Shown here piece after piece: positions 1-46,489 of a stretch of DNA of 46,489 nucleotides. The translations under genes were made by a program, and so were the position numbers. This DNA comes from a virus: positions 1 through 46,489 of IMG/VR virus record IMGVR_UViG_3300020281_000038; one strand, 5' to 3'. How positions within the stretch are numbered: position 1 is the first letter of the stretch; each line of letters starts with the position of its first letter. Under the pieces are notes generated by a model. The model was not told the origin of the DNA. It was given only the letters and a program-made list of their open reading frames with translations, and searched no databases.

Positions 1-638
1 GACTGATCAGTTAGTGGAGGAGTATCAGCAGTTGGATAGAATGTTTGTCCGAAGGTAGGACTTGTAACGTCTGTATCTTCAAAGTTAATTAAGTTAGGTG
101 CACGAAGAGCTAGTGCAGGGTTGATAATTGTTTGAATATCTAAGTTAACAACCTGTGCAGTGTCAGAAATGATAGAACGAGTGGTTCTAATCTGACCTTC
201 TACATCGAGCTCAAACTGTGGATCTGTAGTATTAACACCAACACGAACATTATTTGCTTGGTTTTGGTTAAGGAATAAAGCATCTTTCTCGTTATTACCT
301 GAACCAATAGATATTTCTATACTCTCATCACCTTGGATATTTAAAGATCTTACTCTTTTATATGCTAGGGTGTTACCTGCAGCAATTGCTCCTAAGTTAC
401 TACTTGTAAAACTTAAATTATCATCATCTACTTTTGATACTGTATATGTGCCATCTACCTCACCGCCTGACGTAAAATCAATATATAACTTTTCATTGCC
501 TATAAACCCATGGGCAACCGACACGATGTTTACAACACCTGCAGCCGTTCTGCTGTATGTGGCATTCGTCCAGTTTCCTGTCGCCTTTACACCAGAAGCT
601 TCAATTCTCTGTTGATCAGAATTAAACTTGAGACTCAT
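1..638 (-). CDS. Fibre/virion-type protein, 3' end cut by window edge
   Basis: The gene runs from an ATG at 638 off the left edge of the window, so only the first 212 or so residues are visible. The visible part opens with a short beta-rich module (about residues 26-90) carrying an AHGF turn and a DGTYTV strand, followed by a stretch with repeated VRVGVNTTDPQ-like and QIRTTRSIIS motifs of the kind found in phage fibre proteins before the trimer-forming region. It lies 10 bases after the stop of the 177-aa gene, with AAGGAT upstream of the ATG as a plausible ribosome site, so it is probably the last visible gene of the late run that begins at the promoter at 1204. The beta module resembles parts of the 2404-aa and 5064-aa proteins in this window. 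A fibre or baseplate role is inferred; the exact product is not recognised. Confidence 0.75.
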   Translation of the reverse strand, partial: MSLKFNSDQQRIEASGVKATGNWTNATYSRTAAGVVNIVSVAHGFIGNEKLYIDFTSGGEVDGTYTVSKVDDDNLSFTSSNLGAIAAGNTLAYKRVRSLNIQGDESIEISIGSGNNEKDALFLNQNQANNVRVGVNTTDPQFELDVEGQIRTTRSIISDTAQVVNLDIQTIINPALALRAPNLINFEDTDVTSPTFGQTFYPTADTPPLTDQ

Positions 639-648
639 TTATCAATCC

Positions 649-1182
649 TTACGATACGAGTGTAATGTCTAAAATACCAACCCACTTAACAGTGGAACTG
701 GCTGTTACCGATTTAACCTCAAAAGTGAAATATGGAGCAGATCCAATTTGGAAAGCATCTGGAGTAACACTCCAATCTTCTTGTCCTGGTGGATTATTTC
801 TAATAATATTTTCATATACAGCTGCTACTGTAGGAGCTCCTCCAGCTGTGGTTGTCACAACAAGATCATATACACTTGCATAAACGTAAGTGTTATTTGC
901 TGTATCTTGTCCAAATACCCTTGCCTTTATGAAAGCAACTGTGTTTGCAGCTAAGGCTGCACTATTACCTGCTATGGCAGTAGCACCATCAAGAGTTAAC
1001 TGTAATGTGTTATTAGCACTATCTGTCACTCTTTTGACGATATACTTGTCATGTGACGCATCAGTGAAATTATCACTGGTCATATGAATAGCAGAGATGT
1101 TCTTAAGTTCTAAACTTGTGTTGAGAACTTCTTTAGCACCTACTGAGTATCCTCCGACTGATGAAAAATTCTTTGTTGGCAT
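649..1182 (-). CDS. Putative virion protein, 177 aa, unknown function
   Basis: A 177-residue protein without a signal peptide or membrane segment. It is rich in Thr, Ala, Val and Asn and looks all-beta. It starts with MPTKNFSSVGGYSVGAKEV and contains an ISAIHMTSDNFTDASHDKYIV stretch, then alternating strands to the C-terminal WVGILDITLVS. It stands directly behind a perfect T4-type late promoter (1204-1211, about 21 bases before the ATG) and before the partial fibre-like gene, so it is expressed with virion genes. TGAGGT lies about 11 bases upstream of the ATG. The family is not recognised beyond its resemblance to small structural proteins of marine T4-like phages. The function as a fibre accessory or decoration protein is inference from location. 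Confidence 0.75.
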   Translation of the reverse strand: MPTKNFSSVGGYSVGAKEVLNTSLELKNISAIHMTSDNFTDASHDKYIVKRVTDSANNTLQLTLDGATAIAGNSAALAANTVAFIKARVFGQDTANNTYVYASVYDLVVTTTAGGAPTVAAVYENIIRNNPPGQEDWSVTPDAFQIGSAPYFTFEVKSVTASSTVKWVGILDITLVS

Positions 1183-1203
1183 GACGTTATATTACCTCAG
1201 GTT

Positions 1204-1211
1204 TATTTATA
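1204..1211 (-). promoter_or_regulatory. T4-type late promoter
   Basis: On the minus strand these bases read TATAAATA, the exact consensus of T4-family late promoters recognised by the phage sigma factor gp55 with gp33. The box is 21 bases before the ATG at 1182. It overlaps the TAA stop of the 2404-aa fibre gene, whose stop begins inside the box. Confidence 0.8.
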
Positions 1212-4200
1212 CCTTGACTTTAGTAGTTGTGAATCTACCAGTAAAGGTTGTGGAAGATGAAGCAGCTGTTGACTTGTTCAAACTAATGTTGACATTGTTA
1301 CCAACTACACCAATTGTGGCATCCATAAGATCATTATCTGAGGTAATAGAGTTAGTCACAGTTGCATGTGCAGCAGTTCCACTAGCACCACACACGGCTG
1401 TAACTTCTAACATGTGAACTTTACCATCGTTACTCTCAATGGTTATCAATGTTTTAGCACCCTTATATGCTGTCTTATCAAATTGTACGATAGTAGCAGC
1501 TGAAGTAAATGCAGTTAATTGACCTCCCTCCACTCTAGTAGAATCTAACTCCATGAATGTTGCAGTGGAGTCAAATACTGTTAGGTAATTACTTGTGCCA
1601 CCATTCCATCCTCTATTAATTTTCCATCCAGCTTGAGCTCCATTACCATCTAGAGATATAAATTGTTTACTATCTAATTGAGTAACATAATCTTGATTTA
1701 AAACATCTGCACGAGTAAATGCAGGTACAGTGTTTGCGATACTAGCAACTGGGAAAGTAATATCATGAGCAGGTGTTGAACCACCAATCAAGTTACCAGT
1801 AATTGTAATTACTTCACCTACTTCATATCCAGTACCTTCTGCAACCTTAGTTACCGATGATATATTTCCACCACTACTTACAACTGTAAATGTTGCACCA
1901 GAACCCTCTAGATTTGCTGAGGATGCCACTGCAGTATATGTCGAAGTTCCGTAATTACCAGCAACTGATGTTACTGTACCAATAGTAGCAACACCACCTT
2001 GAATAGGAACAGCTCTTAATCTTAATCCACCAGTAACTTCTATGTCTTTCTTAGATCTTATCTTGAATATAGAACTTCCACCAAGTTGAGTGTCTAATGG
2101 GTCTGTTGTAGAAGTACCATTAAGAACAAGCGTGCCAGGAACTTCTATTAGTTTTGATGTCTTGACAGTAACCTTATCTTTATCAATTGCTAGACAATTA
2201 GTACCTTGTGCAAAGAACTCAAATGTATCTTCGTCAGAACCAGGTGATACCTCAGTTAATATGTAAGTATCTTGGTCAACGTCACGTACACCACCAAGTG
2301 ATACAAAGTCAGTTCCATTGAAACCTTCAAACTGCAATTGAGTTGTGTTATATCTAATTGCACCTGGTAAACGATCTAAGGCATTAGGACGTTGGTTTGT
2401 AGTACCTGCAGGTACAACTAATGATCCAGTGGTTTGACATAGGATGTCATATCCTGGACTTGGTGCTATAGCAACACCAAGACCATCTACATCAAGAACT
2501 GTTATTGTTCTACCAGCTCCACCGCCAGCTGCAGTAATATCAAGTGTATCTCCTACTTTATAATTTTGACCTTGGGCTACGATGGTAACAGCAGAGAAGT
2601 CTCCACCAGCAACAGTAACTGTAACTGTACATCCAGTACCATTTCCAGATGAAGTAGTTGCTGTTGCTGTATATGTTCCGTCTGTATATCCAGATCCAGA
2701 TCCAGTAACTGACAGTCCTAAAATTTGACCGAATGAACGAGTGGCAGTAGAACTATTATTCTTAACTACATTGTCAGCAATACGTAAAAGACCAGCATCA
2801 AGATTACCTGAGAATGTAGAAACACCTGTCTCTGTGTTGATATCAACTATGTTACTAGTACCGTCAGTAATCTCAAAGTTTACACTAGCACCACCCTTAA
2901 AGGTAAAGTTTCCTTGTCCTTTGGTATCAAAATTAAGTGGAACGTTTAGATCTGTACCATCAGTTCCAATAGTATTTGTATTATCAATACTGATCTTAGC
3001 AGCCTGTGTACCAATCTCTACTTTAGTAGTAGATGAATCTACCTTGAAGAATGGATTAGCATTTGCTCCAGTAGCATCTACCTGTAGTTTATTAACATCA
3101 ATACCAAGTGTACCGATTGTACCAATCGCAGTACCTGCAACAGTAATACCAATATTATCTGCACTATGTCTATAGAAACCAGTTGTAGAACTATTCTGTA
3201 GAGATAGTGTAGGAAGAAGTGCAGTTCCATCCTGTAACTTTATGTTTGCATTATCAATATCATTATCTGATCCAGTAGCAACAATGTTATTTGGGAATGT
3301 AGCATTACCAACTACATTTAAGGTTCCACCAATAACTGCATTACCACCAACGTTAAGTGCACCAGTTCCACCAATAGTTGTATCACCAGAAGTTGCGTTT
3401 ACAAGAAACTTATTCTGATTGATTGTAAGATTTCCTTCCTTACTAAATGAGTAGTTCTCAGAAGTAAGTGATCCGTCATATTTTAGTTTAGTTACATCTT
3501 TTTCAGTAACTGATCCAACGTTTATTACAAAATCAGTTCCACCACCATTATCAACAACTGTAGTAGGTACACTAAGAGTATCTCCTACTTTAAAGTTTCT
3601 ACCTGCAGTAGATACTGTAGCCTCTTTAAGGAAACCAGCCTTGTTTACGGTGAATGCAAAACTACTACCACCGCCACCACCAACATCTGAATCAGCAACA
3701 CTAAGAACATTACCAGCTGCATATCCAGTACCAGTTAATGAAATATTAGATACAGTTGATATTCCAGTAGAATTAGCGTTAAGTGTGTATAAGAAACCAG
3801 ATCCTTGGAAAGTACCTCCACCTGCATCACCAATCTGGAATTCATCCATGGTCATGACCATTCCAGTAGAGTAGTCATTTCCTTGGTTATCTAATGTAAA
3901 TGCAGTTACAGCACCACCAGAGACAGTAACATTAGCAGTAGCACCATGTCCGTGTGTACCAGCTGCACCTGCAGATGCTGTTATACCACCAACACGTCCC
4001 ATTGTAATACCATGGGCTACACAAGAATAGTCATATCCACCTGCTTCATCAGCAAATGTCTTTACAATAACCTCAGTATATGCTCCAGCTGAACCTGCAG
4101 TACCAATTGGAGTAACTTCAATATCACTTCCACCTTGATTATTCTGTGGAACGCTTGTTAATGTAAATGTATGAGATGCGTTTGTTGCATCTGATTGATC

Positions 4201-7200
4201 AAACTTATAAGTATTACCTCTTGTAAGTGCAACGACTGGAGTTTCAACTCCTCCAATTAAAAATCTATTAACGCTGTCTTGTGCACCAGTTGATTGTAGG
4301 GTTGCAGTTCCACCACCACTACCTGTAACTGCTTCTCCATCAGCAAAAGGTCCGTTAGTTATAGTAGCAAAATATAAATGAGCAACATTATAGTTTGTTG
4401 TTTCTATGTTGACTCCAGTAAGAACACCGCTTGCACCACCTGCACCAGTTACAGTATCACCTACTGCGAAGGTTCCACTGACGGTATTGATATCCATCTG
4501 AACCCTAGTTCTAGCTGCAACAGTAACTGTATAGGTTGCAGTAACTTGGTTTCTAACAGCCCTACCAGTGTATTGTCCATCTACATAATTAGATCCACCT
4601 GTAATAGTTCCACTTAAACCGAGAACAGTGAAGTCTGCAGTTGCAGTTACAGTAGGACTTCCTCCAGTAAATGACTTACCAATATATGTGCCTGGTGCAT
4701 ATCCAGAACCTTGGTTAGTAATAGATCCATCCAATGATTGTATGGATAATCCAATAGATCCATCACTACCAGAACCACCTTCTATTGTTACAGTTGGAGC
4801 TGTTGAATATTTCTCACCACCATTGTCTAATGTTATACCAGTTAGTACACCAGTAGATTCATTGAGGACTGCAGTTCCAGCTGCATCAACATCAGGAGTT
4901 CCACCAGTAAAAGTAATTGTAGGTAACTTAACATACCCTCTACCACCATTGTTACCCATGGTAATAGAAGCAACAATATATCCTAGAGTAGTTGTACCCG
5001 AACCATTAACAGCATACGCATTGTCAATAGCATCTCTAGTAATAGTAGCTGTAGGTGCTGATGTCCATTTACCACCACCTGATGCATCAACTTGAACTAC
5101 ACCACTACCAATGCTAGTTGAACCAACAAATGAATTTCCACCACCAGCTGGTGTTATGCTTGGGGCTGTTAGATATCCAGATCCACCTTCAGTAATAGTA
5201 AATCCAGTAACTGATCCTGTTCCATCAACAGCTGCTGTTACAACTGCTTGAAGACCTTTAAGTTTATGAGTTTCACTAGTTCCAGCTGTAAGAGTTAGTG
5301 CTGTTCCACCTTGTGATGTAGCGAGTTTGACGGTACCACCATCTTGAACAACTTCTACAACATAGTAAGTGGTTCCATTTGTTAATCCAATATTTTCAGA
5401 TCCACCATCATTGTCATATACAACCTTATCGTTTACTGCAAAGGGAATAGATCCAAGACCAATTGCATTTCCAGAAACAGAGGTAGTTCCAAATGAAAAT
5501 TCGTTAGGTGCATCTACTGTGGCTGCTCCTGCACTATATCCAGTACCTCCAACTTGAAGTGTGACATCTACTACTTTACCTGCAGTCGATCTTGTTATAG
5601 TAAATGTGGGGTCATTTCCGCTATTATTAGCACCACTGCTAAGGGTAACTGTTGGATCAACTGTAAATCCAGAACCAGGATTGGTTAGAACTACACTCTT
5701 TATTTGACCTTCAGTTTCTAAGGTTGCGGTTGCAGTAGCTGGATCAAAAGGATCACTAGTAACGTCTGCATTGTAAGATCCACCTGGATAACCATCACCC
5801 TCAGTAGATACTGTAAGAGTAGTTAATTCAGTTTGTTTTAGAGTAATATTTGAATAGTTGTTTAATCCAGCTGAACTTAATGACTGAATTTCAATATTTT
5901 GTAACTCATATGCTACAGAAGTATTGTTATTACCTATCTGACCAAATACTTTTGCAGTGTCATAATATACTTTGTTGGTGATAATTGTCTCACCAGTTAG
6001 TTCTATGTCAGTTGCAGATGCAGGGTCAATAATAATATTACCCGATGTAGAACTAAGAGAGTTGCCAGATAACCTTAAATTACCTGTCTCAATATATGCA
6101 GGATAAATGTTTGTCGTACCTGTAGCATCAGATAATGTAATACTTGCAGCTTCTGATGTAGTAGAAGTAGATTGGAAGTTAACAGTTCCTGTTCTCTGAT
6201 TAACAGTTAACGCAGGTCCTACTCTGTAGTCACCTTCTTGGTCAACTGATTCATAATAAACTTTACCATCGTTAAGTTCATTTACCTCATTTGCTTGTAC
6301 TGCCAATGATGGGTCATTTGTGAAGTCTTTACCAGAACCAACATATCTGAAACTATGACCTACTAGATTGATAATTGTACCCTTACCATCTGAGGTAACA
6401 CCTTTACCACCGTAAATGCTAGAAGATGCTGAGACATGAATTTCTGCACCAAAAGCTGTGTAGTCTACAGTAGCAAATGATGTTGCAGAGTCACCACCAT
6501 TTGAACGAATATCTTTTATACCTTTACCTACATTACTGTATGTGGTAGCAGCATCGTCTCCATTGAAGTGAAGGAGAGTAGATGTGTATAGGTCGGTTGT
6601 AAATTCTGATGTAGGTGATGTGAAGTTTGTTGTATATCTATGAGCCGCTTTACTTATTCTTACTTCATCTATATGACCTGCAAATGCTTCTAATCCTGAA
6701 GTATATGATGCACCGATAATTACTGGTTTTGTAGAACCATAGTCATTAGTATCTGTATAGTTACTACCTATCTGAGTACCATCTAGGAATAGTTTTGTGA
6801 CTCCACCAAAACGAGAGACAGCAATATGATACCAAGTTCCTGTAGAAACAGTACCGCCACTTGCATGAGATGTATTACCTGAACCAAAGTGTACTGTAGT
6901 TCCACTCAAATATAACTTAGGTGCAGTATCTGTAGCAGACCCAGTTCTAAAATCAATGATATGTTGTGTGCCAGATACACTTGAAGGACGTATCCAACAT
7001 TCAATAGCAAAGTTAGTAGTACCTAAACCGTTATCTTCGGTTGTTGGTAATTGAACATAGTCACCAGTACCATCTAATAATAGAGATGCAGAACCAAATT
7101 TTTGTTGAGCCGTATCTAATTGAGCATCAGCAACACCTACAAGGGGTATAGGAGTTGGAACTCCTGTTGAGAATAAACCAGTACCCTTACCTGTGATATA

Positions 7201-8421
7201 AACATATGTACCATCATTACTTGCGACAGTTCCATATCCAGTTGCTTTCTTATAAGTTACATTACCTGTACTAGCTCCAGATGAGGAGTCAGTAAATGTA
7301 AAGCTGTTTGCATCAACTACAGTGATTGTGTAAAATCCATCTGTAGCACTACCAGTGATAGCATCTGCATAGATGATATCAGAGGTTGACATATTATGTC
7401 CAGTAGCAGTAACTGTGACTGTGTTTCCAGATCTAGAATATGTACCTGATTTAAAACTATCTTCTAACTGATAAAGTACTTCACCTGTACCGAATGTACC
7501 AGATGTACCATTAAGTTTTACACGTGTCTTACCAGTGCCATATGTACCAGTTGCACCCTCTACCGCCTTTATACCAGTCTCATTGAAGTAGTAATAGCAA
7601 TTACTTACTTCTACCCTCATACCATTGGTAGCGACTATACCGTGGTTATTAGGACATATAAAAGTACACTCATTGAATGAGAAGCCTAACTTAGGAGAAG
7701 CAGCGTTTACATCAGCAGCGTCTAAGTATGCACCACCACCTGCTTTAACTCCTGTACCAACAGAGTCATATCCATATGGATCACCTCCAGATACAGTTCC
7801 AGTTGAATATAAGGTAACTCTCTCTACTATAGGAATTCTAGATGCATTTGTTCCGTTAAGAACTTTGATTGCATAGTTCGGAAACTTCCATCCTTGTATC
7901 TGTACATCAGAAAGGCGAGTATCCCCACCCATAAAGAATGTGTTTTGTGTCCTAGTTGCGTTAGTGTTTTGAATTATTGTATTTCTTTGATCCGTTCCGC
8001 GAACTGCTACACCATCAGGTATTGTTAATGGACATACCTCTTCGTAAGTACCTGGTGCAATAATAATTGTATCGCCAGCAGTTGCTGTTAAAAGTGCCTT
8101 TTTTAATGTTAAGAATGCAGTATCCCAGTGCAATCCACCTCCACCACTATTAGCTAAAGTAGTGGTATCAGCACCATTTTTACCAACGTAATAGGTATTA
8201 CCAGGACCATCCGTGATGTCCGTGGCAAGCATTGATGTAGTAACTTCACCAGTATTAGGTTTCTGGTTTGCTACTTCAACGACTGTTCCGTTGTTATTTA
8301 CGTATAGTTTGCGATCAGCAATATTAAGAGCTACTTCACCGTCAGTTATATCAGAAGTACTAGGTACTACTGCTGCTGTCGTTGATCTCTTTAGCTTGAT
8401 TCTGGTCGGTTCCGCTGCCAT
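1207..8421 (-). CDS. Giant modular tail fibre/adhesin, 2404 aa
   Basis: Very large beta-rich virion protein. Residues 5-52 match the start of the 558-aa fibre protein (IKxKRST, then GE-A, DR-LYV), which suggests a common virion-anchoring segment. Residues 75-300 resemble a pectin-lyase/DUF1565-type right-handed helix (TYYVGKNGADT, then IIIAPGTYEE and VAVRGTDQRNT). Residues 440-620 look like a LamG/concanavalin-A-like domain (SLLLDGTGDYVQLP, FAIECWIRP, WYHIAVSR, IDEVRISKAAHRY). The middle holds many GSGY-type modules, and about residues 1390-1480 look like a cupredoxin. The C-terminal part has fibre-like repeats and a compact beta end domain. It probably forms a host-contact fibre. The start overlaps the upstream coiled-coil gene by 62 bases and has no clear Shine-Dalgarno sequence; the conserved N-terminus supports this ATG. 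Domain names are by eye; the exact T4 counterpart is uncertain. Confidence 0.85.
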   Translation of the reverse strand: MAAEPTRIKLKRSTTAAVVPSTSDITDGEVALNIADRKLYVNNNGTVVEVANQKPNTGEVTTSMLATDITDGPGNTYYVGKNGADTTTLANSGGGGLHWDTAFLTLKKALLTATAGDTIIIAPGTYEEVCPLTIPDGVAVRGTDQRNTIIQNTNATRTQNTFFMGGDTRLSDVQIQGWKFPNYAIKVLNGTNASRIPIVERVTLYSTGTVSGGDPYGYDSVGTGVKAGGGAYLDAADVNAASPKLGFSFNECTFICPNNHGIVATNGMRVEVSNCYYYFNETGIKAVEGATGTYGTGKTRVKLNGTSGTFGTGEVLYQLEDSFKSGTYSRSGNTVTVTATGHNMSTSDIIYADAITGSATDGFYTITVVDANSFTFTDSSSGASTGNVTYKKATGYGTVASNDGTYVYITGKGTGLFSTGVPTPIPLVGVADAQLDTAQQKFGSASLLLDGTGDYVQLPTTEDNGLGTTNFAIECWIRPSSVSGTQHIIDFRTGSATDTAPKLYLSGTTVHFGSGNTSHASGGTVSTGTWYHIAVSRFGGVTKLFLDGTQIGSNYTDTNDYGSTKPVIIGASYTSGLEAFAGHIDEVRISKAAHRYTTNFTSPTSEFTTDLYTSTLLHFNGDDAATTYSNVGKGIKDIRSNGGDSATSFATVDYTAFGAEIHVSASSSIYGGKGVTSDGKGTIINLVGHSFRYVGSGKDFTNDPSLAVQANEVNELNDGKVYYESVDQEGDYRVGPALTVNQRTGTVNFQSTSTTSEAASITLSDATGTTNIYPAYIETGNLRLSGNSLSSTSGNIIIDPASATDIELTGETIITNKVYYDTAKVFGQIGNNNTSVAYELQNIEIQSLSSAGLNNYSNITLKQTELTTLTVSTEGDGYPGGSYNADVTSDPFDPATATATLETEGQIKSVVLTNPGSGFTVDPTVTLSSGANNSGNDPTFTITRSTAGKVVDVTLQVGGTGYSAGAATVDAPNEFSFGTTSVSGNAIGLGSIPFAVNDKVVYDNDGGSENIGLTNGTTYYVVEVVQDGGTVKLATSQGGTALTLTAGTSETHKLKGLQAVVTAAVDGTGSVTGFTITEGGSGYLTAPSITPAGGGNSFVGSTSIGSGVVQVDASGGGKWTSAPTATITRDAIDNAYAVNGSGTTTLGYIVASITMGNNGGRGYVKLPTITFTGGTPDVDAAGTAVLNESTGVLTGITLDNGGEKYSTAPTVTIEGGSGSDGSIGLSIQSLDGSITNQGSGYAPGTYIGKSFTGGSPTVTATADFTVLGLSGTITGGSNYVDGQYTGRAVRNQVTATYTVTVAARTRVQMDINTVSGTFAVGDTVTGAGGASGVLTGVNIETTNYNVAHLYFATITNGPFADGEAVTGSGGGTATLQSTGAQDSVNRFLIGGVETPVVALTRGNTYKFDQSDATNASHTFTLTSVPQNNQGGSDIEVTPIGTAGSAGAYTEVIVKTFADEAGGYDYSCVAHGITMGRVGGITASAGAAGTHGHGATANVTVSGGAVTAFTLDNQGNDYSTGMVMTMDEFQIGDAGGGTFQGSGFLYTLNANSTGISTVSNISLTGTGYAAGNVLSVADSDVGGGGGSSFAFTVNKAGFLKEATVSTAGRNFKVGDTLSVPTTVVDNGGGTDFVINVGSVTEKDVTKLKYDGSLTSENYSFSKEGNLTINQNKFLVNATSGDTTIGGTGALNVGGNAVIGGTLNVVGNATFPNNIVATGSDNDIDNANIKLQDGTALLPTLSLQNSSTTGFYRHSADNIGITVAGTAIGTIGTLGIDVNKLQVDATGANANPFFKVDSSTTKVEIGTQAAKISIDNTNTIGTDGTDLNVPLNFDTKGQGNFTFKGGASVNFEITDGTSNIVDINTETGVSTFSGNLDAGLLRIADNVVKNNSSTATRSFGQILGLSVTGSGSGYTDGTYTATATTSSGNGTGCTVTVTVAGGDFSAVTIVAQGQNYKVGDTLDITAAGGGAGRTITVLDVDGLGVAIAPSPGYDILCQTTGSLVVPAGTTNQRPNALDRLPGAIRYNTTQLQFEGFNGTDFVSLGGVRDVDQDTYILTEVSPGSDEDTFEFFAQGTNCLAIDKDKVTVKTSKLIEVPGTLVLNGTSTTDPLDTQLGGSSIFKIRSKKDIEVTGGLRLRAVPIQGGVATIGTVTSVAGNYGTSTYTAVASSANLEGSGATFTVVSSGGNISSVTKVAEGTGYEVGEVITITGNLIGGSTPAHDITFPVASIANTVPAFTRADVLNQDYVTQLDSKQFISLDGNGAQAGWKINRGWNGGTSNYLTVFDSTATFMELDSTRVEGGQLTAFTSAATIVQFDKTAYKGAKTLITIESNDGKVHMLEVTAVCGASGTAAHATVTNSITSDNDLMDATIGVVGNNVNISLNKSTAASSSTTFTGRFTTTKVKV
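3985..4260 (-). other. Cupredoxin-like segment of the 2404-aa fibre
   Basis: Codes for about 90 residues near position 1390-1480. After LTRGNTYKFDQSDATNASHT comes a spacer of about 45 residues, and then YDYSCVAHGITMG. One histidine, then a Cys, His and Met close together, is the ligand pattern of type 1 copper proteins. Assignment is by motif only. Confidence 0.5.
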
Positions 8422-8563
8422 CTAAGTCATTCTCAGATTGTTGTTCTTTTATACTATTTAACTGACTTTGTAAATCTTGGATTTGAGCCTCCAACATAAC
8501 ATTTACCAGTGTCGCTTCAGAAAGTTTTTTCTGTAATGTTGCAATAACGATTTGTGCATTCAT
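8360..8563 (-). CDS. Small coiled-coil protein, 67 aa
   Basis: A 67-residue protein whose first 45 residues form a clear amphipathic helix with heptad leucines and isoleucines (VIATLQKKLSEATLVNVMLE, then AQIQDLQSQLNSIKEQQ). It is followed by an acidic, Ser/Asn-rich tail ending in SSSST. It starts 10 bases after the 558-aa gene ends and its last 62 bases overlap the start of the 2404-aa fibre gene in another frame. The location between two fibre-like genes suggests a small fibre-assembly or chaperone-like partner, but that is inference. No enzyme motif is visible. The N-terminal helix is convincing; the low-complexity tail is partly forced by the overlapping frame. Confidence 0.65.
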   Translation of the reverse strand: MNAQIVIATLQKKLSEATLVNVMLEAQIQDLQSQLNSIKEQQSENDLDGSGTDQNQAKEINDSSSST

Positions 8564-8573
8564 AAGTCATGTG

Positions 8574-10250
8574 TCAAAAAGTTCCACCGTCGATTGTGTT
8601 TGTCCAGACTGGAACTCCAGCTGAAGTGACGGTTAATATTTGATATGATGTAGTAGCATCAGTTCCTGTACCAGGAGATGCTATGTTTGCTGCTGCAGTA
8701 ACTTGCAAAGCACCTGCAGTGTTACCATAAATGATACCATTTGAGGTAAAGGTGCTTGCACCAGTACCACCAAACTGTACCTCAAGGTCAGTATCTAACT
8801 CTAAGTCACCTAGTACAACTGTACCACGCTGACCTGTTACGCCAAATACCCCATTGGTGTCAGTAGCGTTTTCAATGAATGTCCAAGCACCTAATCCATC
8901 AGCACCTCCAGATCTATCAAAACCAAAGAAACCAAACTTAGAGTTTGAACCGTCATAATAATGAACCTTTACACCACGATCTAACGCATCATTCGCTGAT
9001 CGTGTTACAGTAAATGTTGTACCTACAGCAAGTGTACCTGTTAGGTTTGCACTTAGTGTAAGTGTCTTAGTACCAACGTCGATACTAGAAATTGTAGTTG
9101 AGCCAGGAACGCCACTAGCAGAAGTGATTGAATCACCTGCACTGATGCCTGTTACTCTATCAACAACAACTTCTGCCTGTCCACTAGCAGCACTTGAAGT
9201 GTTAGTAAGAACTGTAGTAGGATCCCCTAATGCAATAGTAGGATCGTTGACACTCATCTCTGCAGAGTTAACAGTAGTTGTAGTACCATCAATCTGCAAG
9301 TCACCTTTGATAATAACCAATCCAGCTGCGTCTCCACCTGCAGGATATGGGTCAATGATCATCTCAGTACCAGCAGTGGTAGAGATGACATTACCATCCA
9401 TCTTCAACTGGTCAATAGTGAACTCACCAGTTTGACCTATGTTACCTTGAATGGTAGTGGTTCCATTAAAAGTAACTCCATTTTGGAATGTTGTGGTTGA
9501 ATTAACAGTCAACGCATCACCAGGTGCATCACCAATTTGAGCATCACCTTCAACTAGAAGAGAGCCAGCAGAGACTTTTCCTCCTACACCAACACCACCA
9601 ACAACTTGTAGTGCACCAGATGTGGAGTTAGTAGATGCAGTAGAGTCTGCAATTTTGACAGCAACCTGATTGTCAAACTCCCAATCAGCACCATCAACTC
9701 TTACTTTGTCTAGTGAAGTCTCATCATAACGGATACCACCATCCTTATTAGTACCGAAGTATAAACGAACATCATCAGCAACACGCAAGTCGGGGGTACC
9801 TGCAGCACGCTTGATGTCCAATACAGCATCGGAATCATTGAATACAAATTCAAGATCACCTGTGGTTCCAAATTCTAATTCTTGACCGTCCTGTATAACG
9901 ATCTTACCAGTACCATTTGCAGCTAAGACTATATCTGTATCTGCTGTACCAGTTGTAATAGTATTACCATTTATGTTTATATCATCTACGTTCCAGTTAT
10001 CAACCTTTGAATTGCTGTCTACGATGACTGCAGAACTGCCAGTAAGTGTACCTGCAACATGATCAAGCATGTCTGTGAAGTATTTACCACCAACTATCTG
10101 TGCAGCACCGTTATTATCACCGACAAACAGACGATCATCTGCGTTTGCCTGTGTACCGTTACCACCGATAGTTACGGCTAATTCACCGTAAGTAATGGTT
10201 CCTGGTGCTGTTGCTCCAGTACTCCTTTTAATGAGTATATTTGATGCCAT
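8574..10250 (-). CDS. Fibre-like virion protein, 558 aa
   Basis: A 558-residue beta-rich protein typical of phage fibre shafts. It begins MASNILIKRSTGATAPG, the same opening style as the 2404-aa protein. It has repeats of an INGNTI...TDIVLAANGTGKI type (about residues 90-115), an ADWEFDNQVAVKIADSTAS segment followed by SGALQVVGGVGVGGKVSAG (about 195-235), and another DPYPAGGDAAGLVIIKGDL repeat. The middle (about 350-410) has a beta insert with VTGISAGDSITSASG. The protein ends in IDGGTF, almost the same as the C-terminus of the 73-aa gene before it (INGGSF). Its ATG overlaps the upstream stop by one base. It is probably a fibre or fibre-hinge subunit, by family resemblance to marine T4-like phage proteins; the T4 gene counterpart is not assigned. 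Confidence 0.8.
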   Translation of the reverse strand: MASNILIKRSTGATAPGTITYGELAVTIGGNGTQANADDRLFVGDNNGAAQIVGGKYFTDMLDHVAGTLTGSSAVIVDSNSKVDNWNVDDININGNTITTGTADTDIVLAANGTGKIVIQDGQELEFGTTGDLEFVFNDSDAVLDIKRAAGTPDLRVADDVRLYFGTNKDGGIRYDETSLDKVRVDGADWEFDNQVAVKIADSTASTNSTSGALQVVGGVGVGGKVSAGSLLVEGDAQIGDAPGDALTVNSTTTFQNGVTFNGTTTIQGNIGQTGEFTIDQLKMDGNVISTTAGTEMIIDPYPAGGDAAGLVIIKGDLQIDGTTTTVNSAEMSVNDPTIALGDPTTVLTNTSSAASGQAEVVVDRVTGISAGDSITSASGVPGSTTISSIDVGTKTLTLSANLTGTLAVGTTFTVTRSANDALDRGVKVHYYDGSNSKFGFFGFDRSGGADGLGAWTFIENATDTNGVFGVTGQRGTVVLGDLELDTDLEVQFGGTGASTFTSNGIIYGNTAGALQVTAAANIASPGTGTDATTSYQILTVTSAGVPVWTNTIDGGTF

Positions 10251-10471
10251 CAGAAGCTACCCCCGTTGATAGTGATGTTATTTAAGACGTTTGTTGGTAC
10301 AAATTTTGTATCTGTAGCAGAGTAAACAAGAACAGCTCCATCAGATAATCCACCTTGTGATGTATCTGTTAGGTCTACATCGGACATTCCTCCGATAGTA
10401 CCACCTCCACCACCTGTGGCAACTCGTGTCACCTTAGGTACGGATTGATCTCCAAATCTTAATCTTGCCAT
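10250..10471 (-). CDS. Small fibre-associated protein, 73 aa
   Basis: A short protein: MARLRFGDQSVPKVTRV, a glycine-rich linker (GGGGGTIGG), then a DVDLTDTSQGGLSDGAVLVY segment and the C-terminus NNITINGGSF. The second half resembles the repeated 'DGAxLVYxxxTxKFVPxN' ends of cyanophage fibre proteins, and its last residues echo the end of the 558-aa protein downstream. Start and stop codons overlap both neighbours by one base (positions 10471 and 10250), so it is translated as part of a coupled run. The role is likely structural, as a short fibre segment or cap. A fused or split relation to the 558-aa protein is possible. Confidence 0.7.
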   Translation of the reverse strand: MARLRFGDQSVPKVTRVATGGGGGTIGGMSDVDLTDTSQGGLSDGAVLVYSATDTKFVPTNVLNNITINGGSF

Positions 10472-10809
10472 TAGAGTGTTACCCCCTCAAGTACGCTTAC
10501 AGAACCTTCGAGCACTCTGGATTTTGTTCCAGATGCTGCAGTAATAACTACATCATATACATAACGACCTGACTTCATTGCGGCCGTTTGTCCATTTGTT
10601 AGAGATAACTGTATCTGTCCAGATGTAGCAGGAGATAGAACTGCTGCTGTCACTGTTGTAGAAGTGCTACTTGTATAGTGCTTTTTGATTTTACAAGCTA
10701 CTGTATACCCAGTAAGGTTAAATGCAGTACCATTATCATTCTCCACTGTAAAATCAATGGTGAAATCCGCACCTTGGTAAATCAATAAGTTGGATACAGC
10801 ACTAGCCAT
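10471..10809 (-). CDS. Ig-like/BppU-N-like virion protein, 112 aa
   Basis: A compact all-beta protein of 112 residues. The opening LLIYQGADFTIDFTVENDN, the NLTGYTVACKIKKHY strand pair and the late GRYVYDVVITAASG strand follow the layout of the BppU N-terminal-like fold seen in phage baseplate and receptor-binding proteins. It starts 20 bases after a CTAAATAA late box and is coupled by a one-base overlap to the 73-aa gene. No catalytic residues are visible. It is probably a baseplate or fibre attachment domain; the fold assignment is by eye. Confidence 0.7.
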   Translation of the reverse strand: MASAVSNLLIYQGADFTIDFTVENDNGTAFNLTGYTVACKIKKHYTSSTSTTVTAAVLSPATSGQIQLSLTNGQTAAMKSGRYVYDVVITAASGTKSRVLEGSVSVLEGVTL

Positions 10810-10828
10810 TCTCTAATAATTTCCTATA

Positions 10829-10836
10829 TTATTTAG
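10829..10836 (-). promoter_or_regulatory. Late promoter variant CTAAATAA
   Basis: The minus strand reads CTAAATAA 20 bases before the ATG at 10809, a common variant of the T4-type late box. The distance to the start is the same as for the perfect boxes at 1204, 19313 and 36785. Confidence 0.6.
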
Positions 10837-10843
10837 CTTAAAC

Positions 10844-11062
10844 CTATTTATCCTCTTTCTGGACTAAAGTATTTACAAGTTCTTTTAGTTCATTAACTTC
10901 ATTACGTAAAACTTCTAAATCTCTATCCTTCCTTAATGCATCTTGACGTGCTTTTTTATAAGCCTCATATCCAGACATATCAGTATTTAAAATCGCATTA
11001 GATTGCGGATCTCTGCCTAAGGAGTTGTGTCCATCGACAGGGATTAATTCAATTTCATCCAT
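10844..11062 (-). CDS. Small coiled-coil protein, 72 aa
   Basis: A 72-residue protein. The first 35 residues hold a conserved-looking DGHNSLGRDPQSNAILNTD segment, and the last 35 form a charged coiled coil (DLEVLRNEVNELKELVNTLV with heptad spacing). Proteins of this two-part design are common in the structural region of marine T4-like phages. Its ATG overlaps the stop of the 2238-aa gene by one base. The function is unknown; the coiled coil suggests oligomerisation within the virion or a scaffold role. Confidence 0.75.
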   Translation of the reverse strand: MDEIELIPVDGHNSLGRDPQSNAILNTDMSGYEAYKKARQDALRKDRDLEVLRNEVNELKELVNTLVQKEDK

Positions 11063-14000
11063 TATGCTAAAGCTATTGCTCTAAAGTCTTTTACCCTTGG
11101 TATGTATGGTTGATTACGTCCTAATAAAGAAATCTTAATTTGGAAACCATCAAATTCATCAGTGTCTTCAATAGTATATTCATAGTCAGTAAATGTACTT
11201 AGATCATTTTGAGGAATTAAAGCACCGTTATCTGGCACACCTGTAGTGTTAAAGAATCTAAATTCTAAATCATCAAGGCTACCTGCATAACCAACAGGAA
11301 CCAACTTGTACATTACTACAATCTTAGAATCAGTCCATGTGTTTGCTGCACACATGACTTTCAATCCAGTTGCACTCTTCTCCATTCTAGCAACCTTAGT
11401 AATATAGTTAGAAGCACACTCTCCACCAACACCACTAGTAGGTTCTATATTATTGTATACATTACCTGTTGTAATAATCTGGCATCTAGTTAGGTCAACA
11501 ACAGGAGACAGATGACTTACCTCTGTAGTAAGATCAAGTTCCATAGTGAATGACTTAACGTTATTCATTCTATTAATTTCATTTAGTTGGTTTGCAATCA
11601 CCTTAGTTGCAGGGAAGTAATTCTCTTCTCCAACAGTAACGTCAGTATATGCAGTGTCCTTAACAAATGATGTTTCTGCACTAGAAGTACCGAAAGGACC
11701 ACAAGATGTTCCACTTGTACCTTGAACTCTAACAGCTAATCCTGTTTGAGGTTCTATCTGAGACTGTATTTGCGGAGTAAGAACATCCCAAGGAATGTTT
11801 TGTGATACAAGAATGCCAGGACCTCCAGACTGAATACTCTTACCTGCATTCTTAGAGTTAATCTTTAAGTTGTAACTATGAGGACTATTGATAGAGATAA
11901 TTCCACCAGTTGTACTATTATGAGTTGTATTGACCAATGTTAGTGGAATACCTGCAATGTTATAGCATTGAACTACAGCATTTTGCAAATGAGCTTTACC
12001 AGTACCCGTTCCTGAAGAACCTGAATAGTTTCTACCAGAAGCATTGATAGTTAACGTATTACCATTAATAGCCTCATATGCAATTATTTCATCTCCACTA
12101 CCATTTTCTTCTGTACCAAGTATCTTAACGAAACCTAAGTTAGAACTACTTACAGCAGAACCACCTATCGTAGTATGGAATTGAGATGCATCAGCAACAA
12201 CTAATTGTGCACCAGTTGCTGTGGCCGACAATCCACCAGATGCAGATATAGTAGTATCTGGAACCTCAGATATAACACCGCTAACGTCAACATAGTTAAG
12301 TGCAGATTGCATACCATGATTACTATGGAATACTCTTATTTCATCACTACCTGCAGTAAACTTCATTGAATTAGGTGCAAGTCTTAAAGAACCACCATTA
12401 CTTTCTCCAAGAGTAGCGTTCTCTAATACTAACTTAGAAGGTGCAGCTGTAGTAGGTACAGTAAAGTCTGCTCTGTAAATCTTGAACATCAAATCTTCTA
12501 ACTGAGATGGAGTCCATGTAGATGCGTTCTGTGACTTGAATAGAACACCGATATATGGTTGTTCAGATATTTTCTCTCCAAGGTGTGCAGCATCAATAGC
12601 ATCTCTACCAAGAATTGAAATGAATACCTTATACTGGTTGGAGTCTGATGTAATCACAATAGCATGTTCTTTTCTTTCCTGTATGAATACTGGAGACTTG
12701 AATGTAAATGTAGTAGGCTTAGAAGCATCAGATGATGTAAATACATCTTCAGCATCTAATACAACTTTTGAGAATGGCAACACTGTCTGTGTTGGAGTAC
12801 CATTTTCAACAGTTCTAATATCAACAGCAACTGGAATTTCTGGATCTTTAGTAAAGAAGAATAAATCAAGCTTAGTTAAGAATACTCCACCATCAAGTGC
12901 AGAATCATCAACAAGGAAAGTTTGTGCAAGAGGGTCAACCCATCTTGTCTCTTCAGTTTCATCAACAGAAACACTTGTAAGTGTTCTAGCATCCTTCATT
13001 TGCTCAGATGTTACCTTAGCATTTCTTACAGATATGATAGTCTCCTGTGTAGTCTGTAGAATACCAGATGAAGTAAATTCTACCTCACCACTACTATCTG
13101 ATACGCCAGGTACTTTACTATCACCAGCAGAATCACTCAATCTAAACAGTTTAGTACCAGTCTTAAACTTCTGTACACCTTGTTTGCTAGGACTGTCAAT
13201 AAAGAACGATCCTTTAAGTTTTCCTTTCTTATCTGTAATTAAATCTTTATTAGATACTTTTGCAATAGCACCAGATGTTTCTCCTATAATATAATCATTA
13301 ATCTTAGGAGAACCAAAGTAAGTACCCTTGGCCTGATCACCAAGAGATCTAGTATCAATATTAATGAATGCTAGGTTTGATGTATAATCTGTTGTGGATG
13401 AAATATCTGTACCGTCTAATGGGTTGATTTGGAATCCATCATTAGGTGCAGATACCTTTCCTTTAAATCTGATTACTGGTTTAGCAGGAGCAGTAGTAGC
13501 AGATACAGATACAGTTTCACCAATCTGGAAAGGAATGTTATTCGTCTTTGGATCAGTAGATGTATCCTTAATAACTCCCATGATCTTAGGAGTAATAAGT
13601 TTCTGAGGTAGTGCAATACCATCAAAGAATGGATAGAATTTAGTTCTTGGTTTTAACTTTTCACAAGAAAATTCAATATTTCTTGAACGCATAAACTGAA
13701 TATGCTCTACAGAAACAACTTTATTACCCAATGATTCCTGTTCAATCACAGGAGTTACTCTATATCTAATACCTGTTCTTGTTTGTTTTGTGGTAGTTGT
13801 AGTAGTTGTAGTGACAGTTCTACGTTGCTGTCTTCTACCTTTTCCACCATCAGTTCTCCATTTACCAGTTTTCTTATTAATGTCAGTTCCAGTCCATGTG
13901 GTTTTCCATGAGTTCCACTGTATAGGTGCAAAACCATTTTGATCTGCATTGTAATCTCTAACTGTAGTTAAGAAATTACCTTCTACAACAGGACCTTGAA

Positions 14001-17000
14001 TAGGACTGAGTGATGTTGTATCTACCCAGTTGTCTGATTCTGGATATAGTTGAATATCACCCATGTATGTAAATACGTTAAATGGGTTGACATTCTCCAC
14101 ACCAGATGCATAGGGCTGATCAATTAAGACCGAATCAGTATATGGAAGAGTAACTATATCTTCGCTACTGGTAGTAACATTCTGTGATGATGTGCTATAT
14201 GTTATGGGTACTGCAGTAGTATAGTGAGTTGGTCTAAGTTGACCTTCTTCAAAATCAAGCGAAACTCTATAGTCTGGATGTAAGGTATCACTAGTTGCAA
14301 GACTTGCAAAGTTATCTACTACAAATCCATTCTTAAATCTGCTAAGACCACTAGTGTCTCTAATTTCCATACTTGCAGTCTCACTTTCAAGTAGTGATAA
14401 CTGTGTATAGAATTCAAGTGTCTTAATTCTATCTTCTAACTGTTGTATATCTCTAAACGTATATCTCTTGAAGTTTGTTTCTTTAATCTCAATATCTTCT
14501 TCAACATTGAACACATATGGTTGATATGTCAAAGTTCCTAATAACATTGCATCATCAAGGTCATCAGGAGATACTGGATCAGATGCAGGTGCACCTTTGA
14601 CTACCTGAATTAGACTGTTCTTACTCATAAAGACTTTATCTACTCTTCCAAGATAGTATTGTAAACTTAGAAGTGTAGTATCTCCTTGGCCAGGTATACC
14701 TGTTAAGTTACCAGTAAATGCTCTATTTGCAAAATCAAAATACTTAGTGTCGCTTAAAACATATGGAGAAGTTATAGAACCTGCATTAGTTAATTTTTCT
14801 GTAACTATTGGTCTGAAGTCAATTACGTTTCTGAGAGGGTTGTCACCGAACTCTGGAATTATCTTGTAATCTTCAGTAGGATATGAATCTACAGTATATG
14901 GATTGATACCTGCTGTGGTTAGGAAACGATCGAATATAATGTAAATTCTATTAGTTGGTTCTGCATAACCAAACTTTCTAACAATAGATGAGTAGTCGTA
15001 ATATTGATCTCTCTGACCATCATCTAGAGTGAAACTGTCAGTAATATCTTTTGATCCTAAAGTTGGAGAACCAGCAATCTTAAGAGTAGCACCTCCATCA
15101 GCAGTTATGGTTTCATTGTCAGAGAATACGTCACCTTCAATTGGAAGGAAGTAAACAATATTACCATTAGTTGCAACCACTCTAGCTCTAGAACCAGAAC
15201 TATCTCCAGTAATAACTTCGTCTACAGAAAGAGCACCAACTAAATTGGTCTGTGTAAAGTTAGGTATTACAGGATCGTTTGAATCTTGAGATTCTAATAC
15301 AGCTTTTAATTTATATACATCACCAGTACCAAGAGATATACGAGTATCACCAATTCTATGACCATAACCAACTAGAGACTGTGTTAGTCCATTTACAGCA
15401 GATCCAAAGGTTTTATCTACCTTTAGAACTTTCATCTTCTCATTGGTCTTTGCTTTTGCAGATCTATTAGAACTGTAAACCGTACCAATAACATTTACAC
15501 TACTAACACCACTGAGACCTTGAAGCGTAACACTCTGAGTATTTGCTGAACTACCACTAATGGTAAATCCATTACCTGAGGTTAATACATTACCATCACC
15601 TGTACCTCCAGTAACAATAACTCTAAAGTCATCTGCATCACTAGCATCTCTCCATACAAGGCCAGCACCTGCATCAATACTTACATTACCACCACTAACA
15701 GATTGTGCAGTAACACTCTTTCTAAAGAAACCAGCTGGATTTTGAGTATTGTCATTATTAGTATTCTTAACTGCCTTGTATCCAAGAGGTGATACTAATG
15801 CTTTATTTTGTGCTTCTTTAATTTCAGCACGAGTTCTGACAATAGCACCAGTAACATTACCATTTGTCATGTTACCTGTATTAATCTTGGTTACATTAAA
15901 TGCATATGCACTACTCAAAAGAGTTACTCTTGCTCTGTGTGCTACGCCATTATTTCCAAACTCAACAATATCCCCAACTCTCAACTGACTATTATAGTTT
16001 GAAAGTGTTGAGGTTACAGTTGCGGTGGATCCAACTCCAGTACTATTAACTGATGATAAGATTGTACCTGAACCAGGTAGTGCTACCTGAACATCTAATA
16101 CTGCATCAGCAGTACCTGCACCACTATTAAATGCATATGACTTAACATCACCCATACCAAACTTGGTAATTGTAGAGATAGTTCTACTTCCACTAAGTCC
16201 ACCATTTCCACTTGAAGCTGCAGTATCATAGTCTAACTTCTCACCTACAACAAACTCACCAGTAATATTAGTAAGATACCCAGTTACACTAGATCCACTA
16301 ACAAGAATAGCAGTAGCACCAGATGTTCTACCTACAACAAGTCTTTCAGCAGTCCAAGATACACCTGATCCAGCCCCAAGAACAATCTGTGTATAGAAAT
16401 CAGTGTCAACAACATTTGCTTTATAGGTATTTGTAGTTGCAAAACCAGGAGTTCCAGAGTTTTGATCCACATCAATCACTCTAGTTCTACCGATAACAGT
16501 ACCTGCAGGTGTGCCTGGTGTTGTGGTTACTACGTCTCTAAGCTCAACGGTCTCATATATTGTTGGTACTACATGTACATTTGTCATCAAGACAAAGTTA
16601 CCAAAGTTTGATGCTATAGATTTATTAGTTTCTGTCTCAAAAGTTCTTGGTTTCTCTACATCTTTATATGTGGTAGATAATCTTTCTGTCCTATAACCTT
16701 GTACATATGCTTGTCCAGAAGATAATTGTACAGAAATATTTGCTTCAGATGGTGAAACACCTCCAGAAGTAGTGCCATTTGCAGTATATACACCATTATT
16801 AAACCCATCATCTAGGTTTTCTCTTACGTCAAGCTTAAATTTCTTAACGTAATAATCCCCAGACTCTTCTTTAGTCCTAGTTGCAAGGATGTCATTGATA
16901 AATCCTAACTCACTACGCTCTACCTTTTTCTCTAATTTACCTGCATTAGTACGTAAAAGTTCAATAAAGTCAGCAGAGTTTGGATCAGTAAGTAATTTTT

Positions 17001-17778
17001 TAACTAATGTTAGTGTAATCTTAAATCTATCTGCACCTGGTGCTGAGAAGTTAGTGCTTCCAATAGCATTATCATATAACGTTGCGTCCTCATCAGCAGT
17101 TATTATCCTTTCTTCTACCTTCAATCCTACCTTATATGATGGATTAGTCTCGTATTGGTCTAATATAATAGTCTGTTCGGCTACATTAGCAAAGTATCCT
17201 CTAACATAATATACACCAGCACCAACGTTAGCAGTTGATCCTTGTGAGTTTGCATTAGAATTTAAGAGTTGTGCAAGAGGTGTTCCAGCTGTGATAGTTG
17301 TAGAAGCGTAAGTAATATCACTTTCACAGGTAAATGTCTCACCATCAGTAAATGTGGTGGTAACATTGTCGTTAGCCTTCTGAATATAGTTTATGTAAAA
17401 TGAAATATTGTTTCTTGTTGATGTAGTAGCACTAATAGAGAATAGAATACGAGCACGAACACCAGATGTAGATCCCTTAATAATCTGACCATCAAGTGCA
17501 GTTCTATAGTTTTCTACATCAAGATTAAGATAAGTATTTTGAATTATGACACAAGGAACTTTCTTGTTAAGAGTAGTACCACCAGGAATTACCATGGCAC
17601 CTTCTTTATACACACCTTGACCAAATGTGTCAATTTGATTTTGTAATAAGCTCTGAAGCGTAGTAAGTTCTCTAGCTTGGACTGGATAGCCAGGCTTAAA
17701 AAGTACTTTTAGAAAACCCTTATTTGCGTCAAAGTCGTCGAAATAAGGAGCTATATTCAGGTTCGTATTCTGTGCCAT
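11062..17778 (-). CDS. DUF4815-like giant virion protein, 2238 aa
   Basis: The N-terminus (IAPYFDDFDANKGFLKVLFK, then PGYPVQARELTTLQSLLQNQ) matches the DUF4815 type of phage virion protein. The central part contains many beta repeats. Around residues 1100-1200 lies a helical stretch (FRDIQQLEDRIKTLEFYTQL) that probably forms a coiled coil. Near residues 1310-1340 is a strongly basic, threonine-only linker (RRQQRRTVTTTTTTTT), followed by a domain with FSCEKLKPRTKFYPFFDG. The C-terminal region (about 1950-2238) reads as a compact beta domain ending VKDFRAIALA. The gene directly follows gp8 (stop at 17779, ATG at 17778), so it occupies the position of the outer baseplate genes (9-12) in T4. It is probably a peripheral baseplate or fibre-attachment protein; the exact role is inferred. 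Confidence 0.85.
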   Translation of the reverse strand: MAQNTNLNIAPYFDDFDANKGFLKVLFKPGYPVQARELTTLQSLLQNQIDTFGQGVYKEGAMVIPGGTTLNKKVPCVIIQNTYLNLDVENYRTALDGQIIKGSTSGVRARILFSISATTSTRNNISFYINYIQKANDNVTTTFTDGETFTCESDITYASTTITAGTPLAQLLNSNANSQGSTANVGAGVYYVRGYFANVAEQTIILDQYETNPSYKVGLKVEERIITADEDATLYDNAIGSTNFSAPGADRFKITLTLVKKLLTDPNSADFIELLRTNAGKLEKKVERSELGFINDILATRTKEESGDYYVKKFKLDVRENLDDGFNNGVYTANGTTSGGVSPSEANISVQLSSGQAYVQGYRTERLSTTYKDVEKPRTFETETNKSIASNFGNFVLMTNVHVVPTIYETVELRDVVTTTPGTPAGTVIGRTRVIDVDQNSGTPGFATTNTYKANVVDTDFYTQIVLGAGSGVSWTAERLVVGRTSGATAILVSGSSVTGYLTNITGEFVVGEKLDYDTAASSGNGGLSGSRTISTITKFGMGDVKSYAFNSGAGTADAVLDVQVALPGSGTILSSVNSTGVGSTATVTSTLSNYNSQLRVGDIVEFGNNGVAHRARVTLLSSAYAFNVTKINTGNMTNGNVTGAIVRTRAEIKEAQNKALVSPLGYKAVKNTNNDNTQNPAGFFRKSVTAQSVSGGNVSIDAGAGLVWRDASDADDFRVIVTGGTGDGNVLTSGNGFTISGSSANTQSVTLQGLSGVSSVNVIGTVYSSNRSAKAKTNEKMKVLKVDKTFGSAVNGLTQSLVGYGHRIGDTRISLGTGDVYKLKAVLESQDSNDPVIPNFTQTNLVGALSVDEVITGDSSGSRARVVATNGNIVYFLPIEGDVFSDNETITADGGATLKIAGSPTLGSKDITDSFTLDDGQRDQYYDYSSIVRKFGYAEPTNRIYIIFDRFLTTAGINPYTVDSYPTEDYKIIPEFGDNPLRNVIDFRPIVTEKLTNAGSITSPYVLSDTKYFDFANRAFTGNLTGIPGQGDTTLLSLQYYLGRVDKVFMSKNSLIQVVKGAPASDPVSPDDLDDAMLLGTLTYQPYVFNVEEDIEIKETNFKRYTFRDIQQLEDRIKTLEFYTQLSLLESETASMEIRDTSGLSRFKNGFVVDNFASLATSDTLHPDYRVSLDFEEGQLRPTHYTTAVPITYSTSSQNVTTSSEDIVTLPYTDSVLIDQPYASGVENVNPFNVFTYMGDIQLYPESDNWVDTTSLSPIQGPVVEGNFLTTVRDYNADQNGFAPIQWNSWKTTWTGTDINKKTGKWRTDGGKGRRQQRRTVTTTTTTTTKQTRTGIRYRVTPVIEQESLGNKVVSVEHIQFMRSRNIEFSCEKLKPRTKFYPFFDGIALPQKLITPKIMGVIKDTSTDPKTNNIPFQIGETVSVSATTAPAKPVIRFKGKVSAPNDGFQINPLDGTDISSTTDYTSNLAFINIDTRSLGDQAKGTYFGSPKINDYIIGETSGAIAKVSNKDLITDKKGKLKGSFFIDSPSKQGVQKFKTGTKLFRLSDSAGDSKVPGVSDSSGEVEFTSSGILQTTQETIISVRNAKVTSEQMKDARTLTSVSVDETEETRWVDPLAQTFLVDDSALDGGVFLTKLDLFFFTKDPEIPVAVDIRTVENGTPTQTVLPFSKVVLDAEDVFTSSDASKPTTFTFKSPVFIQERKEHAIVITSDSNQYKVFISILGRDAIDAAHLGEKISEQPYIGVLFKSQNASTWTPSQLEDLMFKIYRADFTVPTTAAPSKLVLENATLGESNGGSLRLAPNSMKFTAGSDEIRVFHSNHGMQSALNYVDVSGVISEVPDTTISASGGLSATATGAQLVVADASQFHTTIGGSAVSSSNLGFVKILGTEENGSGDEIIAYEAINGNTLTINASGRNYSGSSGTGTGKAHLQNAVVQCYNIAGIPLTLVNTTHNSTTGGIISINSPHSYNLKINSKNAGKSIQSGGPGILVSQNIPWDVLTPQIQSQIEPQTGLAVRVQGTSGTSCGPFGTSSAETSFVKDTAYTDVTVGEENYFPATKVIANQLNEINRMNNVKSFTMELDLTTEVSHLSPVVDLTRCQIITTGNVYNNIEPTSGVGGECASNYITKVARMEKSATGLKVMCAANTWTDSKIVVMYKLVPVGYAGSLDDLEFRFFNTTGVPDNGALIPQNDLSTFTDYEYTIEDTDEFDGFQIKISLLGRNQPYIPRVKDFRAIALA

Positions 17779-19293
17779 TTAGAATTCAATTACTACTTTG
17801 AGCTCTTCGTTTTGATCCGCAGATCGTGTGATTGGGATCCTGTTATCAATATAAAGTATTTCACCAGAGTTTAAATCAATCTCTTCATTAGCATATCCTG
17901 CAACGAATGAAAGACCCAACTCATACACAGAAACACCAATTGTTATCTGTGCTAGTGGAACAGCAGATGTTCCAAAATTTGTATCAGGAGTAGCTACAAA
18001 TCCAGTAACATTACCTGTTATCTGGTTTGCACCAGAAAATGAAATTACATTACCATTCACAGTACCATCTTCAGAATTCTGATAATATTTCAAAACTTTA
18101 GTTGTAGAGTCATATGAAACTACAAATCCTTTTGCGTTTGTTGTTGCTTGTGTTATACTTTCACCTGGTGAAAAGTTACCAGTAGGAGATCCAGTACCAG
18201 ACTGAGGAAAGATTATTGCTTTCACAGCAGATCTAGTATTTTGACTACACACTGTTGTAGTATTGTAGTCGAATGGGTTAAGTACAAGACCAACCCTTCT
18301 GTAAGACAAGTCATTTGGAAAATCTACAAATGCACTAGTAGTTTCTAACTTACTAGCAAACATTAAACGATAAGAACCAAATTCTCTTACAACATCAGCA
18401 CCATGACCTAAGTTTGGTGGAAGTATAACGTCAAGAGACGCATTTAATCCACTACCTATGCCAGGAATTAAAGCAACATCAATAGAAGCAAAACTATATC
18501 CAGATCCTGCAGACGTAATTGTCACTGAAGTAATCTTAGATGATTCTACTTTTACTGTACAGAAAGCCTGAGTACCACCATTAATTTCCCAATCCCCTCT
18601 AATAGGAACATTGGTATAATCTTTGTTATTGTATCCAGAACCAGCATTCTCAATAACCACAGTATCAACTGAACCAGAGTTTGCTGCAGCCTTAACTAAT
18701 GAATTAGAAATAACTGGGATAAACTCAGAGGTAACAAACTTTAGAATATTATCAGCATCAATAGTGTACATATATTTCCATCTATAAGAATATACGCCAG
18801 GACTATCTGATGTTTCGATAATAGTTGTTGATGTACCAGTAGGTTCTACCAAAGAGGGTCTACCTCTTGGGAAGTCTGGGGACTGACCATTATAAAGACA
18901 CTTATAGACGTTAAAGTCTGAGTTCATCACATAGAAATTACTGTCATATAATCTAGACGCACCATTTGCAGTAGTCTTAGTAGGAGAATAATCAGGTTTA
19001 TACATTGAATATGTACGTCCAACTCCACCAGTTGTTTTTGTAGGATCAATCCAATCAACCCTAGGAACTACCAATGCTGTATCGGAAATATCAACTCTCT
19101 TAAAACCCACGGAATCAGCATACACACCACGTGCGTACTCAAAACTATCAATAGGCTCACCTGAAGGTGGTACATCTGTACTACCCCAAGATTTAGATCT
19201 ACCTACAAACATGTACACCTTATTGGTGGCCTGTAGAGTGTCTCTAAAGCTTTCAGCAGCGTATATTCTAAATTTATCAGTAACTAATGCCAT
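17779..19293 (-). CDS. 8: Baseplate wedge protein gp8
   Basis: Homologue of T4 gp8, which sits in the baseplate wedge and binds gp7. Matching landmarks in order are TDKFRIYAAESF at the start, VYMFVGRSKSWGS (T4 has FITFGRSEPWSS), VVPRVDW, NVYKCLYN, YSYRWKYMYTI (T4 GYVWEYLFEI), RRVGLVLNPFDY and the C-terminal GEILYIDNRIPITRSADQ, which aligns with GEMIYMENRPPIIMAMDQ of T4. T4 gp8 is 334 residues; this one is 504. The extra length is mainly GSGY-type beta modules in the middle (about residues 215-290), plus another insert near 360-430. A perfect late promoter lies 20 bases before the ATG. It follows gp7, as in T4. Confidence 0.93.
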   Translation of the reverse strand: MALVTDKFRIYAAESFRDTLQATNKVYMFVGRSKSWGSTDVPPSGEPIDSFEYARGVYADSVGFKRVDISDTALVVPRVDWIDPTKTTGGVGRTYSMYKPDYSPTKTTANGASRLYDSNFYVMNSDFNVYKCLYNGQSPDFPRGRPSLVEPTGTSTTIIETSDSPGVYSYRWKYMYTIDADNILKFVTSEFIPVISNSLVKAAANSGSVDTVVIENAGSGYNNKDYTNVPIRGDWEINGGTQAFCTVKVESSKITSVTITSAGSGYSFASIDVALIPGIGSGLNASLDVILPPNLGHGADVVREFGSYRLMFASKLETTSAFVDFPNDLSYRRVGLVLNPFDYNTTTVCSQNTRSAVKAIIFPQSGTGSPTGNFSPGESITQATTNAKGFVVSYDSTTKVLKYYQNSEDGTVNGNVISFSGANQITGNVTGFVATPDTNFGTSAVPLAQITIGVSVYELGLSFVAGYANEEIDLNSGEILYIDNRIPITRSADQNEELKVVIEF

Positions 19294-19312
19294 GCCATTA
19301 AGCTTTTGTTGT

Positions 19313-19320
19313 TATTTATA
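19313..19320 (-). promoter_or_regulatory. T4-type late promoter before gp8
   Basis: The minus strand reads TATAAATA followed by ACAAC, 20 bases before the gp8 ATG. The TAA stop of the giant gp7 gene lies inside the box. It gives gp8 and the genes behind it a late promoter of their own after a 15-kb gene. Confidence 0.8.
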
Positions 19321-22300
19321 ATGATCTCAGACGAACTTCTGGAAGAAGCGAGACGTTTCCAGTAATTGTGCCAGGATAACCTACGTCTAATAATCCTCCG
19401 TTTGCAGGATTGACTCTACGCAACTCATTTGGAATTTCAATTGTGAAAGATGTATTCCCAGTCCTAGTTATATCATATACTCCGTCTGGTGGAATATAGG
19501 TAATGAAGTTAACTGCATCTGATTGATTTATATTAGTTCCAGAACTGAAATCTAAGAATATTCTATTCTCACCTGTTTGCATATTATGATCACTAGAAGT
19601 TGTAACGGTCACAATCCTAGAACTCTGACTGACTGTATAAGTTCCAGTAATCACATTGTGTGCATAAGCAGTTGTACCCATAAATCCTCTACCTCCTGTT
19701 GCAACAGTTAGAGTATTATTAACGGTATCTTTTGCACCAAACAGAATTCTTTCGTTTCTCCATCCTATTACATTACCAGAACTATCAGTATTAGGATTAT
19801 AATAAGGAATAAGAACTTCACCTTCATCTGCGAAACCATACTTCTGAGAAACATTGTACCAAACGTTTCTTAAGTTCAATGTAGTATCAGTAGCATTGAT
19901 AGATGATGTAAGATAAGTAACCCCAAGTAAATTAGAGTCAGAAACAATTCTGTTTCTTTCAAATCTTTCAAGATGTATTGGATGTGCTGCAATAACTGTT
20001 GGAGTACTTGTGTATCCACTACCACCCTTTAAGTTAATAACAGATAGAACTTTACCACTGCCCTCTTCAATAGTTGTTTGTGCAGTAGCCCCAACTCCAC
20101 CTCCACCTGTAAAGATGAGAACTGGAGGATTTTCATAGTTAGAACCTACATTGGTAATATTAACCTGTGTCACTGCACCACCTGTAACAACAGCCTCAAA
20201 CTCAGCAACAGTCGGTCTCAAACCAGTGTATTCATATGTATCAACAGAACTAGAACTTGAAACAGTTGCAATTCTACGATCAGAACCCTCACTGACGATT
20301 TGCATTTTATCATTAGCATCAATAGAGTTAAATGTATTTGCAACTAGAATATCGTTAGGACCTCCAGTAAAGATAAACATAACACATTGGGACTGTGCTC
20401 TTGGAGGTTCACTAAATTCAATAACTGATCCTCTCAATGTATATGCAACGCCAGGTTCTTGGAATATACCATTGAGGAATATTAATAAGTTATTTGAAGG
20501 ATTGACAGCCTCGTTATCACTCTCTAGAGAGAATGGTTCATTTTCATTCCTCATAACGAATGTTGTTCTACTACTATCAAAGTAAGGAGATAGATCATCT
20601 AGTAACACTAACTTACCAAAATAGTACCCATAGAAGTCCATGCCAGGTAAGGGTGGTTCGGTAAATGTTATTGTACTACCAGTATATGTGTATGCATCTG
20701 TAGTTCCTTTGATCTGGAATGTACCATTCAAGAATATCAAGAAGTTATCAGATGCAGGTAGTATTTGTGTACTACCGCCAGATTGTGTAGTGAATGCTGT
20801 ATCAACTCCATCAAAGGTTACGCTACCTACCTTGATTTGGAAATCAGGTGACGTAGATACAGTTCTTGTGACACTATTAAGATTACCAGATCCACCTGCA
20901 GTCGTACCAACAGCAGTAGTAACGATAGCCCATAGTGTTGTTATAGTAGATGCAATATCTGTGCAGTCATTTGTGTCATAGACATTGTTTCCACTATCAT
21001 TAGTAATAGTAAGATCCTTGATCTGTTTGCCCTTAGTGCCAGCATTTGTGGTAACTGTAATGTTACGCATGATTTGATTACATATATCTCTGGCATGATT
21101 GAATACCTGTACTGATTCATCTTCTTCACCAGTCAAGTGATTAGATCCAACATAGAACTTAGCAGCATCATAAGTTGCATCGTTACCACCAAACTCAACG
21201 TTGTCAGCTACAGCATCAGTAAGTAGTCTAGTATCACGAAGACACTTAGTTTGATATACAGTAGAGAAGAGTGGATTGTTTGCTTGCATTCTACCATAGG
21301 CAGTAGTTGCAATAAAGTTAAGATTTTTTCTAATCAATGATGCAGCATCAGCACCCTTATCATACTTGTGATAACCATGAGATACGATTGCTCTTGTAAC
21401 TGAGTTAGAGCCAGCAGAAACAAATGTATGTCTGTCTCCCGTCTTAACGCAACCTGCATCAGCAGAATTAAACTTATGAGTATAATTACCACCCGTGATT
21501 ACAGAGTTGGAAAGTGCAGATTGGAACTTATGTTTATACACACTAGTTGATTGTTCAGTAGTCAGAACATCAACTGTAATTGAATCAGGAGATGTAGAAA
21601 TAATCTCTAATGCAGTATCATAGAATGGATCTTTCTTCTTAAAGAATGGAGCAACATAAATTGCATCAGTATCAGCATTAACAAATGTATGAACTGTTGT
21701 ATTTGTAGAAGGTGTTTTAGTTAATACCTGTACGTCAAATGTGTTATGTGTAACATTTGATACTTCAATAAAGTTACCACTTGCAGGATCTTTATGTGTA
21801 ATACCATCAGGAACTGCAGATGAGAATACATGCTTGCTGACATTAGTTGATGGAACACTATCCAAAATCTTAACATCAAACTCCCATTCAGTTACATTGA
21901 ATATCTTCAACCACTTACCACTAGCATAATCAGTAGAACGTGGATATGAATGAGTTGTATTGTAGTTGTCTTGCTCACATACAAATGTTATAGAGTTGTC
22001 TGCAATTTTAACGTAATCATTCTCTCTCATTCCATGAGCAACAGTTGTAGTAATATGTAAAATACCTGTCTCTGGATAGTATTGAGTTCCAGTTGAGTTT
22101 CCTAATGTTGAATCGGATGCATTTAAAGCGAAAGATTCACCACCACCAGTCCAAGTATGAGCATATCCACCACCACTTTGTATAGCATTAGTAGCAACGA
22201 AACCAGGCTTCCATCTATGAGTTGATAAATCTTGAGATATACCAACATTCAATGTAATTGTGGTATCAGTTACCGCTAATATTGTTACAGCAGTATCGTA

Positions 22301-25300
22301 TGCAGGATCTGGATTACCATCACCAGCAGTTGCACGAGGATATGTGTGGTCAGTTCCATAACTGTCTGTAGCACACTGGAATGTAAATCCATTATTTGCA
22401 AGTTTAACAGTTGTACCAACAGTCAAGTTATGTGCACCTATTTCTAGTATAAGAGCACCAGTGCCAGGATCATATGTACCATCTGTAGCAGTATGATTTA
22501 CGATAGGAGACTTACCAACGTATACTGTTGCAGTTGTACTGTTAACTGCTGTAACTGCTGCCTTCCTACCGTAGTATGGATCTTTCGCTCTTGGGTATGT
22601 CTTAGTAGCAGTATTGCCATCCATTGCACAAGTAAAGTTCAGTGCATTAGGATAAAATCTTACACTGCTTGTTGCATGACTTAGACCTGTTGCAGTCGCT
22701 GACTGGAATACGTGATTTGTTACATTAGTAGATGGAATGATATCAAGAACTTGTATATCAAATGTATCATTTGTTACATTAAATATTTCTATCCATTTAC
22801 CACTGATAGGATCTGTGGAACGAGGATATGTGTGGTCACTTGCTTGACTGTCCTCGTCACATCTGAATGTTAGAGCATCGTCGTCAATTTTAATCAACTC
22901 TAATTCTGTAAATCCATGATTTGCAATAGTCAATGTCATGATACCTGTTGATGGCACATATACTGCATTAGTCACCTGATGTTGAGTAGGAGCTGATGCC
23001 CAAGTATTTGCAGATGGAGTGGTTAATACAACAAGTCCAGTTGCAGGATCATAAGTTGCAGAAGTAACACTTTTACTTGCGGGTGCAGATGCAGTCAGAG
23101 TTCTCACTGCTGGCCTTGGATATGTCTTAGTACCAACTCCTTGAGTGCAGTTAAATGCTAGTGAGTTATCTTTAATCTTGACAAAATCACCATTATTCAA
23201 TCCATGACAAACTTCAATACAGTCAGTTGTAGAGGATATGAACGTATGTGCAGACAAGTCTGATATAGGTTGACCATTATTGTTTACATTTACAGTGATA
23301 GTGTTTGCTGTAACCGCAGAAATTGGTAAATTTCTTTGATATGCATAATCAGCAACACCAGCATTGACACCAGTACCACTAGCACGAGGATATGTCTTCT
23401 GTACAGTATTGCCATCAAGAATACATGTGAAGGTTAATGAATCTGGTACAATTCTAATTTTATTACTTGTAGTAAGATTATGTGCACCAATATTCATCAC
23501 TAACAATCCTGACTGTGGATCGTAAGTAGTTCCTGTATTAACAGTGTACTTCTGGTCAGTGATTGACATTATACCTGTAGTTGCATTGTATGCAGCTGTA
23601 GATGGAGTTATCTTAGGTGCAGATACAAATGTATGGTTAGCAATGTTAGTTGAAGGTATAACATCAAGAACAGTGACATCGAATGTATTAGTTGTAACAT
23701 TTGATACCTTTAACCATCTATCATAGGCAAAATCTGTAGTGCGTGGATACAGTTTTGTAGAAGTGTAAGCATCTTCACTACAAGTCATTCCTAATGATTC
23801 AGGCTTGAATTTAACCCAATCATTATTTGAGAAACCATGTGACGGTGCAGTAACTGTCATAACCCCATTATTAGGATTATAAGACACTGTTGTTAGTTCA
23901 TGTCCAGTAAATGTAGTACGTGGATAACTGTGAACAGTTCTATAATTATCTCTATTGCAAGTGAATGAAACTGCTCCATCAGCAAGTTTAATTGTCTGGC
24001 CAGCATAGAAATCATGTGATCCAATAACCAATTCCATTTCACCGTTAGATGGATCGTATATGGCGTTTGTAGGGGTCTTAGTTACTAAAGGAGACTTACC
24101 TACAAAAGTGGTCACTGTGTCGCTTGTAACGGAGTATATGCCTAATGGTGCACCGTTTGCAGGATCAGTAGATCTTGGATAAGAATGCTTAGTTGCTCTA
24201 GCATCCATCTCACATGTAAAGACCAATCCATTTTCCTTAATTGTAATAACATCTTGTGCTTGTTTAATACCATTTGCTACAGCAGATACGAAAGTATGTG
24301 TTGTAGTATTAGTTGATGGAATGGTCTCTAAACATTGTATAGTAAATGTATTATTTGTTACATCAAAGATCTCTATAAACTTACCGCTAATTGGGTCAGT
24401 AGATCTAGGATATGTTTTAGTACCTGAGCCATGAGTACAGTCAAATGATAATGAATCATCTTCTATGAGAACTAGATCACCATTAGACATTCCATGACCA
24501 TTTACGGTTATTACTACCTTACCATCTGCAGGTGTATAAACCGCACCAGTTGCAGTATGAGAAACCGCACCTAGTAAGTTATGGTTACCTAGGGTTAGTG
24601 TTAGTACACCTGTACTAGCAGTATATGTAGAGTTTGTAGGTGTAAAGCTGAACCTCTCATTCTTACCAACATTAACTGTAAATGAGTTTGTAGTTACCTT
24701 ATCAATAGTCAACCAAGAACCACCTGCAGGATCTGAAGCACGAGGGTAAGTATGGTTTGTAGAATTATTATCTTTAGAACAAGTAAATGTTAATGAATCA
24801 GTATCAATTAAAACTCTATCACCCTTGATCATGCCATGACTTGCAACAGTCAATGTCATGTCACCTGTTGCAGGATAATACTTGACCTTTGTAGGTTGGA
24901 ATTGGTATGTTGACAACCCTTGCCATGTATGAGCATCAGTGTTAGTAGGAGATGTTCCTTGTAGGGCATTAACTGTGATAGTAGTTGCACTTACAGCATC
25001 AATAGGAACATCAAATAGATTTCCGATTGGATCTGTAGCACGTGGATATGATGCAGTTCCACCACCACCATAAGAGCAACTGAATGTTAGAGAATTATTA
25101 GCAATTCTAATCTTATCATTAGTTGTTAAAGTATGACTGCCAATAGTAAGTTCTAAGTCACCTGTGCTAGGATTGTATGTTGCTGTAGAAGGAACATAAT
25201 TATTAGTCAACTGAGATCCAATTTCAGATAATCCAAGGAAATCATTAGGAGTATATCCGTTACCTGCTTGATTTAATACAACATTAGATACACTGTTATT

Positions 25301-28300
25301 TGTAACTGTAATATTAGCTGTTGCACCAGATCCAGATCCAAGTCTATTTTTCAGTATAATATTATTGTATACGCCATTTGTATACTGTGAGCCAGGTGTT
25401 AGACCATTAGCAGTGTCAAAGGTTTTAATCTCATCACCAATAGTATCTAATTGGAAACTAGAGGTATATGATGCACGATCATAATACATCACAAGAACTG
25501 AAGATCCTACAAGTAAAGGATGCTTGAATGTTATAATATTATTTGCAAAAGTATAGTTTGCAGGATTTTGTGCAATACCATTAACTATAACAAACATCTG
25601 TTTAGACTCAGCAGTCTTACCAATCTTTGTGCCAATATCAATACCACCAGTTCTTATCTTAAACTGTGTATTGACTCCATCCTGATAAAGCCTAAATCCA
25701 TGACCTACACCAGTTCCAATACTACTGAAGTTGATTGCAGCTCCACCAGAACTTTCTCTCAACTCTATAGTATTTGCATCAACATATTTGATAAAATAAT
25801 TGTTACCACTAGTCAATCCACCAATAGCAGTTCCAGTTCTTGTATTTGGATAATTACCAATACTCTTTTCGGGTAGTGTTGATGGATTGTCAATAGCATC
25901 TGTTATAATTTTTGCAAAAGTAGTAATAGCACTCTTAACGTCAGCACAACCACCAGGATCGTTTGTAATACTTAAATCAGTTGTAGGTACTTTTGTTGTA
26001 TATGTGCCAATTGGTAAATCATTTGTGACTGCTAATAAACAAAGATCTCTTGCTTTATTATATGCAAATATAGTCTCTGTTTCTTCACCACCAATATGTC
26101 GTATATGATTTGCAGGATTAGATCTAGTTACAGTTGAAAGACTATCAGAACTAATAGCAGTAGTGACAATATCAAACAATACATCTTGTGCTGACTGAAT
26201 AGGAGCACATGTAGCAAGATTGAGTGTAATAGTAGTATCAATCGTCTGAGTTAGACCATGAGATCCTTGAATAGCAATAGCTTCATTAACAATGACCTTA
26301 CGAGCAAATTCTTTTGCTTTGTTGAACGCCCATATTGATTGTGTTTCTTCACCATCTAGATGAACTGTATTTACATAGTAATTTGCAGCATCATATACCT
26401 CACTGTTACCACCGTATGCTAGGTTATAAGCAACAGCCTCGATAACATCAACAATATCATCAATACAGTTTTGATTACCGCCAGGAACGCCAGCATATCC
26501 ACCAGGAACACCAACTGTAGGATCAGCAAGCATTTGTTCAACTACTTCATTAGCAATAAAGTTTTTATTATCTAAAAGTAACTGTCTAGCATCACCATGT
26601 GCATTACTTAACAATACAACTCCACCAACATAATATTCTGCTGCTGTAACACTGAAGAAGTTACCATCATATCTTAGATCATTAGTCCATGCTGCAACAA
26701 CTAGTCTTGTATCTCTAGCACAGGTTGCTGAGTTGTAAGTTAAAGTTGGATATGAAGCATTTAAAGCCCCTATTGTCTCTTCAACAATATAATCTATGTT
26801 GTTGATAATTAAATTTCTAGCATCTTGGAATCTATCACCACCAGCATTATAAGTTACACGTTGATTATCTACATATGGATGTCCTGTGAGAGTAATACGA
26901 TTAGTTGTCGTATCTACCACGCTAGTTGATGATCCATCAAAGTTTATTGTGTTATCTGTAATATCATCAATCTTATATGAGACGCAAGATAAGATCTTTT
27001 GTATATCTAATAATTGTCTACCAAATATTTGAACTTCTGTAGGAACAACTGCAGTATAGTCTGGTTTACCTAGTGCAAAGTTATTAATGGTTGATAATTT
27101 ACCAGTTGCTCTAGCAGATGGTTTTGGAGTAATAAATGTTGTACCATTAAATGTATCATTACCAGTATTAGTTGGTGATTGGAACCAAGCATAAGTGTCA
27201 GTAGATGCATCGTTAATAACTGGTAGTTGTCTATAGGTCTTAGATACTGTTTGAGTTAATACCTGTGTACCAACAACTTTAAAGCCTGCAGGATGAGCAG
27301 CAAACTTAAGTGGATTTTGCCAATCACTTATATTGATAGAAGATGATACATCATATGAGAATTCTTGGAACCTATTACTGTCATATACTCTCTGTTCATT
27401 AAGATCTAAGAAACCAGTAGTGCGTTCCCATGTTTTTGCAGAATCACTTATGGCTGATACTTCAAATACTGCATCTGCTTTACTAAACTCATGGATCTGA
27501 CCAAATGCTGCAGTTTCTTCACCAAATACAGGTTCACCTACTTTAAATTCACCTTCAACGATCTCTGCACTAACAACACGTCCAGAAGCATCCCAACCTT
27601 TAACAAATCCATAGGCTGTGTATGATGTTGGAGATGAACCTTGATAAATCCTCTCGCCTGGTGAGAAAGTAGCAGGTCTCATGTATGCAATGATATTATC
27701 ACCAAGATCTGTCGTTTCTAATGTAAAATAAGTTATTCCATTAGCATCACCAATAGGATCGGATGTAAATGTGATGAAAGTTCCAAGGTTTGCATTTGCA
27801 AGACTTGTAGCAAGTCTAATCTGGTTATCTGCCAATCCATTAGCAGTGGTTCTTGCAATCGCATAATAAGTTGTGCCAGCAATTAATGGTGAAGGGAATA
27901 CTCCATTGTTAGCTCTAAGAATTACTTTTGTACCTGTTGGTATCTTCGTATTATATGGGAAGTTTAATGTACTATTAGATTTTAACCCAACCCACGTATG
28001 AGTAACTTTTGCAGTTACTGTTGGTGCAGAGGTAAATCCTCTACCTGCACTAATTACAGAAACAGATTGTATAACTTCGTTCTCAATCTTAGGTAATAAA
28101 CTAAATTGAGATCCTTGACCACCAGTTAGAACAATCTCAGGTACTGCAACAAAATTTGAACCACCATCAATAACATCAAGATAATCAATAACTTGAGTTC
28201 TAGTAAGTTGTAAATTAAAGGTAGTGTTTAAAGATGGTTTTAAAGTTTTATCGTGACTGTAGTTGTAAGTAATATTATCACCACTTACTTTTAATATTCT

Positions 28301-31300
28301 ACCAAGATCAGATGACTTAAGTAATACTGAAGCACCAGATCCAGTTGACTGAGTAATTGTAACAACAGGTACACTTTGATATTGTACTCCACCATCTTCT
28401 ATATTAATAGCAGAAACACCTTCATTCTGAATAGAAGCATTGAACTTAGCATTGATACCATTACCACCACTAACAGTAACATCTGGGGCTGATAAGTATC
28501 CTGATCCACTATTGGTGATAGTGATAGTATCTACGGACGCATTAAGTAAAGTTGCAACAGTTGCCCTATCAGCATGTGACAGTGCGGTAACTGTCACGGT
28601 AGCATCATTTGCAGGTGTAGCACCACCTAACTGATCACCTGCTATAGTAATAATTTGAGTTAATGCATATGTAGTACCACCATCGGTGCATACTAGACTG
28701 GCAATATTTCCCGAACCATCAGTGACAACAGTAAACTTAGCACCACTACCACCAGGAGGTGCAACACTTGCAGCTGGTACGTCAGTATAAGTCTGGCCTG
28801 CTCCATAATTGCCACTAGATTGTGTCGTTAATGATACACCTGTACTATCAGTAGTAATTGATCCATAATAAGGATCTCCTAGAATAATAGAAGGAGCTGA
28901 CCTATAATTAGAGCCTGGATTTGTAACATTCATCTCAGTTAACTTACCACCACCAGATACAACAGCAGTAACTACTGCCTGTGTGCCACTTATAGAACTG
29001 ATTGTTGCTTGTGAATCTCCACTATAAACAGTGTCAGTATCAACGAACATAATATAACCAAATTGACCTGCACCTGTTTTAGTATTCTGTAGAGGTTTAA
29101 TTCTTAGTATTGAAGTTGTTGGATCCCAAGAGATAACTTGACCTCTTGCAGTAGAGTTTCCTATTAGTGGGTCTGATATAACAATTTCATCCTTAACAAA
29201 TGATCCAAATACGTTAGTAACACTCAAATCAACATAATCAGGTAATGTTACCATAGCTGCGGGTAGAACAGCATTATTATATCCACTACCTTGATTAGTA
29301 ATGGAAGTACCAGATAAGAAACCAGAAATGGTTGCAACAGCAGTTGCACCAGAACCAGATCTAGTAGATCCGCTTAATGATGGTAATGAGGAATAGTTTC
29401 GGCCAGGATCACCAATAGAGACACTTGCAACTCCACCAGAAGGATATATTGAATTTGTAGTAAATGATACACCATTAGCAACTGTATATGCACTTTCTGG
29501 TTCTAGAGCAGTAGAATACGTAAATGTATTGTCTGTTTTAGAAGTAACAATATTTGTACCCGTAACAGGGTCATTAATAACAGTAAAGTAACTTCCAGTG
29601 ATATTTCCTTGAAGATCGAAGTAATAGAAGATGCCAGGCAAATCTTTGATCAATATTGTGATTGAATCTTGCTCATTATCACTTACTGGAATTATTTCTT
29701 CTGTAACATTCTTATAAGTGAAAATATCGGTATTTGAAGGATCAAAAGTGAATGCAAGAAGTTTTCCTGCATTAGAAGCATCTTCAGTCGTAAATTTGTA
29801 ACTATGACCCGTAATAAGTTGTAATTTTGGTTCTTTGACGTAAACTTCGCTACTTCCGATATTTGCAGCTGCAATAGTTGCAAAATTACGTTTTACCGTA
29901 AATCTACGAAGAGTTTCGGTTCTAATAACGGTATAATCAGTTTTATTCCATTCAGTTGGAACAATTCCCGAAATATTGACTGTATCACCAATTCCAAGTT
30001 GATGTGCCTTGTCACAATGACATTCGGCCTCCATTTCAACTTGTGTAAGTGTAAGTAGGAACCCAGTACCGCCAGCTCCATTTCCTATGTTAAGATTGTC
30101 TACACTAATGGTATCACCAATGTTATATGCAGTACCAGTGTCTGTAATTGTTACTGTTGATACAGAATTGCTTGAAACAACGATAGTTGCCTTACCGCCC
30201 TTTCCAGAAGCACCGTTATTGGTAGTAATTATTGGAACATCAGTATATGTGCCATTTGCATAATTATTACCCAGTGAGTTAACACTCCAACCATTTTGTA
30301 CTAAATTACCATCCGTACGTCTTCTTAAGTATCTCCAAGACATAGAACCGTCAGATGCAGTGCCAGAAGTATGTGTTGGAGCAGTAGAAGCTGAAGTTCC
30401 TGTTTCTACAGCTTTATATACTCTATCTGAAACATAAATGATGTCTCCGCCAGCAAATGCAGTAGTATTTGCGTATGGAGCTATCAACTTCATACTTGTT
30501 AAGGAGAAATACTCAAAATAGTACTTACTGCCAATAACTTTAGTCTTTATTGTTCTTTCAAAAGCATTATCTGCAATACTTACTACAATTTGGTCACCTA
30601 CCACCAAATAATGATTATCTGCGGTTGAAATCGTTGTAGTATAGAGATCTGTTTGTGCACCTACAGAATTTGCAAGTGAATTTACAACTTCACCAGTAAT
30701 TGATGAGACAACACCACTAACACCTTCTCCACCAGTGCCTGAGTTGTCAAAAAGGAGCCTATCATTAACTTTATAGTTCTTACCACCACCCTCAACAAGG
30801 TATTGATCAATATTAGAAGAAGAATACTTATTTGTTGCCGAAACAACTAATGAATCTGCAGTACCACCTCTAATTGTTGGATAGTAACTGAAATAACCAA
30901 TACCATCCTCCAGATAAGTCAATACCTCACCAGTCTCCATCACAATCAAAGTTGTGGTGTCTTCCATTGCCAAATAGAAGTCTACTTTGTTATCAAGTGG
31001 TTTTCTTTTCGCTACAATGTTATCAGTGCCGATATATGGTGCTTTGTACCTAGTTGCATCTTCTGTAAAGTTTTTCTGTACTCCATTTCCATCCCAGTTA
31101 ACTTGATCTGCTTCACCGTAGAAATTAGGACCTATAAAGTATGGAAATACTGGTTCACCTGCAACACCCTTAATAGTACAGAAATATGCATAAACTCCAT
31201 TTGGATATTCTGGAGTTACGCAGTATCTGCCATTATAACGGTCTAAAGTACCTAAACCTTCCACATACTCATAATCTTCAATAAACGTCCCCATAGGTTC

Positions 31301-34300
31301 TGTCATACCGCTTAGAAGAGCATCTCTAGACTGCTTCAATCTATAACTGGTAATCGCCAATGTATATGAGTTATATGGACTTACGTTTTCTGGATCCTCA
31401 TATCCGTAGCATCCATATATGGGGTGGCCATCGTATGCCCAACCTATAATAGGTGAGTGTGAGGTAGGATTAAGTTCTACAAGTTGATCATCAATATTAT
31501 CTTTTAATATAAACCTAAGTTGCTTAGGGTTATAAAGATAAGCATATTCTCCACCATATAATAAATCATTCTCTCCTCTAAATATTCCTCCACCACCAAT
31601 ATCAGTAGTTTTTCTATTTGTAAATTGATTTGAAGGAAGTCCTAGTTCTTCATAGGTTGCAGCTTCGTTATATGTTAGTTCTGTTAAGTTTGTTTCAAAT
31701 ATTGCACCTGAGCCAGGATATACGATACTAATACTTGTAGCACCTGATGAATAACCTGCACCTTTGTTTGTAACAACAATATTAGTAACAATATTACTAC
31801 TACTGTCTACCTGAGCAAATGCAGTTGCACCAACTCCGTCTCCAGTGATAATAACGTCAGGAGCACCAAAGTATCCACTACCACCAAATGTAACAATGAT
31901 ACTTTCAATCTTTCCGTTCAATATGGATGGATATGCAACAGCACCATTACCAGAAATTAGATTGATAGTTGGTTCGTAAGTATATTCAGATCCTGCATCG
32001 GTAATACTAATAGTATCAATAGGTCCTCTACAAACAGCAGTGGCAGTAGCACCAAATCCACCTCCACCAGTAATTGCAACAGTAGGGATGCTAGTGTATC
32101 CAGATCCACCAGCAGTCACAGAAATACCTGTTACAGCACCATTAGTGATAATAGCGACTGCAGTTGCCTGTGTGCTACTAGTAGCTCCACCACCTACAAT
32201 TGAAACGATAGGTTCTGTTACATATCCACTACCACCATTATCAACGTTAATATTAGTTACTGATCCAGAAACTGTTACTGTTGCAGCTGCTGCTTCTCCT
32301 TCATATTCCCAGTTAATAGTTCCATGCTGCACAATACCGCTTACATGTGTTGGTTCTGTCGTAAGAGAAGCTCTACCAGTATCTGTTGCTCTATATCTAC
32401 GGAAATCGCCACCACCAATGTCAACTTTGACTCTAGTGAAGATTGAGTAGGTTTCACCTTTTTGATAAGTGGGTTCAAACTCAACTATTGGAGCATTGAG
32501 CACATCATAACCAATACCACCGTCAATTTTGGTTATTGTCTTAATACCACCAAATTTTTTGGTAGTTTCTCCCTTATATGAATAAAATGGAACTCCATTT
32601 GCAGCAATACCTATTTGACCAATAGGAGTAGGAGTTTTTGTACTTTTTACAGTTGGTGTAAGAGGAATACGCTTCAAATACCTTTGATTGCCAGGATCTA
32701 GGCCAGGATTATTAAAAGGTCCTATCTTATGAGAAGGAATACCAACAGATGCTACAATAGCGTGGGTATCTGACTTATATGTGTTCTGAACGTCTGTAGT
32801 AAAGTCTTTGATGACTGTATTGATTGATGCATAGTCACTTCTACCAAATGCAAACTCTCTAGCAATGAAAAACTCCTTTTCGGGTTGACCTGGTGCAGGA
32901 ATACCAAATTTAGGAGAACTACTAAACTTAAACTGGAATTGGAAGTTATCTACGATACCTATGACATCATGTTCGTTATTGTAGATGTCTTCGTCCGCAT
33001 TTAGAATTCTTATTCTGTCATTACGATTTAATCTATGTTGTTCTTTAGTAGTAACTGTACAAACAACACTACCATCAGATTCAACGCTTGATAACACCGC
33101 TGTGCTACCTCTGAGTGCCTTTCTGACGTTGTATATGAAACTATCCCATATTGGGTCAATACTATCGAAACCAGGTGCACTAGGGGTGCTTACCTTACTA
33201 TCAGGAGTGTAATACTTACCACCATCTCTCAATATGATGCCTTTAGTTCCACCATACACTTTTAACTGGATTTCAGACCCATCTACGTTGCTTGTACCAT
33301 AAATCTTGAATGCTGCAAAGACTTCTTGACCTGCATCATGTGCTAGGACGGAAGTATTCTCTCTACCACGAGTACAACCTAAAAATTGGTTAACAGTCTT
33401 GTTAGCATAGGTTATAATTTCATCTTCTATTCTAAATCTGCCATTTTCTTCAGGCCAACCCAAAGTAGAGTCAACAGTTACAATATTATCAGTAATAAGA
33501 TTTCCAATATCTGAAGAAAGCACAGTTTTGTATGGAGTAACAAAAGATCCTAGTGCATTATTTGTATCTACGTCAATTTCGTAAATTACAGTGTTCTCAG
33601 TAAAGACTTCTACAACACCTTTGACGTATATACGTGCAGCATCAACATTTGGATCATTTGGGTCGGCTTCTTGGTACAATACTTGCCCAACTAGCTCAGA
33701 AGGGTTACCAGAGACTGCTACAGCACGAATTACCTCTCTAGAAGTGTAATATGCATCGGATGGTTTGAATATTCTGTCTCTTGGATAGCTAACTTCCGAT
33801 TCTACGCCAAAAAGTGTCCTTAAGACGAACTGAAATGACCTTGTTGACCCTTTTGAAGCATAAAAGTCCTTAATTCTCTTAATTACAGTAGATTCAGTAA
33901 CTCCAGTTGCAAAATTCTTCGGATAAGTCGATAAAAACTGTTCTTTGAACTTCCCAAGTACATAAAGTGGGAAAATGTTGTTCAAATTGACAACTTTGTC
34001 GCCAATTTCATGACTTGCAGCTACAGTTTCCTCAAAATTGTACTTTCCGACCTGTCCAATGGTCTTTACAGCGTTAAATCCTCTTGTGCAGTTCTCAAAT
34101 AGAGTAGATTTCTTACTTTGGTAATAAATTATCTCATTTCCAATGCAAATTATACCTTCATTCGGAAAATCACGTGTACTTGCTACAGAAACTGATGTAG
34201 TTGTTGCATCAATAGCACCAATTAGATTAGTTTCCTCTACAAGGCCACCATAATTATCAATATTATAATAATCTCCCCAGTTTTGAATAATATCAAAACA

Positions 34301-34510
34301 ATATCCCTTTAATTCTTGTGACTTATAATACTCCTTTACAAAATCTATAAACGTTGGAAAGTTATCTTGGATAAAACTTGCAAACTGCCCAGAAACATTG
34401 GTCGAAATTTTCGACCTAGATTCAGGACTAACCTCAGACGGTACTGGAGGTACAGTAACCGTTGTGGTGGGGGTAGTCCACGAGCTAACCTTCCATGAAG
34501 AATTTGTCAT
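19316..34510 (-). CDS. 7: Giant gp7-like baseplate wedge protein, 5064 aa
   Basis: Only the N-terminal 300 residues resemble T4 gp7, specifically its C-terminal third: FASFIQDNFPTFIDFVKEYY (about 43-62), VIKRIKDFYASKGSTRSFQF (about 209-228) and LVGQVLY (about 273). The rest is modular. GSGY/YxxP beta modules fill about 740-990 and 1500-2100. A YHYH domain lies near 1015-1110 (PIIGWAYDGHPIYG, NGRYCVTPEYPNGVYAYF). A cupredoxin-shaped segment that has lost its ligands lies near 1560-1645. Helical Cys-containing modules lie near 2560-2880 and 4380-4530, and at least twelve TYPR-type repeats near 3080-4340. Two LIFLNG modules stand near 4590-4700. T4 gp7 has 1032 residues, so this is five times longer. 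It lies between gp6 and gp8, as in T4. A role in the wedge is secure; the added modules probably project outward. Confidence 0.9.
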   Translation of the reverse strand: MTNSSWKVSSWTTPTTTVTVPPVPSEVSPESRSKISTNVSGQFASFIQDNFPTFIDFVKEYYKSQELKGYCFDIIQNWGDYYNIDNYGGLVEETNLIGAIDATTTSVSVASTRDFPNEGIICIGNEIIYYQSKKSTLFENCTRGFNAVKTIGQVGKYNFEETVAASHEIGDKVVNLNNIFPLYVLGKFKEQFLSTYPKNFATGVTESTVIKRIKDFYASKGSTRSFQFVLRTLFGVESEVSYPRDRIFKPSDAYYTSREVIRAVAVSGNPSELVGQVLYQEADPNDPNVDAARIYVKGVVEVFTENTVIYEIDVDTNNALGSFVTPYKTVLSSDIGNLITDNIVTVDSTLGWPEENGRFRIEDEIITYANKTVNQFLGCTRGRENTSVLAHDAGQEVFAAFKIYGTSNVDGSEIQLKVYGGTKGIILRDGGKYYTPDSKVSTPSAPGFDSIDPIWDSFIYNVRKALRGSTAVLSSVESDGSVVCTVTTKEQHRLNRNDRIRILNADEDIYNNEHDVIGIVDNFQFQFKFSSSPKFGIPAPGQPEKEFFIAREFAFGRSDYASINTVIKDFTTDVQNTYKSDTHAIVASVGIPSHKIGPFNNPGLDPGNQRYLKRIPLTPTVKSTKTPTPIGQIGIAANGVPFYSYKGETTKKFGGIKTITKIDGGIGYDVLNAPIVEFEPTYQKGETYSIFTRVKVDIGGGDFRRYRATDTGRASLTTEPTHVSGIVQHGTINWEYEGEAAAATVTVSGSVTNINVDNGGSGYVTEPIVSIVGGGATSSTQATAVAIITNGAVTGISVTAGGSGYTSIPTVAITGGGGFGATATAVCRGPIDTISITDAGSEYTYEPTINLISGNGAVAYPSILNGKIESIIVTFGGSGYFGAPDVIITGDGVGATAFAQVDSSSNIVTNIVVTNKGAGYSSGATSISIVYPGSGAIFETNLTELTYNEAATYEELGLPSNQFTNRKTTDIGGGGIFRGENDLLYGGEYAYLYNPKQLRFILKDNIDDQLVELNPTSHSPIIGWAYDGHPIYGCYGYEDPENVSPYNSYTLAITSYRLKQSRDALLSGMTEPMGTFIEDYEYVEGLGTLDRYNGRYCVTPEYPNGVYAYFCTIKGVAGEPVFPYFIGPNFYGEADQVNWDGNGVQKNFTEDATRYKAPYIGTDNIVAKRKPLDNKVDFYLAMEDTTTLIVMETGEVLTYLEDGIGYFSYYPTIRGGTADSLVVSATNKYSSSNIDQYLVEGGGKNYKVNDRLLFDNSGTGGEGVSGVVSSITGEVVNSLANSVGAQTDLYTTTISTADNHYLVVGDQIVVSIADNAFERTIKTKVIGSKYYFEYFSLTSMKLIAPYANTTAFAGGDIIYVSDRVYKAVETGTSASTAPTHTSGTASDGSMSWRYLRRRTDGNLVQNGWSVNSLGNNYANGTYTDVPIITTNNGASGKGGKATIVVSSNSVSTVTITDTGTAYNIGDTISVDNLNIGNGAGGTGFLLTLTQVEMEAECHCDKAHQLGIGDTVNISGIVPTEWNKTDYTVIRTETLRRFTVKRNFATIAAANIGSSEVYVKEPKLQLITGHSYKFTTEDASNAGKLLAFTFDPSNTDIFTYKNVTEEIIPVSDNEQDSITILIKDLPGIFYYFDLQGNITGSYFTVINDPVTGTNIVTSKTDNTFTYSTALEPESAYTVANGVSFTTNSIYPSGGVASVSIGDPGRNYSSLPSLSGSTRSGSGATAVATISGFLSGTSITNQGSGYNNAVLPAAMVTLPDYVDLSVTNVFGSFVKDEIVISDPLIGNSTARGQVISWDPTTSILRIKPLQNTKTGAGQFGYIMFVDTDTVYSGDSQATISSISGTQAVVTAVVSGGGKLTEMNVTNPGSNYRSAPSIILGDPYYGSITTDSTGVSLTTQSSGNYGAGQTYTDVPAASVAPPGGSGAKFTVVTDGSGNIASLVCTDGGTTYALTQIITIAGDQLGGATPANDATVTVTALSHADRATVATLLNASVDTITITNSGSGYLSAPDVTVSGGNGINAKFNASIQNEGVSAINIEDGGVQYQSVPVVTITQSTGSGASVLLKSSDLGRILKVSGDNITYNYSHDKTLKPSLNTTFNLQLTRTQVIDYLDVIDGGSNFVAVPEIVLTGGQGSQFSLLPKIENEVIQSVSVISAGRGFTSAPTVTAKVTHTWVGLKSNSTLNFPYNTKIPTGTKVILRANNGVFPSPLIAGTTYYAIARTTANGLADNQIRLATSLANANLGTFITFTSDPIGDANGITYFTLETTDLGDNIIAYMRPATFSPGERIYQGSSPTSYTAYGFVKGWDASGRVVSAEIVEGEFKVGEPVFGEETAAFGQIHEFSKADAVFEVSAISDSAKTWERTTGFLDLNEQRVYDSNRFQEFSYDVSSSINISDWQNPLKFAAHPAGFKVVGTQVLTQTVSKTYRQLPVINDASTDTYAWFQSPTNTGNDTFNGTTFITPKPSARATGKLSTINNFALGKPDYTAVVPTEVQIFGRQLLDIQKILSCVSYKIDDITDNTINFDGSSTSVVDTTTNRITLTGHPYVDNQRVTYNAGGDRFQDARNLIINNIDYIVEETIGALNASYPTLTYNSATCARDTRLVVAAWTNDLRYDGNFFSVTAAEYYVGGVVLLSNAHGDARQLLLDNKNFIANEVVEQMLADPTVGVPGGYAGVPGGNQNCIDDIVDVIEAVAYNLAYGGNSEVYDAANYYVNTVHLDGEETQSIWAFNKAKEFARKVIVNEAIAIQGSHGLTQTIDTTITLNLATCAPIQSAQDVLFDIVTTAISSDSLSTVTRSNPANHIRHIGGEETETIFAYNKARDLCLLAVTNDLPIGTYTTKVPTTDLSITNDPGGCADVKSAITTFAKIITDAIDNPSTLPEKSIGNYPNTRTGTAIGGLTSGNNYFIKYVDANTIELRESSGGAAINFSSIGTGVGHGFRLYQDGVNTQFKIRTGGIDIGTKIGKTAESKQMFVIVNGIAQNPANYTFANNIITFKHPLLVGSSVLVMYYDRASYTSSFQLDTIGDEIKTFDTANGLTPGSQYTNGVYNNIILKNRLGSGSGATANITVTNNSVSNVVLNQAGNGYTPNDFLGLSEIGSQLTNNYVPSTATYNPSTGDLELTIGSHTLTTNDKIRIANNSLTFSCSYGGGGTASYPRATDPIGNLFDVPIDAVSATTITVNALQGTSPTNTDAHTWQGLSTYQFQPTKVKYYPATGDMTLTVASHGMIKGDRVLIDTDSLTFTCSKDNNSTNHTYPRASDPAGGSWLTIDKVTTNSFTVNVGKNERFSFTPTNSTYTASTGVLTLTLGNHNLLGAVSHTATGAVYTPADGKVVITVNGHGMSNGDLVLIEDDSLSFDCTHGSGTKTYPRSTDPISGKFIEIFDVTNNTFTIQCLETIPSTNTTTHTFVSAVANGIKQAQDVITIKENGLVFTCEMDARATKHSYPRSTDPANGAPLGIYSVTSDTVTTFVGKSPLVTKTPTNAIYDPSNGEMELVIGSHDFYAGQTIKLADGAVSFTCNRDNYRTVHSYPRTTFTGHELTTVSYNPNNGVMTVTAPSHGFSNNDWVKFKPESLGMTCSEDAYTSTKLYPRTTDFAYDRWLKVSNVTTNTFDVTVLDVIPSTNIANHTFVSAPKITPSTAAYNATTGIMSITDQKYTVNTGTTYDPQSGLLVMNIGAHNLTTSNKIRIVPDSLTFTCILDGNTVQKTYPRASGTGVNAGVADYAYQRNLPISAVTANTITVNVNNNGQPISDLSAHTFISSTTDCIEVCHGLNNGDFVKIKDNSLAFNCTQGVGTKTYPRPAVRTLTASAPASKSVTSATYDPATGLVVLTTPSANTWASAPTQHQVTNAVYVPSTGIMTLTIANHGFTELELIKIDDDALTFRCDEDSQASDHTYPRSTDPISGKWIEIFNVTNDTFDIQVLDIIPSTNVTNHVFQSATATGLSHATSSVRFYPNALNFTCAMDGNTATKTYPRAKDPYYGRKAAVTAVNSTTATVYVGKSPIVNHTATDGTYDPGTGALILEIGAHNLTVGTTVKLANNGFTFQCATDSYGTDHTYPRATAGDGNPDPAYDTAVTILAVTDTTITLNVGISQDLSTHRWKPGFVATNAIQSGGGYAHTWTGGGESFALNASDSTLGNSTGTQYYPETGILHITTTVAHGMRENDYVKIADNSITFVCEQDNYNTTHSYPRSTDYASGKWLKIFNVTEWEFDVKILDSVPSTNVSKHVFSSAVPDGITHKDPASGNFIEVSNVTHNTFDVQVLTKTPSTNTTVHTFVNADTDAIYVAPFFKKKDPFYDTALEIISTSPDSITVDVLTTEQSTSVYKHKFQSALSNSVITGGNYTHKFNSADAGCVKTGDRHTFVSAGSNSVTRAIVSHGYHKYDKGADAASLIRKNLNFIATTAYGRMQANNPLFSTVYQTKCLRDTRLLTDAVADNVEFGGNDATYDAAKFYVGSNHLTGEEDESVQVFNHARDICNQIMRNITVTTNAGTKGKQIKDLTITNDSGNNVYDTNDCTDIASTITTLWAIVTTAVGTTAGGSGNLNSVTRTVSTSPDFQIKVGSVTFDGVDTAFTTQSGGSTQILPASDNFLIFLNGTFQIKGTTDAYTYTGSTITFTEPPLPGMDFYGYYFGKLVLLDDLSPYFDSSRTTFVMRNENEPFSLESDNEAVNPSNNLLIFLNGIFQEPGVAYTLRGSVIEFSEPPRAQSQCVMFIFTGGPNDILVANTFNSIDANDKMQIVSEGSDRRIATVSSSSSVDTYEYTGLRPTVAEFEAVVTGGAVTQVNITNVGSNYENPPVLIFTGGGGVGATAQTTIEEGSGKVLSVINLKGGSGYTSTPTVIAAHPIHLERFERNRIVSDSNLLGVTYLTSSINATDTTLNLRNVWYNVSQKYGFADEGEVLIPYYNPNTDSSGNVIGWRNERILFGAKDTVNNTLTVATGGRGFMGTTAYAHNVITGTYTVSQSSRIVTVTTSSDHNMQTGENRIFLDFSSGTNINQSDAVNFITYIPPDGVYDITRTGNTSFTIEIPNELRRVNPANGGLLDVGYPGTITGNVSLLPEVRLRSL
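21480..25260 (-). repeat. TYPR protein repeat array inside gp7
   Basis: About 3.8 kb encodes at least twelve imperfect copies of a 70-105-residue unit. Its landmarks are YDPxTGxMxLTIxxHG, then DSLTFTC, then a charged loop ending in (H/K)TYPR(S/A)TDP, then IxxVTxxTFxVxVL and finally HTFxSA. Copies differ in length; some halves are missing or fused, which points to unequal exchange. The array shows in the DNA as recurring blocks on the plus strand of the type cgtggatatg near 21940, 22335, 22820, 23110, 23385, 23740, 23920, 24180, 24410, 24745 and 25040. Confidence 0.85.
25870..26840 (-). repeat. Duplicated helical Cys module inside gp7
   Basis: The encoded segment has two adjacent copies of a helical module with ARxLIxxNxxFI, a Cys followed by acidic and basic residues, NLxYGGNxxVYDAAxYYV and GEExxSxxAFNxAR. 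A further half copy follows (IRHIGGEETETIFAYNKAR). A separate copy lies at about 20920-21360. This is the only clearly helical part in the otherwise beta-rich second half of the protein. Confidence 0.75.
31170..31465 (-). other. YHYH domain region of gp7
   Basis: Codes for about 98 residues that match the YHYH family, named for its conserved Tyr-His-Tyr-His pattern. The markers are SHSPIIGWAYDGHPIYG at one end and LDRYNGRYCVTPEYPNGVYA, then YF, at the other, with paired tyrosines and the DGHPIYG turn intact. The domain is known from bacterial secreted proteins and from structural proteins of marine T4-like phages. Its role on a baseplate is not established. Confidence 0.75.
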
Positions 34511-34517
34511 CTGTTAT

Positions 34518-36371
34518 TTACTTATAACTGGACTCTGGTACGACTCCTGTACCAGATAAGTTTGAACCACTACTGATAGTGTCTTCTAATACACTAATCA
34601 CCGTATTATCTATACCTATCGTCAAATAGGTTTCTCGCAAAGAAATCAAATCGTTTGATTCTGGAGTTGCAGAGATCTGTAACTGATTATTTGCAATAGA
34701 AGTTTCTTGAATAGTTAAATCATTCACCACAATTTCACCCATTGTATAATCTACAGTTCCCCATAGACCATCTATGTACTCAAAACTTCCATCACCCTTC
34801 ACATAATACTTTCTCAACAGTCCATTACCATCATCATTGAGATAGTAAGTGTTAAAATCATCTCCAACAATCTTAAATCCGCTTGTATAAACACAAGAGC
34901 TTGTGGCCGTTCCTTGCTTTATGCGGTTACCATAGCATATCTTATAGTTCACACGTGCACCAAGTGACACGGTAACGTTCTTTCTCATCTTGAGACGAGT
35001 GATATTTGAAGTAATTGAGTTCTCTGAACCATCAATTATACTCTGAAGCTTTGAAAATTTGAACTTTCCACCAAATTTATTGAATTCTGAGCTAGCATTT
35101 AACGCTGTTAGTGCTGCAAGAACTGCATTTTTAACTTCAGGCGGTTGATTACGAGTAACATTAGGGTTAAAATACACAAAACTCGTCAAATCTATGTAAA
35201 GAATTGACGGATCAATGATAGAAGGTTGAACTGCAGCTACAGAATACTCTCTAAGTTTCTTCAAAATCACATTTTTTTCAGAAAGAGATAATTTATCCGC
35301 ATTTTTTGGTTTGATTGCCAAGAAAACTTTGCCATATTCGGGTGGATCCGCTTCTTCTCCACCGTAACATGCAATAGATGCGACGTTTGGGTAGATTTGG
35401 GGTACGATTGCTTCGTAATCCCGTGTAGAAACTGCTCTTCCGAACGCAGAATAGAATTTTGGAGCTCCAAATTTGATAGATTCCGTACTTTCTGCGGCTG
35501 CACCTCCATCTGGGAACGATGTTATGGTAACTGTAATACCAGAAGTGATAGAATTACCTGCATTGTCTCTAAAATTACCAATATTTTCAAAAACTTTTAG
35601 GCCATTTGCTCCAATTCCAGAAGAAGTTGTATATTGAACTGAAACAACGTCTCCATTTGCCAAATCTTTACCTACAATTCCATCTCCAAATAGAATTTCT
35701 GGAATTTCATACTCAGATTCTTCTAGGAAAAATACTTTTGATGTAGAATCTATCTTTGTAATATCTGTTGCTTGTAGATAACGTTCTGTAACAGTTCCAG
35801 AAGTGACCTCAACACGCATTGAAGAAGTATCTGCATTATTGTTTGTTAATATAAAACGCTGTCTTTGGTTAACATCTCTTACAAAAGTATCTGTCATGTA
35901 GAGACCTTCAAACAAAGTCAATCCAGTAAATGTTGCAATACCACTTGTACTATCTACAGATACAGTAGTATCAATAGGAAGTGAGAATACAAAGTTGTTA
36001 TTATCTAATCCTGTGAAGTTTAATACTAGCCCTCTTGCTAAAGTAACAGTTGCAGGGTATGGAAATATGGTTTGAACTGAAATATCTACTGTAGTTTGTG
36101 CAGAACGAGCTGATTTTGGTGTGTAACCAATCATTCTTGCAAGTTTTACTACGTTTTCTCGTAAAACTGCCGTCTCTAGGAACCCTTCATTGACTGTTAG
36201 GTTGGCATTTACTGCAGAATAGTATGTATTATAAGCTAAAACGTCCAAAAGTACCGTCAAAGACGATCCTTCAAAGTCATAATCCGTAAATTGTGACTGA
36301 GATCTTAAATAATCCTTTATTTGTGCCTTGATTTCGTTAAATTCAAGTGCATTTACCTGATTAAAAGCCAT
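34518..36371 (-). CDS. 6: Baseplate wedge protein gp6
   Basis: Homologue of T4 gp6, whose dimers form the continuous ring that ties the baseplate wedges together. At 617 residues it is close to the 660 of T4. Landmarks are EFNEIKAQIKDYLRSQSQF, DYDFEGSSLTVLLDVLAYNT (T4 LDYDFEGSRLNVLCDLLAYNT), NLTVNEGFLETAVLRENVVK, SARSAQTTVDI, VSVQYTTSSGIGANG, the GRAVSTRDYEAIVPQIYPNV segment (T4 ATDYDTFVSERFG) and FLAIKPKNADKLSLSE. The C-terminal third also holds an ILYIDLTSFVYFNP strand region like its T4 counterpart. The ATG overlaps the gp25 stop by one base and gp7 begins 8 bases downstream. Transcription probably starts at the late promoter before gp25. Confidence 0.95.
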   Translation of the reverse strand: MAFNQVNALEFNEIKAQIKDYLRSQSQFTDYDFEGSSLTVLLDVLAYNTYYSAVNANLTVNEGFLETAVLRENVVKLARMIGYTPKSARSAQTTVDISVQTIFPYPATVTLARGLVLNFTGLDNNNFVFSLPIDTTVSVDSTSGIATFTGLTLFEGLYMTDTFVRDVNQRQRFILTNNNADTSSMRVEVTSGTVTERYLQATDITKIDSTSKVFFLEESEYEIPEILFGDGIVGKDLANGDVVSVQYTTSSGIGANGLKVFENIGNFRDNAGNSITSGITVTITSFPDGGAAAESTESIKFGAPKFYSAFGRAVSTRDYEAIVPQIYPNVASIACYGGEEADPPEYGKVFLAIKPKNADKLSLSEKNVILKKLREYSVAAVQPSIIDPSILYIDLTSFVYFNPNVTRNQPPEVKNAVLAALTALNASSEFNKFGGKFKFSKLQSIIDGSENSITSNITRLKMRKNVTVSLGARVNYKICYGNRIKQGTATSSCVYTSGFKIVGDDFNTYYLNDDGNGLLRKYYVKGDGSFEYIDGLWGTVDYTMGEIVVNDLTIQETSIANNQLQISATPESNDLISLRETYLTIGIDNTVISVLEDTISSGSNLSGTGVVPESSYK

Positions 36372-36760
36372 TATGGTTTAAATGCTATGTCGATATTATC
36401 AAATTTAGGAGGTATACCTAATATCACGTATGCTATACTCACGTCTAATTGATTTCTATCTTCAGTAAATTTAGTTTTTACTTCGTATACACCTACTCTA
36501 GGCTCATAAACATCAATTACATCCTTCACTCTACTCTTGAGTTCTGTTGCTAGTTCGGGAATATAGTTCTCGAATAACATTCCAATAATATTTCCACCGA
36601 ATGCTGGATCAAAAGGTTTCTCGTAGAAGTTATACAATATAATATTTTTAACTGAAGCTTTTATGGCTGCTTCATTCTGCAGTGTCAAAATGTCATTTGT
36701 CACTGCGTTCTTTTCAAATGTCAATGAGAAGTCACGAAACGACTTCGAGACAATAGCCAT
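36371..36760 (-). CDS. 25: Baseplate wedge protein gp25
   Basis: Member of the gp25/gpW family of lysozyme-shaped sheath-initiator proteins, which join the wedge to the tail sheath. Family features visible in its 129 residues are FRDFSLTFEKNAVTNDILTL at the start, the NEAAIKASVKNIILYNFYEK helix, PFDPAFGGNIIGMLFENYIP with the conserved FG and NY, and the VYEPRVGVYEVKTKF strand followed by DVSIAYVI. Length and order agree with T4 gp25 (132 residues). A perfect late promoter stands 25 bases before the ATG. Its stop overlaps the start of gp6, and the pair is expected to be co-translated. Confidence 0.95.
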   Translation of the reverse strand: MAIVSKSFRDFSLTFEKNAVTNDILTLQNEAAIKASVKNIILYNFYEKPFDPAFGGNIIGMLFENYIPELATELKSRVKDVIDVYEPRVGVYEVKTKFTEDRNQLDVSIAYVILGIPPKFDNIDIAFKP

Positions 36761-36784
36761 TAGCTAAAAATATAACCTAGATTA

Positions 36785-36792
36785 TATTTATA
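36785..36792 (-). promoter_or_regulatory. T4-type late promoter before gp25
   Basis: The minus strand reads TATAAATA, then TAATC, 25 bases before the gp25 ATG. It overlaps the stop codon of the small reading frame that ends at 36788. It probably drives gp25, gp6 and gp7. Confidence 0.8.
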
Positions 36793-36892
36793 CTTCTTTT
36801 TGTGACTTTTTTCTACGAGACGCATCACAGCGTGGATCTGTAATAAGATATCTACAATATTCATTGCCATGGTCGTAGAAATGATCACTCAT
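36788..36892 (-). CDS. Possible small protein, 34 aa
   Basis: A short frame starting MSDHFYDHGNEYCRYLITDP and ending in a basic tail (RRKKSQKEV). The same frame stays open upstream to a TTG at 37039 (83 codons), but that extension overlaps the 46-aa basic protein out of frame and reads as low-quality sequence, so the ATG at 36892 is preferred. No ribosome site is seen. The mix of aromatic, acidic and Cys residues looks protein-like, and the frame fills the gap before gp25. The product is unknown. Confidence 0.4.
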   Translation of the reverse strand: MSDHFYDHGNEYCRYLITDPRCDASRRKKSQKEV

Positions 36893-36932
36893 ATCTACGG
36901 GTATATTAGCATTTCTTTTGCCATCTACAATT

Positions 36933-37073
36933 CTATTTGCCTTGGCCACGATACCTCTTTCTTGCTTTGTTACGTGATGTAGCAGAGTACTTTGAATGTT
37001 GTCCTTTACCCTGTCTTGTTTTCTTTGGAGTAGACTCAATTGTAGGTTGACCCATTGAATATCTAGTTGCCAT
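36933..37073 (-). CDS. Small basic protein, 46 aa
   Basis: A 46-codon gene starting MATRYSMGQPTIESTPKKTR and ending KRYRGQGK. It is about one third Lys/Arg, with a SMGQPTI opening and a RYRGQG end. I recall very similar short basic proteins near the baseplate genes of other marine T4-like phages, which supports its reality, though I cannot check. The ATG is 3 bases after the stop of the PAAR gene (TAA ATT ATG), so translation is probably coupled. It may bind nucleic acid or an acidic virion surface; the function is unknown. Confidence 0.7.
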   Translation of the reverse strand: MATRYSMGQPTIESTPKKTRQGKGQHSKYSATSRNKARKRYRGQGK

Positions 37074-37076
37074 AAT

Positions 37077-37364
37077 TTAACCTGCGAATACGTTTGATGA
37101 ACCAGCTGCTACTGATGTGCAGCCACCAAGTCCATCTCCTACTCTACCACAACCTTTGCCATTTACAAAGACCGTAGAACTACCACTTGATATGGAAGCA
37201 GAGTGTGGTGGACATGGATTACCTGGTTTTAAGTGTGTGGTGTTCTTATCTCCTTGACGGGAGACAGGTCTACCATTAACGAAGACGTTACCACTACCCT
37301 GTGCTCTGGACATTCCAGAACAATGGGGTGTATCTGCGTCTCCGACTCGTGTAACTGCTGGCAT
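37077..37364 (-). CDS. 5.4: PAAR-type spike-tip protein (gp5.4-like)
   Basis: A 95-residue PAAR-repeat protein. These form a pointed cone, usually holding a metal ion, on the tip of the central spike of T4-like phages and type VI secretion systems. It has the typical pattern of MPAVTRVGDADTPHCSG, NVFVNGRPVSRQGDKN, GNPCPPHS and STVFVNGKGCGRVGDGL, ending with NVFAG. Histidines and cysteines are spaced for metal binding at the tip. The ATG at 37364 is one base after the upstream stop. An alternative ATG at 37412 would add 16 residues and overlap the upstream gene, but family members normally begin at the MPAVTRVGD segment. Confidence 0.9.
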   Translation of the reverse strand: MPAVTRVGDADTPHCSGMSRAQGSGNVFVNGRPVSRQGDKNTTHLKPGNPCPPHSASISSGSSTVFVNGKGCGRVGDGLGGCTSVAAGSSNVFAG

Positions 37365-37365
37365 T

Positions 37366-37872
37366 TTAACTGTAGTAATTTGAAACGAAGGCACGTATAC
37401 CTTCCCACTCATTATATATCTTCAATTCAAGTACGAAGGTTGCAGGTGTCTGTGCTACTAGGTTACCTGTAGGACCACTCTCCCATTGTACAGTAATATC
37501 AAAGAACCTACTTACGTATGCATTATTATCCTGATCCAGATCATAGTAGATTTTATCTGCTGGCATATTAACTACTCTCTCGACTGTTATAGGGGTCATA
37601 GTCAGGTCAGTCTCCCCTTGTTCTACATATGTGAACCTATCAACAAAAGGATCTTGTAACGTCCCTCCTATGTTGACAGAGGTTGTGCCATCAGTGATGA
37701 CTAGATCAGGCTCATTAGCAGGTGCCTGTACTGCTGCAGTCACGTTAGTTACATTACATACGTTAGGTGAAGCAACTGAGCAAGAAGCACTCACTGTCTG
37801 GTTCATAGCAAAGTTAGGTCTAGTTATATCTGCTAGACCCGTTGCTTCATCAGGTGTTATGGTGACTGCCAT
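37366..37872 (-). CDS. Putative virion protein, 168 aa
   Basis: A 168-residue, acidic and Thr/Val-rich protein with few helices. It begins MAVTITPDEATGLADITRPN and has a middle with LQDPFVDRFTYVEQGE and ADKIYYDLDQDNNAYVSRFF, then ITVQWESGP. It ends with VLELKIYNEWEGIRAFVSNYYS. The family is not recognised. It lies immediately before the PAAR spike-tip gene (one base apart), so a role in the spike or hub is plausible but unproved. Its start overlaps the end of the 68-aa gene by 23 bases. Confidence 0.75.
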   Translation of the reverse strand: MAVTITPDEATGLADITRPNFAMNQTVSASCSVASPNVCNVTNVTAAVQAPANEPDLVITDGTTSVNIGGTLQDPFVDRFTYVEQGETDLTMTPITVERVVNMPADKIYYDLDQDNNAYVSRFFDITVQWESGPTGNLVAQTPATFVLELKIYNEWEGIRAFVSNYYS

Positions 37873-38056
37873 GTGCTTCTTTTATTAATCCGTTCTTAAC
37901 TGCTATTTCATACATTATACTATGAATGGTCATATCATATGCGTTTGACCATGGTTGCGTCTTCTCGTTCTCTATCCAACACTGAAGACTTCCGTATTGT
38001 GCCTTTGGTATATCATCTCTAAACCATGAGTCATATTCAAATTTGTATTTGGTCAT
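37850..38056 (-). CDS. Conserved phage protein, 68 aa
   Basis: A 68-residue protein with many aromatic and charged residues: MTKYKFEYDSWFRDDIPKAQ, YGSLQCWIENEKTQPWSNAY, then a helix with IHSIMYEIAVKNGLI. There is no membrane segment. It overlaps the preceding gene by 4 bases (ATGA) and the following one by 23 bases. Its place in the late run behind the promoter at 38289 suggests a virion assembly factor or small structural protein, by inference only. Confidence 0.7.
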   Translation of the reverse strand: MTKYKFEYDSWFRDDIPKAQYGSLQCWIENEKTQPWSNAYDMTIHSIMYEIAVKNGLIKEAHGSHHNT

Positions 38057-38268
38057 TTGCGTTCTCTTGTCATTAACTCCTGCAAGTACTCTGCATACTT
38101 ACTCATCTCCACATGATCATTTACATCATGAGGTGGTTCTGGAGGGGTAGGAGCGAATTTAATAAGGTGGTCGAAAGACGGAGGTATATCCCTTACCCTC
38201 GATAGTCTTATGATTTCATCGTTATCTCGTATAACGAATTCTCCTTCCAGTGATTCCAGTCCTAGCAT
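38053..38268 (-). CDS. Conserved phage protein, 71 aa
   Basis: A 71-residue acidic protein. It opens MLGLESLEGEFVIRDNDEII, has a proline-rich middle (FAPTPPEPPHDV) and ends in a helix with MSKYAEYLQELMTRERK. It is the first gene of the long leftward late run: a CTAAATAA box lies 20 bases upstream and AGGAAG about 9 bases before the ATG. The product is unknown. The proline stretch may be a linker between two small domains. Confidence 0.7.
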   Translation of the reverse strand: MLGLESLEGEFVIRDNDEIIRLSRVRDIPPSFDHLIKFAPTPPEPPHDVNDHVEMSKYAEYLQELMTRERK

Positions 38269-38288
38269 GGTTTGTACTTCCTATGAAA

Positions 38289-38296
38289 TTATTTAG
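38289..38296 (-). promoter_or_regulatory. Late promoter variant CTAAATAA
   Basis: The minus strand reads CTAAATAA followed by TTTCATAGGAAG, 20 bases before the ATG at 38268. It opens the whole leftward structural run. Confidence 0.65.
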
Positions 38297-38350
38297 AGAC
38301 AACGACGCGATTTTACGCGGTTTTTTGTTTAAACGCGAATTTTTTAATCT

Positions 38351-38542
38351 CTACCAGTTCGTATCCAATTCTCTAAGCTTCTCATCGTGGTCACATACGA
38401 CATCTACTAACTTCTCGTAGTCCTCTGAGCCTGGTCGTCTCATTAAGAGATTGGACTGTGCCACTTTGCTCTCTAGTGCCGACAGTCTTTCTGCAAGTTC
38501 TTTGATGTCACAGTGTATGGATGTATAGTAGTCGCCTGACAT
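38351..38542 (-). CDS. Small helical protein, 63 aa
   Basis: A 63-residue protein starting MSGDYYTSIHCDIKELAERL and continuing as a coiled coil (SALESKVAQSNLLMRR), then a second helix (YEKLVDVVCDHDEKLRELD). An in-frame ATG at 38578 would add 12 residues, but a strong Shine-Dalgarno sequence, AGGAGG, lies four bases before the ATG at 38542. The stop codon of the 58-aa gene forms part of the same site (ACTAGGAGGATAC). The upstream ATG has no such site, so 38542 is chosen. The product is unknown. Confidence 0.7.
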   Translation of the reverse strand: MSGDYYTSIHCDIKELAERLSALESKVAQSNLLMRRPGSEDYEKLVDVVCDHDEKLRELDTNW

Positions 38543-38550
38543 GTATCCTC

Positions 38551-38727
38551 CTAGTTTTGCTTGATATCGAATGTCCATTTGATATGCTTGATGTAGTCAA
38601 ACGTATCTCCTATATCCTTATCACAGTCTATCTCATACTTACGATCACAGAGAAACTTACGAAGTTCGTAGATACTATTGTAAGTGCCTACTTGGTCAAA
38701 GTGTTCGTTGTATAGGACGTACTGCAT
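38551..38727 (-). CDS. Small protein, 58 aa
   Basis: A 58-residue protein: MQYVLYNEHFDQVGTYNSIY, then ELRKFLCDRKYEIDCDKDIG and a C-terminal IKHIKWTFDIKQN. A helix follows an opening beta pair, so it may be a small alpha/beta fold. It ends nine bases before the start of the 63-aa gene, with which it is probably coupled. A good host-type promoter (TTGCAA, 17 bases, TATAAT) lies just upstream. There is no clear ribosome site. The function is unknown. Confidence 0.65.
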   Translation of the reverse strand: MQYVLYNEHFDQVGTYNSIYELRKFLCDRKYEIDCDKDIGDTFDYIKHIKWTFDIKQN

Positions 38728-38755
38728 CGTGGGAAGTGGGTGGTATCTATTATAT

Positions 38756-38784
38756 ATTATATCAGCATATCAGAACAATTGCAA
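38756..38784 (-). promoter_or_regulatory. Sigma-70-type early promoter
   Basis: On the minus strand: TTGCAA (38779-38784), a 17-base spacer ending TGA, then TATAAT (38756-38761). Four of six and six of six matches to consensus with ideal spacing, about 28 bases before the ATG at 38727. Confidence 0.65.
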
Positions 38785-38801
38785 GGGGTACAAATACTCA
38801 G

Positions 38802-38981
38802 TTATTTTGGACAATCTCTCACGGTGCCCGTCGCTTCTGCTTTCTCCATTGTCTGATATTGTATTGCAGTGATGTCCCAAGCCATGTCGTTGACACGTTT
38901 CTGGGCAGCATACTCATCTTCAGCATCTACTCTGATCCACTGTTTGTATGTTACTGTGGTTTCTACATCGAAGGTTTTCAT
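38802..38981 (-). CDS. Small protein, 59 aa
   Basis: A 59-residue protein starting MKTFDVETTVTYKQWIRVDA and continuing EDEYAAQKRVNDMAWDIT. This is a small beta-beta-alpha layout seen in many short marine phage proteins, with a strand pair, a Trp, and an AEDEYAAQ helix. It ends TGTVRDCPK. The ATG at 38981 is the only in-frame start. Upstream is a TATAAT box at 39011 and before that a terminator, so it is probably a single-gene unit. The function is unknown. Confidence 0.65.
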   Translation of the reverse strand: MKTFDVETTVTYKQWIRVDAEDEYAAQKRVNDMAWDITAIQYQTMEKAEATGTVRDCPK

Positions 38982-39010
38982 AAAAATACCTAGGGGAAAT
39001 TTTTGGAAAA

Positions 39011-39016
39011 ATTATA
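39011..39016 (-). promoter_or_regulatory. Possible early promoter -10 box
   Basis: TATAAT on the minus strand, 29 bases before the ATG at 38981, in a run of A/T bases. No good -35 element is seen. Confidence 0.4.
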
Positions 39017-39093
39017 TTTTTAATATCACGCTCGCTCATGCAAGACTTTATAGCTTAGAAAGCGTATGGATGTTAAGCTTAGCGGGCTAGGGG

Positions 39094-39114
39094 AAAAACC
39101 CCCACTAGGGGGGG
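39094..39114 (-). terminator. Rho-independent terminator
   Basis: On the minus strand a five-pair C/G stem (CCCCC, loop TAGT, GGGGG) is followed at once by TTTTT. It stands 8 bases after the stop of the 41-aa gene at 39123. Confidence 0.75.
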
Positions 39115-39122
39115 ATAGTGCC

Positions 39123-39248
39123 TTACTCTTCGTCTTCGTCTTCGAGGTCGTCGAGTGTGATAACTGTGAAGTGTTCGCGAATGTACTTATCATTCACTAG
39201 CAAGTCATATGTGCTTGCGTCTAATGGGTGATGCATTATGTCAATCAT
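39123..39248 (-). CDS. Small acidic protein, 41 aa
   Basis: A 41-codon gene starting MIDIMHHPLDASTYDLLVND and ending in a strongly acidic run (DDLEDEDEE). Its ATG overlaps the stop of the preceding gene (TAATG at 39246-39250), a sign of coupled translation, and a rho-independent terminator follows its stop. The frame has no other use of the region. The acidic tail could mimic nucleic acid or bind a basic partner, but this is speculation; the function is unknown. Confidence 0.6.
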   Translation of the reverse strand: MIDIMHHPLDASTYDLLVNDKYIREHFTVITLDDLEDEDEE

Positions 39249-39436
39249 TATGCAACCTCCATCCACTTGAACTCAGAGATGCTACCGACTTTCCAAATTG
39301 TGATTGGACGTTCTAGCAATTCTGCCTGTCTCTCTGCGTGACGCTTTGCGTCTGCAAACATAGATCCGTCAAATACGTCTGCCCAGATCTTGACTTCGTT
39401 TCCGTAGTCTGTAGGTTGAACTGCCCATGTAGTCAT
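39248..39436 (-). CDS. Small protein, 62 aa
   Basis: A 62-residue protein: MTTWAVQPTDYGNEVKIWAD, then VFDGSMFADAKRHAERQAEL and ITIWKVGSISEFKWMEVA. It shows a strand, a helix with ADAKRHAERQAELL, and two more strands. The frame is open further upstream to 39529, but AGGAG lies about 7 bases before the ATG at 39436 and a TATAAT box would transcribe only from about 39455, so the shorter form is chosen. It overlaps the 41-aa gene by one base. The function is unknown. Confidence 0.7.
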   Translation of the reverse strand: MTTWAVQPTDYGNEVKIWADVFDGSMFADAKRHAERQAELLERPITIWKVGSISEFKWMEVA

Positions 39437-39461
39437 GTGTGCTCCTGTGTGGTATGTACTT

Positions 39462-39470
39462 ATTATAGCA
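39462..39470 (-). promoter_or_regulatory. Extended -10 early promoter
   Basis: The minus strand reads TGCTATAAT, a full extended -10 element, 26 bases before the ATG at 39436. It lies in a perfect inverted repeat of TATTATA and TATAATA (39461-39479). The -35 region is weak. Confidence 0.6.
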
Positions 39471-39479
39471 TGTATAATA

Positions 39480-39504
39480 CCCCCGTCTATGTAGTTGACG
39501 AGGG
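39480..39504 (-). terminator. Possible terminator hairpin
   Basis: CCCTCGTC and GACGGGGG on the minus strand pair over eight positions (one G-U) around a 9-base loop. The stem ends right before the TATTATA of the next promoter. There is no proper T tract, so termination is uncertain. Confidence 0.4.
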
Positions 39505-39518
39505 ATTGAAACATTCGT

Positions 39519-39773
39519 TTACAATTCATCTAAGCACTCGCACATTTCATCATAGTCTGCTTCAGTCCACTTTGCACCATCTGGGGTCTTATCCATGCCA
39601 AAGTGCTGCATCTCTAGGATAAAGTCGAACCAGTCCTCGCAACCTTTCGCTATATTGTAGAGTCCTTCGTCCCCACCTATCCAGAGGGCACAGTTCCATG
39701 TAGTCCAATCTGCCCACCCGTTATAGGTTTTCTTTGGGAGATCGGTGAGATTGAGTGATTGCTGAAAAGTCAT
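39519..39773 (-). CDS. DUF7249-like small phage protein, 84 aa
   Basis: An 84-residue acidic protein with the pattern TYNGWADWTTWNCALWIGGDE, followed by LYNIAKGCEDWFDFILEM. It resembles the widespread phage family with an opening YNGWxNYxTWNxALWL, called DUF7249 to my recollection. It is rich in Trp and Cys and ends in a helical acidic segment (YDEMCECLDEL). The ATG at 39797 lies in the TATAAT box itself, so it cannot be on a transcript from that promoter; the ATG at 39773 is therefore preferred. Small proteins of this kind are usually early and of unknown function. Confidence 0.7.
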   Translation of the reverse strand: MTFQQSLNLTDLPKKTYNGWADWTTWNCALWIGGDEGLYNIAKGCEDWFDFILEMQHFGMDKTPDGAKWTEADYDEMCECLDEL

Positions 39774-39795
39774 TAATGCTTTAGTCGTTAGTATC

Positions 39796-39801
39796 ATTAT
39801 A
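39796..39801 (-). promoter_or_regulatory. Early promoter -10 box after a terminator
   Basis: TATAAT on the minus strand directly follows the T tract of a terminator. The 14 bases TTTTCCTTTATAAT here also occur at the plus-strand module at 42215-42228. The -35 region falls in the hairpin and has no good match. Confidence 0.5.
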
Positions 39802-39805
39802 AAGG

Positions 39806-39841
39806 AAAAACCGTCCCCCTACCAACTAAAAGGGACGGTTT
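39806..39841 (-). terminator. Rho-independent terminator
   Basis: A perfect 10-pair stem, AAACCGTCCC with GGGACGGTTT, around a 14-base loop, followed by TTTTT on the minus strand. Confidence 0.8.
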
Positions 39842-39991
39842 CTCAAGTGGTTGAGTCGGAGGTTCGATTTAAAAAGCATTTTCCTCTGGGGTCGCTTACC
39901 CGTGCCCGACTCGGCCGTATGGGACTTACAACAATTGACCTTTTAACGCGGTAATGCTTCCGCTGGTGAGATGTACGCCCAAGCACCTTAA
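39842..39991 (-). other. Structured noncoding stretch
   Basis: 150 bases without a convincing gene. On the plus strand GAGTCGG (near 39853) can pair with CCGACTC (near 39907), and there are further GC-rich blocks. A 13-base block, AAGTGGTTGAGTC (39844-39856), recurs with one change at 40688-40700. No tRNA cloverleaf can be drawn. It could be an untranslated leader, a decayed tRNA or a small RNA; nothing decides between these. Confidence 0.35.
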
Positions 39992-40159
39992 TTAGTGCCT
40001 ATCTGATATGTACCAGACCCCGTAAGCATTTAATCTTTGGGGTTCAAAGTTTCTCTTTGCCATCGCGTCAAGTGTTGCCTTAACCACGGGATCTTGCATT
40101 GCGGTTTTGTTCATTAGAACTTTGCCTTCATACATTGGTGTTAGATCGGAGTTGAACAT
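39992..40159 (-). CDS. Small protein, 55 aa
   Basis: A 55-residue protein starting MFNSDLTPMYEGKVLMNKTA, then MQDPVVKATLDAMAKRNFEP and ending VWYISDRH. An upstream in-frame ATG exists at 40216, but a TATAAT box at 40184 lies between the two, so the transcript would include only the start at 40159. The layout is a helix (VVKATLDAMAKR) followed by a strand. There are no recognised domains. It is followed by about 150 bases of noncoding sequence and then a terminator. Confidence 0.6.
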   Translation of the reverse strand: MFNSDLTPMYEGKVLMNKTAMQDPVVKATLDAMAKRNFEPQRLNAYGVWYISDRH

Positions 40160-40183
40160 AGAGTTTGTTTGCTGTACACTCTT

Positions 40184-40189
40184 ATTATA
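40184..40189 (-). promoter_or_regulatory. Early promoter -10 box
   Basis: GTGTATAATAAG on the minus strand, 24 bases before the ATG at 40159. The same TATAATAAG sequence occurs at the promoter before 39436. No good -35 is seen. Confidence 0.5.
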
Positions 40190-40235
40190 CACGTGATAGG
40201 GTTGAGGTCTGCACATTGTTACAAAAGTGTAATAA

Positions 40236-40304
40236 TTAAGGATTGAATAATAGGATGAAGATCAACAGGATCCAGTCGATCGGATTTAGTCCCTTTTCTT
40301 TCAT
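40236..40304 (-). CDS. Hydrophobic micropeptide, 22 aa
   Basis: A 22-codon frame beginning MKEKGLNPID, followed by twelve mostly hydrophobic residues rich in Leu, Ile and Phe, and ending FNP. Its ATG overlaps the TGA of the preceding gene (ATGA), the coupling arrangement used by many other genes here. The core could cross or lie in a membrane. A short frame can arise by chance, so confidence is moderate to low; if real it may act on the host membrane. Confidence 0.4.
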   Translation of the reverse strand: MKEKGLNPIDWILLIFILLFNP

Positions 40305-40600
40305 GTGATTGCTAATTCAGCAACTACCGTGCTAGAATACAAATAGCATTCTTGATTAAATGCTTTCTTGTAACGTTTGCCGACTGCATGCAGTGCAGAT
40401 ATCACCGCTGTGTCTTCAGTCGTTACGCTTACCGTCATGCACTGTTCAATTTCGCCTTTGTATATTCCGATCCCTTCGGTGATAGTCGCATACTCTAGCA
40501 AGTTAAGGACCTCATCTTTTAAAAATGTGTTCCACATTTGCTTAGTAACTTTGCCACTGTTAGGAATGTTTCTACCTAGGGTGATGCTGTGAGTTTGCAT
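40301..40600 (-). CDS. DUF3574-like protein, 99 aa
   Basis: A 99-residue alpha/beta protein. The start MQTHSITLGRNIPNSGKVTK, the QMWNTFLKDEV helix, TITEGIGIYKG and the C-terminal helix with AVGKRYKKAFNQE follow the layout of DUF3574-like proteins: a strand, a GxxI turn, a helix that ends with EV, and a TVxEGxGxW-type strand. It is common in marine T4-like phages. The frame is open to ATGs at 40639 and 40663. The fold's natural first strand begins at 40600, but the earlier ATG at 40639, with AGGATC upstream, cannot be excluded. It is the first gene leftward of a divergent promoter. The function is unknown. Confidence 0.7.
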   Translation of the reverse strand: MQTHSITLGRNIPNSGKVTKQMWNTFLKDEVLNLLEYATITEGIGIYKGEIEQCMTVSVTTEDTAVISALHAVGKRYKKAFNQECYLYSSTVVAELAIT

Positions 40601-40663
40601 AAAGCAGTAATCTTCGTATGTGATTCTATTGTAATGCATAGTGAGCAAGATCCTAGGGCTCAT

Positions 40664-40750
40664 GTGCCACTAATATTTGTGTCTACTAAGTGGTTGAATC
40701 TTTGACTCGATCGTTTATTATAATAGAGTACACATAAGCGACTCATTCTA
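40664..40750. promoter_or_regulatory. Divergent promoter region
   Basis: 87 bases between outward-facing genes. It holds TATTATAATA (40716-40725), a perfect palindrome that gives a TATAAT box on both strands. TTGAAT (40694-40699) is a possible plus-strand -35 with a long 19-base spacer. AAGTGGTTGAATC (40688-40700) repeats a block from the noncoding stretch near 39844. Confidence 0.55.
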
Positions 40751-40996
40751 ATGATCCTACGTCAATTCGGTTCTAATCAAACTGAGATCACCTTCAACAA
40801 TGGCACATCTATTTTCTTTTCATATGAAACACCTGTTGCAGGTCACACTCTACTTGATGGTTATTTCAAAACTGATACCTATTATTCAAGAACAACTAGC
40901 AAGCACATCAATCAGTATTTGAAGCACGCTGACTCATACGTCAAGACTGTTACAAATGATTACATTACTAACCTTTGTCACCCAGAGGGAGTATAA
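40751..40996 (+). CDS. DUF8033-like small phage protein, 81 aa
   Basis: An 81-residue protein. The patterns TEITFNNGTSIFFSYETPVA and YFKTDTYYSRTTSKHINQYL match a family of small phage proteins (DUF8033 to my recollection): two strands with a FSYxTPV, a tyrosine-rich turn, and a helix starting TSKHI. It is the first gene of the rightward run, 26 bases after the TATAAT box. There is no strong ribosome site. These proteins are early and of unknown role. Confidence 0.75.
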   Translation: MILRQFGSNQTEITFNNGTSIFFSYETPVAGHTLLDGYFKTDTYYSRTTSKHINQYLKHADSYVKTVTNDYITNLCHPEGV

Positions 40997-41003
40997 TAGA
41001 GTC

Positions 41004-41198
41004 ATGAGCAACAAACAAGAAACTCAGTGGTTGAGAACAATCACAATGACCGAACCAGAAGAAGCAGTCCTTGTTTCACTGGCGAGGTACTTCGTCGATA
41101 TGGGTTTACCCGACGACATCAACGAGTCAGACTTCGACTCACTCGTTGACAAAATATGCGAACCTAGTCCTTTTGATTATCAACCTTATGGGAAATGA
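41004..41198 (+). CDS. Small acidic protein, 64 aa
   Basis: A 64-residue acidic protein: MSNKQETQWLRTITMTEPEE, the helix AVLVSLARYFVDMGLPDD and the acidic end INESDFDSLVDKICEPSPFD. The frame is open upstream to 40956, but that part overlaps the previous gene. The ATG at 41004 is 7 bases after the previous stop, and the sequence between reads TATAATAGAGTC, a possible internal -10 box. It overlaps the next gene by 11 bases. The function is unknown. Confidence 0.65.
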   Translation: MSNKQETQWLRTITMTEPEEAVLVSLARYFVDMGLPDDINESDFDSLVDKICEPSPFDYQPYGK

Positions 41199-41346
41199 AG
41201 ATTTTATGGAGTCACTCGCTGACTCCATCTATGACCAGATCGTCACAGAGAACTTTAAAGACTTGACGACTGATGAAGAGCAACTCGTTTATGAGATTGC
41301 ATGCACCAAAGCAAACGAACAGTTTGAGTCTGGTGCATACGAATAA
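41188..41346 (+). CDS. Small helical protein, 52 aa
   Basis: A 52-residue acidic helical protein: MGNEDFMESLADSIYDQIVT, then DLTTDEEQLVYEIACTKANE. The longer frame from 41071 is a shadow of the previous gene in its first 39 codons; the ATG at 41188 starts the protein-like part and overlaps the previous stop. It resembles the short helical early proteins of T4-like phages only in general character. The function is unknown. Confidence 0.6.
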   Translation: MGNEDFMESLADSIYDQIVTENFKDLTTDEEQLVYEIACTKANEQFESGAYE

Positions 41347-41369
41347 TTGATCCTTTACCAACTTTAATT

Positions 41370-41894
41370 ATGCCCAATCATTGCTACAACCGAGTCACAT
41401 TCTATAGTGACGATACTACAGCGATCCTAAAACTGCATAAAATCTTTATGCAAGGGATCGAGAATGATGACAGCACTGAAACTACTAAAACAGTGTTTGG
41501 AAATTTCATACCAGAACCAAACTGGGAAGAAATACCACTACATGAAAATGACGTTAAAGAGTATTCATTTTCTAAACCTAGAGGTGAAGTGGGCGAATGT
41601 CCTAAAATGATTATAGATGAGAAATCACCTTTTAGGTCTGGATTACGTTTCCAGTCTACTGATGTTATGGACGATCGGTGGTATAACTGGCGAGTTCAAA
41701 ACTGGGGTACTAAGTGGGATTGCTACGACCTAAGCATTGACGACTCAGACATGCCACACGGATTCGAGGTGAATTTCAATACTGCGTGGTCACCGCCTGA
41801 AGGGATACATTATGCAATCCGAGAACAATTCGACGATCTCAGCATGAGTTGGTTCTATGATGAACCAGGTTGTGAAGTAGCGGGGTATCTATAA
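41370..41894 (+). CDS. YubB/Api92-like ferredoxin-like fold protein
   Basis: A 174-residue protein with landmarks of the Api92/YubB (DUF1281) group, which has a ferredoxin-like fold: MPNHCYNRVTFYSDD at the start, FGNFIPEPNW, WYNWRVQNWGTKWDCYD in the middle, and VNFNTAWSPPEGIHYAIREQ near the end. These proteins are widespread in phages and plasmids and their activity is not established. The gene is preceded by 23 bases of A/T-rich sequence and followed directly by the 90-aa gene (stop at 41894, ATG at 41895). No metal or catalytic site is apparent. Confidence 0.85.
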   Translation: MPNHCYNRVTFYSDDTTAILKLHKIFMQGIENDDSTETTKTVFGNFIPEPNWEEIPLHENDVKEYSFSKPRGEVGECPKMIIDEKSPFRSGLRFQSTDVMDDRWYNWRVQNWGTKWDCYDLSIDDSDMPHGFEVNFNTAWSPPEGIHYAIREQFDDLSMSWFYDEPGCEVAGYL

Positions 41895-42167
41895 ATGGAC
41901 GGCCTGAATCGTGAAGAGCTCAATGAGCTCAAAGAGTTCTTAACTGAAAGGATGGTGGATAATATGTCCACCAAAGAACTAGTCGAGTATGTTGCAAATG
42001 ACCTTTTCAACTACTACGACAAACTAGGTGAGCATGAATTTATGGAAGAGGCTCGCGAGTACTGGTGCGACGAAGAACAACTACAAGAGATCATCGCAGA
42101 CATTAAAGACTATACTAAATGCGAGTTTAAACAACCGCTTAAGACGTTTACTGCAGAGACAGACTAA
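41895..42167 (+). CDS. Acidic helical protein, 90 aa
   Basis: A 90-residue, strongly acidic, helical protein: MDGLNREELNELKEFLTERM, then ELVEYVANDLFNYYDKLGEH and WCDEEQLQEIIADIKDYT. It begins on the base after the stop of the YubB-like gene and ends before a terminator hairpin at 42184. Its composition recalls DNA-mimic or antidote-type phage proteins, but nothing in the sequence proves that. No domain is recognised. Confidence 0.7.
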   Translation: MDGLNREELNELKEFLTERMVDNMSTKELVEYVANDLFNYYDKLGEHEFMEEAREYWCDEEQLQEIIADIKDYTKCEFKQPLKTFTAETD

Positions 42168-42183
42168 TGTAAACAATTGTTTC

Positions 42184-42216
42184 AATATGCCCATGTATTT
42201 CCTATATGGGCATATT
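42184..42216 (+). terminator. Rho-independent terminator
   Basis: An 11-pair perfect stem, AATATGCCCAT with ATGGGCATATT, around an 11-base loop, followed by TT and then CC. Confidence 0.75.
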
Positions 42217-42222
42217 TTCCTT

Positions 42223-42228
42223 TATAAT
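42223..42228 (+). promoter_or_regulatory. Early promoter -10 box after a terminator
   Basis: TATAAT stands 7 bases beyond the hairpin. The 14 bases TTTTCCTTTATAAT are identical to those of the minus-strand module at 39796. The next ATG is 26 bases downstream. Confidence 0.55.
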
Positions 42229-42253
42229 AAAAGAGTACCAACGAAATTGATTT

Positions 42254-42454
42254 ATGCAATTCCTTTACGTAGACATCACAAACTATCCCGTAACACGCGA
42301 GGGTATCTATCAAGCATGTTATGACGAAGTAGTCGCTGAAGCGACAGATACTGGAGATCTACCTATGTATGGTCAACAGATGCTGAACCAATCAGCACAA
42401 TGGAAGTTTGAAGACTTCATGAACGATATCGAAAAAATGGTGGGGGTCAAGTAA
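42254..42454 (+). CDS. Small protein, 66 aa
   Basis: A 66-residue protein: MQFLYVDITNYPVTREGIYQ, then ACYDEVVAEATDTGDLPMYG and WKFEDFMNDIEKMVGVK. A short strand followed by helices. It is the first gene after the terminator-promoter module. Its stop overlaps the ATG of the next gene (TAATG). The family is not recognised. Confidence 0.7.
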   Translation: MQFLYVDITNYPVTREGIYQACYDEVVAEATDTGDLPMYGQQMLNQSAQWKFEDFMNDIEKMVGVK

Positions 42455-42714
42455 TGAACTCATCATTTAACGATTTCATAGAGTACTGCAAGTCCTTCTA
42501 TGGTTATGGCGGTCTCTATGACCAAGGCAGATCTAGAGAACAGATCGCGTACGCAACATGCATTTATCTTGATGCGATCGCTCATTACGACAGCGACGTA
42601 TACTCTTGGGGGGACGGGGATAGTCTCGACCGTGAAAGAGTAAGAGACATCATGAACCAGATTTATGATGGTGGTTACAATCCATTTGCACACCTTGAAG
42701 AGGTGGTAGCATGA
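42454..42714 (+). CDS. Small protein, 86 aa
   Basis: An 86-residue acidic helical protein: MNSSFNDFIEYCKSFYGYGG, LYDQGRSREQIAYATCIYLD, then RERVRDIMNQIYDGGYNPFA. The RSREQI/AxATxxYL helix and YDxG turns look conserved. It overlaps both neighbours (TAATG at its start, ATGA at its end), so it is translated in a coupled run. It has no recognised motif; early expression is inferred. Confidence 0.7.
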   Translation: MNSSFNDFIEYCKSFYGYGGLYDQGRSREQIAYATCIYLDAIAHYDSDVYSWGDGDSLDRERVRDIMNQIYDGGYNPFAHLEEVVA

Positions 42715-42896
42715 AAAAGATTAACGTTAAAAAACTCTACGATGACTTCGCAGAGTTAGGTTGGGACTATACGTGCAATCGTATGTCCCGTAGTGCGATG
42801 GCATACTATGATGCAATCGCTGTTAACTTAGGTGTCCTTGACGATGGCGAACATTGGAATGAAGATGCCTATCAAGACAAGAGGTGCGACCATTGA
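42711..42896 (+). CDS. Small protein, 61 aa
   Basis: A 61-residue protein: MKKINVKKLYDDFAELGWDY, then TCNRMSRSAMAYYDAIAVNL and GEHWNEDAYQDKRCDH. A basic N-terminal strand is followed by an aromatic helix. AGAGGTGG lies about 6 bases before the ATG and is a good ribosome site. Overlaps by 4 bases the previous gene (ATGA) and by 4 the next (TTGA). The function is unknown. Confidence 0.65.
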   Translation: MKKINVKKLYDDFAELGWDYTCNRMSRSAMAYYDAIAVNLGVLDDGEHWNEDAYQDKRCDH

Positions 42897-43051
42897 ATTA
42901 TCAAATTGAAGACATCACGTACGACGATATCCGTCGTGCGTCTGACAATTGGTTAAGGGCATGGTTGAAAGAAGACCTCGACCCTGAGATACATGACATG
43001 ATCTCGTATGAATTATTTGAGATCAGAGAAACTAGGAGATCTATCACATGA
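42893..43051 (+). CDS. Small acidic protein with TTG start, 52 aa
   Basis: A 52-codon frame that must start at TTG (42893), since no ATG occurs before codon 36. It reads NYQIEDITYDDIRRASDNWL after the start, then RAWLKEDLDPEIHDMISYEL and FEIRETRRSIT. The TTG overlaps the TGA of the previous gene and the end overlaps the ATG of the next (ATGA), exactly the spacing of its neighbours, which is the main support. The function is unknown. Confidence 0.6.
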   Translation: MNYQIEDITYDDIRRASDNWLRAWLKEDLDPEIHDMISYELFEIRETRRSIT

Positions 43052-43212
43052 CACAACTGAGCGTTTCAGACAAAGTAAGAGATGAAGAGGGTCTAGAGTG
43101 GTGGGTACTATCTCTATTCCCTGAGATTAATTCTGTGGTATGCATAACCACAAATGAAGACAGGTTCGATCGCAAAGCATTCAGACCTGACGAATTGACA
43201 ATCATTGGTTAG
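43048..43212 (+). CDS. Small protein, 54 aa
   Basis: A 54-residue protein: MTQLSVSDKVRDEEGLEWWV, LSLFPEINSVVCITTNEDRF, then RPDELTIIG. AGGAG lies 9 bases before the ATG. It starts by a 4-base overlap with the previous gene and ends converging on the minus-strand gene at 43202, with which it overlaps by 11 bases. There is no room for a terminator between the two converging runs. The function is unknown. Confidence 0.6.
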   Translation: MTQLSVSDKVRDEEGLEWWVLSLFPEINSVVCITTNEDRFDRKAFRPDELTIIG

Positions 43213-43378
43213 GGACGTAATAACATAGTCCCTCTGCCACATAGTAGTCGGCCAGTTTCCTCAGCTCGGGGTACTGGTCGATTTTTTCTGTGTCTAATAG
43301 TCCCTGCACCAGGTCGAGTGATTGCTTCCAATCACACTTACCATCCTTATACGTCTGTGCCAGTCTATCAAGTGTCAT
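43202..43378 (-). CDS. Small helical protein, 58 aa
   Basis: A 58-residue helical protein: MTLDRLAQTYKDGKCDWKQS, then LDLVQGLLDTEKIDQYPELR and LADYYVAEGLCYYVPNQ. The frame also has an ATG two codons earlier (43384), but AGGAGG abuts that ATG directly and is 6 bases before the ATG at 43378, so the latter is chosen. It overlaps the previous gene by 11 bases. The function is unknown. Confidence 0.65.
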   Translation of the reverse strand: MTLDRLAQTYKDGKCDWKQSLDLVQGLLDTEKIDQYPELRKLADYYVAEGLCYYVPNQ

Positions 43379-43514
43379 ACTCATCCTCCTTTAGTACCTG
43401 TTGTTTGGTACGATTAGATAAGTGGTCTAACATACCACTTTCTCTTAGTTCCTCCATTTCTGATAGGTTTCTCTTTTTTTGGCTGAATTTGCCTTTTTTG
43501 CCTGGTTTAGACAT
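43368..43514 (-). CDS. Small basic protein, 48 aa
   Basis: A 48-residue protein with a strongly basic start (MSKPGKKGKFSQKKRNLSEM) and an acidic C-terminal helix (EELRESGMLDHLSNRTKQQV). The frame is open upstream to 43550 but overlaps the previous gene; the ATG at 43514 is 4 bases after that stop. The basic head suggests nucleic acid binding; the product is not recognised. Confidence 0.6.
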   Translation of the reverse strand: MSKPGKKGKFSQKKRNLSEMEELRESGMLDHLSNRTKQQVLKEDEYDT

Positions 43515-43518
43515 TTTG

Positions 43519-43773
43519 TTACACTTCTGTAATTTGTACCAAGTCCCCACTTTTTAGTGAGTTATTATAAAATTTGCCAAGGCTGACACTTTTATCATCT
43601 TTGACAAAACCGTCAAGAACTGCAAGAAGTTTCGAGCTTGCAGGTTTCCACTTATACTCATAGCTTTTTTCATTTCCTGAAAAATTAATGAAAACCTTGG
43701 AACCTTGCACGATTACCTTATCTATGGCAGAACTGAGATTTCCTATCTCATATGTGTGTTTTTTTGCGGCCAC
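43519..43773 (-). CDS. Small protein with GTG start, 84 aa
   Basis: An 84-residue, mainly beta protein: AAKKHTYEIGNLSSAIDKVI, VQGSKVFINFSGNEKSYEYK, WKPASSKLLAVLDGFVKDDK and a final GDLVQITEV. It starts at GTG; no in-frame ATG lies nearby. A good sigma-70-type promoter (TTGGCA, 18 bases, TATAAT) lies 24-53 bases upstream. It leads the short run 43773-43202. The function is unknown. Confidence 0.65.
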   Translation of the reverse strand: MAAKKHTYEIGNLSSAIDKVIVQGSKVFINFSGNEKSYEYKWKPASSKLLAVLDGFVKDDKSVSLGKFYNNSLKSGDLVQITEV

Positions 43774-43796
43774 GTTTTTTCTGTGTTGTTATACTA

Positions 43797-43826
43797 ATTA
43801 TAGCAGATCTGAGTGCTTTTTGCCAA
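43797..43826 (-). promoter_or_regulatory. Sigma-70-type promoter
   Basis: On the minus strand TTGGCA (43821-43826) and TATAAT (43797-43802) are 18 bases apart, with TGC before the -10 (extended -10). The strongest host-type promoter I see here. Confidence 0.7.
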
Positions 43827-43926
43827 TCTCGGAGACACTTTGAGAACTGTCACATTTGGGCTTGACATCTCGTGCACTGTCGGCTAAGACGAACTCTCCA
43901 AGCCGCTCAAATATATTTAAAACGAC

Positions 43927-43948
43927 ATTTAGTAAATCTGTACTAAAT
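43927..43948. repeat. Inverted repeat downstream of the oxygenase
   Basis: ATTTAGTA and TACTAAAT form a perfect 8-base inverted repeat around AATCTG, 14 bases after the stop of the oxygenase gene. It is A/T-rich and lacks a T run, so it could be a weak hairpin, a protein site or chance. The rest of 43827-43961 shows nothing definite. Confidence 0.5.
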
Positions 43949-43961
43949 CTAGTCTCATTCT

Positions 43962-44555
43962 CTATAGAATACCACGTCCCTTACGGAATAGGTCAAAAAT
44001 GAGGGAAATTCTATCATTTGACCCCATATTTTGTACACAATGGTGTGCGGAAGACGTGAAAATCATGAGCTTACCCTCCGCATAGGGTCTAAACTCACTC
44101 CGTACAGATAACGTAGAGATTGTCTCGTTAAATGGCAACTGACATCTGATCCTCTGAGTATTTGGGTTCGGATCAGGGTCATAATGCCATCCAAGACGTG
44201 CATCAGGTGCTAATTTGACCATACCAACGTACATAGTCTCTCCTAACCATAACATAGTCTTCCTTATCTTAGGTAATAGGGTTGTATTCCTTGTATATGG
44301 TATGTTATTATAGAATAGTGGTGCTATACTCCACTTACATTTCTGATTAGGCTGTACTATAGGTGCACTGTTAAACTCATTAGCATCTATCTCATGTCCT
44401 TGATGACTATGTGCTATCGTACGTTGTTGATAGTCAGTAAAATCTCGCCACTCAATCTCATTAGAATGTGCATCCCACTCTTCCTTAAGAACAGGATACA
44501 CTTTCTCTAATCCTATGAGTTTATTGTTGTTGACTTGATCAACGTTTAGGAACAC
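43962..44555 (-). CDS. Aspartyl/asparaginyl beta-hydroxylase-like 2OG-Fe(II) oxygenase
   Basis: A 197-residue double-stranded beta-helix enzyme of the aspartyl/asparaginyl hydroxylase type. Such enzymes use 2-oxoglutarate and O2 to hydroxylate a protein or small molecule. The core is visible as LAPDARLGWHYDPDPN (iron-binding H124 and D126), RIRCQLPFNE (substrate-side strand) and FTSSAHHCVQNMGSNDRISL (second iron histidine at 171 or 172, and R182, ten residues on, for 2-oxoglutarate). The start is GTG with AAGG about 9 bases upstream. It overlaps the previous gene by 17 bases. Oxygenases of this superfamily are frequent in marine T4-like phages; the substrate is unknown. Confidence 0.85.
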   Translation of the reverse strand: MFLNVDQVNNNKLIGLEKVYPVLKEEWDAHSNEIEWRDFTDYQQRTIAHSHQGHEIDANEFNSAPIVQPNQKCKWSIAPLFYNNIPYTRNTTLLPKIRKTMLWLGETMYVGMVKLAPDARLGWHYDPDPNPNTQRIRCQLPFNETISTLSVRSEFRPYAEGKLMIFTSSAHHCVQNMGSNDRISLIFDLFRKGRGIL

Positions 44556-44709
44556 GATTGACTACCTTGGGGTTCTTGGGTACATTGAGTTCTTCCTCGT
44601 CACCTTCTGCCCACTCAGTACAGTATGAGTATACGAACTCCATAGGCAGGTCTGTCTGTATCAGTTGTTTATAGCAACGTTGTCTACGTTGTAGTATTCT
44701 ATCAGACAT
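44539..44709 (-). CDS. Small protein, 56 aa
   Basis: A 56-residue protein: MSDRILQRRQRCYKQLIQTD, LPMEFVYSYCTEWAEGDEEE, then a short basic tail (NPKVVNRVPKR). The longer frame to 44751 overlaps the previous gene; the ATG at 44709 overlaps its stop (ATGTCTGA), which is the usual spacing here. It is followed by the oxygenase with a 17-base overlap, so it may be a partner. No motif is recognised. Confidence 0.6.
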   Translation of the reverse strand: MSDRILQRRQRCYKQLIQTDLPMEFVYSYCTEWAEGDEEELNVPKNPKVVNRVPKR

Positions 44710-44965
44710 AAGGCGATACCACTGTGTCACCTTTACGAGGATAGGCTGCAACCTCAGGATCTGGATCTAACCACTTGACATACTCTGGATCTTCAATGCA
44801 GCAGTCGAGTTGTGCAGCACTGTCAAGATAGTACATGTCATAGTATCTCTTCTGCAGGTCATTCCACTTCTGTATACGAAAGTCTGGAGCACCGTTCTCC
44901 TCTAATAGACCTTTCTGTACAAATCTGTATGGATAGCGTTCTAGAATTACTTCTGTCTTAGTCAT
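44702..44965 (-). CDS. Small protein, 87 aa
   Basis: An 87-residue protein rich in Tyr, Asp and charged residues: MTKTEVILERYPYRFVQKGL, then IQKWNDLQKRYYDMYYLDSA, AQLDCCIEDPEYVKWLDPDP and RKGDTVVSPYV. It overlaps the previous gene by 4 bases (ATGA). Short acidic motifs and two adjacent Cys are visible, but no family is recognised. Confidence 0.65.
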   Translation of the reverse strand: MTKTEVILERYPYRFVQKGLLEENGAPDFRIQKWNDLQKRYYDMYYLDSAAQLDCCIEDPEYVKWLDPDPEVAAYPRKGDTVVSPYV

Positions 44966-45105
44966 CTTTGGTTATCCTCATTGAATGGTGAACTGAAGTA
45001 TTTACGATTGGCAACGTATAATACTAATAGTGCTGTGAGTATCCCAAAGAACCCAATTATCAATATTGGTGATTGTGGGAAATCATAGAATGGAACTGCT
45101 GGCAT
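44962..45105 (-). CDS. Single-pass membrane protein, 47 aa
   Basis: A 47-residue protein: MPAVPFYDFPQSP, a hydrophobic segment of about 19 residues (ILIIGFFGILTALLVLYVA), then NRKYFSSPFNEDNQR. One transmembrane helix, N-terminus probably outside and basic C-terminal side inside. AGGAGG stands about 8 bases before the ATG. The ATG overlaps the previous stop (TGATG) and its stop overlaps the next start (ATGA). The function is unknown; a role at the host membrane is likely. Confidence 0.7.
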   Translation of the reverse strand: MPAVPFYDFPQSPILIIGFFGILTALLVLYVANRKYFSSPFNEDNQR

Positions 45106-45320
45106 CACTTACTCCTCCTTGATAGTAATGTTTTGTTTGTTGTGCCATATTGTGAATAAAGTTTGGCATCATTGATTGCCTGACCTTCATTCTTAAATGG
45201 ACCGTACGTCTGTGGTACGTCTTTAAATGACCAATATACTCCTCTTCTCTTCTGGTTAAGCAGCACGTTGATGTCCTGATTGAGAACCGTGAACTGCACT
45301 CTTTTTGGTGTTTTGGGCAT
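45105..45320 (-). CDS. Small basic protein, 71 aa
   Basis: A 71-residue basic protein: MPKTPKRVQFTVLNQDINVL, LNQKRRGVYWSFKDVPQTYG, then KNEGQAINDAKLYSQYGTT and a basic end (LLSRRSK). The first 65 bases overlap the end of the previous gene in another frame, which is long compared with other overlaps here; a GTG seven codons on (45299) is another possible start. It is coupled to the 47-aa gene downstream (TGATG). It has no recognised domain. Confidence 0.6.
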   Translation of the reverse strand: MPKTPKRVQFTVLNQDINVLLNQKRRGVYWSFKDVPQTYGPFKNEGQAINDAKLYSQYGTTNKTLLSRRSK

Positions 45321-45531
45321 TTGATTTTGAAATAGTGTTCCAGTACGTGCGAGGTACTACAACGTTGACTTGTTTGTAACCGTGAAGTGTATCTTCATCA
45401 GGCCACTCATGTGTACATACGCTTATATAATCACTACAAACAAACGTTACAAAGGCATCAGGTGTAACAATACCTGTTGCACTACATGTATACGTTACTA
45501 GGTCACCCACTTGAAATGGATACTTTGCCAT
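45256..45531 (-). CDS. Small beta-rich protein, 91 aa
   Basis: A 91-residue protein whose first 60 residues look like an SH3-type barrel or similar beta fold: MAKYPFQVGDLVTYTCSATG, IVTPDAFVTFVCSDYISVCT, DTLHGYKQVNVVVPRTYWN. The last 20 (NTKKSAVHGSQSGHQRAA) lie in the overlap with the next gene and look less ordered. VGDLVTY is a typical opening of such small barrels. Five bases separate it from the previous gene's stop. The function is unknown. Confidence 0.65.
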   Translation of the reverse strand: MAKYPFQVGDLVTYTCSATGIVTPDAFVTFVCSDYISVCTHEWPDEDTLHGYKQVNVVVPRTYWNTISKSNAQNTKKSAVHGSQSGHQRAA

Positions 45532-45536
45532 TGAAA

Positions 45537-45743
45537 CTAACCAAAACCATTTCCACTATTTAACTCCTTACGTAGAGCATATGACTCACGTAATGATCGT
45601 TTCAAATAGATGATTTCCTCCTCCTTATATAAGAATGGATCTAAATCTGATTGTTTGAGTGCACGTTTAATGCCATTGATCCTCTTAGATACAGTGGAGA
45701 CAGTTTCCATTTGATGTGAATGATTGTTTGGGTTGAGTTTCAT
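45537..45743 (-). CDS. Small helical protein, 68 aa
   Basis: A 68-residue, basic, helical protein: MKLNPNNHSHQMETVSTVSK, then RINGIKRALKQSDLDPFLYK and EEEIIYLKRSLRESYALRKE. The second half looks like a coiled coil. AGGTTC lies close to the ATG. There are 39 bases with no signal seen between it and the previous gene. The function is unknown. Confidence 0.6.
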   Translation of the reverse strand: MKLNPNNHSHQMETVSTVSKRINGIKRALKQSDLDPFLYKEEEIIYLKRSLRESYALRKELNSGNGFG

Positions 45744-45782
45744 GAACCTAGTGATAGTTTAAAGTCATTGCGGACTATACTA

Positions 45783-46031
45783 TTAGAATGGGCAGTCTTC
45801 TGGGACTATGTACTCAGGCTCCTCGCCTGACATCCATTTACTACGTTGCTCGTCTTGCCACTCTAGGTGTGCAACACGCTTGAGCATTTCATCTACATGA
45901 ACTTTCTCTTGCATTTCAGTGGTAGTGAGTTCCTTTTCATACTGGTACTCTGTCCATACCATGTCATAATAGAGTGTGTTTGCGATAATAATCTCCTGTA
46001 ATGGGGTGCGGAAAACAAAATACCGTAGCAT
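45783..46031 (-). CDS. Small protein, 82 aa
   Basis: An 82-residue protein: MLRYFVFRTPLQEIIIANTL, YYDMVWTEYQYEKELTTTEM, then QEKVHVDEMLKRVAHLEWQD and an acidic end (EEPEYIVPEDCPF). A hydrophobic opening strand is followed by a charged helix. AGAGGG lies about 8 bases before the ATG and a TATAAT box 16 bases upstream. The hydrophobic start is too short to be a clear membrane segment. No family is recognised. Confidence 0.65.
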   Translation of the reverse strand: MLRYFVFRTPLQEIIIANTLYYDMVWTEYQYEKELTTTEMQEKVHVDEMLKRVAHLEWQDEQRSKWMSGEEPEYIVPEDCPF

Positions 46032-46047
46032 TTGTTTTCCCTCTATT

Positions 46048-46053
46048 ATTATA
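46048..46053 (-). promoter_or_regulatory. Early promoter -10 box in stop codon
   Basis: The minus strand reads CTATAATAATAG; TATAAT contains the TAA stop of the partial gene that ends at 46049. The ATG at 46031 follows 16 bases later. The same TATAATA core is seen at 39462, 40184 and 40719. Confidence 0.5.
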
Positions 46054-46489
46054 GTGCATCCAAGTCTCTTTGTCTACCACTACGTGTCACTTGTGCAGCT
46101 GGCACACCGTTCATTAAATTATTGATTACTGGTGCGAGTCTCTCCTTCCAGAATGTGAAGTACTCATCAATTGTGAATGGTAACTCATCATTGAACCATC
46201 TGTATAGGTCAGACACACCAAAGATGGATATACCTAGATTTGTATACTCACGTGATATCTCGATTGGTATCTCTCTCTTTACTGGTACGAAGTAACCACT
46301 CTGCACGTTGATGATGTCATGCTTTTCCTCTAGTGCATTGGCAATGTCATGTATCTTCTGGTTAGATGCTCTGACCTTCTCAGTATCAAAATTCACATTG
46401 CACTTACTCTCTAGGTACATATGTGATGCATACATTAGATCAGGTATAGTGAAGAAGTGATCTATCTGTCTTGTCCTACCATTGACATC
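46049..46489 (-). CDS. Partial gene at right edge, at least 147 aa
   Basis: The frame is open to the edge of the window, so its start is outside; the ATG at 46435 is an internal Met. The visible part reads RTRQIDHFFTIPDL near its beginning, then NQKIHDIANALEEKHDIINV, VPVKREIPIEISREYTNLGI, SIFGVSDLYRWFNDELPFTI and the end QVTRSGRQRDLDAL. It looks like the C-terminal part of a mixed alpha/beta protein. I do not recognise the family. Its stop codon is part of the promoter of the next gene. Confidence 0.65.
   Translation of the reverse strand, partial: DVNGRTRQIDHFFTIPDLMYASHMYLESKCNVNFDTEKVRASNQKIHDIANALEEKHDIINVQSGYFVPVKREIPIEISREYTNLGISIFGVSDLYRWFNDELPFTIDEYFTFWKERLAPVINNLMNGVPAAQVTRSGRQRDLDAL

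Follow-up and report, generated by a model that had tools for sequence, protein, structure and literature searches.

Tandem units of predicted small β-barrel fold with an invariant cysteine in the giant baseplate wedge protein gp7 of a marine T4-like cyanophage

The baseplate wedge protein gp7 of phage T4 is a protein of about 119 kDa with three domains, and it is a monomer present in six copies per tail at the periphery of the baseplate (PMC3004832). A second system that bears on the present locus is the endosialidase of phage K1F, which binds polysialic acid at three sites; its β-barrel domain is one of them and is also a hotspot for discrimination between hosts (PMC12632334). The 46,489 base stretch of DNA analysed here (the window; 38% G+C) is part of the genome of a marine T4-like cyanomyovirus, and its gp6/gp7 region is 76–77% identical to those of P-HM1, P-HM2 and MED4-213, which are Prochlorococcus MED4 phages. 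The genes lie in the order gp25-gp6-gp7-gp8; gp6 (34518–36371), which precedes gp7, and gp8 (17779–19293), which comes after it, were recognised by family matches. The gene between them is a single open frame on the minus strand (19316–34510) whose 5064 amino acid product matches the baseplate wedge subunit profile phrog_2885 (E reported as 0), and residues 1–599 of this protein are 74% identical to P-HM1 and P-HM2 gp7. The homologous N-terminal core and the position between gp6 and gp8 identify it as a T4-type baseplate wedge protein, about five times larger than in T4, and both the profile match and the gene order agree with its designation as gp7 in the original prediction, which had been made from the sequence.

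Several other domains of the window were recognised, all on the minus strand. The proximal part of gp7 contains a YHYH domain (PF14240, E 4.2e-28) at residues 986–1113 (31172–31555). A PAAR-motif protein (37077–37412, E 1.1e-10) is likely the tail spike tip, and a 2404 amino acid protein with a LamG/ConA-like lectin domain (1207–8421, E 3e-22) is probably another host-contact protein. A 2238 amino acid protein encoded at 11062–17778 has DUF4815 (E 6.6e-59) and phrog_358 matches, and the P-HM2 gene at the same place is annotated as VrlC.

Residues 3106–4338 of gp7 (21497–25195, minus strand) form an array of exactly twelve units with a Cys..YPR core and two half units that lack the YPR. This "TYPR" array had been predicted at 21480–25260 with at least twelve units, so its true extent differs by only about 70 bases. 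The landmarks of the units, YxPxTG, HGx, SLTFTC, (H/K)xYPRxTDP and HTFxSA, bear out those first named, and Cys and YPR are present in all twelve, so that the predicted Cys before each YPR block stands and its description as "mostly conserved" was too weak. All units are on the minus strand; unit 1 comprises residues 3106–3206 (24893–25195), unit 2, which is followed by an extra YxAxTG hairpin, 3207–3311 (24578–24892) and unit 3 residues 3319–3414 (24269–24556). Unit 4 (3415–3490; 24041–24268) is without the YxPxTG half and unit 5 (3485–3545; 23876–24058) ends after the YPR; they are followed by units 6 (3542–3636; 23603–23887) and 7 (3660–3766; 23213–23533), unit 8 (3767–3806; 23093–23212), which consists of the core only, unit 9 (3846–3944; 22679–22975), unit 10 (3945–4018; 22457–22678), again without the YxPxTG half, and units 11 (4012–4104; 22199–22477) and 12 (4143–4238; 21797–22084). 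The two half units, residues 4239–4285 (21656–21796; iE 2.9e-9) and 4286–4338 (21497–21655; iE 3.5e-4), have neither Cys nor YPR and represent the second half only. The absence of the YxPxTG...HG half from units 4, 8 and 10, the truncated unit 5 and the terminal halves are as expected from the proposal that copies vary by loss or fusion of halves.

The units do align as repeats, since a model made from the other eleven recovers each of them with E values of 1e-13 to 1e-37 (49–127 bits), and the best score in 200 composition shuffles of the array was 4.5 bits. Pairwise identity among them is 18–55%, and units 3-4-5 and 9-10-11 represent a block duplication that is 47% identical over 218 amino acids.

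A search of 2.9 million viral contigs, with a three-unit alignment as query, found at least 599 stretches, at least 551 of which encode relatives, and an iterated model identified 1,495 units, of which 1,307 are distinct, spread over 98 open frames. At a tblastn E value of 0.01, 323 of 50,697 phage records match, all of them Synechococcus, Prochlorococcus, other marine cyanophage or single-cell marine virus records. Among 84,980 genomes only three match, all in metagenome-bin contigs, and scanning of two of these showed giant proteins like cyanophage gp7; a cellular origin or spread of the unit was therefore rejected. We note that the marine metagenome-bin contigs labelled Flavobacteriales and Euryarchaeota, which encode cyanophage gp7-like giants, are probably misbinned phage contigs. 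Model matches per gp7 number one in Syn33 and S-RIM2, seven in P-HM1, P-HM2 and MED4-213, eight in S-TIM4, fourteen in P-SSM4 and fifteen in the window (twelve of them full-core units). Arrays range from one to over 30 units; the highest number in a frame, 34, is from a partial contig, and a 9243 amino acid open frame has about 30. Besides gp7, the units are found in a second giant protein that is annotated as a tail fibre in P-HM2 (PHM2_096) and in a Syn30 LamG protein, and in one relative a LamG/ConA-like lectin domain lies within the unit array itself (E 7.6e-15). The units have no match at cut-off in Pfam, NCBIfam or the PDB sequences, in agreement with the original statement that no named domain was known for them, and no description of them was found in the open-licence literature. 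The TYPR unit is an unnamed domain family that, among phage records, is known only in marine cyanophages.

An AlphaFold2 model of unit 9, made with 147 diverse units as input, is all-β with eight strands (pLDDT 97.4, pTM 0.88). It is compact and conserved, in keeping with the prediction of a fold and not a simple spacer. In a Foldseek search of the PDB this model matches the phi92 and K1F endosialidases (probability mostly 0.97–1.00, TMq 0.55–0.57, rmsd about 3.1–3.8 Å) and the FCCH domain of ubiquitin E1 (probability 0.95), and the model of two consecutive units matches the E1 FCCH structure 2v31 with a probability of 1.00. Match length and the Pfam signal suggest that the endosialidase region matched is the barrel domain; for this End_beta_barrel match the probability is 1.00, TMq is 0.57, just over 0.5, and E is 0.07. 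Because no single-unit Foldseek E value is better than 0.07, the fold relationship is drawn from probability and TM-score together with sub-threshold Pfam matches (E1_FCCH 0.0016, End_beta_barrel 0.0029); the endosialidase barrel and FCCH come up in both searches, so two methods that are each weak alone agree. A small β-barrel, probably of the endosialidase-barrel/FCCH type, is well supported as the predicted fold of the unit, which by sequence matches no described domain and in its modelled structure resembles known small barrels. A match to an iota-carbonic anhydrase (PDB 7c5x, E 0.0024) was judged to be due to chance, as it covers 42 positions with no stretch significant alone; 7c5x is also absent among the listed fold matches.

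The model of units 2 and 3 (pLDDT 91.1, pTM 0.60) portrays consecutive units as separate, well-formed beads that are loosely placed relative to one another. Here the additional YxAxTG hairpin that follows unit 2 sits where unit 9 has its HTFxSA hairpin, and to judge from these strand positions such a substitution would explain the loss or fusion of halves. A domain near the C-terminus of gp7 (residues 4951–5030; 19421–19660, minus strand) has an HN/HG-type barrel signature and no Cys-YPR hairpin, and aligns with the unit profile by hhalign (E 1.2e-5, probability 81), which suggests that the unit is a barrel of the HG type to which a hairpin has been added. Against the unit profile, the gp7 stretches around residues 325, 480, 1335 and 1493 did not match convincingly.

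The cysteine (profile position C42) is found in 100% of the 1,160 distinct core-bearing units. Other conserved positions are Gly14 (100%), YPR (98–99%), Asp58 (96%), His23 (94%), His91 (98% where that half is present) and Asp45 (85%), and the residues that neighbour Cys, YPR, Asp58 and His23 vary freely. Since the model and its seed patterns could inflate the conservation of the cysteine, and repeats are not independent of one another, motifs were also counted without an HMM; in 1,038 of 1,059 distinct motifs a Cys lies 5–14 residues upstream of the YPR, where 7.6% would be expected. Several of the exceptions have a longer loop and still contain the Cys, and others are recombinants with a TVNVG-type strand in place of LTFTC. 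A disulphide inside the unit, as first suggested, is ruled out in most units, as 999 of the 1,160 have no second Cys and so lack the paired cysteines of a disulphide-stabilised repeat. Bonding to a neighbouring unit is also a weakened explanation, because the Cys is retained in gp7 proteins that have only one unit and is thus not needed for that purpose. The residue most likely belongs to the barrel core or to a binding pocket, beside the LTFTC–HTYPR hairpin, and a specific ligand of the units, also suggested in the original prediction, is possible.

The distal part of the array, about residues 3718–4302 (21605–23359, minus strand), contains blocks that have been exchanged between close relatives, as seen in the mosaic divergence among the window and the related contigs L002, L003 and L004. 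Over gp7 as a whole, about 1% of DNA positions differ between the window and L003, but in these blocks 6–14% do, and there the window is 2–6% different from L002 and about 3–12% different from L004; over most of the rest of gp7 L002 differs from the window by 7–20%. In contig L007 about 212 amino acids of the array are absent relative to close relatives, and in L006 and L010 relatedness switches within the distal array. By these sequence comparisons the distal array is a mosaic produced by recombination; for another giant tail gene, repeat recombination was proposed from experimental evolution of S-TIM4 (PMC6224464). Values of dN/dS are below 1. That it is the fastest-evolving part of gp7 holds for the window against L003 and fails in the P-HM1, P-HM2 and MED4-213 trio, in which its divergence does not exceed that of other gp7 regions, and it is thus no hypervariable host-range module in general.

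Helical domains lie on both sides of the array, at gp7 residues 2561–2631, 2640–2734 and 4388–4475 (26618–26830, 26309–26593 and 21086–21349, minus strand), and are phycobiliprotein-like in sequence. A profile of 51 copies finds 148 PDB sequences at E ≤ 1, of which the best 60 are all phycobiliproteins (best match E 8.9e-6); in one relative the domain scores above the PF00502 cut-off (E 8.2e-12), and the best single copy gives 2.4e-6. Of 254 distinct copies, 209 have both the Cys and the Asp at the positions of bilin attachment, and 89 of the 98 unit-bearing frames have these domains as well as TYPR units. Cyanophages carry bilin synthesis genes. A cyanophage virion protein with domains of light-harvesting proteins would be surprising, perhaps more so than the array itself.

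What might the array do? We give an even chance to the reading that its barrels bind sugars and form a flexible string at the edge of the baseplate, which grips the host surface multivalently; the binding of sugar is suggested by the fold relative and by the domains, LamG among them, in whose company the units are found. The barrels would be flexibly linked in a chain at the rim, a position taken from T4, each most likely a weak binder of lipopolysaccharide or extracellular polysaccharide, and the six gp7 chains would present many copies, about 72 per particle if the T4 stoichiometry holds. Such multivalency could hold the particle to the surface of its host avidly yet reversibly before tail firing, and recombination that gains, loses or swaps units could tune which surface is gripped. 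Sugar binding alone, however, does not explain the invariance of the cysteine. In a further reading that we regard as improbable, the Cys with nearby His and Asp residues would serve as a chemical site for a metal or small ligand rather than in packing, and the roughly 70 identical gp7 sites per particle would be used to hold a surface group of the host or to transport a scarce nutrient metal.

The main rival is that the barrels are ligand-free modules that set length or add stiffness, with the number of units determining the reach of the rim or of fibres attached to it. Copy numbers from one (S-RIM2, Syn33) to over 30, the tandem, flexibly placed barrels of the two-unit model and an array that in general evolves no faster than the remaining gp7 would all suit a spacer, but conservation of Cys, YPR, Asp58 and His23 at 94–100% exceeds what a spacer needs, and the Cys is retained even where there is only one unit; we consider this rather unlikely. 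It is very unlikely that the cysteines form intermolecular disulphides, to another gp7 or another tail protein, that lock the rim outside the reducing cytoplasm. Although most distinct units have one Cys to offer (999 of 1,160), an extensive disulphide network is reported in phage Milano tails (PMC10811340) and a gp10–gp7 disulphide has been suggested in T4 (PMC3004832), the Cys ends strand 39–43 on the same face as Leu39 and Phe41 in the model and is probably buried, no conserved partner Cys is known, and with unit numbers that vary so widely partners could not match. Equally doubtful is an array that is a metal-studded string, in which the Cys would bind metal together with His23, His51, His91, Asp45 and Asp58 of the profile; most of these are indeed highly conserved, yet His51 is replaced by Lys in 22%, the Cys is kept in units missing the His23 or the His91 half, and the HG-turn His is shared with related barrels that have no Cys, such as residues 4951–5030 of gp7. 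The string of sugar-binding barrels is the reading we prefer.

In marine cyanophages, which rank with the most abundant viruses in the sea, the unit accounts for a large share of the biggest virion proteins. Once the unit is given a fold, its boundary and a proposed role, attachment of Prochlorococcus and Synechococcus phages becomes testable unit by unit, and a lone cysteine conserved in 100% of units poses a concrete chemical question.

Compared with known systems, the units resemble in predicted fold the endosialidase β-barrel (PF12195; K1F endoNF 1v0e/3gvk, phi92 4hiz), which like them belongs to a phage protein that contacts the host. They share only 8–9% sequence identity with it; that barrel is a single inserted domain and the gp7 units form a tandem array, and the Cys..YPR hairpin is specific to these units. 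Only four of 147 units reach E ≤ 0.01 with PF12195 (best 0.0029), it is not listed for eleven window units in the Pfam search, and gp7 has no sialidase or propeller match, unlike a propeller with a PF12195-type insertion. The FCCH domain of ubiquitin E1 (PF16190) is likewise a small barrel, which matches the HG-x-x-x-G-D-x-V-x-I stretch, but it belongs to a eukaryotic enzyme with no functional relation to the units, its TM-scores are lower (0.42–0.48) and the units score 18.7–19.3 bits against the 29.5 required. To our knowledge FCCH barrels are not sugar binders. The gp7 proteins of P-HM1, P-HM2, MED4-213, P-SSM4 and S-TIM4 are direct homologues with the same units; PHROGs 2885, 701, 5342, 18802 and 1276 are clusters of whole proteins, annotated as baseplate wedge, tail fibre, virion structural or unknown, in which the unit itself has no name. 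With T4 gp7 the window protein shares gene order and the wedge-subunit role, by way of the cyanophage annotation, and it differs from that protein of about 119 kDa in its length of 5064 amino acids and in its array.

What the first reader, a model, noticed from the sequence alone, without database searches (positions are those of the whole stretch)
39796..42228. Repeated terminator-plus-promoter module on both strands
A perfect hairpin with its T tract runs straight into TTTTCCTTTATAAT at 39796-39841 (minus) and 42184-42228 (plus). The 14 bases are identical although the hairpins differ. A third, looser case is the hairpin at 39480-39504 followed by a TATAAT box. This would end one early unit and begin the next within 45 bases.
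Basis: seen in the sequence. Interest (0 to 1): 0.55.

Follow-up and report, generated by a model that had tools for sequence, protein, structure and literature searches.

The report
Cyanophage promoters with built-in terminators
In this virus of ocean cyanobacteria, gene switches are packed so tightly that the stop signal of one gene sits inside the start signal of the next, apparently as part of a promoter design shared by many related viruses.

Summary
In detail: both 14-mers are exact, each follows a strong hairpin, and the looser third case exists. The window is a 46-kb IMG/VR fragment of a T4-like cyanophage near P-HM1, P-HM2 and MED4-213. The 14-mer itself is not conserved; a larger composite promoter is.

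Class A promoters carry a 24-bp palindrome, TGTGMCAGTTnnnnAACTGKCACA, ending 28-30 bases before TATAAT. In a wide viral-contig scan, 62 of 88 element/TATAAT pairs fell at those three of 31 spacings; in a narrower scan 117 of 120 loci carried cyanomyovirus-like proteins. Two window modules instead have a TGTAAACAATTGTTTCA-like element one helical turn further out.

In about a third of modules the spacer holds a hairpin of variable sequence (54 of 161 thinned; 5 expected). Hairpins covary between relatives and occur mainly where a co-directional gene has just ended (94 of 246 against 13 of 110, p=2e-7). I read them as intrinsic terminators nested between a regulator site and the -10 box, so one unit ends where the next begins.

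No transcript data were available: termination, initiation and early timing are inferred. A published Syn9 promoter map (Doron 2016, known by recall) could not be read.

The parts
39831..39854 (-). module 1: class A upstream element (weak), overlapped by the hairpin
   Evidence: matrix score 11.4, ends 29 bases before TATAAT
39805..39844 (-). module 1: terminator-like hairpin, 16 pairs
   Evidence: fold z -5.7; covariation in 8 sequences
39796..39801 (-). module 1: -10 box TATAAT; downstream ORF 39519-39773
   Evidence: gene conserved in 70 viral loci
42168..42184 (+). module 2: class B upstream element TGTAAACAATTGTTTCA
   Evidence: TATAAT 38 bases on; element kept in 3 relatives aligned
42184..42216 (+). 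module 2: terminator-like hairpin, 14 pairs
   Evidence: fold z -5.6
42223..42228 (+). module 2: -10 box TATAAT; downstream ORF 42254-42454; upstream ORF ends 42167
39507..39523 (-). module 3: class B upstream element TGTAAACGAATGTTTCA, containing the stop codon of ORF 39519-39773
39480..39504 (-). module 3: hairpin of 8 pairs, no T tract
   Evidence: fold z -4.0; covariation in 9 sequences
39462..39467 (-). module 3: -10 box TATAAT; ATG at 39434-39436
40663..40686 (.). palindrome between divergent genes, -10 boxes on both sides (40719-40724 +, 40628-40633 -), no hairpin
   Evidence: scores 14.5 and 16.0
43831..43854 (-). class A palindrome, -10 box at 43797-43802, no strong hairpin
   Evidence: score 24.1
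46083..46106 (-). class A palindrome, -10 box at 46048-46053, no strong hairpin
   Evidence: score 19.6

Best explanation
The three sites are composite promoters of a T4-like cyanophage. Each has an upstream dyad element, probably bound by a still unknown regulator, at a set distance from a TATAAT -10 box. The otherwise free spacer between them is used as an intrinsic terminator for the co-directional gene upstream. RNA polymerase arriving from upstream folds the hairpin, releases its RNA at or next to the -10 box, and a new round starts there for the next small gene. Shown: hairpins, conserved element and spacing, covariation, dependence on an upstream co-directional gene. Inferred: termination and initiation in the cell, activation by a protein, timing, and hand-over of released polymerase.
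For: Element and spacing: 108 of 2818 TATAAT sites pass in 11 cyanophages and the window with 5 in the reversed control, T4 1 of 306; in a wide scan 62 of 88 pairs lie at 28-30 of 15-45 bases; 117 of 120 loci of the narrower scan are cyanomyovirus-like. Hairpins in the spacer: 26 of 103 against 1.9 expected, 54 of 161 against 5.1, 29 of 95 against 1.5. Covariation in modules 1 and 3, 0 of 500 shuffles reach the score. Hairpin after a co-directional ORF 94 of 246, otherwise 13 of 110, p 2.0e-7. All 3 named relatives have a different hairpin before a -10-like box at the place of module 2.
Against: No transcript data. Some hairpins abut TATAAT without a T tract, and module 3 has none. Without the element, hairpins near TATAAT are only about twofold enriched, with no excess in P-RSM4 and P-RSM6. 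About two thirds of palindrome promoters have no strong hairpin. Module 1 matches the class A element weakly (11.4).
Confidence: 0.72

Rival explanations
1. Plain compaction: ordinary terminators and ordinary host-type -10 promoters pressed together in a small genome, with no functional coupling and no dedicated upstream regulator.
For: Hairpins are absent from most promoters without an upstream co-directional gene, so each part can be explained alone. Generic scans show no excess of either signal in the region.
Against: The palindrome and its 28-30 base spacing are far from chance and not a host-type signal. This rival explains the hairpin but not the element.
Confidence: 0.35
2. The hairpin is a DNA-level part of the promoter (a cruciform or a spacer shape), not a terminator.
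For: Some hairpins have no T tract and end directly at TATAAT. Pairing is kept while sequence changes.
Against: Most palindrome promoters lack a hairpin, among them the divergent one at 40663-40686. Hairpins go with an upstream co-directional gene. T content is raised after the stem, 3.7 of 8, against A before it, 2.2 of 8.
Confidence: 0.1
3. The palindrome is a repressor operator, not an activator site.
For: It is a symmetric site typical of dimeric regulators, and one palindrome can lie between two divergent promoters.
Against: It ends 28-30 bases before TATAAT, upstream of where a -35 would lie, with tightly set spacing, and class B steps by about ten bases. Both suggest contact with polymerase from upstream.
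Confidence: 0.2
4. The hairpins mainly protect or process the 3' ends of upstream messages rather than stop transcription.
For: They sit just after stop codons, and some lack a T tract.
Against: Many are textbook GC-rich stems followed by runs of T.
Confidence: 0.12

Closest known systems
Intrinsic (Rho-independent) terminators
   Same: Stable stem right after a stop codon, often with a T tract
   Different: Tail runs into a -10 box; some members lack the T tract; the stem lies inside a promoter spacer
T4 early and middle promoters (MotA/AsiA)
   Same: TATAAT -10; middle promoters have an activator box in place of a -35 (recalled)
   Different: Element is a 24-bp palindrome 28-30 bases upstream of the -10; T4 shows 1 of 306 sites; cyanomyoviruses are reported to lack motA and asi (PMC2984593, passage)
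Host PhoB-controlled cyanophage promoters (S-PM2d, PMC10976474, passages)
   Same: Phage promoters with upstream sites for a regulator; class B looks like tandem half-sites about ten bases apart
   Different: Class A is an inverted, not a tandem, repeat; no binding was tested
Polymerase recycling and reinitiation after termination (PMC6978380, PMC11347151; passages)
   Same: Terminator and next promoter are close, the arrangement said to favour reinitiation
   Different: Shown in vitro with E. coli polymerase; here the stem ends at most about 11 bases from the -10 box and nothing was measured

Membership tests
Intrinsic terminator | Stable GC-rich stem-loop | tested here: met
   z -5.7, -5.6, -4.0; covariation
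Intrinsic terminator | T tract directly after the stem | tested here: inconclusive
   Present in modules 1 and 2, absent in module 3; 3.7 T of 8 on average in 54 strong cases
Intrinsic terminator | Transcripts end there | not testable with these tools
   needs 3'-end data
Sigma-70-type promoter | TATAAT -10 box | tested here: met
   exact in all three modules
Sigma-70-type promoter | TTGACA-like -35 at 16-18 bases | tested here: inconclusive
   Modules 1 and 3 have 4-of-6 matches inside the hairpin region, module 2 none; promoter-like sites in the region do not exceed shuffles
T4 middle promoter | MotA box close upstream of the -10 (position recalled) | tested here: not met
   The conserved element found lies 28-30 bases upstream and is palindromic; the MotA box itself was not scanned for
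T4-type late promoter | TATAAATA-like box | tested here: not met
   boxes read TATAAT followed by G or A
Pho box promoter | Tandem PyTTAAPyPyT/A repeats | not tested
   Class A is visibly an inverted repeat; class B was not scanned with the Pho consensus

The most novel reading that the evidence does not exclude
The 24-bp palindrome 28-30 bases before TATAAT marks the main activated early or middle promoter of T4-like cyanophages, read by a single undescribed regulator and standing in for the missing MotA/AsiA system. Terminators nested in its spacer make the small genes a relay in which polymerase released by one unit is caught by the promoter of the next.
Probability: 0.25. Interest if true: 0.78.

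Novelty: new variant of a known kind. Interest (0 to 1): 0.52.

Why it matters
How T4-like cyanophages control early and middle genes without MotA and Asi has been called unclear (PMC2984593, passage). A sequence-defined promoter class, with exact element, spacing and many instances per genome, makes that question directly testable and gives annotators a way to mark transcription units in marine phage contigs. The nested terminator is a natural case of almost no distance between terminator and promoter, in which polymerase recycling could be measured.

Tried and rejected
The 14-mer as a conserved unit: rejected. It is absent from 3 of 3 relatives with up to 1 mismatch.

A structured RNA in the gap at 39845-39991: only 2 weak Rfam matches, both elsewhere in the stretch scanned; 39842-39991 folds no better than shuffles, z 0.49.

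A host origin of the palindrome: the exact palindrome occurs in 8 contigs of the GTDB genomes, none titled Prochlorococcus or Synechococcus and none with TATAAT at the right distance. Only exact matches were tried.

Class B element in unselected viral contigs: spacing is flat (231 pairs), so the bare core is not specific. Its 28/38/48 steps were seen only among cyanophage loci (71 pairs, 40 after thinning), many of them orthologues, so this is suggestive only.

Position statistics around all TATAAT (2823 sites) and intergenic ones (525 sites) gave almost no signal; a first seeding with 1-mismatch -10 boxes failed.

Biases: the alignments for covariation used 8 and 9 sequences that looked alignable (the window plus 7 and 8 of the 70 loci); the matrix was trained on the same genomes that one search counts; the 14-mer set is not a matched control.

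Full report
What was checked. The window is a 46,489-base virus record. Its nearest named relatives are Prochlorococcus phages MED4-213, P-HM1 and P-HM2, at 74-75% identity over about 40% of 39400-42500. The genes on either side are small and of unknown function in the relatives. They form two divergent blocks, which is why the modules lie on both strands.

Orthologous places. Downstream of the gene of T4-like cluster 371, all three named relatives have a different hairpin followed by a -10-like box: P-HM1 CCAGCTG...CAGCTGG then TTTTGTTATAAT; MED4-213 the same hairpin with TATACT; P-HM2 TTGAGAAAG...CTTTCTCAA, a T run and TAGAAT. The arrangement is kept while the sequence is not. Around the 84-aa gene at 39519-39773, which has 70 relatives in viral contigs, many of the loci printed show a different hairpin before TATAAT on either side of the gene. 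In alignable relatives the stems keep pairing through changes on both sides: module 1, 92.7% of cells paired against 84.3% shuffled, covariation 0.399 against 0.242; module 3, 91.4% against 68.8%, and 0.580 against 0.194; 0 of 500 shuffles reach these values. In module 3 several C-G pairs become G-C. These sequences were picked because they could be aligned.

The conserved part. Reading the relatives showed a dyad upstream of the hairpin. A pattern search and an iterated matrix on exact TATAAT sites in 11 cyanophages and the window gave TGTGMCAGTTnnnnAACTGKCACA, with the core CTGKCAC starting mostly 36-38 bases before TATAAT. It passes in 108 of 2818 sites, with 5 in the reversed-upstream control; T4 has 1 of 306. 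Hits per genome: P-SSM2 17, P-RSM4 15, P-SSM7 13, P-SSM4 12, P-HM1 11, S-PM2 9, P-HM2 8, MED4-213 7, Syn9 5, P-RSM6 5, window 4, S-SM2 2. The five of P-RSM6 all score 13.4 or less and may be background. Annotated genes just downstream in P-SSM7 include a helicase region, a peptidase, cobS and small unknown genes.

Wider test. A scan of the viral contigs for AACTGTCACA followed by TATAAT at 15-45 bases, with no reference to hairpins, gave spacing 28, 29 or 30 in 62 of 88 pairs in the 80 loci shown; the 28 other spacings share 26. The combination is close to a signature of this group.

The hairpin. Score 18 or more: 26 of 103 against 1.9 (0 in the 30 bases downstream of TATAAT and 2 in the 30 upstream of the palindrome), 54 of 161 against 5.1, 29 of 95 against 1.5. 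In 356 thinned modules with element score 14 or more, 94 of 246 that follow a co-directional ORF (75 nt or longer, ending 20-75 bases before TATAAT) have such a hairpin, against 13 of 110 that do not, p 2.0e-7; stricter ORF lengths give similar odds. The ORF test is mechanical and will misplace some genes. This is what a terminator of the upstream gene predicts and what a required promoter part does not. The T side is downstream: 3.7 T in the 8 bases after strong stems against 2.2 A in the 8 before.

Results against. Genome-wide and without the element, hairpins near TATAAT are only about twofold enriched in the cyanophages and window (69 against 30.7; T4 6 against 4.9), with no excess in P-RSM4 and P-RSM6. 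P-RSM4 has 15 matrix hits, nearly all without a strong hairpin. Some hairpins abut TATAAT with no T tract. The third window module lacks a T tract.

Window modules. Module 1 has a weak class A element at the usual distance, overlapped by the hairpin. Modules 2 and 3 have TGTAAACAATTGTTTCA-like elements (class B) 38 and 39 bases before TATAAT. Among cyanophage loci, class B cores sit at 27-28 (9), 37-40 (17) and 48 (6) bases of 40 thinned pairs, as if moved by whole helical turns; orthologues inflate this. At 40663-40686 one palindrome lies between divergent genes with a -10 box on each side and no hairpin: the bare promoter.

How it probably works. The dyad would bind a dimeric regulator that helps polymerase at a -10 box with a poor -35. 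The free spacer is used as terminator for the gene before, whose stop codon can even lie inside the dyad (39519-39521). E. coli polymerase can stay on DNA after intrinsic termination and restart at a nearby promoter (PMC6978380, passages; PMC11347151, passages). Here that distance is almost nil, so hand-over is possible, but it is not shown.

Literature. Cyanomyoviruses are said to lack motA and asi, with sigma-70-like early motifs in S-PM2 and Syn9 and an unclear early/middle mechanism (PMC2984593, passages; PMC5780444, passages). P-HM2 has early, middle and late clusters (PMC5082946, passages). Host PhoB binds some S-PM2d promoters (PMC10976474, passages). Promoters and terminators were predicted in cyanophages before with BPROM and TransTermHP (PMC3037559, passages). 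PMC9692554 and PMC5931967 were seen as passages. In the listings of searches, and in the passages read, I saw no description of this palindrome or of the nested terminator; but most subscription papers are not held, and the Syn9 promoter map (Doron et al. 2016, recalled; cited in PMC5780444) was not available. I therefore rate novelty as a new variant, with that reservation.

Noticed in passing
window 40628-40724: One 24-bp palindrome between divergent genes with a -10 box on each side at similar distance, so one site may drive both blocks.
   Followed up: partly
L126-L222 and cyanophage pieces: Class B elements (WTTGTTWCA) lie about 28, 38 and 48 bases before TATAAT, steps of one helical turn; some show tandem half-sites about ten bases apart, recalling sites of OmpR-type regulators such as PhoB or RpaB (recalled, no call).
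   Followed up: partly
window 39842-39991 (-): About 190 bases without a called gene, with GAGTCGG/CCGACTC arms; parts recur in L154, L163 and L189. No Rfam match there and no unusual folding.
   Followed up: partly
P-SSM7 1581, P-SSM4 1944, P-RSM4 2197 (L281, L300, L291): Three phages have a palindrome-hairpin-TATAAT module at a similar place near the start of the record; in P-SSM7 gp32 begins at 401, so the module may follow gp32.
   Followed up: no
window 19316-34510 (-): A 5064-aa open reading frame, with further frames of 2404 and 2238 aa in the same block; not examined.
   Followed up: no
L356 (Mojavia pulchra MAG): Two exact copies of the palindrome about 2 kb apart, in front of two similar open reading frames; unrelated spacing, meaning unknown.
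   Followed up: no
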